From Candidatus Pacearchaeota archaeon (GTDB lineage: Archaea > Nanobdellota > Nanobdellia > Pacearchaeales > GW2011-AR1): a stretch of 34,937 bases of DNA. Shown piece after piece: positions 1 through 34,937 of this stretch. Numbering within the stretch: the stretch's first letter is position 1; each line of letters opens with the position of its first letter. The translations under genes were made by a program, and so were the position numbers. Below the pieces are notes generated by a model, which was given only the letters and a program-made list of their open reading frames with translations, did no database searches and was not told where the DNA came from. The stretch covers positions 1-34,937 of the forward strand of contig JAGVWU010000005.1 in the NCBI GenBank assembly GCA_018304145.1, in the 5' to 3' direction.

Positions 1-2
1 TT

Positions 3-89
3 TTACAGAATAGTAATTTTCAAACAGTGAGAGAGGCTATGGATAGAATTTCAAACTATTTTGAAAAGGAGGGATGTATTATGACGTAG
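3..89 (+). CDS. 3' end of a gene starting outside the window
   Basis: Frame 3 of the plus strand is open from the window edge to a TAG at 87-89, giving 28 residues that end in NYFEKEGCIMT. The composition looks protein-like, but the piece is too short to assign. It would converge with, and overlap by 11 bases, the end of the minus-strand gene at 79-552. It could be a chance open frame. Confidence 0.4.
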   Translation, partial: LQNSNFQTVREAMDRISNYFEKEGCIMT

Positions 90-552
90 TGTACTTAACA
101 GCCTCACCAGAGTATTTCTTCTTAATAGTAAACCAAATCCTATTTGATTCTTTATCAAAAAATGGAGTTGGATAAAAATCGGGCTTAACATAAAGGTCTT
201 TGATTGTCCTATCTATTTTTCTTAGTCTCCTAATTAATCTAAGTGAATAAGATTTTAAACTTTCGATATTAAAATCATCTAATTTTATTTCCGAGAATTG
301 TGGGTCTTTAATTTTTCTCTCAAGATGCTTTAGAAATATATCTAAGAAAAAAGACTTCTCTTTTAGAGATTTGTTTTTTAGAATACTAATTATTTTACTT
401 TTATCTTTCGATGCTGATGGGATAGCCAAATTAATCTCTTTAGAGTATTTGCTATAGAAATTTTCGATATTTGCATCCAAATCATTAGAAGGTTTTATTC
501 CCAACTCTTTCCAAAAGCCCTTGCCATTTAAGTCAATAATATCCATAACCAA
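79..552 (-). CDS. Hypothetical protein, last gene of the MoxR/VWA operon
   Basis: This is a 157-residue, lysine-rich, mainly helical protein with no motif I recognise. It has no signal peptide or membrane segment. The basic stretch LRLIRRLRKIDRTIKD near residue 105 could contact nucleic acid or an acidic partner, which is speculation. It lies 32 bases downstream of the 180-aa gene in the same direction and is probably co-transcribed with it. The first codon is TTG at 552, eight bases after a GAGGG; an ATG at 546 is the alternative start. Function unknown. Confidence 0.7.
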   Translation of the reverse strand: MVMDIIDLNGKGFWKELGIKPSNDLDANIENFYSKYSKEINLAIPSASKDKSKIISILKNKSLKEKSFFLDIFLKHLERKIKDPQFSEIKLDDFNIESLKSYSLRLIRRLRKIDRTIKDLYVKPDFYPTPFFDKESNRIWFTIKKKYSGEAVKYTTS

Positions 553-584
553 CCAATAAAACCCTCGTATAAAGAATTAACGCT

Positions 585-1127
585 TTATCTTAAAAACTCA
601 AAAACATAATCTTGATTCTCAATTCGTTTAGCAAGTGATAAACCTAATCCTTTTAGAGCTACTTCAGTGCCTTCGCTACCACTTCTTCCAAATACAACAC
701 TGGCTAAACTATTGTCTTTCCCGAAGCAGAAGATATGAGAAAGTTGCGATTTATCTCCTAAACTATATGCATGATCCAAGCCCATTTCTATTAATTTGCT
801 ATATCTTTCTGAAGTGAGATCTTTAACATCATATCTCCTAAATGGAATTTTTTCTCCATTTTCGGTATATGTTCCTTCTCGATCTATCACAACAACATCT
901 TTCCCACCAAATCTAACTACAATTAAATCATCTTTTCTGTATAATCTAACCTGTCCGATAGACTTACTTGTTTCTGGATCAACAATTTCTTCTTTAGTTA
1001 TATCTCTAGTACCAGGTCTTAAAATAAAATCAGTGTAAATCAATCCAATTCTTTCTACAGGATTTCCTAACTTTAGGATTTGAGTTTTATTCTCTTCTCT
1101 ATCAGTTCTGATTAAGTATCTGTTCAT
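585..1127 (-). CDS. 180-aa protein resembling the N-terminal domain of the neighbouring MoxR ATPase
   Basis: The protein appears soluble and rich in beta strands, with no known catalytic motif. Compared by eye with residues 1-150 of the MoxR-type ATPase (5078-6511), it is collinear. RRYD at 97-100 matches RQYD at 91-94 there, EMGLDHAYSL at 114-123 matches ESGFSHGYKL at 113-122, and LASVVFG at 141-147 matches RAVLVTG at 141-147. I infer a shared domain, used once fused to the ATPase and once alone. It starts two bases after the VWA gene stop, so translation is probably coupled. A role as adaptor or substrate-recognition subunit is a guess. Confidence 0.75.
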   Translation of the reverse strand: MNRYLIRTDREENKTQILKLGNPVERIGLIYTDFILRPGTRDITKEEIVDPETSKSIGQVRLYRKDDLIVVRFGGKDVVVIDREGTYTENGEKIPFRRYDVKDLTSERYSKLIEMGLDHAYSLGDKSQLSHIFCFGKDNSLASVVFGRSGSEGTEVALKGLGLSLAKRIENQDYVFEFLR

Positions 1128-1129
1128 TT

Positions 1130-2926
1130 TTATTTTGCTATTCCATATGTTTTAAATAATCTAAACATTTCTCCAGGGAGTTCATGTAATTTGTCTCTTT
1201 CCACAATCACATAATGATCATTACCAATATCTCCAGTAAGATGTTTTGCGTATTTTTCAAACTCTTTACCTAACACAATTAAGAATGGATGAATTTTTCT
1301 TTTGTATAACTCTTGTATAACTGGTCTTGGATCTCCTCCAAGATTAGCATCACCATCGGTAATTATTGTTATTCCTTTTGGTTGTTCTAGTTGTCGATCC
1401 AATAAACCTGCAACAACCTCTAAGCTTGGAGCAAGAGCAGTTCCATCATGACTTCTTCTCACAGATAAGATTTTTCTAGCAACAGATTCACTATATTTCT
1501 CCGTAAAATCTTTTAGTACATATAAATCTCCTGAAAAAGCAAATAATCCAAAAGGATAATCTGAGTCACCCAAAGCTTCTCCTTGAATAAGCAGACTTGA
1601 TTTAATTCCGTCTATAATATTAAAGTACTCAGGGTCTGTTGAAGGACTTATATCTGCCAATACTGCCCAAGCAGGTCTTTGTTGGTTTTGAGTGTCTTTG
1701 ATAAAAACTCTTCTTTCTCTTCTTACGCCAGTAACTTTAGATTCTAGTTCTCCCTGCATAAATTCTTCATAATCTAATTCTGCCCCTTCAAAATCTCTTT
1801 TAACACCATAATGTCTTAATTTTAGTTGCCTAAATATTCTACGCGTACTTTCTATTTCTCCAGCATATTGCAATTTCCTTTTCTGTAAAAGTTCTTGTAT
1901 TTTTTTATCGGTACAATTTGCAACTGGGCAAATATCTATTCCATGTTTTTCAGTGAGATCAGTGTAAAGAGCATTTCTGTCTCTTTTGTATAACTCTTCC
2001 TTTCCCCGTTCATCTAAAGTAGATTCTTCGTTTTCATCTTTCCCACTACCTTTTTTATCTTTAGAGTCTTTGTCTGGTTCATATAATTTTTTTCCATCAC
2101 GAGCTTTTTCAGATAGTTGTTTTGGTTTTTTATCATTAGGATCTCTCCCTTCTCTTGGTTGAGTTTGACCTTGATAGCCTTGTTGTGGACTACCTTGAGT
2201 TCTTGAATTATCTCCCGTATTATATCTCGGAGGCAATCTACTTATTTTTTGAGTTATGTCGAAATTGTCCTTTAATCTTCTATATATTTGTTTAACTACT
2301 TCGGGGTCCATTTGTATTGAACCGGATGATTTAGCAAGTCTAACAGCTTCTTCTAGCAATTCTTTTTTCTCTTTAGGAACTGATTCCACAGTTTCGCCGA
2401 TTAATGTTTGTTGTAAAAATTGTTCTCTGAAAGCATCTAGTTCAGACATTCTCACAATACTCGGTCTAAGATATTTTGTTGCAGGATTAAGAGTTTCCTT
2501 ATAAAATCTGTCTACACCCGATAACTGTCTTCTTCGAGAATCAATTCTATGGTCTTTTACAACATTATCAATCCAGCCAGCCAAAGCAGGATTTTCTGTT
2601 AGCTCCGCGTAATTTCTTTGATGATATTCTTGAACAGCATTTGAACCAGTTTCTGCAAAAGAACTTGGATCTTTTTCAAAATACTCACCATATTCTACAA
2701 TGTGATCAGACTCGTGAGCAGTAAAGTTAGCTAATGCTAATTCATTGTCTCTTTCAGAACCAAAAATACTTTCTTCTTCTGGTAAAAAAACTGAATGTCC
2801 ATCTGTTGCAGGAGTCATTCCTTTTTTTGCAACTATCGGATGTCTGGTTAATGCTTCCTCACCAACACGAAAATCTATAATCTGTTCCAATTTTCTAGAA
2901 ACAGATTCTGTTTTTACAGATGTCAT
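1130..2926 (-). CDS. NorD/CbbO-like protein with HExxH motif and C-terminal VWA domain
   Basis: This 598-residue protein has an N-terminal helical region with HESDH at 71-75, fitting the HExxH zinc-peptidase pattern, followed by DNVVKDHRID, which resembles the conserved region of NorD/CbbO proteins. A low-complexity acidic and basic linker lies around residues 230-310. The C-terminal von Willebrand A domain has a complete MIDAS: DISPS at 425-429, the Thr of HDGTAL, and ITDGD. In known families, MoxR-type ATPases (NorQ, CbbQ) work with such VWA partners, which recruit substrates for remodelling. The start at 2926 is supported by GGAGG upstream, located inside the last codons of the preceding gene. 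Whether HESDH cleaves peptides is unknown. Confidence 0.88.
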   Translation of the reverse strand: MTSVKTESVSRKLEQIIDFRVGEEALTRHPIVAKKGMTPATDGHSVFLPEEESIFGSERDNELALANFTAHESDHIVEYGEYFEKDPSSFAETGSNAVQEYHQRNYAELTENPALAGWIDNVVKDHRIDSRRRQLSGVDRFYKETLNPATKYLRPSIVRMSELDAFREQFLQQTLIGETVESVPKEKKELLEEAVRLAKSSGSIQMDPEVVKQIYRRLKDNFDITQKISRLPPRYNTGDNSRTQGSPQQGYQGQTQPREGRDPNDKKPKQLSEKARDGKKLYEPDKDSKDKKGSGKDENEESTLDERGKEELYKRDRNALYTDLTEKHGIDICPVANCTDKKIQELLQKRKLQYAGEIESTRRIFRQLKLRHYGVKRDFEGAELDYEEFMQGELESKVTGVRRERRVFIKDTQNQQRPAWAVLADISPSTDPEYFNIIDGIKSSLLIQGEALGDSDYPFGLFAFSGDLYVLKDFTEKYSESVARKILSVRRSHDGTALAPSLEVVAGLLDRQLEQPKGITIITDGDANLGGDPRPVIQELYKRKIHPFLIVLGKEFEKYAKHLTGDIGNDHYVIVERDKLHELPGEMFRLFKTYGIAK

Positions 2927-4033
2927 TTACTTACCTCCTTCTTTGCCCCTTATATCAATTGACCACGGATCAATAAAATCTGTTGGTAAGTCTGGAACTT
3001 CTTGAGATTTTTCTTTTGGTTTTTCTTTTATGGATTTTTTTTCTTCCTCTGATGACTTCTCTTCAGTAGGATTATCCTTACTATAATCTCTCCTTCCAAA
3101 TAACCATTGACCTGCTTCATAAATTGCAGGTAATCCTAACCTAACAGGATAGACAAGAGGATGCAAACTGTCAAGAATAATGAATCCTGGTAATGAATTC
3201 AAAAAAAATCTTCCTGCCATTGTAGCACCAACTGCATCTTCATCAATTTTCTTTCCTCTTTTATGTCGTCTTATAAGACTTGAAGCACCTAATAGTTGAG
3301 GAATTATAGCCCCCCCTAAAAGTCCTAACCAATAATTAAATTTAGTCTGTGTTGGAAACTCATCTGATAATTTTAAAACTTCAATTTTATGATTTGTCGG
3401 GTTAACATAAATTGATTTTCTAAATTCATCTTCTGGTGAATTAATTACATCATCTATGCCCAATTCATTTTCATCAACATTTCTATCCGCAGCCCCATTA
3501 TTAGTTCTACCGCCATAAAAACCTAAACCAGTTCCATAATTCCAAAAATCCCCTTTAGCAGCATATCCTGATAACCATTCCTCTTTTAAACGAAGATGTT
3601 TTTGGAATAATTTTAAATCAGAATTCATAGATTCATAAGCCCGAAGAAATTTCACCATAGATTCGTCTATCGCAGGTTTTTTTAATTTTCCATTGTTATC
3701 CAATAACTTTGCATCAATTTCTTTGACTGTTTGTCCCAATATTTTTTCTAACTCTGCAACATCTTTACTATCTATTCTTCCATCACGAGCTAGGGTTATA
3801 TAAGTTCTTTGATAAGCATTATATTCTTTTACTGCGTCTTTATAAAAATCATCTCCTTGTTGTGTTAGCTTTTCTGACATTGTCGCAACAGCTTCTGATT
3901 TTTTAAGAGGAGAAGTCATTTCTTGAGAATAAGCTGATTCAGTTAATCCAATACTACCTGCATAAATCGCAGTTGATACTAATCCCACAGCAATTCCTTT
4001 CTTAGCTTTTCTAACTAAATTCGATAAACTCAT
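2927..4033 (-). CDS. Exported membrane protein with IDPWSID tail
   Basis: The N-terminus (KKGIAVGLVSTAIYAGSIG, then AYSQE) looks like a signal peptide with a cleavage site near residue 35. A helical, presumably outer domain follows to about residue 230. Hydrophobic stretches begin at NYWLGLLGGAIIPQLLG and continue through GFIILDSLHPLVYPVRLGLP. The tail is charged and lysine/glutamate-rich, and ends with IDPWSIDIRGKEGGK. The upstream neighbour ends with a very similar tail. Start and stop codons overlap on both sides, so it sits in a translationally coupled operon with the ATPase and VWA genes. The fold and role are unknown; a membrane substrate or anchor for the ATPase machine is an inference. 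Confidence 0.82.
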   Translation of the reverse strand: MSLSNLVRKAKKGIAVGLVSTAIYAGSIGLTESAYSQEMTSPLKKSEAVATMSEKLTQQGDDFYKDAVKEYNAYQRTYITLARDGRIDSKDVAELEKILGQTVKEIDAKLLDNNGKLKKPAIDESMVKFLRAYESMNSDLKLFQKHLRLKEEWLSGYAAKGDFWNYGTGLGFYGGRTNNGAADRNVDENELGIDDVINSPEDEFRKSIYVNPTNHKIEVLKLSDEFPTQTKFNYWLGLLGGAIIPQLLGASSLIRRHKRGKKIDEDAVGATMAGRFFLNSLPGFIILDSLHPLVYPVRLGLPAIYEAGQWLFGRRDYSKDNPTEEKSSEEEKKSIKEKPKEKSQEVPDLPTDFIDPWSIDIRGKEGGK

Positions 4034-5076
4034 TATCTTTTCCCTCCCGAATTTAAATTATTAACGTTAATATCCCAAGGATTAATTATTTCTTGTTCAG
4101 GATCAGGTTCATTTATAACTTGTTTTGGTGCCTCATCTTTCTTTTTTTCCTGCTCCTTCTTTTTATCTGCCTTATCAACACGATACATAATGTATCCTAT
4201 GCCAGAGCCAGCCACCGCCAGAATTGCAGCCATTGTTAATCCAATCTCCCATCCATCTCCAACTCCGGGATGGACAAATTCATCTATTCTCTCACCAAAT
4301 CCAGACCAAGGAACATATCTTCTAGTCTTGAGTTCTTGCTGAACTTCTTTTTTTATTACATCATCTAATTCTTCAAGAGCTTTTGTTAATGGTTTTCCAA
4401 CTTCTCCGTTATAAGGATTTGTGTTATATCCTGATTTCGACTCTCCTTCCAATTGGTTTTTTTTAGCAAATTCTGCAAAATCAGCAAACATTTTTCCTGG
4501 ATAAGGTACTCTTTCTTTGGTATCTGTATCTACTAATTCTTCTCTTACATCTGAAGCAAAAAAATCAACATCTCTCTTAAATCTGGAGCCATTGTTATAA
4601 TGCAAATTTCCGTACATTGCCTGCAAATATTCATAATCTTTTATTGCTTCAACTAAAGATGTTTTTGCTTCCTTAGCTCTCTCTGGAGATAAATATCCTC
4701 TTTGTAATTCAGACTCAAGAACAGAAACTCCCTTTACTATATTATCCTGACTACCTTTCATGTAATTAGCCATAGTTGAAACATACTCGGATAAATTTTT
4801 AACTTCTATAGAACCATATTTCGGATGAGTTATTACAAATGCTCCATTATTTTCCCTTCGGGTAAGAACTTTTCCTTGTTTTTTCGCTTCTTCTATGTCT
4901 GCCTTTAATCTCTCATTAGTATCATATTTTTGTGGGTTTGCTGCCCTATCTTGAGAGGGAGTATTACTTTCTTGAGCGTAAGATTGATTGATTCCTCCAA
5001 AAACAGATAATCCCAAAGCTCCAGCTACTAAAATATTTCTGACTGTTTTTCCAACTGAGTTTTTTTTTGATTTCAT
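4033..5076 (-). CDS. Exported membrane protein with INPWDIN tail
   Basis: The signal peptide (RNILVAGALGLSVFGG, then SYAQE) is followed by a long outer helical region. One clear membrane segment (GLTMAAILAVAGSGIGYIMY) follows, then a lysine-rich cytoplasmic tail ending in INPWDIN and a GGKR terminus. I chose ATG at 5076 because GGAG lies six bases upstream and it begins just after the ATPase stop; the ORF track start at 5088 would overlap the ATPase gene. The stop overlaps the next start as TAATG. Architecture and tail match the downstream gene, so the two may be distant paralogues or act as a pair. Function is unknown. Confidence 0.82.
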   Translation of the reverse strand: MKSKKNSVGKTVRNILVAGALGLSVFGGINQSYAQESNTPSQDRAANPQKYDTNERLKADIEEAKKQGKVLTRRENNGAFVITHPKYGSIEVKNLSEYVSTMANYMKGSQDNIVKGVSVLESELQRGYLSPERAKEAKTSLVEAIKDYEYLQAMYGNLHYNNGSRFKRDVDFFASDVREELVDTDTKERVPYPGKMFADFAEFAKKNQLEGESKSGYNTNPYNGEVGKPLTKALEELDDVIKKEVQQELKTRRYVPWSGFGERIDEFVHPGVGDGWEIGLTMAAILAVAGSGIGYIMYRVDKADKKKEQEKKKDEAPKQVINEPDPEQEIINPWDINVNNLNSGGKR

Positions 5077-5077
5077 T

Positions 5078-6511
5078 TTAAACTCCATATTTGTCTAATA
5101 TTTTCATAAGTTTACTATGAAGTCTCCCATTACCAGAGTCTACATCATTTTCATAAGTAGTTATCGGATTAACAACACTTTCCTCGAAAAGACTTCTTAA
5201 TGGAATTTCCGTTCCACTCATTATTCTTTGTGCTACTTCTACAGGTCCCTTGAGACCCAAATCTTTTGAAAAACTTCTTGATTCATCCCTCATTTCAGCA
5301 GTAACTTTTGTAATCAATTCAGCAGTTTCATAATCTAAACCTGGTGCACGAGCAAGTAAAATATCTGTAGTATTTTCTCTTGTAGGATAACCCATTTTTA
5401 TTTGAGAAAATCTTTGCAAAAGAGCATCATTGAGTTCATTAGTCGTATATGCACTATGGAAATTTCCAGTAGATACTAACCTAAAGTTAGGATGAGCAGT
5501 TAGAGTTTCGTGACCGAATTGAGTAATTAATGGTAGCTCTCCTGTTTCTAAAAACATATTTAATCCAGTAAGCTCATCTTGAGGAATCGGAGGCATTTCT
5601 TCTAAAACATATAAACCCCCATGAATCGCAGCTAATGTTAATGAGCCTGGTGAAAAAGTAGGTCCCTCTGCTGCTGGAACGAATTTACCAATCGCTGTGC
5701 TCAGTCTGAAAGATGAACTCCCAGTATCAAAGTAATATGGCAAACCTCTCGCATTTGCATAATCTCTTGCTAAAACAGTTTTACCATTACCTGTAGGTCC
5801 ATTAAGAATGACTGGTCTTAAACCACTATCAAGATATTCAAATAATCTGTCTTTTTCTCCATTCTGATCTTGATAAGCAAAAACTTTTTGTAGCATTCTT
5901 GGTTTAAATCTTTCTTTAACAAATCTAGCAAATGCTCCTTGCTCTTCAACAACTTTTGTTGTGATTAAAGCTTCCCTTTGAGGTATAGCTTTTTTTACTG
6001 TTTTTCCTTCCAGATCCTTATTTATCTTATCAAAAAGAGCAACAGGAAGAAAAGGCATAAAAGGAGAATCGCCTGTTACCAGCACTGCTCTTTGACCTCC
6101 ATCTCTTTCATAGAAACTTAATGAGCCTGTTTCTTCAGGACTTCTTAATTTGTATCCATGAGAGAATCCAGATTCTTTTTGTTTTTCAGCTTCTCCAACA
6201 GCCAAATCTTCTAATCCAACTCTTCCTATGTCATACTGTCTGGTTCCTGTTTTTAATCTAAGTCTGTTATTACCCTCTATAACTAAATTTACCGTTGAAC
6301 CATTGTGCGATAACATAACTCTATTTCGTTCAGGTAAATATGAACTAATCATTCCAGCTAAACCATTTCCATCTGTAACAATTTTATAACGAATAGGAAT
6401 TGTAACTTCATCTGCTAATTCAGGGTATTGTATTTCAGCTTGTGGTTTTCTGCTATCTAGGTCTATAACAACTGCTTTCTTATCCTGAAAGTCAACCATA
6501 TATTTAGCCAT
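5078..6511 (-). CDS. MoxR-type AAA+ ATPase with a unique N-terminal domain
   Basis: Residues 1 to about 160 form a beta-rich extension not typical of MoxR proteins and similar to the separate 180-aa protein of this operon. The AAA+ module follows: Walker A GPTGNGKT at 238-245, Walker B LYVLEEM at 300-306 (Glu-Glu where Asp-Glu is usual), sensor 1 STGN near 347, and an arginine-finger region ALLQRF near 365. The pattern is that of the NorQ/CbbQ/GvpN branch, ring ATPases that remodel target proteins together with a VWA partner. The partner gene lies three genes downstream. A GGAGG sits upstream of the start inside the preceding 48-aa gene. Confidence 0.92.
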   Translation of the reverse strand: MAKYMVDFQDKKAVVIDLDSRKPQAEIQYPELADEVTIPIRYKIVTDGNGLAGMISSYLPERNRVMLSHNGSTVNLVIEGNNRLRLKTGTRQYDIGRVGLEDLAVGEAEKQKESGFSHGYKLRSPEETGSLSFYERDGGQRAVLVTGDSPFMPFLPVALFDKINKDLEGKTVKKAIPQREALITTKVVEEQGAFARFVKERFKPRMLQKVFAYQDQNGEKDRLFEYLDSGLRPVILNGPTGNGKTVLARDYANARGLPYYFDTGSSSFRLSTAIGKFVPAAEGPTFSPGSLTLAAIHGGLYVLEEMPPIPQDELTGLNMFLETGELPLITQFGHETLTAHPNFRLVSTGNFHSAYTTNELNDALLQRFSQIKMGYPTRENTTDILLARAPGLDYETAELITKVTAEMRDESRSFSKDLGLKGPVEVAQRIMSGTEIPLRSLFEESVVNPITTYENDVDSGNGRLHSKLMKILDKYGV

Positions 6512-6512
6512 T

Positions 6513-6659
6513 TTATTCAGCTTCCTCCAAAACCTTAATATTAATTTCTACAATCGTACTGGGTCTTAATTCGTCTCTTAATAGCTTTGGAATAACAATT
6601 ATAGAATTCTCTCCATGTTTTGCAATTCTTTTTCTTATCGTATATTCTTTCTGTTTCAT
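6513..6659 (-). CDS. 48-aa AbrB/SpoVT-like peptide, first gene of the MoxR operon
   Basis: This gene is absent from the ORF track. It encodes 48 residues starting MKQKEYTIRKRIAKHGENS, with core SIIVIPKLLRDELRP and then TIVEINIKV. The pattern 'basic residue, hG.S..I.IPk.lr..l..g..v.i' is that of AbrB-type swapped-hairpin DNA-binding domains. Its stop is two bases before the MoxR start, and the MoxR ribosome-binding site GGAGG lies in its final codons. It could autoregulate the operon or act as an antitoxin-like DNA binder. A promoter TATA lies about 50 bases upstream. Confidence 0.72.
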   Translation of the reverse strand: MKQKEYTIRKRIAKHGENSIIVIPKLLRDELRPSTIVEINIKVLEEAE

Positions 6660-6705
6660 TTCAAGTTTATTACAATTTTTATCTAAGAAAATTGTGGAAA
6701 TGGAC

Positions 6706-6713
6706 TATTTAAA
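6706..6713 (-). promoter_or_regulatory. TATA box of the MoxR/VWA operon
   Basis: On the minus strand TTTAAATA, preceded by AGAAAGG as a possible BRE, lies about 50 bases upstream of the 48-aa gene. Transcription would start near 6681, leaving a short leader. It is the only clear archaeal promoter I see for the operon from 6659 down to 79. Confidence 0.55.
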
Positions 6714-6739
6714 CCTTTCTACTTGTAACTACTTAATAA

Positions 6740-6919
6740 TTACACTAATAGCTGTAAACTTGTTCCGTCAGGATAAATTTTACATTTTCCTTCCCGTACT
6801 CCTTTGAGCTTTTTGTTAATCAAATCTCCAACCATTAAAACAGCATCAACAGTTTTATCAATTTCTTTCTTAGTAGAATTTAAACCTTTTTCTGTCTTAA
6901 CTGTAATAATTATTTTCAT
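6740..6919 (-). CDS. Small hypothetical protein (59 aa)
   Basis: I set the start at ATG 6919 (MKIIITVKTEKGLNS) rather than the track's TTG at 6934. A TATA box TTTAAATA at 6941-6948 lies 25 bases upstream of 6919, which fits a leaderless mRNA, while the TTG start would be too close to it. The sequence suggests a beta strand, a helix (KEIDKTVDAVLMVGDLINKK) and a terminal beta hairpin (KCKIYPDGTSLQLLV). No family is recognised. It is transcribed separately from the MoxR operon, in the same direction. Confidence 0.6.
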   Translation of the reverse strand: MKIIITVKTEKGLNSTKKEIDKTVDAVLMVGDLINKKLKGVREGKCKIYPDGTSLQLLV

Positions 6920-6940
6920 AACAATAAAAATCAATTCTAA

Positions 6941-6948
6941 TATTTAAA
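6941..6948 (-). promoter_or_regulatory. TATA box for the 59-aa gene
   Basis: TTTAAATA on the minus strand, centred 25-26 bases before the ATG at 6919, predicts a leaderless transcript and decides the start codon. Confidence 0.55.
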
Positions 6949-6961
6949 GATTGCACGAGTT

Positions 6962-7567
6962 TTACCAAATAGTCATTCCGTCTTCAATCTCTTCATTATT
7001 ATTATTTTCTTCAGAGTTATCTTCTTCTTTGTCCCTATAGTCTTCCATTTCACATAACTGACCAACTCTCGGAGTATTAATTAAATAGGGACTAGGTCCG
7101 CGTCTATTTTGTGTTAATCCTTTCTCTCTGTCTTGTTCTTCGGCATAATTTAATTCCTGCTGATAAAACTTCCTATCTTCATCTGTTGTTGCTAATCTTA
7201 GATTCCTTAAAATGTTTTTATGAATCCTAGGAACAAACTTCCTTTTTCTTTTCTTGTAGCTGGTATAAGTTGGTTCTATTTTATAGTATCTATCATCACA
7301 TATGAACTTTAGAAACAAAAAGAAATGAGGTGATGTTGGAGTTCTGCCAAGACACATGTAATGTCCTTGCCCAAAATTTTCATGAATAAAATATACAAAT
7401 TCAGAGGTAGTTCTTATTGGTCCATTACCTACTGTTTCAAATATCTTTCTGCTGTCTTCTTTCTGAATCTCATGCAAGGTTTTCCAGTCTATTCTTATTT
7501 CATGATTTCTTTGATACTTAGTAGGGACCTCCGTCTTTCTTTTTATCTGAATCCATATTTCATTCAT
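6962..7567 (-). CDS. Hypothetical protein with acidic tail
   Basis: This 201-residue soluble protein has aromatic- and lysine-rich beta segments (KFICDDRYYKIEPTY), a basic region (KKRKRKFVPRIHKN), and a strongly acidic, asparagine-rich C-terminus after residue 175. I recognise no domain. It overlaps the start of the next minus-strand gene (7560-7874) by eight bases, so the two are probably co-expressed, with the 104-aa gene first. Its position beside an integrase suggests mobile-element cargo, which is an inference. Confidence 0.68.
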   Translation of the reverse strand: MNEIWIQIKRKTEVPTKYQRNHEIRIDWKTLHEIQKEDSRKIFETVGNGPIRTTSEFVYFIHENFGQGHYMCLGRTPTSPHFFLFLKFICDDRYYKIEPTYTSYKKRKRKFVPRIHKNILRNLRLATTDEDRKFYQQELNYAEEQDREKGLTQNRRGPSPYLINTPRVGQLCEMEDYRDKEEDNSEENNNNEEIEDGMTIW

Positions 7568-7874
7568 CTCTTACTCTCCCGAACTCTTTAGCTCTTTCGA
7601 ATAATTCATTAGTCTTTCTTATCTTATTATCGTATCCTTTGATAGTTGCCAATTCCAACAACTCTTTAGCATATTGTTTTAGTTTTTCATTCTTAGACTT
7701 TTTGATTACATAGTCTATTATTAATAATCTAATAGAAGTAGAAAACCTTCCAAGATTATGTGTACAATGAATTTCTATGTCCCTGTCTTTTAGAATAAGC
7801 TGTTTGAATTCTTCGATTATTGGAAAGAACTTGTCGTTATATATTATGTGGTCTATTTCATGTCCTTGTGGCAT
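7560..7874 (-). CDS. Hypothetical protein (104 aa)
   Basis: This small protein begins MPQGHEIDHIIYNDKFFP and is then mostly helical, with charged repeats such as KKSKNEKLKQYAKELLELA. Histidine and cysteine residues (IEIHCTHNLGRF) are grouped near residue 35 but form no recognised metal site. It heads a two-gene unit with the 201-aa gene (eight-base overlap) and is divergent from the winged-helix gene at 8029. Function unknown. Confidence 0.66.
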   Translation of the reverse strand: MPQGHEIDHIIYNDKFFPIIEEFKQLILKDRDIEIHCTHNLGRFSTSIRLLIIDYVIKKSKNEKLKQYAKELLELATIKGYDNKIRKTNELFERAKEFGRVRDE

Positions 7875-7965
7875 TTTATTTAATTTTCTGTTTTATCGTC
7901 GGTTTAATTAAAATACTAACCTTACTATTCTTAATAAAGGTTGTCCGTCGAGAATTGTAATTAAT

Positions 7966-7989
7966 AAGTTATCACAAGTAACCTATTAC
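7966..7989. promoter_or_regulatory. Candidate operator upstream of the winged-helix gene
   Basis: AAGTTATC at 7966-7973 and CCTATTAC at 7982-7989 lie just upstream of the TATA-like CTTTTTAA (7999-8006) that would drive the regulator at 8029. CCTATTAC recurs as the right arm of the inverted repeat beside the integrase start, so the regulator may bind both sites. This is inferred from sequence matches only. Confidence 0.4.
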
Positions 7990-8028
7990 CTCCGATAGCT
8001 TTTTAACCACTTATTACATAATCTTATT

Positions 8029-8298
8029 ATGAAAAAATCAGATAGGGCAGATAATTATGTTTCTGAACTTGACTTAGAGATTTTAAAAGCCTTAGATAAG
8101 AAAAGTGGTTATGGTGTAGTTGAAATAAGAGAAAAGCTTAAAGTTAATCCTCGTACAGCAAGAAGACATCTCATCAGATTACAAAAATTAAAACTAATAG
8201 AACGAAAAAGAGTTGATAAAACAAACAGAGCAGAACTTAGCATTACAGATTATGGTAAACAATTGTTAGAGCTATTTAATAAAATCTTAAAGAATTAA
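8029..8298 (+). CDS. Winged-helix transcriptional regulator
   Basis: An 89-residue protein with a clear winged helix-turn-helix: LDLEILKALDKKSGYGVVEIREKL, the recognition helix NPRTARRHLIRLQKLKLIERKRV, and a wing at NRAELSITDYGKQLLEL. This is the classic archaeal small HTH layout of the ArsR/MarR-like type. ATG 8029 is about 26 bases after CTTTTTAA, consistent with a leaderless mRNA. Its end overlaps the convergent integrase gene by four bases. It probably controls itself and the integrase, since both promoters carry the same CCTATTAC half-site. Confidence 0.85.
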   Translation: MKKSDRADNYVSELDLEILKALDKKSGYGVVEIREKLKVNPRTARRHLIRLQKLKLIERKRVDKTNRAELSITDYGKQLLELFNKILKN

Positions 8299-9497
8299 TT
8301 TTTCTCAACTTTTACTATTTTAGCTATATCTTGCACCTGTTGCATTTCTATCATATTGGATTTTATAATATTCGCAAGTTCGGCTATCTTTTTCTCAAGC
8401 TCTTTATTTTTTATATCACTGGCAAGTTTTATAGTTTCAATTTCATGTTTCAGTCCGCCCATCTCATTCTGCTCCACTTCCTTATCTAACTCCTCACTTA
8501 AATCTCTACGCCTAGCATATCTCCGAATCATTGGACTTCCGAATTGCCAGCCGTAGCGATACGAAAATTGGTGGTCATTCTTTATGATGTAAATATAATG
8601 ACTACAAGATGCATGCCTTAAAGCATGATAATGAATACTTCTTCCGATTGTTCTTTTTCCTAATCTGTGGAGAAACTTTCTCATAAGAGGATAACCTTTT
8701 GTAAATACAGGGTCAGTTGGTTTTGCTCCTTCTCTTAACCTTTCATTATAAAATTCTGTTATAATCTTGGTGCTATGTTTCCAGTAGCAGCTTATAATTC
8801 TTCCTTTAGTTTTTGAATACTCTTCTCGCACTCTCATCTTAATAAAATTTTCATCTTTCTTAGGAAAAATTACATCTTCCATTCTAATGTTATGAAATTC
8901 CTCAGCTCTACATCCGGTATCAAATAAAACATCAACAAAGTATCTTTCTTCGTTAGTTTTACAACCATCCAATATTTTTTCTACTTCATTTTCCTGAGGA
9001 GCATATACCTCTTTTACCTTCCCGCCCATTTTGATTTTTAATATCTTAATGAATTTGTATGCTTTCTCATCTAACTTCCAGTTCAAATAAAGTATCAAAG
9101 TATTCCTAATTGAGATTTTCTTGTTCTTAGCATAAGGTCTTTTGCACTTTACTGTGGTTATTATTTCTTCTCCATTAACTGTTTTTTCTTCCCTCTTTAG
9201 CCTAGAGTATCCAAGTTCATCTTTTACCATTGCTTCATGCAATCTCCTAATATCCTCTTCCTTTAGTTTTGACACTGGTTTTTTAAAAAATTCCAGAGCT
9301 ATTTTCATATCGCTTAAATAAACTGATAAACCCCCATCCTGAACGACATTGCCTGTTAATTCTCCCATTTGTAATGCCCTCATCCAGTCTTCCTGTATAT
9401 CTTTCTTGTCTTTTGCATCAATCTTCCATTTAGAAACCGCAGCTATCTTTTTCTTCATATTTATTATTCTAAGCGGTATTTTATCTGTTTCTGACAT
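8295..9497 (-). CDS. Tyrosine recombinase / integrase (XerC/D-like, archaeal)
   Basis: A 400-residue site-specific recombinase. The N-terminal SAM-like core-binding domain spans about residues 25-145. The catalytic domain has Arg197 in DTGCRAEEF, the HxxR box HALRHASCSH (H291 to R294), and the nucleophile Tyr327 in MIRRYARR. The C-terminus beyond residue 335 is a predicted coiled coil (EVEQNEMGGLKHEIETIKLA) that is longer than usual. It would cut and rejoin DNA for integration or excision of an element. An inverted repeat starts three bases upstream of the gene, and tRNA-Gln lies 0.5 kb away, a typical integration target. Confidence 0.92.
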   Translation of the reverse strand: MSETDKIPLRIINMKKKIAAVSKWKIDAKDKKDIQEDWMRALQMGELTGNVVQDGGLSVYLSDMKIALEFFKKPVSKLKEEDIRRLHEAMVKDELGYSRLKREEKTVNGEEIITTVKCKRPYAKNKKISIRNTLILYLNWKLDEKAYKFIKILKIKMGGKVKEVYAPQENEVEKILDGCKTNEERYFVDVLFDTGCRAEEFHNIRMEDVIFPKKDENFIKMRVREEYSKTKGRIISCYWKHSTKIITEFYNERLREGAKPTDPVFTKGYPLMRKFLHRLGKRTIGRSIHYHALRHASCSHYIYIIKNDHQFSYRYGWQFGSPMIRRYARRRDLSEELDKEVEQNEMGGLKHEIETIKLASDIKNKELEKKIAELANIIKSNMIEMQQVQDIAKIVKVEKN

Positions 9498-9499
9498 TT

Positions 9500-9533
9500 T
9501 AAGTAATAGGTATATTAGGTATCCTATTACTTA
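9500..9533. promoter_or_regulatory. 11-bp inverted repeat upstream of the integrase (operator or recombination site)
   Basis: TAAGTAATAGG at 9500-9510 and CCTATTACTTA at 9523-9533 are perfect reverse complements separated by 12 bases. The repeat sits immediately before the integrase ATG (9497) and between divergent genes. It could be the operator of the winged-helix regulator or a core site for the recombinase. Confidence 0.65.
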
Positions 9534-9547
9534 ATGTACATTAAGGT

Positions 9548-9556
9548 ATTTATAAG
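9548..9556 (+). promoter_or_regulatory. TATA box of the HepT-like gene
   Basis: ATTTATAAG is centred 27 bases before the ATG at 9579, which fits a leaderless archaeal transcript. The inverted repeat at 9500-9533 lies just upstream, so both divergent genes could be co-regulated. Confidence 0.5.
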
Positions 9557-9578
9557 CTTTTCTACGTTAGAATAAATT

Positions 9579-9929
9579 ATGGGACAGTTTTGGGCTCGAA
9601 TTTATAAAATTTATTTTGAGCAAATATTATTAATGATTGATAAAATAGAAAGTTTCACTAACAACACTAGTTATGAAGATTTTTCAAAGGATGTGAATCT
9701 TATTGATGCAACTATAATGCGTTTGCAGGTTATTGGTGAAAATATGTCAAATATCCCTTACTCATTAAGAAAACAACATAAATCAATACGCTGGAAAACT
9801 TTTCTTAATATGCGAAACTTTTTTTCACACAAGTATTCGGCAATAAACCATGAATTGCTCTGGCAGATTGTTAAAAATAGAATACCTGTTTTAAAAGAAG
9901 AAATAACAAAGATTATGCAAACAATTTAA
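9579..9929 (+). CDS. HepT-like HEPN ribonuclease (DUF86), orphan toxin
   Basis: This 116-residue, all-helical protein has the family's RX4HXY active-site motif as RNFFSHKY at residues 79-86, preceded by the typical ATIMRLQVIGENM helix. HepT proteins are RNase toxins. Their partner MntA, a minimal nucleotidyltransferase, blocks them by adding AMP to the motif tyrosine. No nucleotidyltransferase gene lies next to it here, so it is either orphan or neutralised from elsewhere. The tail before R-x4-H (VIGENMSNIPYSLRKQH) matches the family well. Confidence 0.85.
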   Translation: MGQFWARIYKIYFEQILLMIDKIESFTNNTSYEDFSKDVNLIDATIMRLQVIGENMSNIPYSLRKQHKSIRWKTFLNMRNFFSHKYSAINHELLWQIVKNRIPVLKEEITKIMQTI

Positions 9930-9954
9930 GATACTGAAAATCCTTTTGCTCGTC

Positions 9955-9978
9955 GAACCTTCAGGTTCAAATTCCTGA
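9955..9978. repeat. Overlapping hairpins, T-arm-like
   Basis: GAACC-TTCA-GGTTC (9955-9968) overlaps TCAGG-TTCAAATT-CCTGA (9961-9978), so only one can form at a time. The second resembles a tRNA T-arm but has an eight-base loop. It lies between the convergent HepT gene and tRNA-Gln and may be a terminator or a decayed tRNA fragment. Confidence 0.35.
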
Positions 9979-10019
9979 GACATTATTAAATGAATATTCG
10001 CTTTGGGAGAATATTTTAA

Positions 10020-10092
10020 TAGCCCCGCCAGGATTCGAACCTGGGTTACAAGCTCCAGAAGCTCGTAGACTTGACCGCTATCTTACAGGGCT
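10020..10092 (-). tRNA. tRNA-Gln (anticodon CUG)
   Basis: The reverse complement folds into a full cloverleaf. The acceptor is AGCCCTG with CGGGGCT, the D-stem AGAT with GTCT, the anticodon stem CGAGC with GCTTG around loop TTCTGGA, and the T-arm CCAGG-TTCGAAT-CCTGG. The anticodon is CTG and the discriminator base is A. CCA is not encoded. The A1-U72 first pair is the known identity feature used by archaeal GatDE to convert Glu-tRNA-Gln. The variable loop is a short four bases. Confidence 0.95.
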
Positions 10093-10116
10093 GTTTTTTC
10101 ATCAATGAACTTACTA

Positions 10117-10126
10117 TTTAATATAT
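10117..10126 (-). promoter_or_regulatory. TATA box of tRNA-Gln
   Basis: On the minus strand ATATATTAAA is centred about 29 bases upstream of the first base of the mature tRNA, placing the transcription start at or just before the 5' end. Confidence 0.5.
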
Positions 10127-10220
10127 CAAAAATAACTTCAAATCATTTATAAAATTATCCTATTGTTGCTTAAACGCACATCATACAAATTCTTAAAAAC
10201 CAGTTATTTTTATTTAAACT

Positions 10221-10925
10221 ATGACCAGCATCATTGGAATTAAATGTGAAAAAGGTCTTGAAGGAGTGGTTGTTGTTTCAGATTTTAGTGGTACTCAAAC
10301 TAGGCTAATTAATGATGGAATTGATACTGCTCACTATGAAAGAAGAAGAACAGCATCAAAAAAATTATATGTAGACCCAAAAAGAGAAGTTGTAATAGGA
10401 ACTTCTGGACAGACTAATCTTCATGGATATTCTAATTTTTTATCAAAAATACTAAAAGATAGTTCTTTAATAAGAAAGGCAATAAGAAGAACTGTTAAAA
10501 CTCATCATCTCAAAGAACTTAAGAAATTAAATATGCAAATAGCTCGATCAAACCAAGACTCTAATCCTCCGTTAATAAGAATTCTTATTGCAACAAGATA
10601 CAATAATGATTCAAGATTATTTCAATCTGATGAAAATGGTTATCTTTTAGAAGTTCCTTATGTTCTTTTAGGCTCAGGTGCAGGTTTAATGTATGAGTAT
10701 ATGTCCAGAAATCACAAAGTAATTCCAAGTGAAACTTCAATAACTGAAGGAATAGATTTAGGATTTAGATGTTTGCACGAAGCTTTTAGAGATCCTTTTA
10801 CAGGAGGCAGAGATTTAGTTGTTGTAACAAAAACAAGAATTGATGAATTAGGAAAAGAAATTAGGGGTGCTATAAATTATGCGAGAAGAATTGCAATTCA
10901 AGAAGCTATCAATCGTTATAAATAA
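10221..10925 (+). CDS. Proteasome beta-subunit-like Ntn hydrolase
   Basis: This 234-residue protein starts MTSIIGIK, so removing Met exposes Thr2 as a possible N-terminal nucleophile without a propeptide. VVVVSDF supplies the Asp at 21 equivalent to proteasome Asp17, and RTASKKLYVD supplies the Lys (K47) equivalent to Lys33. VIGTSGQ and the late helix TEGIDLGFRCLHEAF also fit the fold. It is more diverged than a housekeeping beta subunit and has a 60-residue insertion region rich in lysine and arginine, so it may be a paralogue or an HslV/Anbu-like peptidase. A TATA-like TTCTTAAAAA at 10190 predicts a leaderless mRNA. Confidence 0.8.
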   Translation: MTSIIGIKCEKGLEGVVVVSDFSGTQTRLINDGIDTAHYERRRTASKKLYVDPKREVVIGTSGQTNLHGYSNFLSKILKDSSLIRKAIRRTVKTHHLKELKKLNMQIARSNQDSNPPLIRILIATRYNNDSRLFQSDENGYLLEVPYVLLGSGAGLMYEYMSRNHKVIPSETSITEGIDLGFRCLHEAFRDPFTGGRDLVVVTKTRIDELGKEIRGAINYARRIAIQEAINRYK

Positions 10926-10955
10926 TTAAAATTACAAATATACAATCAATAACTT

Positions 10956-10969
10956 TATATATTTATAAG
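10956..10969 (+). promoter_or_regulatory. TATA region for the EF-Tu domain-2-like gene
   Basis: TATATATTTATAAG would place transcription initiation near 10980-10995, exactly where two tandem hairpins begin. This gives the downstream gene an unusually long leader of about 100 bases for this genome. Confidence 0.4.
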
Positions 10970-10981
10970 TTTTATATTATA

Positions 10982-11065
10982 AATGTTAAAATTCCCTTAA
11001 TTGGGAAAGAATTTCAACATGGAAGGTAGAAAGAATTTTTATAAAATTCTTAGAACCATTCCATT
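10982..11065 (+). ncRNA. Two tandem long hairpins: structured 5' leader or small RNA
   Basis: Hairpin 1 (10982-11018) pairs ATGTT-A-AAATTCCC with GGGAAAGAATTT-C-AACAT around TTAATT, with a three-base bulge. Hairpin 2 (11019-11065) pairs ATGGAA...AAGAATTTT with AAAATTCTT...TTCCAT around TAT; its inner nine base pairs (11031-11039 with 11043-11051) are perfect. They abut with no spacer and precede the gene at 11083. They could be a regulatory leader or an independent RNA. No known riboswitch class is recognised. Confidence 0.5.
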
Positions 11066-11082
11066 TTAAACCAAAACAAAAA

Positions 11083-11334
11083 ATGGAAGGCAAACAAATA
11101 GGTGTAATTTTTAATTTTTTTGAAAAAGTCGGTGTAATTGCAATTGAACTTACAGACAAATTAAAAGTCGGAGAGACTATAAGGATTGTTGGAGGAGACA
11201 AAGATTTTACAGAAATTGTTGACAGTATGCAGATTGATGGAAAAAACGTATCATCTGCAAAAAAAGGCGACCAAGTCGGAATAAAAATCAGCGACAAAGT
11301 TCATAAAGGATATAGAGTTTTTAAGGTAAAATAA
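11083..11334 (+). CDS. EF-Tu domain-2-like small beta-barrel protein
   Basis: An 83-residue protein that matches the second (oligonucleotide-binding beta-barrel) domain of translational GTPases: IGVIFNFFEKVGVIAIELTDKLKVGETIRIVGG, later KKGDQVGIKISDKV and a terminal strand YRVFKVK. There is no GTPase domain. Stand-alone proteins of this type occur in archaea and their exact role is not established. A long hairpin-rich leader precedes it and repeat A copy 1 follows directly. Confidence 0.8.
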   Translation: MEGKQIGVIFNFFEKVGVIAIELTDKLKVGETIRIVGGDKDFTEIVDSMQIDGKNVSSAKKGDQVGIKISDKVHKGYRVFKVK

Positions 11335-11354
11335 TTCTAAATGTTCAATTAAAT

Positions 11355-11545
11355 TTTATGCCCTGACCGTGGGTGGAAATTCCCTTGATTTTATTCAAAT
11401 CCCATGTTGGGCATGGATTTGTGTTCGATGCCCCCAAGAGGGGTTGTGCATTGAACTATTCTTCAAGCTTTTTTTTCTTGTTTTTCCTCTTTTTGTTATT
11501 GTTAATGAATGTGAGCTGTTAAAGTTTATTTAGTTTTCTGTTTTT
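11355..11545 (+). repeat. Dispersed repeat A, copy 1
   Basis: About 190 bases, nearly identical to 26843-27029; its right half is also at 27838-27943. It contains three potential stem-loops: GGG-TGGAAATT-CCC; CAAATCC(C)ATG with CATGGATTTG; and GTTCGATGC-CCCC with GGGG-TTGT-GCATTGAAC. A pyrimidine-rich tract and GTTAATGAATG follow. It fills the gap between the genes at 11334 and 11599. Confidence 0.85.
11469..11494 (+). terminator. Poly-T tract, possible archaeal terminator
   Basis: Runs of T (TTTTTTTTCTTG, TTTTTCC, TTTTTG) follow the third hairpin of repeat A. Archaeal RNA polymerase terminates at such U-rich tracts, so this could end the transcript of the 83-aa gene. The same tract is kept in all three repeat copies. 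Confidence 0.35.
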
Positions 11546-11569
11546 AAGATGTTTAAAGCTATGAAAGAT

Positions 11570-11578
11570 TTTATAAAC
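11570..11578 (+). promoter_or_regulatory. TATA box of the surface-protein gene
   Basis: TTTATAAAC lies 25 bases upstream of the ATG at 11599, typical for a leaderless transcript. Confidence 0.5.
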
Positions 11579-11598
11579 TATAACCTCACGTCAATTAT

Positions 11599-12873
11599 AT
11601 GAGTAAGAAATTTGTCATATGTTTATCATTGATCGGTATCTTATTTTTTATTAATCTGGTAAACGCAGCAGAATTTGATGTTGAAATAGAATTGAATAAT
11701 TTTTATTATGGGGATGAAATCGAAGGTCTTGTAGAAATAACTGGAGATATAAGCGATATAGACTATATATCTTATCAATGGAATGTATGGTATACTGAAA
11801 GAGATGAACCACATATTTTTTATTGTCATCCTGAAGGGGATGACCAATGTGATTATATTTCTGATAATAAACTAAAACACACATTCAAAATAAATTCAAC
11901 TTATTTCACAGATTTAGGTGATGAAATTTTTGGAAGAGTTAAAATATTTACTAAATCTAGAAAGGAATTATTATTCTTAGGAGACTCAAGAACTCTTTCA
12001 AGTCGCCCATTAAAAATTGTTGAGTTAACTCTTGATGATAATAGTTACAAGCATGGAGCAACAATTAATCTTACTTCCGACAATTTTCAAAGGTATGGAT
12101 ATGTTGGAAGTTTAATAAAAAAGAAGAGTGTTCATCTACAATGCTGTGAGGGTCCTTACTGTTCTCCAGAGGATAATGATTTTTGTTCAGTTAGTAGTTT
12201 TGATAATGATAATCTTTCTTGTTCTGGAACTGCTTGGGGATACCTTGGAAAACAAATGATTGCTTGTAATCTTCGTGATTATAGTGGTTATTCCGAAACT
12301 AAAGAAATTTGGTTTGATATAGTTGAGGGAAAAATACCTTCTACCACTAATGAAGAAATCTCCCGTGAAGGAGTAAGATACGAAAAAGATTTGCTAAAAG
12401 CTCTTGAGGATAAAGATTTTGCAAAAAATCTTATGAAAGATGAAGACTTTATTGGTCTAGAAATTATAGATGGCAAAGTTTGGGCTAATGTTTTTATAAG
12501 ATTGAGAGATAAATCAAATATAGAGGATAATTATGAGGAAAACAATCTTTCTGGAGATGAGTGGTTTAGCTTAAAATCTGATGAAATTCTCTCTTCTCTT
12601 TCTAATGACGAATTTCTTTTTGTAGATAAACTTTCTAATGGATTTTCTGGAAAAATTTCTCTTGATGGATTTTTGAAGTTAAGAAAAAATGATGATATTA
12701 CTCTTATAAGTTGGCCCAAATGGAGATTAAAACTTCTTGATGGTTCGGGTCCCTTAGTAAGAAATGATTCTTATTATCTTGCTTACACTATTTCTATAAT
12801 TTTTATTATTGGATTCTTAATACTTATGATCTTTCTATTAAAATCAAAAAAGAAAAGGCACAAGAAAAAATAA
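11599..12873 (+). CDS. Exported, C-terminally anchored surface protein
   Basis: A 424-residue protein with a signal peptide (FVICLSLIGILFFINLVNAA), a large beta-rich outer part, and a single C-terminal membrane helix (YLAYTISIIFIIGFLILMIFLL) followed by a basic stop-transfer tail KSKKKRHKKK. It lies outside the cell with the C-terminus inside. Cysteines are paired (IFYCHPEGDDQC, LQCCEGPYC), suggesting disulfides. Around residues 255-300 it is helical and charged. No enzyme motif is seen. It is alone in its transcript, between repeat A copy 1 and repeat B copy 1. It could be a cell-surface adhesin or receptor. Confidence 0.82.
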   Translation: MSKKFVICLSLIGILFFINLVNAAEFDVEIELNNFYYGDEIEGLVEITGDISDIDYISYQWNVWYTERDEPHIFYCHPEGDDQCDYISDNKLKHTFKINSTYFTDLGDEIFGRVKIFTKSRKELLFLGDSRTLSSRPLKIVELTLDDNSYKHGATINLTSDNFQRYGYVGSLIKKKSVHLQCCEGPYCSPEDNDFCSVSSFDNDNLSCSGTAWGYLGKQMIACNLRDYSGYSETKEIWFDIVEGKIPSTTNEEISREGVRYEKDLLKALEDKDFAKNLMKDEDFIGLEIIDGKVWANVFIRLRDKSNIEDNYEENNLSGDEWFSLKSDEILSSLSNDEFLFVDKLSNGFSGKISLDGFLKLRKNDDITLISWPKWRLKLLDGSGPLVRNDSYYLAYTISIIFIIGFLILMIFLLKSKKKRHKKK

Positions 12874-12886
12874 ATTTTTCGCTTCT

Positions 12887-12998
12887 CCGTTGGGGATTTT
12901 CACATTCTCAAATTCACTGCTCCGCCCACGATTCGAATTTTTTATCTTCAAATCCCCAATGGGACATAGCACATTTTACGCATTTATGCCCCTACCGG
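12887..12998. repeat. Dispersed repeat B, copy 1, with hinge segment
   Basis: CCGTTGGGGATTT (12887-12899) pairs with AAATCCCCAATGG (12950-12962), 13 positions with one G-T. Inside, TCTCAAATTCACTGC and CCGC match the copy at 32902-32942. The right part TTTATGCCCCTACCGGG matches the left edge of repeat A copy 2, suggesting B and A are modules of one element. The rest of the gap to 13134 shows no gene. Confidence 0.7.
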
Positions 12999-13134
12999 GC
13001 AAGAATACATTCTGTCCACTTTGATGGAACTCTGCCTTTTTATTTGATTATTAAGATAATAAAGTGGTGCTTGTATTTATATTTTTCTGAAATTTTTATA
13101 TGCCGTTTTTTATTGGTATATTATATAAAAAATC

Positions 13135-13986
13135 TTATAATTTAATAGATTTTTGGGAATCTATTATTAATCTTATAAATAAAAAAATCATCTTATTTGT
13201 CATCATTTTGGTTTGCTCTTTTCTCTTTTGTGAGTAAGCAGAATAAAACATCATCATAGACATATTCTTAAGCAGTTTTTCCACATAATTTTGAATTTCA
13301 GAGAAGGGAAAATAAATTCCTTCTAAAAATAGGAAGACTTTTCCATCTATTTCTCTAGAATTTTTCTTTAATGGAATTCCAATTCTTACCTCTGTTCTGT
13401 TATTATATTTTCCAATCCATTTAATTATGTTTTTTTGTTCTTCTTCTAATCTTTCTTTAGTTGCTCTAATTTTTCTCCTTCTTAATTGTTTTTTTATTTT
13501 ATTTAGATTTAACATATAATTATATTCTCCGGTGGAATATACTTCTAATTCTTGGAACATAATCATGATATCTGTTAATAATTGCTTATATTTGCTTGCT
13601 TCTTTTTCATTTCTAATCAATTTTAATAAGTTATAATGCACTTTTTTACTTCTCGGAGTATAAATATAATATCCCCTTACTCTAGTATCATATTTTATAC
13701 CAAAATTTTCTTTTATAAATCTTTTATTTTTAGGAGTTTTTCCTATAAAGAAAACTTTATAATTGTTTATTTTTTTTCTTAATTCTTTTTCAATTCCTTG
13801 CCATACAGTATTTTTTACCCCTACATTAATTAATTCTTTTTCTATCTCTTTTATTGTCCAAATATTCTGCATAAAAATAATCCCTTCTTTAAATTGTCCT
13901 CTTTTTTCCTTTTGTATTATTTCCTCAATTTGCCAATATTTGCCATTTTTAAGCCTAGATTCCTCATATTTTTTTATTATATCCAT
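13135..13986 (-). CDS. Hypothetical lysine-rich protein (283 aa)
   Basis: A very basic soluble protein with helical segments (EIEKELINVGVKNTVWQGIEKELR, then YNLLKLIRNEKEASKYKQLLTD) and an arginine/lysine cluster KKQLRRRKIRATKERLEEE around residue 165. The N-terminal half (IWTIKEIEKELIN) could be a winged helix, but I am not sure. It shares one promoter region with the plus-strand RHH and Rep genes: the TATA TTTTTTAAAC at 14007-14016 lies 25 bases upstream of its ATG. Possibly plasmid-derived; function unknown. Confidence 0.65.
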   Translation of the reverse strand: MDIIKKYEESRLKNGKYWQIEEIIQKEKRGQFKEGIIFMQNIWTIKEIEKELINVGVKNTVWQGIEKELRKKINNYKVFFIGKTPKNKRFIKENFGIKYDTRVRGYYIYTPRSKKVHYNLLKLIRNEKEASKYKQLLTDIMIMFQELEVYSTGEYNYMLNLNKIKKQLRRRKIRATKERLEEEQKNIIKWIGKYNNRTEVRIGIPLKKNSREIDGKVFLFLEGIYFPFSEIQNYVEKLLKNMSMMMFYSAYSQKRKEQTKMMTNKMIFLFIRLIIDSQKSIKL

Positions 13987-14006
13987 AAAATAGGTAACTA
14001 TATGCA

Positions 14007-14030
14007 GTTTAAAAAAGTTATCTATTACAA
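14007..14030. promoter_or_regulatory. Shared divergent promoter with CTATTAC motif
   Basis: GTTTAAAAAAG can serve as TATA in both directions: 25 bases before the minus gene at 13986 and about 33 before the 37-aa ORF at 14046. AAGTTATC (14017) and CTATTAC (14024-14030) recall the operator-like bases at 7966-7989. Confidence 0.35.
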
Positions 14031-14045
14031 ACTATTTAACGAGTT

Positions 14046-14159
14046 ATGGAATATCAAGATAATAAAGACATTGCCGAAGAAATAATCTCGAAACTCAAGG
14101 AACTTAATGAGATATTAGACAATTTAATCAGGAGGTCTAAAGAAAATGGGGATGACTAA
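14046..14159 (+). CDS. 37-aa helical peptide upstream of the RHH gene
   Basis: Too short for the ORF track. It encodes MEYQDNKDIAEEIISKLKEL followed by NEILDNLIRRSKENGDD, a heptad-like amphipathic helix that could dimerise. It overlaps the next gene by 14 bases, and that gene's ribosome-binding site (GGAGG, 14131) is inside it, implying translational coupling. It may be an accessory subunit or only a leader peptide. Confidence 0.5.
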   Translation: MEYQDNKDIAEEIISKLKELNEILDNLIRRSKENGDD

Positions 14160-14388
14160 GCAAGGACATTTTTATGCAACTGATAAAGAAAAGGAAATGC
14201 TCAAAAATAAAGCAAATGAAAGAAAAATGACTTTATCTGATTTTTGCAGAGAAAAGATATTTGAGGGCATAGAAATAGATAAGTTTTCTAAAGTAATGGA
14301 TGTTATTGCTGATAAATTCGTAGATAAAATTTCTGAGAGAATAATAAAAGAATTGATTAGGCAGATTAAGAAAGAATCTAAAAAATAA
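14146..14388 (+). CDS. Ribbon-helix-helix protein, MobC/CopG-like
   Basis: An 80-residue protein. GHFYATDKEKEMLKNKANER is followed by KMTLSDFCREKIFEGI, matching the strand-helix-helix layout of small RHH DNA binders such as plasmid MobC or CopG. The rest is a charged helix (DKISERIIKELIRQIKKESKK). GGAGG at 14131 supports the ATG at 14146. It lies 200 bases upstream of the HUH Rep gene and probably belongs to the same integrated plasmid, as copy-number repressor or relaxase accessory. Confidence 0.72.
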   Translation: MGMTKQGHFYATDKEKEMLKNKANERKMTLSDFCREKIFEGIEIDKFSKVMDVIADKFVDKISERIIKELIRQIKKESKK

Positions 14389-14550
14389 GAAACATACAAG
14401 ATTTTTACAGATTGTTTTTAATGTGATTTTTCAATAATGATTTATGATAAAAAGATTTCATAAATATTCTATATTGCAAATAAGAAAAATTATCGAGATT
14501 TTTCAATCAGTTCCTCTTCTTATTTTTTCAAATAAACAAATGAAAGGAGT

Positions 14551-14585
14551 CGCGGATTTTGGTAAGCGTAGCTCCAAAATCCGCG
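14551..14585. other. 12-bp-arm hairpin upstream of rep, candidate replication origin
   Basis: CGCGGATTTTGG (14551-14562) and CCAAAATCCGCG (14574-14585) are perfect reverse complements with loop TAAGCGTAGCT. It ends seven bases before the Rep start codon. HUH Rep proteins nick such hairpins at the double-strand origin. Part of the loop, GCGTAGCTC, also occurs in the IS200 hairpin at 34339-34362. A terminator or attenuator is the alternative. Confidence 0.55.
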
Positions 14586-14592
14586 TGTCAAC

Positions 14593-15618
14593 ATGAGTTC
14601 TATGCAATATACAAAACAAATGCTTATCGAGGAATATCCTCTAATTCAGCGAGAAGTGGAAAAGCTAAAATCCAAACTCTCTTTTTGCGGAACTCCAATA
14701 TTAATTAAAGTCGGATGCAGGAAATGTAAAAATGAGGGCATTGAGAACTTTCTTAAGACAATAAAAAAAGATTTTCATTGCTTAATTAGATTATGTTTTG
14801 AAACTAATTGTATCCTGGAAAGATTTGCCTCAACAATGGAACAATTAAGGAGTATTAAAAGGCTAAGTGGTCTAAGAAGGTTATGGCATTTTGCTATTGG
14901 TTTCTCATTACTTGATTTAGAAGAGTTTCAAAACAATTTTGCAATTCATAAAAAAAGATACGAGGTTACTATGAGAAATTATTTCTCTAAAGCAAGAAAA
15001 GAAAATGTTGTTGTAGAATACATTAGGGTTCTTGATTTTTCTTTTGATAAAATTGAAAATGGAAAGATTTATCCACATTATCATTATGGGGCAATTCCAT
15101 TAAAATCATCTGTTAGAAGAAGTTCAATGATTAAATTAAAGGCAATCGAGAAAAATATGAACAAAAGAATGAAACTTAATTATAACTTTCATTTACAATC
15201 ATTCGGCTATAAATCTAAAGAAGCAATATTTAATTATTTAGCAAAGCGTGCCTGTGGTTTATATAAATTTAATGAAGATAAAAATAAGGATTGGGCTAGT
15301 GGAAAAGGCAAGTTAAAAGAGGATATAGAAAATGGAAAATATTTTGGATTAAAGGATGTGATTAATGAAGAACAATATATTAATCACTTTTACAAAAAAA
15401 GGCATTATGTCACCTCCGCAGGCATCCCCCATGGTTCCATTCCTACGGATAATGAACAACACAAAGAAGGATGTATTTGTGAAAAACATGGCAAATTAAC
15501 ACCGAAAGATGTTTTTATTGTCAGGGAAATAGATTATACTCCACCACCACCAGATCCTAGACTAAAAATGGTAGAAAATGACGAGCCTTTTATAGTGAAG
15601 GTTATAAAAATAAATTGA
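14593..15618 (+). CDS. rep: HUH-type rolling-circle replication initiator (Rep)
   Basis: A 341-residue protein. Cysteines in GCRKCKNEG near residue 45 may bind zinc. Motif 1 is WHFAIGFSLL near 97, motif 2 is the HUH motif PHYHYG with H162 and H164, and motif 3 is NYLAKRACGLY with Tyr215 and Lys218 (YxxK). This order matches single-tyrosine Rep proteins that nick the plus strand at a hairpin origin. A 12-bp-arm hairpin lies directly upstream. The C-terminal region has histidines and cysteines (EGCICEKHGK) and a proline-rich end. No intact plasmid backbone surrounds it, so it is probably an integrated or decaying replicon. Confidence 0.82.
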   Translation: MSSMQYTKQMLIEEYPLIQREVEKLKSKLSFCGTPILIKVGCRKCKNEGIENFLKTIKKDFHCLIRLCFETNCILERFASTMEQLRSIKRLSGLRRLWHFAIGFSLLDLEEFQNNFAIHKKRYEVTMRNYFSKARKENVVVEYIRVLDFSFDKIENGKIYPHYHYGAIPLKSSVRRSSMIKLKAIEKNMNKRMKLNYNFHLQSFGYKSKEAIFNYLAKRACGLYKFNEDKNKDWASGKGKLKEDIENGKYFGLKDVINEEQYINHFYKKRHYVTSAGIPHGSIPTDNEQHKEGCICEKHGKLTPKDVFIVREIDYTPPPPDPRLKMVENDEPFIVKVIKIN

Positions 15619-15629
15619 AAAATGAGAAA

Positions 15630-15851
15630 ATGACAGAATTAAAATTTCCCTACGAGAGATGTGATAAATGTAAGAAGGTTGTTAATGTAGTTGAAGAAGG
15701 GTTATTTGATTTTATATCTCCAGAAAAAAATCATCTTAAAGGTGATTTTTGTGGGGATTGCATGCAAGAAATGGTTCCAGAATATAAAGAATTTGTTGAA
15801 GAATTTAGAGAATACAAAAGACAACAAAAAATTAATGGGAATAAAGCTTAG
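15630..15851 (+). CDS. Small zinc-ribbon protein
   Basis: ATG 15630 gives 73 residues; the track's TTG at 15615 overlaps the rep stop and is the alternative. Two CxxC pairs, RCDKCKKV and FCGDCMQEM, are about 30 residues apart and could bind one zinc ion. The C-terminus is a charged helix. It lies 11 bases after rep in the same direction, so it is probably part of the same plasmid-derived operon. Role unknown. Confidence 0.66.
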   Translation: MTELKFPYERCDKCKKVVNVVEEGLFDFISPEKNHLKGDFCGDCMQEMVPEYKEFVEEFREYKRQQKINGNKA

Positions 15852-15894
15852 TTTTAGATTCTTATAATGCCCTTAAAAATAGAGTATAGAAGAA

Positions 15895-15903
15895 TATATA
15901 AAA
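15895..15903 (+). promoter_or_regulatory. TATA box of the exonuclease-like gene
   Basis: TATATAAAA is centred 26 bases before the ATG at 15924, consistent with a leaderless transcript. Confidence 0.5.
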
Positions 15904-15923
15904 AAAGAAATTCATTAAATTAA

Positions 15924-16490
15924 ATGCCACAATACTATTTAGATATTGAAACAACGGGTTTAAATCCTTTAGCAGATAAAATAGTTACTATTCAATATCA
16001 AGAATTAGATAGAACAACTGGAGAGGCTATAGGAGATTTAAATATCTTAAGAGCATGGGAATCTTCTGAGAAAGAAATTATTGAGCAATTTATTTTAGGC
16101 AGTAGGGTTTTGGATCCCTATCCTTTTAGTTTTGTTCCAATAGGATTTAACTTAAATTTTGAGCATAACTTCCTAAAAACTAGATCTGAAAAAAATGAAT
16201 TACCTTCAATTGATATTCTTAGTCATCCATTCTTAGATTTAAGGATAATCGGTGTTATAATGAACAAAGGTGAATTCAAGGGATCTGGATTAGATAAGCT
16301 CACTGGAAAAGAAAGGAATGGAAGTCAAATTCCTACATGGTATCAAAATAAAGAATTTGATAAAATTATAGAATATATTAAAATGGAAACCAGAGAATTT
16401 ATAAAATTTAATGCTTGGATATATAAGAGGCTTCCAAATCTATTAACGCAATTTAGAGAAGAAAACAATATAAATAAAAAAGAATTCTAA
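15924..16490 (+). CDS. DEDD-type 3'-5' exonuclease-like protein (RNase H fold)
   Basis: The start MPQYYLDIETTGLNP carries the exonuclease motif I (Asp7, Glu9). The second motif is GFNLNFEHNF, where the usual FD is FE, and the third candidate, YIKMETRE, also has Glu where Asp is usual. So the two later metal ligands are conservatively changed. Length 188 is normal for a single-domain nuclease. It precedes the Type III restriction-modification operon by 60 bases but has its own promoter. It may trim DNA or RNA ends in defence, or be a binding-only relative. Confidence 0.72.
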   Translation: MPQYYLDIETTGLNPLADKIVTIQYQELDRTTGEAIGDLNILRAWESSEKEIIEQFILGSRVLDPYPFSFVPIGFNLNFEHNFLKTRSEKNELPSIDILSHPFLDLRIIGVIMNKGEFKGSGLDKLTGKERNGSQIPTWYQNKEFDKIIEYIKMETREFIKFNAWIYKRLPNLLTQFREENNINKKEF

Positions 16491-16520
16491 ATAATATTAT
16501 AGATGATGTTTAAGGATAAG

Positions 16521-16531
16521 TTTTTATATAT
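16521..16531 (+). promoter_or_regulatory. TATA box of the Type III R-M operon
   Basis: TTTTTATATAT is centred about 24 bases before the mod ATG at 16550, preceded by AAGGATAAG as possible BRE. It would drive both mod and res. Confidence 0.5.
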
Positions 16532-16549
16532 ACTTATTTTATAATTTTT

Positions 16550-18451
16550 ATGCCTAATTCATTAATAGAAGAACTGCCAAAAATTATCGATAGAGGTAAG
16601 AAAGAAGCCCAAAAAATCTTAGATGGACTTTCTAAATCAAATAAAATAACTTTGCAGACTAATGAACTAGTTCTCCCAACAAAAGCTAAAGGTGGATTCT
16701 TTGGACAAGGGGTTAAAGAATTAGGAAAGAATGAATGGTTGAATAGAATGATTTATGGAGATAATCTTCTTACAATGCAGGCTCTTCTTGCAGGCGATCC
16801 TTTTTCAGGCCTGTCTTCAATGAGAGGAAAAATTGATTTGATTTATATTGATCCTCCATTTGATAGTAAGGCAGATTATAGAACAAAGATACATCTTCCA
16901 GGAGCAGATATTGAATCAAAACCAACAGTTATAGAGCAATTTGCATATTCAGACACTTGGAAAGATGGAACTGCATCATACTTACAGATGATTATTCCAA
17001 GATTAATTTTAATGAGAGAATTACTTTCAGAACAAGGCTCAATTTATGTTCATATTGATTGGCATGTTGGACATTATGTTAAAGTTATTCTTGATGAAAT
17101 TTTTGGGAAAGAGAATTTTAGAAATGAAATTGTTTGGTGGTATTATAATAAAATGCAAGGAAATATTGGTAGATTTGCATCAAACCATGATGTAATTTTT
17201 TCATATAAAAAAGGAGAAAAGCCATTTTTCAAAATGATAAAAGAGCTAAGAGAAAATCCAAAAAAACAACAAGTACGTTTTTGGGATCCTAAAACACAAA
17301 GTTTAAAAAATAAAAGGGATGAACAAGGGAAACCAATGTATTATGATGATACTCACAGAACAATTGATGATGTTTGGAGAATGTCTTATTTAGTTCCTGC
17401 AGATAAAAAAGAAAATTTAAAATTTGCAACCCAAAAGCCCGAAAAACTTCTTAACAGAATAATTGAATCTTCCTGTCCAGAAAATGGAATAGTAGCAGAC
17501 TTCTTTGCAGGCTCTGGAACAACAGGAGCAGTTGCAGAAAAATCAGGAAGAAAATGGATAATGTCAGATTTAGGAAAGCCTGCCTGCATGACCTCAAGAA
17601 AAAGATTAATTGATCAAGATGCAAAACCTTTTTTATATCAATCAATTGGAGATTATCAGAAAGAACAATTCGAAAAATCTCAATTTAGAACTATTGGAGA
17701 TTTAGCTCATGTTGTAATAAATCTTTATGGAGCTTTACCTTTTCCAATGCAGGAAGGAGTCCCAAATAATCTTGGTTATATAAAACAAGGCAAAACACTA
17801 GTGATTGTTGACTCCCCTTCAAAATTAACTGGATATAATACTCTAAAAAAAGCTCAAGAATTAAGAGGCTCTTTTATGGGTGGATGGGATAAGGTAGTTA
17901 TTCTAGGTTGGAATTTTGTAACAGACATAGGAAAAATAATTGAAAGCTTAAAAGATGATAAGTTAGAAGTTTTAGTTATTCCTCCGGATTTGCTTGATAA
18001 ACTTAAAACAAAAGCAAGTTATGAACAATTGATTAAATCAGGCAAAATTAGATTTTCCTCACTTCAATATTTAACTGTAAAATCTATTTCAAAAAAAGAA
18101 TATAACAAAGAACAAGATGAAATAACTATTGAATTAGATAATTATGTTCTGCTTTCTCCAGACGCCTTACCTTTAGATAAAGAAAATAAAGAAAAACTTG
18201 AGAAAGTCATAAAAGAACATCCTCTAAGTTTAATTGAATATTGGAGTATTGATCCTGAATATGATGGAGAAGTTTTTAGAAGCAAGTGGCAGGATTATCG
18301 AGAGAATCGTGATGGGGATGATACCAAAAAGTATAAGGTTCTGAAAACTGCAAAGTTGGTAGTTCCAAAAATAAAGGGAAAAAGAAATATTTGTATAAAA
18401 GCTGTTGATGTCTTTGGTTTTGAAAGTGCGGTAGTTAAAGAAATAAAATAA
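16550..18451 (+). CDS. mod: Type III restriction-modification methyltransferase (Mod)
   Basis: A 633-residue DNA adenine-type methyltransferase. Motif IV is DPPF at 101-104 in LIYIDPPFDSKADY and motif I is FAGSGTTGA at about 319, the motif order of beta-class enzymes. The region between them (WYYNKMQGNIGRFASNHDVIF and onward) carries the family's conserved landmarks, and the target recognition part is expected there. The C-terminal 250 residues resemble the Mod extension that contacts Res. Res starts two bases after its stop. Together they form a complex that methylates one strand of an asymmetric site and cuts when two unmodified sites meet. Confidence 0.9.
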   Translation: MPNSLIEELPKIIDRGKKEAQKILDGLSKSNKITLQTNELVLPTKAKGGFFGQGVKELGKNEWLNRMIYGDNLLTMQALLAGDPFSGLSSMRGKIDLIYIDPPFDSKADYRTKIHLPGADIESKPTVIEQFAYSDTWKDGTASYLQMIIPRLILMRELLSEQGSIYVHIDWHVGHYVKVILDEIFGKENFRNEIVWWYYNKMQGNIGRFASNHDVIFSYKKGEKPFFKMIKELRENPKKQQVRFWDPKTQSLKNKRDEQGKPMYYDDTHRTIDDVWRMSYLVPADKKENLKFATQKPEKLLNRIIESSCPENGIVADFFAGSGTTGAVAEKSGRKWIMSDLGKPACMTSRKRLIDQDAKPFLYQSIGDYQKEQFEKSQFRTIGDLAHVVINLYGALPFPMQEGVPNNLGYIKQGKTLVIVDSPSKLTGYNTLKKAQELRGSFMGGWDKVVILGWNFVTDIGKIIESLKDDKLEVLVIPPDLLDKLKTKASYEQLIKSGKIRFSSLQYLTVKSISKKEYNKEQDEITIELDNYVLLSPDALPLDKENKEKLEKVIKEHPLSLIEYWSIDPEYDGEVFRSKWQDYRENRDGDDTKKYKVLKTAKLVVPKIKGKRNICIKAVDVFGFESAVVKEIK

Positions 18452-18452
18452 A

Positions 18453-21392
18453 ATGGTAAATGCAAAATCTCTGGGAACAAGAAACATACCTCTTAAATTA
18501 GCTGAAATTATCACTAAAATGGTTAATAAAGAGTGGGAAGATGGGACATTTATGGAAAAAGTCTCTCTTATTACTAAAGACTTACTGCGATTTTGGGATC
18601 CAAATGGAAGTTTTGGAGATTTAAGAAATTTTAATTTTCATGAGGGACAATGGCAAGCAATTTTAAATACGATTTATATGCATGAAATATTAAAAGTAAA
18701 AAGTGTTCATGATATGTACATGGTCGCTCGCCCTGAATTGTTGCAAGAAATGGATTTGCTCGATTTAAAGAAAGATAAATATTCTCATCCAAAATATTGT
18801 ATTAAAATGGCAACAGGAACAGGTAAGACTTGGGTTTTATCAGCTATACTAATCTGGCAATACTTAAACGCAAAACATGAAGAAGAGTCAAATGGAAGGT
18901 TTTCAAAAAATTTCTTATTAGTTGCACCTGGAATAATTGTTTATGAAAGGTTGCTTGATGCTTATTTAGGTAAGAGGAAAGAGGATGGAAATAGAGAGTT
19001 TGATACCTCTGATTTTAAAAAATTTGAAGGATTATTTCTTCCGCCCGCATATAAAGAGGAGATATTTGGATTTATCCAAAGTTCTGTTGCTCAAAAAGAT
19101 GAGATTGGTAAAAAAATAACCGGGGAAGGTTTAATTGCTATAACTAATTGGCATTTATTGGCGAGTGAAGAAGTTGATGAAGATACTGAAACTGCTTTAG
19201 ATAGTCCTGAAAAAACAATAAAAAAGCTTCTACCAATTACTCCCGGAACATCAGCAGGTCATTCATTAGAAGAATTAGATAGCAATTATTTTAAAGGCAA
19301 GGAATTAGATTATCTTGCTAACTTAAGCGATTTAGTAGTATTTAATGACGAGGCACATCATCTTGGAGAGTGGAAAACTTCAGAAGAAGTTTTAGATAAA
19401 AAGTGGCAAAAAGCATTAGATGATATTTCAGAAAAAAAGAAGGGTAAATTTATACAAGTTGATTTTTCAGCAACACCTTACACTGTAACCGGAAGTGGAC
19501 AAAAAAGAACAAAGCATTTCTTTCCACATGTCATTATAAATTTTGAGTTACATACAGCAATAAAACTAGGTTTAGTTAAAATTGTAGCAATAGATCGGAG
19601 AAAAGAAATCGCTGCACTTCCCTTAAATCCACTAGAATTTAAGGCAGAAAGAGAAGGTAAAACAATTACAGATTTATCTGAAGGACAAAGAGTTATGCTT
19701 AGGGCAGGAATAACAAAATTAAGGATTTTAGAAGAAGGTTTTACAAACCTAGATAAAACAAAACTAGATAAAACAAAATATCCAAAAATGTTGGTTATTT
19801 GCGAAGATACTTTTGTTGTGCCACATGTTTTTAATTTCTTAAAAAGAGAAGGTTATTCAGAAGAAGAGATTATGGAGATACATTCAAATAAAAAGGGAGA
19901 GATAGGCGAAGAAGAATGGGGCAAAGTAAAACAAAAACTTTTTGATATGGATAAACATGATAAACCTAAAATTATTGTTTCTGTTTTAATGTTAAGAGAA
20001 GGATTTGATGTAAATAATATTTGTATTATAGTACCTCTTCGTTCAAGTTCTTCTCCGATCTTACTTGAACAAACAATAGGTAGAGGTTTAAGATTAATGT
20101 GGAGAGAACCCGAATACGAAGATAGCAAAAAAGAAAATCGTGAAAAATTGTTGATTAAGAAAGAAGAACCAAATAATTATATGGACATATTAAGCATAAT
20201 TGAGCATCCAGCATTTATTGAATTTTATGATAGAGAACTAGGAGATGTAATGGCTCAAGTCAAAGAATTGCCTAAGAAAGATAGAGTTGTGGGGGACATC
20301 ATAAGCATAGGCTTAAAGAGTAACTATAAAGATTATGATCTTTTCTGGCCATTAATAATTCATGATAAAGAAGAAGAATTAGCTCCAACAGAATTATCTA
20401 TGGAGGGTTTAGAAAAATTTCCGATTTCTCTTGAAGAACTAAAGCCCTTAATCAGTCAAAGGGGGGATGTTTTCAAAAGTGAAGAATTAACTGTTAAAAC
20501 CAAATTTGGAGAATATAATGTTACCGCAGATATTTTTACTGCTAAAAGTTACAACTCATTTATACAGAAAATAGTTAATGCAGTTTCAGAAGTTCGAGTT
20601 AAGGTTAGCAAAAAAACTGTTAAACCCTTTCCTTTAATGCAAATTAATTCATCGTTGATTGCCCGATTAATAGATGAATACATCCAACATAAACTATTTG
20701 GAGAAGATTTTGAACCTCTTAAGGATAATAATTGGAGGGTTTTATTATTAACTGAATCAAGAATTATTCAGCACATAGTGAAAAATGTTGCAAAAACAAT
20801 TTATGACTTGCAGAACAGTTTAAAAATAAATGAAGCAAAAATATTTAAAAGATATTTCTCAGAAATAACCGAAATGAAAATAAGAGAAACTTATCCTATT
20901 GATGTCGCAAAGACAATTTATCTTAAAATAGCATTTCCTTCGAATAAAGGAGGATTTGAAAAAGCATTTATTGAATTTATAGATGCTGATTCTAAGGTTA
21001 AGTCTTTTGTTAAAATAAATGAGCATATTCATGACTTTTCCAATATAATCTATATAAGAGATGATGGACTTTTAGCTCATTATTATCCTGATTTTATGGT
21101 TAAAATTGGTAATAAAATATATCTTGTAGAAACAAAAGCTGAGAGAGATTTAAATAATCAGAATGTTAAATCTAAAAGATTAGCAACTATCGACTGGACT
21201 GATAAGATTAATGAATTAAAACCTGAAGATAGAATGAATTGTAATTGGAGTTATGTCTTACTTGGAGAAAAGACATTTTATGGGATGAGTAAGAAGGATG
21301 CTTCAACCGAAGAGATACTAGAATATGCTAAATTAACTAAAGCTAAAGTTAAAGGAACATTAGGGGATTATCTAGGAATAAAAGAATATTAA
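18453..21392 (+). CDS. res: Type III restriction enzyme Res (SF2 helicase-nuclease)
   Basis: A 979-residue protein. Helicase motifs appear in order: Walker A ATGTGKT at 120-126, DEAH at 299-302, SAT in DFSATPYT, and REGFDV followed by QTIGRGLR as motifs V and VI. The C-terminal nuclease has YPDFMVKIG (Asp880) and LVETKAE (Glu893, Lys895), a PD-(D/E)XK site. It starts immediately after mod. It would use ATP to scan DNA from a Mod-bound site and cleave foreign DNA. All key residues are present, so the system looks intact. Confidence 0.92.
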   Translation: MVNAKSLGTRNIPLKLAEIITKMVNKEWEDGTFMEKVSLITKDLLRFWDPNGSFGDLRNFNFHEGQWQAILNTIYMHEILKVKSVHDMYMVARPELLQEMDLLDLKKDKYSHPKYCIKMATGTGKTWVLSAILIWQYLNAKHEEESNGRFSKNFLLVAPGIIVYERLLDAYLGKRKEDGNREFDTSDFKKFEGLFLPPAYKEEIFGFIQSSVAQKDEIGKKITGEGLIAITNWHLLASEEVDEDTETALDSPEKTIKKLLPITPGTSAGHSLEELDSNYFKGKELDYLANLSDLVVFNDEAHHLGEWKTSEEVLDKKWQKALDDISEKKKGKFIQVDFSATPYTVTGSGQKRTKHFFPHVIINFELHTAIKLGLVKIVAIDRRKEIAALPLNPLEFKAEREGKTITDLSEGQRVMLRAGITKLRILEEGFTNLDKTKLDKTKYPKMLVICEDTFVVPHVFNFLKREGYSEEEIMEIHSNKKGEIGEEEWGKVKQKLFDMDKHDKPKIIVSVLMLREGFDVNNICIIVPLRSSSSPILLEQTIGRGLRLMWREPEYEDSKKENREKLLIKKEEPNNYMDILSIIEHPAFIEFYDRELGDVMAQVKELPKKDRVVGDIISIGLKSNYKDYDLFWPLIIHDKEEELAPTELSMEGLEKFPISLEELKPLISQRGDVFKSEELTVKTKFGEYNVTADIFTAKSYNSFIQKIVNAVSEVRVKVSKKTVKPFPLMQINSSLIARLIDEYIQHKLFGEDFEPLKDNNWRVLLLTESRIIQHIVKNVAKTIYDLQNSLKINEAKIFKRYFSEITEMKIRETYPIDVAKTIYLKIAFPSNKGGFEKAFIEFIDADSKVKSFVKINEHIHDFSNIIYIRDDGLLAHYYPDFMVKIGNKIYLVETKAERDLNNQNVKSKRLATIDWTDKINELKPEDRMNCNWSYVLLGEKTFYGMSKKDASTEEILEYAKLTKAKVKGTLGDYLGIKEY

Positions 21393-21402
21393 CTTTAATG
21401 CA

Positions 21403-21618
21403 TTACTTTCTCAAAGAAAACAACCTTTCATCTCGTTCAGTCTTATCACCTTTTCTTTCTTTAACAACACCTAAAGAAGTCATTGTTTCAAGTGCTTTTT
21501 CTATTGTTCTCCATTGAGATTTAATTTTAAGAGAAATTTGTCTTATAGAAAGCTCACCTTCTTTTTCAAGAAGCTTTTTTATTTCCTCAATAATCTGTGT
21601 TATTGGCTTTCTTACCAT
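21403..21618 (-). CDS. Small winged-helix regulator, paralogue of 33918-34130
   Basis: A 71-residue protein: MVRKPITQIIEEIKKLLEKE, then ELSIRQISLKIKSQWRTIEKALETM and a wing GVVKERKGDKTERDERLFSL. Compared with the gene at 33918-34130 it shares IKSQW, KALE, KT and ERLFSL at matching positions. It is divergent from a zinc-finger nuclease gene, and the intergenic region holds two 14-bp repeats. A TATA (21636-21650) lies 25 bases upstream. It probably represses itself and the divergent nuclease. Confidence 0.8.
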   Translation of the reverse strand: MVRKPITQIIEEIKKLLEKEGELSIRQISLKIKSQWRTIEKALETMTSLGVVKERKGDKTERDERLFSLRK

Positions 21619-21621
21619 ATA

Positions 21622-21670
21622 TGCATAATTGTACAGATATATTTTTATAGCACGTCTGCATAATTGTGCA
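21622..21670. promoter_or_regulatory. Two 14-bp operator repeats around a shared TATA
   Basis: TGCATAATTGTACA (21622-21635) and TGCATAATTGTGCA (21657-21670) are direct repeats with one difference, each nearly palindromic. Between them lies GATATATTTTTATAG, usable as TATA for the regulator. They are probable binding sites of the winged-helix protein at 21403-21618. Confidence 0.6.
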
Positions 21671-21680
21671 TATACCTAAA

Positions 21681-22286
21681 ATGAATGCAAATATTTGTCC
21701 AAAGTGCGGAAATCCTAAAAAACCATGGTTTGATATTTGTTTTAATTGTAATGAGAAAGAAAAACAAAAACCAATATGTGAAGTTTGTGGAATAGAAGTT
21801 CAAGAAGGGCATAATCTTTGTAAAATTCATTGGATTGAGAAACAAGAGGAAAAGAATAATCTTAAGAAAATTGAGTATGTTAAAGGCAAGAAACAGGAAG
21901 AATTTAAAGAGAAATTTGAAGGAAAGTATTATTATAATTCTCAAAAAATGAAATCCAAAAGTGAACTTTTAATATGCTATTTTCTTAGTGCAAATCAGGT
22001 TCAGTTCGCTTATGAACCTGCAATGACTATAAATGGCAAGGAAATAAGACCTGATTTTGTATTAGATGACGGAAGAGGAAATTCCATTATTATTGAGCAT
22101 TTTGGTTTAGATGACGAGGAATATAAAAAAAAGAAAAAAACAAAGACTGAGGCTTATAAGGAGCTATGCAAAAATGATTCACAATTTTATTTTGTAGATA
22201 CAACTGAAGAGGATATTTATAATCTAAAAGATAAGTTAGGAAAGAAACTTAACACTACCCCTTTAAAGAAAGTTATGTGGAAATAG
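21681..22286 (+). CDS. Zinc-ribbon PD-(D/E)XK-like nuclease
   Basis: ATG 21681 (201 residues) is preferred because the track's GTG at 21666 lies inside the operator repeat. Four CxxC-type pairs (CPKCGN, CFNCNE, CEVCGIE, CKIHW) form N-terminal zinc ribbons within residues 1-60. From about 95, SKSELLICYFL, EPAMTINGKEIRPDFVLDD and SIIIEHFGL resemble a restriction-endonuclease-like core with PD and a Glu-x-His strand in place of ExK. The final part is a charged helical region. It is divergent from a wHTH regulator and upstream of a DUF6602-like gene in the defence island. Probably a DNA-targeting nuclease. Confidence 0.68.
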   Translation: MNANICPKCGNPKKPWFDICFNCNEKEKQKPICEVCGIEVQEGHNLCKIHWIEKQEEKNNLKKIEYVKGKKQEEFKEKFEGKYYYNSQKMKSKSELLICYFLSANQVQFAYEPAMTINGKEIRPDFVLDDGRGNSIIIEHFGLDDEEYKKKKKTKTEAYKELCKNDSQFYFVDTTEEDIYNLKDKLGKKLNTTPLKKVMWK

Positions 22287-22321
22287 GAAATAATAAAAAG
22301 CTTGAAATTACCTAAATTGAC

Positions 22322-23086
22322 ATGGTTGAACAAGATTTTAAAAAATTCTATGAATCATTAAATAAAGAACTTATTGCAGTAAAAGATAGAGTTAGGAGTC
22401 TGATAGGAAAAGCCCATTGGGGAGAAGATGGAAGGTATAGAGAAGCGGTATTAAAAAATGTTATCTCCAAATTTTTACCAAAAAGCTGTTCTATGGGTAC
22501 TGGTTTTGTTATTAATAAAGACAAAGAGATTACCAAACAAATAGATATTATCATCTATGACAGCTCTTCACCCGTCTTGTTTGCTGAAGGAGATTTTGTT
22601 ATTGTTTTAGCTAACACCGTAAAAGCGATAATTGAGGTTAAATCTTCCATTAAAAGTTGTAATGAACTTAAAAATATAATTAAAACTTGCGAAGAAAATG
22701 CCAAAAAAATTGAAACAGTTTTTTCAAGAAACCAAAGAATGTTTAACGGAGTTTTTTGTTATGAGTGCAAATTGTCTTTTGAAACATTAAAAGAAGCATT
22801 AGAGAATTATTTTAATATCACTGATTGTTCCCTATTTAGAAAAGTGAATAATATTTCATTAGGAAACAAAAAGTTTCTTCATTTGTGGGAGTACAAACCT
22901 TTTTCATTAAGAGGCTATGAACTAAGAGATTTAAGTTTTGCATATTTCATATCTAACCTTTTAGTTTCTCTTGATTCCTATCCTATAAAAACAGAGAATC
23001 AACATTTGTTTTTTCCCTTAGTATCCAAAGATCCATTTGAGAAGTTCAGAATAGATTCCGGTTCAGGTTTTGAAAGATATTTATAA
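22322..23086 (+). CDS. DUF6602-like protein, probable restriction-endonuclease fold
   Basis: A 254-residue protein. RYREAVLKNVISKFLPKSC, MGTGFVINKDKEITKQIDI, IIYDSSSPVLF and TVKAIIEVKSS follow the pattern of DUF6602 proteins, which have a restriction-endonuclease-like core. The probable site is Asp in QIDIIIYD and Glu/Lys in IIEVK. The second half is helical and unassigned. These proteins occur in defence islands, and here the gene lies just upstream of the Kiwa pair. Either a separate nuclease or an accessory to its neighbours. Confidence 0.78.
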   Translation: MVEQDFKKFYESLNKELIAVKDRVRSLIGKAHWGEDGRYREAVLKNVISKFLPKSCSMGTGFVINKDKEITKQIDIIIYDSSSPVLFAEGDFVIVLANTVKAIIEVKSSIKSCNELKNIIKTCEENAKKIETVFSRNQRMFNGVFCYECKLSFETLKEALENYFNITDCSLFRKVNNISLGNKKFLHLWEYKPFSLRGYELRDLSFAYFISNLLVSLDSYPIKTENQHLFFPLVSKDPFEKFRIDSGSGFERYL

Positions 23087-23104
23087 TAATCCTAAATAGA
23101 AAAA

Positions 23105-23112
23105 TATAAATA
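23105..23112 (+). promoter_or_regulatory. TATA box of the Kiwa operon
   Basis: TATAAATA would start transcription near 23133, leaving a leader of about 26 bases before the KwaA ATG, in contrast to the leaderless genes around it. The leader contains the hairpin at 23141-23171. Confidence 0.45.
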
Positions 23113-23140
23113 ATCTTGAAATATCTTTATTTCAATAAAA

Positions 23141-23171
23141 AGAGGGGTAATCGGGGAGATGGTACCTCTCT
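23141..23171 (+). promoter_or_regulatory. Hairpin presenting the KwaA start codon
   Basis: AGAGGGGTA (23141-23149) pairs with TACCTCTCT (23163-23171), nine base pairs with one G-U. The loop holds the start ATG at 23159, and the stem holds the SD-like GAGGGG. Folding could limit or time KwaA translation. Confidence 0.45.
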
Positions 23172-23704
23172 GGTTGCTTCTTAAAAATATTAAATATAAT
23201 AAAATGATAAGAACATACATAAAAATTTTTTTATTTCTCAGTTCGTATAGCCCTTTATTTATAATTTTAGCAATAAAAAATTATTCATATTTATATTTAG
23301 TTTATTTTTTTATTGGTTTAGTTGCCATATCAAATCTTGTTTTATTTTTTATATTGTTTGAATCTAAAAAAATGAGTGGAGATTATTATAAAATAAATAA
23401 AATTGAAGATAAATCTGCTCAATTTTTGGAGTATATAATTGCATATATTATCCCCTTTTTAGGTTTTAACCTTTTACAAATAACGGACGTGCTTATATTA
23501 GGAATACTCTTTTTTATAATAGCATCAATATATATTAATTCAGATTTAGTTTATATGAATCCTCTCTTAAACTTATTCAGATATAAGTTATATAAGGTAA
23601 CAACTGATAACAAGGAGTATATGATTATCTCAAAAGAATATATGGAAAAAATAAAAAATAAAAAAATTTTCATTTTTTCTAATGGGGTAGGAAGGACTTG
23701 TTAA
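23159..23704 (+). CDS. kwaA: KwaA, membrane component of the Kiwa anti-phage system
   Basis: A 181-residue protein with four hydrophobic segments (about 21-39, 43-67, 90-107 and 110-127) and the diagnostic-looking stretch LVYMNPLLNLFRYKLYKV at 130-147, as in KwaA proteins. In Kiwa, KwaA sits in the membrane and senses phage infection, and KwaB acts on phage DNA. The next gene is a KwaB homologue one base downstream, which strengthens the call. ATG 23159 lies in a hairpin loop; an internal Met (MIRTYIK) at residue 16 is an alternative start. Confidence 0.82.
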   Translation: MVPLWLLLKNIKYNKMIRTYIKIFLFLSSYSPLFIILAIKNYSYLYLVYFFIGLVAISNLVLFFILFESKKMSGDYYKINKIEDKSAQFLEYIIAYIIPFLGFNLLQITDVLILGILFFIIASIYINSDLVYMNPLLNLFRYKLYKVTTDNKEYMIISKEYMEKIKNKKIFIFSNGVGRTC

Positions 23705-23705
23705 G

Positions 23706-24665
23706 ATGTTACAAGATAAAGTTAGTTATTGTAAAAATCTTATAAATTTTTTAGCTGAAAATGAGCTTTCAGTATGCATATTATTTATAACTAGAAATAA
23801 AGAAAACGATTCGTATAACGTTTTTAAGGGAAATCTATCTGATGAAGTAGGACAAACTCTCAAGGAGCTATGTTTTAAGTTATCTAATAAATCTTATAAA
23901 AAACCTGAGAAAAAAGTTTTTGAGAAATATGATCCTTCTAAAAAAGGCAATAAACACACGGAGTTTTTAGATGGAGTTGATTTAAAAGATATAAAACCTA
24001 TACTAGACCTTTTTGAATCTGAAATAATTGATTTAAAAAGAATAGATAAAAGTTTTTTAGAGAATTTATGGTTTTATGTAATCAGATTAGAATCCCAAAA
24101 TAATAAGGTACTATTTTTTAAGAAATATTCAAAAGGTATGGTTTTAACAAAAAGTTTTCCATTAGCCATGAGTTTTAAAGGTGGAGATTTTGATAAACTT
24201 AAACATGATATTTTTATGATTGCTAATAAAATCGATTGTATTTATTTTGGAGATAAATTAATAATAAGATGTAAAGGAAATTTTGAGAAAATATTTAATT
24301 TTTTTAAAAGAATAAAAAGTAATGCATTGTCAGCTATGAAAATTATTGAAGATTTACCTTTTAAAATTGATAATATTAACCAATTTAAAGAAACCTGTTT
24401 GAATCGTGAAATGATGATTCGTAAATTAAATAATATTTATTCAAGGGATACTATAGGGAAAATAAAACCAGACGGGATAGAGTCATTAATTAAAAAGGGA
24501 ATTATAAAAAATATAAGTTTTAGCAGAGATCAAGATGGAAAATTTATATTAAGTTCTCCTGATCCTTGGAAGATATTAAACATTTTAGATGACGACTATG
24601 TAAAATCTTTGCTTACCGATATTCCTTATGAAGCATCTGAAAAAAAAGAGATTAAACAGAATTAA
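23706..24665 (+). CDS. kwaB: KwaB, DUF4868 effector of the Kiwa anti-phage system
   Basis: A 319-residue protein of typical KwaB length. The N-terminal half carries SVCILFITRNKEND and WFYVIRLESQNNKVLFFKKY. The DUF4868-like core follows: GDFDKLKHDIFMIANKID, CIYFGDKLIIRCKGNFEKIF. The C-terminal part (NREMMIRKLNNI to SPDPWKILNILDDDY) matches the family's last domain with its repeated helices. KwaB binds DNA and suppresses late phage expression in the characterised system. It starts one base after kwaA. Kiwa is best known from bacteria, so an archaeal copy is notable. Confidence 0.82.
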   Translation: MLQDKVSYCKNLINFLAENELSVCILFITRNKENDSYNVFKGNLSDEVGQTLKELCFKLSNKSYKKPEKKVFEKYDPSKKGNKHTEFLDGVDLKDIKPILDLFESEIIDLKRIDKSFLENLWFYVIRLESQNNKVLFFKKYSKGMVLTKSFPLAMSFKGGDFDKLKHDIFMIANKIDCIYFGDKLIIRCKGNFEKIFNFFKRIKSNALSAMKIIEDLPFKIDNINQFKETCLNREMMIRKLNNIYSRDTIGKIKPDGIESLIKKGIIKNISFSRDQDGKFILSSPDPWKILNILDDDYVKSLLTDIPYEASEKKEIKQN

Positions 24666-24667
24666 TC

Positions 24668-25030
24668 TTACTTAATGTTTTTCCTTTCCCAAAAGCCATA
24701 TCCACCAACTCCAAAATCTTTTTCATTTGTTTTTTTATCTTTAGCTTGATAAAATAGCCATTCAAAAAATTCTGCAGGATTTTCTTTTTTTGCTATAACT
24801 TCTGCGTTTTTTACTCCAAATTTTTGAGCATAGTAATCTTTTTCATCTTCATCTAATTCTATAAAGAACCACCCTATTAATTTGTTCTTTATCTTATCAA
24901 AATATTGTAAATATCCAAAATATTCTTCCTGATCCTCAGAAAGTTTTCCCATACAACATTTCTTATATTTTTCACCTGAATTACATGGACATTCTCTGTT
25001 TAGGCTAACTTTTATTTTATTCATCTTCAT
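24668..25030 (-). CDS. SEC-C motif protein
   Basis: The start MKMNKIKVSL at 25030 (or ATG 25024) is chosen over the track's earlier codon because it overlaps the upstream stop as expected for coupled genes. The zinc-binding SEC-C motif is RECPCNSGEKYKKCCMG, near residue 15. The rest is helical and ends in a glycine-rich segment GVGGYGFW. SEC-C tails are found on proteins that contact ribosomes or nucleic acids. It is co-transcribed with the pRiA4b-ORF3-like gene, and their frequent pairing in other genomes supports this. Confidence 0.78.
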   Translation of the reverse strand: MKMNKIKVSLNRECPCNSGEKYKKCCMGKLSEDQEEYFGYLQYFDKIKNKLIGWFFIELDEDEKDYYAQKFGVKNAEVIAKKENPAEFFEWLFYQAKDKKTNEKDFGVGGYGFWERKNIK

Positions 25031-25472
25031 CAAAATCTTCGTATTGCTCCGGAGCTTTGCCAATTTGTTCTAAAATAACAGGATATTTAATCCCTTCTCT
25101 AGCTTGTGAAAAATCTTCAATTTTAATAGAGAACATATGATCATCTCCAAAATCAAACACAAAAAGAAATTTTTGTTTCTTTTTAAGGTTAAGTTCTTTT
25201 AATTTTGTATTTGTAGAGTTTGGTTTTCCTTCACCAAAAAAGTCCATTTCTCCTTCAGGGCTACAATGATATTCCATTTTTCTATTTTGAGAATAAGGCT
25301 TGTTATCCATATAGAAGGCATACATATGTGGATCATCCCATTTAAATGATTTGTAAATTATTGCTTCATGCAGATCATCAAGAGTTTGTTCTTCTAAAAG
25401 TTTAAGTTTTCTTGTTATTTTATCATCACTCCCTAAATATTCAACATTAAAAATAATTGTTTTTTTATTCAT
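25017..25472 (-). CDS. Plasmid pRiA4b ORF-3-like protein
   Basis: A 151-residue protein that fits the family: start IIFNVEYLGSDDKITRKLKL, TLDDLHEAIIYKSFKWDDPHMYAFY, then FVFDFGDDHMFSIKIED and the end YPVILEQIGKAPEQY. The last motif, normally followed by the conserved PPEDCGG, is shortened here. The function is unknown; members travel on plasmids and transposons. The stop overlaps the SEC-C gene start. Confidence 0.83.
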   Translation of the reverse strand: MNKKTIIFNVEYLGSDDKITRKLKLLEEQTLDDLHEAIIYKSFKWDDPHMYAFYMDNKPYSQNRKMEYHCSPEGEMDFFGEGKPNSTNTKLKELNLKKKQKFLFVFDFGDDHMFSIKIEDFSQAREGIKYPVILEQIGKAPEQYEDFDEDE

Positions 25473-25516
25473 CTATATTTTCTCCTTCATGCCAGTCATA
25501 TTCTACCTTAAAGAGA

Positions 25517-26737
25517 TTAAATCCCATTTTTTAATAGCCACTTCCAAACAGGAATAACTTTTATTATCTTGTCTTCTATTTTAAATTCATCCTCTTGATT
25601 ATAAGTTAGAATTAAGCCATGTTTAAGTTTAAATTCTTTTAAAGCTTCCAATAATCCATTTATCTCTCTGTCTTTTGTTTCTTCATTGAAATCAAAACAA
25701 ATCTGAATAGCTTGGGTAATTTTTTCTTTTTCTTTGATTACAAAGTCGCATTCTTTTTTCTCTTGGAAGTAAAATATATCCTTATATTTTCTCCTCAATG
25801 CCAAAAATGCTAAATTTTCAAGCATTTTTCCGTTATCTTTTGAAAATGATGCAGAGTTAATATTTGAAAATCCATTATCTATTGAGTAAGCTTTCTTTGG
25901 ATTTACCTGTTGTTGCTTAAAGGAATAGCTAAAACGAGGCACGCTAAAGATTAAATAAGCATCTTCAAAAAAAGAAACATAATCAATAACACTCTGAACT
26001 GATTTAATATCAAACATTTTTTTTATTGAGTTATAAGAAAACTCTTTTCCAACATTGCTAATCAAAAAAACCGCTATTTTGTTTAATATATTAGTATTTT
26101 TTATATTAAACCTAACTGCAATGTCTTTCATAACAATGTCTGATAACAATCTATTCAAAATTGTTGGATTTTCTTTTTTGAGAAACTCAGGAAATCCTCC
26201 CTTATAGAGATACTCTTTAAATGAATTTAAGGAGTCATTACTTTTTTTCATGCTAAGATACTCTTTAAAGGAAAATGGAAACATTTCTATTTGAATATAT
26301 CTTCCAGTCAATTTTGTGCCCATCTCTCGACTTAATAACGAAGCATTTGAGCCAGTTATGACTACTTTCTCTTTCTTGTCAATAATATATCTTACAAATT
26401 TCTCCCATTTAGGTATGTTCTGTATTTCATCAAAAAAATAAATCCCGCCTTCACCATAAAGTTCTTTCATAATAACTTCAATTTTATTAAAGTCTGTTAG
26501 ATCAAATCCTTCTAAACGAGGGTCTTCAAGATTAAGGTAATATGCTTTTTTCTGCTTTTTTATCAACTGATTCAAAAAAGTGCTTTTGCCACACCTTCTT
26601 ACTCCAGTGATTATTAAAGCAAAAGAGTCTAAAATAGTTACTTCATTTTCTTCTTCTCTTGGAGTTCCAGTTTCTAATTTATTTAGAGCTTCCCTTTGTA
26701 AGAGTATAACCTCTTTGAGTGTTTCTTTAGTTATCAT
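25517..26737 (-). CDS. AAA ATPase with DUF4143 C-terminus
   Basis: A 406-residue protein. Walker A is GVRRCGKST at 45-53, Walker B is YFFDEIQNI at about 100-108, and sensor 1 is VVITGSNASLLS. The second half, a DUF4143 region, ends in a restriction-nuclease-like patch (FYFQEKKECDFVIKEKEK, then QAIQICFDF). Such archaeal/bacterial ATPases are common, poorly understood and possibly linked to toxins or transposons. A TATA TTTAAATA (26759-26766) lies 25 bases upstream, followed by an inverted-repeat cluster. The gene is on the opposite strand from the NYN gene. Confidence 0.9.
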   Translation of the reverse strand: MITKETLKEVILLQREALNKLETGTPREEENEVTILDSFALIITGVRRCGKSTFLNQLIKKQKKAYYLNLEDPRLEGFDLTDFNKIEVIMKELYGEGGIYFFDEIQNIPKWEKFVRYIIDKKEKVVITGSNASLLSREMGTKLTGRYIQIEMFPFSFKEYLSMKKSNDSLNSFKEYLYKGGFPEFLKKENPTILNRLLSDIVMKDIAVRFNIKNTNILNKIAVFLISNVGKEFSYNSIKKMFDIKSVQSVIDYVSFFEDAYLIFSVPRFSYSFKQQQVNPKKAYSIDNGFSNINSASFSKDNGKMLENLAFLALRRKYKDIFYFQEKKECDFVIKEKEKITQAIQICFDFNEETKDREINGLLEALKEFKLKHGLILTYNQEDEFKIEDKIIKVIPVWKWLLKNGI

Positions 26738-26758
26738 ATAAATCAGGGGATATTCTGA

Positions 26759-26804
26759 TATTTAAATCTTTCTATTCACAATAGAAGCTAGTTTCTATTA
26801 GAAA
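26759..26804 (-). promoter_or_regulatory. Promoter with TTTCTATT inverted repeats
   Basis: TATTTAAA (26759-26766) is the TATA for the ATPase gene. Just beyond it, TTCTATT-CAC-AATAGAA (26770-26786) is a perfect inverted repeat, and TTTCTATTAGAAA (26792-26804) is a second palindrome with the same half-site. Together they look like an operator array. Confidence 0.5.
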
Positions 26805-26810
26805 TATAAA

Positions 26811-26859
26811 CTGCCCCGCCAGGGCATCACACATTTACCGTGTTTATGCCCCTGCCGGG
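26811..26859. repeat. Long GC-rich hairpin, left module of repeat A copy 2
   Basis: CCCCGCCAGGGCAT (from 26813) pairs with ATGCCCCTGCCGGGG over about 15 positions with a bulge, and CACAC can pair with GTGTT within. ACTGCCCCGC matches the repeat B sequence at 12917 and 32932. It belongs to the gap 26738-27071, which otherwise holds the promoter and repeat A; no gene is seen. Confidence 0.6.
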
Positions 26860-27029
26860 GGTGGAAATTCCCCTGATTTTATTCAAATCCCATGTTGGGC
26901 ATGGATTTGTGTTCAATGCCCCAAGAGAGGGTTGTGCATTGAACTATTCTTCAAGCTTTTCTTGTTTTTCCTCTTTTTGTGTTTGTTAATGAATGTAAGT
27001 TATTGAAGTTTAATTAATTTTCTGTTTTG
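26843..27029 (+). repeat. Dispersed repeat A, copy 2
   Basis: The fullest copy, with the three stem-loops: GGGG-TGGAAATT-CCCC; CAAATCC(C)ATG with CATGGATTTG; GTTCAATGC with GCATTGAAC. Compared with copy 1, stem 1 gains a base pair on both sides, and stem 3 has A where copy 1 has G, keeping pairing as A-U or G-U. It is in the same orientation as copies 1 and 3 and ends just before the NYN promoter. Confidence 0.85.
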
Positions 27030-27043
27030 CAAATTAAATAAAT

Positions 27044-27051
27044 ACTTAAAG
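27044..27051 (+). promoter_or_regulatory. TATA-like box of the NYN gene
   Basis: ACTTAAAG is centred 25 bases before the ATG at 27072, consistent with a leaderless mRNA starting just after repeat A. Confidence 0.4.
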
Positions 27052-27071
27052 TTGTAATCTCTACTTTTCTA

Positions 27072-27626
27072 ATGGATAAGAAAAAAGAGCGTGTTGTAAT
27101 ATTTGTTGATGGGAGAAATTTTTATCACAGTACGAAAAAGTTTAAGGAAGAGGGTTTTAAGATAAAGCTTCAAGACATTGTTTACGAATTGGTAGGAAAC
27201 AGAGAACTCATTACTGTTTATTATTATAACGCTTTGTTGGATGAAAAGCAAAACCAAGAAACATATAAAATGCACAATGAGTTTCTCGATATTCTAGGAA
27301 AGATTCCAAAGTTCAAGGTTATACTGTGTGATGTTAGAAAAATGGAAAATGAAGATGGAAGTTTTTCATACGAGGTAAAAGGCGATGATATTTATTTAGC
27401 TCACGACCTTCTAATTGGAGCATTTGACAACCTATATGACACTGCAATTATCATTAGTGGCGATGCAGATTTTATTCCAGTAATTAACACAGTAAGAAAT
27501 AGATTTAAGAAAAAAGTTGGGAATGGATTCTTTAGAAGAACATCATCATATAAGCTAAGGCAATCTTGTGATTTTTCTGTAAATCTTGGTAAAATGATCA
27601 GAAAGCTAAACGAAAGGCAGAAATAG
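27072..27626 (+). CDS. NYN-domain (LabA/DUF88-like) ribonuclease
   Basis: A 184-residue PIN-like fold. VVIFVDGRNFYHS supplies the first catalytic Asp and Asn, VKGDDIYLAHDLL the second Asp, and IISGDADFIPVI the SGDxDF signature. NYN proteins cleave RNA with metal ions. It has no partner gene in its transcript. It is flanked by direct repeats A copy 2 and copy 3, so it may be mobile cargo or be exposed to deletion by recombination. Confidence 0.88.
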   Translation: MDKKKERVVIFVDGRNFYHSTKKFKEEGFKIKLQDIVYELVGNRELITVYYYNALLDEKQNQETYKMHNEFLDILGKIPKFKVILCDVRKMENEDGSFSYEVKGDDIYLAHDLLIGAFDNLYDTAIIISGDADFIPVINTVRNRFKKKVGNGFFRRTSSYKLRQSCDFSVNLGKMIRKLNERQK

Positions 27627-27635
27627 GAAGCGTCA

Positions 27636-27659
27636 GTGCCATCCGAGGACGGCACCTCG
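27636..27659. repeat. GC-rich hairpin after the NYN gene
   Basis: GTGCC-ATCCGAGGAC-GGCAC and CGAGG-ACGGCA-CCTCG overlap and are unusually GC-rich for this region. They may act as a transcript end. The 342-base gap to 27968 holds this, the GCTCTG/CAGAGC pair near 27763-27793, and repeat A copy 3; no gene is seen. Confidence 0.35.
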
Positions 27660-27837
27660 CAAGTATTAATATGATATATCCCTGCTATTATTTAAACATT
27701 TCGATACTTGGATTTTTGAAATTTAGCAAAATTCTATCCAAAATTATCGATTAAGAATATGATGGCTCTGCATTGCCTAAGACCATACAGAGCATATATC
27801 AATGATGACAATAATAGGAAGTTTATAAAACTTTCGT

Positions 27838-27943
27838 GAGAGGGTTGTGCATTGAACTATTCTTCAAGCTTTTTTCTTGTTTTTCCTCTTTTTGTATTCG
27901 TTAATGAATGTAAGTCGTCGGAGTTTATTTAGTTTTCTGTTTT
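27838..27943 (+). repeat. Dispersed repeat A, copy 3 (left-truncated)
   Basis: It begins at GAGAGGGTTGTGCATTGAAC, the right arm of stem-loop 3, and continues through the pyrimidine tract and TTAATGAATGTAAG to TTTTCTGTTTT. Stems 1, 2 and the left arm of 3 are missing. With copy 2 it brackets the NYN gene. Confidence 0.82.
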
Positions 27944-27968
27944 GTTTATGTTGTGTAGTTTATGTTGC

Positions 27969-28478
27969 TTACATATCATGCTTATTAAAAAAGCAATCAT
28001 TACATAATCCTTCATGCCAATATAGGTTATGCTTTCCTATTGGTTTGTTACAATTTTTACAATTAAGGTTTTTAATTTCATTAGGTTTTTCTTCAAAATA
28101 TTCCATTTTCTCTTGAAAATTGGGGTCATTAGTATTCAGTGTTTTTGCATATGCTCCTTCGTTCCATAAATTTTCTCCCATCTTTTCAGCAAAAGCCCTT
28201 TTAGTCAGCATTTGTTCAATTTTATCTTTGACCTTTTCTTGCATTTCTTCATCAAGTAAGGGTGTAATAATATCTAACCCAACTCTTATTCCATCAACAA
28301 ACATATTATAACCGATGTTTTCTTTAGTATCTTTTTTAATAAACTCTTCACTTTCTCTTAAAACAGAATCATAATAAGCATCTCCTAATTCTTCTGCCAA
28401 TCCTTCATTTTCTTTCCAAATTTCTTTAACCTTTGGGTCAAAATTATTAACTATCTTTCCATAATTTGCATTAATCAT
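27969..28478 (-). CDS. Hypothetical protein with C-terminal zinc ribbon
   Basis: The start is set at ATG 28478 (MINANYGKIV), not at the track's 28553, because GGGGGG lies upstream and the ATG overlaps the preceding stop as ATGATTAA; the longer version would overlap by 83 bases. The 169 residues are mostly acidic and helical (KVKEIWKENEGLAEELGDAYY). The tail CKNCNKPIGKHNLYWHEGLCNDCFF is a four-cysteine zinc ribbon. It is co-transcribed after the 189-aa gene and may act with it. Confidence 0.72.
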   Translation of the reverse strand: MINANYGKIVNNFDPKVKEIWKENEGLAEELGDAYYDSVLRESEEFIKKDTKENIGYNMFVDGIRVGLDIITPLLDEEMQEKVKDKIEQMLTKRAFAEKMGENLWNEGAYAKTLNTNDPNFQEKMEYFEEKPNEIKNLNCKNCNKPIGKHNLYWHEGLCNDCFFNKHDM

Positions 28479-29040
28479 ATCCCCCCATAAAAGATATATC
28501 TCTTGGTCTAAACTTCTCAATACAGTATTCAATTGTCTTTCTTCTTTTATCATTGACTGTTTTTCTTAAATTCAGTATTTTTTTGTATGTTTTTTCATAA
28601 TCTACTTTAGAAAGATCACTTTTCAAGTAATGTAATGTATTTGCAGCTGCAAATCTCAGACTCCCATTTTGATCTGTTAAAAATTTCAGACATTTGTTTA
28701 TTATATCCTTTAATTCGTCATAACTTACAGTTTCCTTATTCTTAACCTTTTTAGCACCAGACATTTTGAATATCTCTTCAAGTTGGTCTGATAAGGAAAA
28801 GCCACTTGTTCTGCTTATTACCTGTAAAGCGATTATCTTTTCTTTATCTGTTCCTTTTTCAAGGATTTCGGCTCCTTTTCTAATGATTTTTATGTTCTCT
28901 TTAGGCTCTCTCTTTTCATTTAACCAGAAATTTTCAAGTACCCTGGTCTTTTCTTTATTATTTTTAGAATTAATTAGCTTATAAAAAATATCTTTATCTT
29001 CTGATTCTGCGATATTATCTTTTGAGTTATCATTTACCAT
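28471..29040 (-). CDS. HEAT/ARM-like helical repeat protein
   Basis: A 189-residue all-helical protein with repeat-like segments: DKEKIIALQVISRTSGFSLS and NGSLRFAAANTLHYLKSD, typical of HEAT-type helical pairs that bind proteins. The N-terminus is acidic and probably disordered. It ends RPRDISFMGGYD, and the GGGGGG coding for the tail doubles as ribosome-binding site of the next gene. A possible TATA-like AGTTAAAT lies about 25 bases upstream of the ATG. Function unknown. Confidence 0.68.
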   Translation of the reverse strand: MVNDNSKDNIAESEDKDIFYKLINSKNNKEKTRVLENFWLNEKREPKENIKIIRKGAEILEKGTDKEKIIALQVISRTSGFSLSDQLEEIFKMSGAKKVKNKETVSYDELKDIINKCLKFLTDQNGSLRFAAANTLHYLKSDLSKVDYEKTYKKILNLRKTVNDKRRKTIEYCIEKFRPRDISFMGGYD

Positions 29041-29117
29041 TTTAATTGAAAAGATGTTGATAATTTAACTAACTTTCTATTTGCCAATATGGAGTTGTAA
29101 CAACATTTAAAAAGTTT

Positions 29118-29143
29118 CATTTGTTTGCATTTGTATTCATTTG
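29118..29143 (+). promoter_or_regulatory. Three CATTTG repeats with exact 10-bp spacing
   Basis: CATTTG occurs at 29118, 29128 and 29138, one DNA turn apart, between a TATA-like CATTTAAAAAG (29104) and the RHH gene. RHH dimers typically bind such direct repeats, so it probably is the operator for the small protein at 29151, which would then control the R-M operon. Confidence 0.6.
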
Positions 29144-29150
29144 AAAAAAG

Positions 29151-29294
29151 ATGGCACAAAAAAATGTAACTTTGAGTTTAGATGAAAAGACCTATGAAGA
29201 CTATAAAGACTTTTGCAAAAAAAATGCAATAGCTTTATCAAGGAGTATAGAAGTATTTATGGAAGCGAAAATGAAAAAGGAGGAGAAAAGATGA
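29151..29294 (+). CDS. 47-aa ribbon-helix-helix controller of the Type II R-M system
   Basis: Missing from the ORF track. It encodes MAQKNVTLSLDEKTYEDYKD, then a second helix FCKKNAIALSRSIEVFMEAK and a lysine tail, a complete minimal RHH fold with alternating residues in the DNA-binding strand (KNVTLSL). Its stop overlaps the methyltransferase start (ATGA), and GGAGG for that gene is in its end. It takes the place of a C (controller) protein. Confidence 0.78.
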   Translation: MAQKNVTLSLDEKTYEDYKDFCKKNAIALSRSIEVFMEAKMKKEEKR

Positions 29295-30895
29295 CACAAG
29301 AATTATTTTCTGTAAATGAAGCCTCTCAATGGGCATCAAAGTTTTTAGGTAGAATTGTAACACCATCAAATATAACTTATTTAGTTCAATACGCTAAAAT
29401 AAAGAGATATAATAATGGAAACGGAAATTTACAAGTTGATAAAGGCGAATTAAAAGATTATTATGACAAAAATGTATTAAGGAAACAAGAAGCCTGGAAG
29501 AGAAAGTTGGGAAACGACCTTAATTGGAGTTTATCTTTTGCTCATCTAAGAGAGTCAGACACTACAAAACATGTTCATAGATTGCACCCTTACAAAGGAA
29601 AATTTATTCCCCAACTTGTAGATTATTTCTTAAACTCGCATATTAACACTTTCAAAAAACAGATTTTCTTTAAGGAAGGGGATATAATTCTTGACCCTTT
29701 TATGGGAAGCGGAACAACATTAGTCCAATCATCAGAATTAGGGCTACATTCTATTGGAGTAGATGTTTCTGACTTTAATTGTTTGATATCGAAAGTTAAA
29801 ATAGGGAAATATGACTTAATCAAATTGGATAGAATTGCCAGAGATATATGTTTTAAAACAAGAGAGTTTAGCCAAAAAGCATTTGATGATTCTTTTGATA
29901 ACCAACTAAAAGAAAAACTAAATGAATTCAATAAGAGATACTTTCCAAATCCAGAATTTAAAAGAAATGTTTGGAAAGGAGTTATAAAAAATGAAAGACA
30001 ATACGGAGAAGAAAAGCTTAAACAATTCTTAGATAAGAATAAAGAATTTTTTGAGAAAAATGGCACAAGAGATGCTTCTGAACTATTAAATGAAAAAACC
30101 ATGAGCAGCTTTTTGTACAAGTGGTTTCCTAAAAGAGTGCGACAAGAACTTTTCTGTTATATTAAGCTTTTAGAAAAAGTTGAAGATGAAAAATTGAAAA
30201 ATGCTTTAATGATTATTTTAAGCAGAACCGCTCGTTCGTGTAGGGCAACAAAACACTCGGATTTGGCAACATTGACAGAACCACAAATAGAGCCATATTA
30301 TTGTCCAAAACATAAAAAAATATGTACCCCAATAAACTCCCTAGTTAAACATTTGATAAGATACACTTATGACACTATAAAGAGATTAAAAGAATTCTCC
30401 ACACTTAAAAAAAATGTCGATGCCGAAGTGATACATGGAGATTCGAGAGATGTTAATATATTTGAAGAAATTAAAAAACAAAATCCTGAATTTAGTAAAA
30501 TTCTCTTAAACAAAAAGATAGCTGGAGTTTTTACTTCCCCGCCATATGTTGGCCAAATAGATTATCATGAACAACATGCTTATTCCTATGAGTTATTTAA
30601 TATCTCAAGAAAGGATGATAAAGAAATAGGGCCATTATACAAAGGACAGGGAAAACAAGCAAAAGATGAATATGTTGAAGGAATTAGCCAAGTTTTAAGA
30701 AATATCAGCAGATTTGTAAAAGATGAGGGACATTTTTTCATTGTTGCAAATGATAAATATAATCTTTACCCTTTAATTGCTGAAAAGAGTGGTTTAAAGA
30801 TTATTGATAAATTTAAGAGACCTGTTTTAAATAGAACTGAAAAAGATAGACAACCTTATGCCGAGATTATTTTTCATATGAAAAGAGATGATTAA
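29291..30895 (+). CDS. Type II DNA methyltransferase with HTH-like N-terminus
   Basis: I use ATG 29291 (MTQELFSVNEASQW, 534 residues): GGAGG lies 7-13 bases upstream and it overlaps the RHH stop; the track's start at 29213 is not supported. Residues 1-60 resemble an excisionase-type helix-turn-helix. Motif I is DPFMGSGTT at 135-143 and motif IV is TSPPY at 415-419, the SPPY form usual in N4-cytosine enzymes. The 270 residues between them probably hold target recognition. It faces a TdeIII-like nuclease end to end with a four-base overlap, giving a complete R-M pair. Base specificity is inferred, not shown. Confidence 0.88.
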   Translation: MTQELFSVNEASQWASKFLGRIVTPSNITYLVQYAKIKRYNNGNGNLQVDKGELKDYYDKNVLRKQEAWKRKLGNDLNWSLSFAHLRESDTTKHVHRLHPYKGKFIPQLVDYFLNSHINTFKKQIFFKEGDIILDPFMGSGTTLVQSSELGLHSIGVDVSDFNCLISKVKIGKYDLIKLDRIARDICFKTREFSQKAFDDSFDNQLKEKLNEFNKRYFPNPEFKRNVWKGVIKNERQYGEEKLKQFLDKNKEFFEKNGTRDASELLNEKTMSSFLYKWFPKRVRQELFCYIKLLEKVEDEKLKNALMIILSRTARSCRATKHSDLATLTEPQIEPYYCPKHKKICTPINSLVKHLIRYTYDTIKRLKEFSTLKKNVDAEVIHGDSRDVNIFEEIKKQNPEFSKILLNKKIAGVFTSPPYVGQIDYHEQHAYSYELFNISRKDDKEIGPLYKGQGKQAKDEYVEGISQVLRNISRFVKDEGHFFIVANDKYNLYPLIAEKSGLKIIDKFKRPVLNRTEKDRQPYAEIIFHMKRDD

Positions 30896-31665
30896 ACTTC
30901 CATCTTCTCTTTTGCAACTTCTTTAATTTTAGCTTGTATCTTTTCCTTAAATTCTTTTCCAACTTCGTCAAAAATATCTAATACTTCTTTATATGTACCT
31001 TTGCCTCCTAAGAGTTCCCAGAATTTCTCTGCAGCATATAATTCTTTTTCTTTATCAAGATAACCTTGCATGGTAAATCTGCTGTAAGGTTCTGGATGAT
31101 ACGGATTATAAGGAATTGCCAATATTGTGTTCACTTTCTTTTTTCTTAATGCTATCCATTCAAGTAGTTTTTGTTTAGATTTTACAAAAACATCAATATT
31201 TGGTTTCGCAGTTTTTATCTCAATATAATATTCTTCATTTCCTCTTTTCAAAAATAAATCTGCTCTTACTGTTATTTTTCTCCCGCCTTCAGAATTTGAC
31301 TTTAAGATTTCTTTGATCTCTTCTTCTTTATTTGCTTTTCTAGTCTTACTTTTTATTTCTTGTAATATCTGGGATATTATAGAGTTCTGTTCATTTGTGA
31401 TTTCTCCTTTTACATCATAACCTGTTTCTACTTCATCAAAATGAGGTTGGGCAATAATTTTCGCAACTTTTTCATAAACTGACTGACCGAGAATGGTAGC
31501 CAAAGAATGTATAAAAGAATAAGAAGCAACTTTTTCAGAGTCTTGCATTAGTTTAACCAAGAAAGGCATAGATGTTGTTTCTCTTACATAATTTGTTAGT
31601 TTTTCATTTATCTTTAATCTCAACAAATCCTTTATCTCTTTTACTTGCTGCTGATTTAAAACCAT
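30892..31665 (-). CDS. TdeIII-family Type II restriction endonuclease
   Basis: A 257-residue protein. The N-terminal half (PFLVKLMQDSEKVASYSFIHSLATILGQSVYEKVAKIIA) and the catalytic strand region ADLFLKRGNEEYYIEIKTAKPN match the TdeIII family; Asp and Glu-x-Lys (EIK) form the PD-(D/E)XK site. TdeIII-type enzymes cleave GGNCC, but the specificity here is unproven. It converges with its methyltransferase. A TATA (ATTTAAAA, 31686-31693) lies about 25 bases upstream, so it has its own leaderless promoter. Confidence 0.84.
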   Translation of the reverse strand: MVLNQQQVKEIKDLLRLKINEKLTNYVRETTSMPFLVKLMQDSEKVASYSFIHSLATILGQSVYEKVAKIIAQPHFDEVETGYDVKGEITNEQNSIISQILQEIKSKTRKANKEEEIKEILKSNSEGGRKITVRADLFLKRGNEEYYIEIKTAKPNIDVFVKSKQKLLEWIALRKKKVNTILAIPYNPYHPEPYSRFTMQGYLDKEKELYAAEKFWELLGGKGTYKEVLDIFDEVGKEFKEKIQAKIKEVAKEKMEV

Positions 31666-31685
31666 ATAATTGCTATGAATATGCC

Positions 31686-31693
31686 ATTTAAAA
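31686..31693 (-). promoter_or_regulatory. TATA box of the restriction endonuclease gene
   Basis: On the minus strand TTTTAAAT is centred 25 bases before the ATG at 31665. It is divergent from another TATA at 31729-31737. Confidence 0.5.
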
Positions 31694-31728
31694 CCTTTAT
31701 TGTTATTTTAAAAAATTAAAAGGAAAAT

Positions 31729-31737
31729 TCTAAATAG
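31729..31737 (+). promoter_or_regulatory. TATA box of the 31758-32881 operon
   Basis: TCTAAATAG is centred 25 bases before the ATG at 31758; leaderless. Confidence 0.45.
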
Positions 31738-31757
31738 CAGGCATTTATTGATTTTTT

Positions 31758-32507
31758 ATGAATTATCCGAGTATCAAAAAATATTTAGGTGAAAACTGGT
31801 TAAAAAAGCAATTTGAAGAAATTGATAAAAAAGACTGGGTGAAAGAAGGCATTCCTAAAGATAAAGTTAGTAACGACATAGCATTCTCAGTCTTAGAAAA
31901 AATTGATGAAGTAATTGTTAAATTTGAAAATATCAAGAATTTTTCTAAATGGATAGAAGAAGCAAAAACAAGCAAAAATTTCGAGGATTGTTTATTTGAA
32001 TTGATGGCATTGGAAAACTTATTATTAAAATCAGATTTAGTTGAATTAAAGCCAGATAATTCTGTTAGTGGGTTTGTTCTAGAAGCGTTGGTTAAGAAAG
32101 GTGAGGTTAATTTCTTTTTAGAGATGACTAAGTTGAAATCTATGGAAGGATCTACCCAAAACAAAGTTGAGAAACTATTTGGAAAAGCTAGAAATAAATT
32201 TAGAGGATTGCAAGGAGTTCATTTTATCGGAGTGTTTAATTTTTTTGAATTTGAGGATGATATTATGAAACCCTTACCTAAATTTAATTTACTAAAAAGA
32301 ATGATAAATTCCCGTTTTGAAAGAGGTTCAAATTCATCTATCCTCGCATTTGTATTAGTAAATATTTATGTAGCTTATAATCCAAAGTTAAATAAAACCT
32401 TTGTCCAAAAAAGGTTTGATATAGTAAACAAACCTGAAAATAGAGGAGGTTTACCATTAAGTTTCTTTGAAAGCATCTTTGATGTTAATGAGTTTATTGA
32501 GGAATAA
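31758..32507 (+). CDS. Hypothetical soluble protein, partner of a membrane gene
   Basis: A 249-residue protein. An N-terminal helical region is followed by a beta-rich core: LVELKPDNSVSGFVLEALVKKG, VNFFLEMTKLK, GVHFIGVFNFFEFEDD, SILAFVLVNIYVAYN. The spacing (Glu, Asp, then E-x-x-K in LEMTKLK) recalls nuclease-type folds, but the match is weak. It is followed after two bases by a two-helix membrane protein. It sits in the defence island beside an R-M system, so this gene pair could be an unknown defence unit. Confidence 0.68.
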   Translation: MNYPSIKKYLGENWLKKQFEEIDKKDWVKEGIPKDKVSNDIAFSVLEKIDEVIVKFENIKNFSKWIEEAKTSKNFEDCLFELMALENLLLKSDLVELKPDNSVSGFVLEALVKKGEVNFFLEMTKLKSMEGSTQNKVEKLFGKARNKFRGLQGVHFIGVFNFFEFEDDIMKPLPKFNLLKRMINSRFERGSNSSILAFVLVNIYVAYNPKLNKTFVQKRFDIVNKPENRGGLPLSFFESIFDVNEFIEE

Positions 32508-32509
32508 AA

Positions 32510-32881
32510 ATGTTAGATGTTTATGATATAATTGATGAGGCAGTTGATTTTATGATAGATCATTGGAAGCCGATTTTAGTATTTGCATTTTTAGTTCTAA
32601 CAGGGATTGCAGCAATATTATATCAAACTATTAATGAATTAGAAGAAACAGAGCAACAAGTAAAAGATGAATCAACTAGGGGAATTGTTGAAACTTTCGC
32701 TGATGCAGGAGAGCAAACTTCCGAGTCAATTAGTGATCCTGGTGCAAAAGCAACTTATAAATTTCTATGGATTTTATTAGGAGTTTTGTTAGTCTTGATA
32801 ATAGTAATTATGATTGGTAAAGCATTTGAACCAATAATAACTACTCTAAATCCGGTAAATATAGCTAAAAGTTTTAGATAA
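32510..32881 (+). CDS. Small two-helix membrane protein
   Basis: A 123-residue protein with hydrophobic segments PILVFAFLVLTGIAAILY and WILLGVLLVLIIVIMIG (residues about 21-38 and 86-102), separated by an acidic loop rich in Glu and Gln (ELEETEQQVKDE). The C-terminal tail is short and basic. It is co-transcribed with the preceding soluble gene. The arrangement 'soluble sensor or enzyme plus small membrane effector' is common in abortive-infection defence, which is only an analogy. Confidence 0.72.
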   Translation: MLDVYDIIDEAVDFMIDHWKPILVFAFLVLTGIAAILYQTINELEETEQQVKDESTRGIVETFADAGEQTSESISDPGAKATYKFLWILLGVLLVLIIVIMIGKAFEPIITTLNPVNIAKSFR

Positions 32882-32901
32882 TTTCTTATTGACAGCAACC
32901 C

Positions 32902-32955
32902 CGCGTTGGGGATTTGAACACTCTCAAATTCACTGCCCCGCACGGGCTTAGCCCA
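32902..32955. repeat. Dispersed repeat B, copy 2
   Basis: CGTTGGGGATTTGAACAC and TCTCAAATTCACTGCCCCGC match copy 1 (12888-12924) almost base for base. It is followed by GGGCTTAGCCC, a palindrome similar to those at the IS200 ends (GGGCTTTAGCCC). It fills the gap between convergent genes and may terminate both. Confidence 0.68.
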
Positions 32956-32982
32956 TTTTAGTACATCTATTTAGGGAGAGAA

Positions 32983-33231
32983 TTAGTAATTAAATTCAAT
33001 AACTTCAGAAAGATATTTATTTCTAATTGCTTCTTTAATATCATTTTCATCTGTGCATCTTATCTTTCCACGATTAGAACCAAATCCTCCACCACTACCC
33101 AAAATACTAATATTTCCTTGTTTGCCTTCAGAAACTACTTCACATTTACCATTAGTTTTAACTATTCTCCCCTTGATGTTTCTTTCGCATGTAAATTCAC
33201 CAGTTTTATGATTTTTAATTTCACATTTCAT
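32983..33231 (-). CDS. Small cysteine-containing hypothetical protein
   Basis: 82 residues with Cys at 3, 15, 30 and 59 and a glycine-rich centre (ILGSGGGFGSNRGKI). The beta-rich pattern MKCEIKNHKTGEFTCERN with later KCEVVSEG could form a small barrel or disulfide/zinc fold. TATA-like CATAAATAG lies about 25 bases upstream. No family is recognised. Confidence 0.55.
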   Translation of the reverse strand: MKCEIKNHKTGEFTCERNIKGRIVKTNGKCEVVSEGKQGNISILGSGGGFGSNRGKIRCTDENDIKEAIRNKYLSEVIEFNY

Positions 33232-33294
33232 TATAATATTAATAATATCAAACTATTTATGTTTTTCTATTTATAAGAAACAGAAATATATTTT

Positions 33295-33858
33295 TTAGTT
33301 TTTTCCTTTTTTCCCAAGAATCATGTTAATAGATCTCTCTATAGTTTCATCTAATAAATCTGGAAACAATTCTTTAATATTTTTCTCAATTTTATTAAAA
33401 TCCTAAAAATATCTCCAGCTATTTAATCCTGTCTGTTCTTTACGAAGCATATTTCTTTCTACATCTTTTAAATTAATTACAAAAAAATATGGGATATAAG
33501 GATGTACAACAATTAATTTTGTTTCTTTCCAATATTTTAAATATTCGTTTAAAAAATCAAATTGGTATTCAGATCTCCCAGAAACTTGTTTATTTATGAA
33601 TTTTCTATATTTAGCTTCTATAAAAAATGTTTCTCCCGTTTTTGTATTAAATGCTACAAAGTCAGGCATGGACTTGATTTTTCTTGTCACAGAATTTATT
33701 CTTTCCCTAACAGTTTTCTTTAAATCTTCTACATGATTTTCTACCCCAAATTTAATACATTCCCAATCAGGCATAGAATTAATCATGTACTCAACTATAT
33801 TTTCTGCGGAATTTCCTATGACTTTATTTTCATTAAAAGAGTTATTTATTTCACGCAT
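33295..33858 (-). pseudogene. PD-(D/E)XK nuclease-like gene with in-frame TAG
   Basis: The annotated frame ends at TAG (33403-33405) after 151 residues, but the same frame stays open for 35 more codons to TAA at 33295-33297, encoding DFNKIEKNIKELFPDLLDET and SINMILGKKGKN, which looks like protein. The nuclease core is complete before the stop: SAENIVEYMINSM, KSMPDFVAFN and FFIEAKYR (PD and EAK). So it is either a recent nonsense mutation, a readthrough stop, or a normal stop with chance sequence after it. It is divergent from the wHTH gene at 33918. Confidence 0.62.
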
Positions 33859-33876
33859 TTTGCTATCTCCATAAAT

Positions 33877-33919
33877 ACACAGATGTGCTATAAAAAACTA
33901 TCTGTGTTTTTACACAGAT
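33877..33919. promoter_or_regulatory. Three ACACAGAT sites around the TATA box
   Basis: ACACAGAT (33877-33884), inverted ATCTGTGT (33900-33907) and ACACAGAT again (33912-33919, overlapping the ATG) surround TATAAAAAA (33889-33897). The TATA is 25 bases before ATG 33918. This is the layout of an autorepressor site; the likely ligand is the winged-helix protein. Confidence 0.65.
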
Positions 33920-34130
33920 GGGAAGAAGGAATATTCTTGATGTGATAGAAGACATTAAAAAAGTTCTTTCTAAAAATAAAGAACTATCTGTTAAAGCTAT
34001 TTCTGAAGAAATCAAATCTCAATGGGAAACTACAATTAAGGCATTAGAATTTATGAAAAAACAAGGGCTAGTTAATGAACGAGAAGGAAAAAAGACACAT
34101 AAGGTTGAGAGATTGTTTAGCTTGAAGTAG
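33918..34130 (+). CDS. Small winged-helix regulator, paralogue of 21403-21618
   Basis: 70 residues: RRNILDVIEDIKKVLSKNKELSVKAISEEIKSQWETTIKALEFMKK and wing GLVNEREGKKTHKVERLFSL. It matches the 71-aa regulator at 21403 over its whole length. Both are divergent from a gene with a nuclease motif and both sit in an operator-rich promoter. The mRNA is leaderless, and the ATG is part of an operator site. It probably represses itself and the divergent nuclease. Confidence 0.82.
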   Translation: MGRRNILDVIEDIKKVLSKNKELSVKAISEEIKSQWETTIKALEFMKKQGLVNEREGKKTHKVERLFSLK

Positions 34131-34338
34131 ACTTTAAGATTTTCTATTTAGGACGAGCCTTTGAAAGAACCCTTAGGGCTTTAGCCCTTTGACTGAATTT
34201 CAAATTTAAAAAGGCGAGTCAATTGTTTGTAATCTTTGTCGCACAAGTGACAGCCAAAGATTTCTTTTTTCTTTGGTAAGTGTAATATTTATCAGCGAGT
34301 TATGTAGGTAAGTATTTATTTCTTTATTGAATATAAAA

Positions 34339-34362
34339 CAGTGAGCTTGGCGTAGCTCACTG
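34339..34362. repeat. Hairpin upstream of tnpA
   Basis: CAGTGAGCT and AGCTCACTG are perfect nine-base arms around TGGCGT. In IS200 elements, hairpins near the left end are bound by TnpA, and one near the start often blocks the ribosome-binding site to limit expression. Confidence 0.7.
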
Positions 34363-34420
34363 CACGAATTCAGTTAGCTATAGCTAGGCTTCTAATTAAA
34401 CTTAACGGGAGGTGAATAAA

Positions 34421-34894
34421 ATGGAGATGAAACTGGTGAAGTCTAGAAATGCTATAGGTGAAAGTAACTTTCATATACAACTGACTCCTGCATTTAGGCA
34501 AGATATATTTCGGGATAAAGAAATTGCTGAATTGACTTTTGCTTATATTTTGGAAAAATTGCAGAAACTGAAAGTGGCTATTCTTGGTTATGGTTTTGGA
34601 CCTGACCATTTACATTTATTTGTTTCAAATGTAAGATTTGTAAGTGAGATAGAGCTGGTAAGACAAATAAAAGGTTATAGTTCTTTTATGATGCGAAAGA
34701 ATTTTAGCTATCTTTTCAAGACAAAGTTATGGGGAAACAAATTTTGGAGTGGTGGACATTTTTACAGAAGTGTTGGTGCTGTTAATGCTGAAACAATGAA
34801 GCATTATGTTGAAGATAGTCAAGAAAAGCATTGGGAAATAATTTCTATAGAAGATGTCAAACCAATTTTACAGAAGAGAATAGGTGATTTTTAA
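34421..34894 (+). CDS. tnpA: IS200/IS605-family Y1 transposase TnpA
   Basis: ATG 34421 (157 residues) is preferred over the track's GTG at 34412, because GGGAGGTG is seven bases upstream of it and the GTG lies inside this ribosome-binding site. The HUH motif is PDHLHLFVS, the nucleophile is Tyr in MKHYVEDSQ, and KLWGNKFWSGGHFYRSVG is the conserved central stretch. It cuts and joins single-stranded DNA at the hairpin ends of the element. Length and motifs are complete. Confidence 0.93.
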   Translation: MEMKLVKSRNAIGESNFHIQLTPAFRQDIFRDKEIAELTFAYILEKLQKLKVAILGYGFGPDHLHLFVSNVRFVSEIELVRQIKGYSSFMMRKNFSYLFKTKLWGNKFWSGGHFYRSVGAVNAETMKHYVEDSQEKHWEIISIEDVKPILQKRIGDF

Positions 34895-34909
34895 TTTGTT
34901 GTTAAAACC

Positions 34910-34929
34910 CGTTGGGCTTTAGCCCAACG
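34910..34929. repeat. Right-end hairpin of the IS200-like element
   Basis: CGTTGGGCT-TT-AGCCCAACG, nine-base arms, 16 bases after the transposase stop codon. It shares GGGCTTTAGCCC with the left end (34176-34187). Confidence 0.7.
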
Positions 34930-34937
34930 TAGTTTAG

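Follow-up and report, generated by a model that had tools for sequence, protein, structure and literature searches.

Client choice by MoxR AAA+/VWA machines is poorly understood and, to our knowledge, the known cases have each been worked out on one client. The locus considered here raises the question of why two neighbouring and otherwise dissimilar membrane proteins, encoded between such an ATPase and its VWA partner, should end in the same short tail. The window (the whole stretch of DNA analysed, 34,937 nucleotides) is contig C38 of an archaeal genome (G000, Candidatus Pacearchaeota; 1.15 Mb, 86.6% complete) and contains five contiguous minus-strand genes, which are given below together with the tail cores of the two membrane proteins, A and B.

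5078..6511, minus strand: AAA_5/MoxR ATPase, 477 aa (Pfam AAA_5, E 2.2e-11; PDB profile matches; alignment of three homologues)
4033..5088, minus strand: tagged membrane protein A, 351 aa, with signal-like N-terminus, ectodomain, transmembrane segment at 282-300, K/E-rich linker and tail
4063..4089, minus strand: tail core of A, IINPWDINV, its W being residue 338 of 351
2927..4033, minus strand: tagged membrane protein B, 368 aa, with signal-like N-terminus, ectodomain, hydrophobic segment at 236-254, K/E-rich linker and tail
2951..2977, minus strand: tail core of B, FIDPWSIDI, its W being residue 357 of 368
1130..2926, minus strand: VWA protein, 598 aa, NorD/CbbO-like, with long charged linker, finger-like segment and C-terminal VWA with MIDAS (Pfam VWA; NorD profile match)
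585..1127, minus strand: 180-aa core protein, a distant paralogue of the ATPase N-domain and candidate tail reader (kept in all three operons described below; profile match)

Protein A ends in EIINPWDINVNNLNSGGKR and protein B in DFIDPWSIDIRGKEGGK, both of which fit the pattern [FI]-[IV]-[DN]-P-W-x-[IV]-x-[IV]. These matching tails had been noticed in a sequence-only reading of the window, and they proved stronger than was claimed there. The best BLASTP segment between A and B is the tail (E 0.012), no BLASTP similarity is found once the last 40 residues are removed, and a p value of 0.002 (1 of 501) is obtained when one tail is shuffled. A and B each have a signal-like N-terminus, a hydrophobic segment and more positive charge on its C-terminal side (by hydropathy only), and thus their tails, which follow K/E-rich linkers, are predicted to be cytoplasmic, in agreement with the same reading. 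Direct homologues of A were absent from 55 relatives, a search with B in its own genome returned only B itself, and neither protein received an identity from Pfam, NCBIfam or PDB. Taken alone, the resemblance between A and B would be a modest coincidence, and the real test would lie in operons found through the core genes.

Since no homologues of A and B had been found, the operon core (ATPase, VWA protein and 180-aa protein) was traced instead. A scan of the genomes of 85,000 species with the ATPase yielded one close relative, L013 (contig C33 of G426, a Candidatus Pacearchaeota MAG from the same family as the window genome), whose ATPase, VWA protein and 180-aa protein are 65%, 51% and 47% identical to those of the window, respectively. 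A and B are absent from L013, and three different soluble proteins are found instead; two of these carriers end in HFINPWDIKIPRLEGKRK and PFVDPWKVQIPRIDKDG (tails HFINPWDIKIPR and PFVDPWKVQIPR), and the third ends in KRIWSIDIPKIPERK, with the tail KRIWSIDIPK, which is without DP. As all three tagged proteins of L013 lack a transmembrane segment, the earlier view of the tail as a trait of membrane proteins has to be given up. A search with the ATPase N-domain led to a distant operon, L052, in a genome of another family (G571; ATPase 32%, VWA protein 27% and 180-aa protein 25% identical to the window), whose two extra proteins have one transmembrane segment each and the C-termini LENPWKDHKKIYYGGKKNGKI and SKNIWDLMNEGDKDEPPRNRW; the tails here are LENPWKDHKK, in which the x-I-x-I half is lost, and a weaker NIWDLM. 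Without their tails, the tagged proteins gave no pairwise BLASTP match. The known tagged operons are thus three, two of them in one family, and the PW core is conserved in them on non-homologous proteins of homologous operons.

Two further ideas about the L013 carriers were rejected: that they arose as copies of the 180-aa domain or of the ATPase N-domain and then diverged, and that L013 8746-9573 has a nucleotidyltransferase fold, a guess made by eye from GS...DLDL that found no profile or PDB support. Elsewhere in L013, LAGLIDADG-like/intein-type insertions seem by eye to break a MinD-like ATPase gene and an SRP54-like gene (1905-2636 and 13689-16694). In the window, a 157-aa protein encoded past the 180-aa gene (79-552) ends in NRIWFTIKKKYSG... 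and faintly resembles KRIWSIDIPK of L013; its spacing differs and it was not counted as tagged.

The tails differ in strength. Those of A, B, L013 6633-7313 and L013 8746-9573 are strong, with a shuffle p of 0.002 in five of their six pairs and 0.020 in the sixth. Two are moderate. For L013 11356-11808, comparison with the two strong tails of L013 gives p 0.004-0.008, and comparison with A and B gives 0.08-0.13. For L052 3764-4204, p is 0.002 with A and 0.02 with L013 8746-9573, and it is 0.06-0.08 with the remaining two strong tails. The tail of L052 4164-5669 is doubtful, with no p below 0.08, and NIWDLM is not significant against any other tail. They are also rare. When the pattern PWx[IVM]x[IVM] was scanned for throughout G000 and G426, a search that the sequence-only reading had suggested, and each of the 26 DNA hits was read to its stop, matches within 15 codons of a real gene's end were limited to the four operon tails; the remaining near-stop matches belong to short frames that either have no ATG start or are 23 codons long. 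Of the 244 genes of at least 80 aa in all stretches retrieved, five have [DN]PW at a distance of 8-20 residues from the C-terminus, and all five belong to these operons. If the window is left out and only L013 and L052, which were found via core genes and not via the tail, are considered, it is present in three of five non-core genes versus 0 of 237 others (~4e-6, our own arithmetic). The [DN]PW tail is absent from ten neighbourhoods of more distant MoxR-VWA pairs of the same phylum. The VWA family itself was found in two of 181 genomes of the archaeal family (G000 and G426, a weak match in G388 being ignored) and, among 371 genomes sampled across the phylum, a strong match was present only in the window's own. 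Five scans of viral contigs with the ATPase or VWA protein gave no relative, phages gave no VWA match and matched the ATPase in the AAA core only, and plasmids held only distant VWA proteins.

With regard to the surroundings of the operon, a tyrosine integrase (8295-9497) adjoins tRNA-Gln(CTG) at 10020-10092, and a tRNA-T-arm-like remnant was seen by eye at ~9945-9985. The tagged operon may sit in an element integrated at the tRNA; an attachment-site repeat was not found within positions 1-12000 of the window. A proteasome-subunit-like protein (10221-10925; Pfam PF00227, E 1.2e-8) also adjoins the tRNA, outside the operon. The right half of the window (15924-31665) is a defence island with the following members.

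16550-21392: Type III restriction-modification
22322-23086: NucC-like/PD-DExK nuclease
23159-24665: Kiwa KwaA-KwaB
25517-26737: PDC-S01-like AAA_14/DUF4143 ATPase
29213-31665: Type II methylase-restriction pair

The tails stand at gene ends that double as the ribosome-binding regions of the next genes, and it might be asked if they are a binding motif at all or if gene ends have been copied by recombination or agree by chance. Most tails finish in G/A-rich codons, located 4-20 bases ahead of the next start, which bears out the earlier caution about the final GGK, and because these codons double as a ribosome-binding stretch, only the core up to W+4 was used. The tail core is ~20-50 bases upstream of the stop and does not overlap the ribosome-binding stretch, which accounts for the terminal G/K/R residues; its codons vary (CCT, CCG or CCA for Pro; ATT or ATA for Ile; GTT, ATA or ATT at the second hydrophobic position), so that conservation is at the protein level and not at the DNA level. 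With synonymous codons that differ, a hydrophobic pattern that is kept and unrelated carriers in three operons, copying or chance is hardly credible. We also consider it very improbable that the tail copies the conserved N-terminal segment of the kleisin ScpA, [VLI]-[DN]-[PI]-[WY]-x-I-x-[IV], with SMC or a different partner of ScpA as its docking site instead of the operon's machine. ScpA of the window's own genome has an internal LNPWDIDI, almost the same as the tail core (L020 9195-10169, contig C40), that of G426 has LDPWDVDI, and solved ScpA chains carry VDPWNIDI and IDIYDIPV, a PW/IY alternation like the PW/IW of the tails. However, the resemblance extends over seven residues only, the ScpA segment could be a common helix-capping turn, and a tag of this kind would be usable by every archaeon with ScpA, yet the tails are confined to a rare operon.

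The machinery that the carriers accompany was then compared with known proteins. The ATPase consists of a beta-rich N-domain of ~200 aa followed by a NorQ-like AAA module; Walker A is intact in all three homologues (GPTGNGKT/S), PDB profile matches are to midasin, CbbQ and NorQ, and the stretch that corresponds to the H2 insert motif GRxLL/I reads, by eye, GKFVP/GMFVP. For the VWA protein, the best solved match of a three-sequence profile is NorD (E 3e-12, over the finger region and VWA), and the alignment, at profile level only, starts ~60 residues ahead of VWA and spans the region named as the finger. Its MIDAS residues are D425-I-S-P-S, T496 and D524, and DxSxS-T-D is kept in the three homologues, as DxTxS in L013. 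By these profile comparisons, the ATPase and VWA protein look NorQD/CbbQO-like. What is new in the core is the 200-aa beta-rich domain before the AAA module and its 180-aa paralogue, whose profiles match each other with E 5.1e-6 (probability 86%) and whose predicted secondary-structure order is consistent, though in very poor models; two structure predictions (pLDDT 48 and 32) were too poor for interpretation or searching. Of the genomes searched, only G000, G426 and G571, which have the tagged operons, yielded the N-domain, and it is thus a candidate tail reader. A weak match in G558, a charged and coiled-coil-like ORF of 251 aa, was taken as chance.

The reading that we prefer, with a probability of roughly 55%, is that the tail acts as a transferable docking tag that would bring dissimilar clients to one NorQD/CbbQO-type AAA+/VWA remodelling machine. 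This machine would consist of the ATPase ring and the VWA protein, whose finger would presumably enter the ring pore, as it does in NorQD. Each client would have a flexible cytoplasmic linker ending in [FI]-[IV]-[DN]-P-W-x-[IV]-x-[IV], which a fixed core component would bind, and ATP turnover might then remodel, assemble or activate the client. Considering that the L013 carriers are soluble and the tails of A and B are predicted to be cytoplasmic, the tag would act in the cytoplasm, where the core must also be; the ATPase, VWA protein and 180-aa protein show no hydrophobic segment by the same hydropathy measure. The sequence-only reading had proposed a docking peptide for the ATPase or VWA protein. 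Docking on something in the operon core is favoured because homologous operons place this tail on proteins that are not homologous and because no other end of a real gene in G000 or G426 matches it. The partner may be the VWA protein, the extra N-domain of the ATPase or the 180-aa paralogue; we place the odds of the N-domain family (ATPase N-domain plus 180-aa protein) and of the VWA protein as reader at about equal. Binding of the MIDAS via an Asp of the tag is disfavoured because two of the four strongest tails have Asn at that position. The acidic residue shifts position between tails and no column of the tail is acidic throughout, which makes a plain MIDAS ligand improbable; a hydrophobic groove that accommodates W together with the alternating I/V residues is the likelier site. 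More tentatively, a dedicated reader domain, both fused and stand-alone, may recognise DPW such that any tagged protein becomes a client, and clients turn over while the machine stays. If the tail is a docking tag, the same nine residues on unrelated proteins would form a client code that could be tested with peptides and moved to other proteins, and in very reduced archaea the last 20 residues of an uncharacterised protein might allow its function to be predicted.

The gene order and the overlapping or abutting genes suggest a fixed stoichiometry, the tagged proteins number two or three per operon, and the two paralogous core domains could offer several docking sites. These observations would suit tags that join subunits, the tagged proteins and the 180-aa/N-domain proteins being one stable complex, membrane-bound or soluble, with the ATPase/VWA protein as a regulated subunit. 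We regard such a role as rather unlikely, considering that the wholesale replacement of tagged proteins between operons fits interchangeable clients better. It is more doubtful still that the tail is a degron or unfolding handle, gripped by the ring so that tagged proteins, also those in the membrane, are extracted or unfolded. An extreme C-terminus past a flexible linker is what unfoldases need, and the proteasome-like gene is near. However, processive unfolding is not known for NorQ and CbbQ, function is retained in CbbQ pore-loop mutants (PMC5437159), the NorD finger fills the pore (PMC13036017), and it would be unusual for an operon to encode a protein together with a signal for its destruction.

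A docking tag read by an AAA+/VWA machine may be compared with several known systems. An archaeal MoxR-vWA gene pair is also formed by vWA (ArnB subfamily) and a GvpN-like ATPase (PMC4858521); the ATPase studied here is not GvpN (TIGR02640, 57.4 bits versus a cut-off of 266.8), and neither pilus nor gas-vesicle genes were recognised in the operon. MoxR-VWA systems capture client peptides, and the vWA-MoxR ternary conflict systems (VMAP, iSTAND; Kaur et al. 2020, PMC7159879) likewise combine a MoxR-vWA core with variable partners, the right half of our window being a defence island. However, they couple via globular adaptor domains and the operon putatively via a short tail; VMAP, iSTAND or an effector-associated domain was not detected by Pfam or PADLOC, libraries that may lack such models. 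NorQ-NorD resembles the operon in both the VWA protein and the ATPase, and its client cNOR is also a membrane protein. The NorD finger lies inside the ring pore and the ring is gripped by the NorD C-terminus, not by a client tail (PMC13036017); a common client tag is not mentioned in the text consulted. Rubisco and cNOR (norCB) genes were not found by Pfam in the window or the L013 operon. In CbbQ-CbbO, a MoxR-type AAA+ again works with a partner with a C-terminal VWA and MIDAS, and a short C-terminal peptide of the client is needed (PMC8718961, PMC5437159): the RbcL motif KLDXXHK/R is required, and truncation or extension by a single residue abolishes activation (PMC8718961), with the CbbO MIDAS and an acidic residue elsewhere on Rubisco being needed too (PMC8718961, PMC5437159). 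By this analogy, the DPW tail may be the C-terminal part of client recognition. The operon differs from CbbQO in the extra 200-aa N-domain of its ATPase (477 aa versus the single AAA module of ~270 aa in NorQ/CbbQ) and in the stand-alone paralogue of that domain; moreover, CbbQ-CbbO serves one client family, Rubisco, through another motif, whereas the predicted tag of the operon is carried by unrelated proteins.
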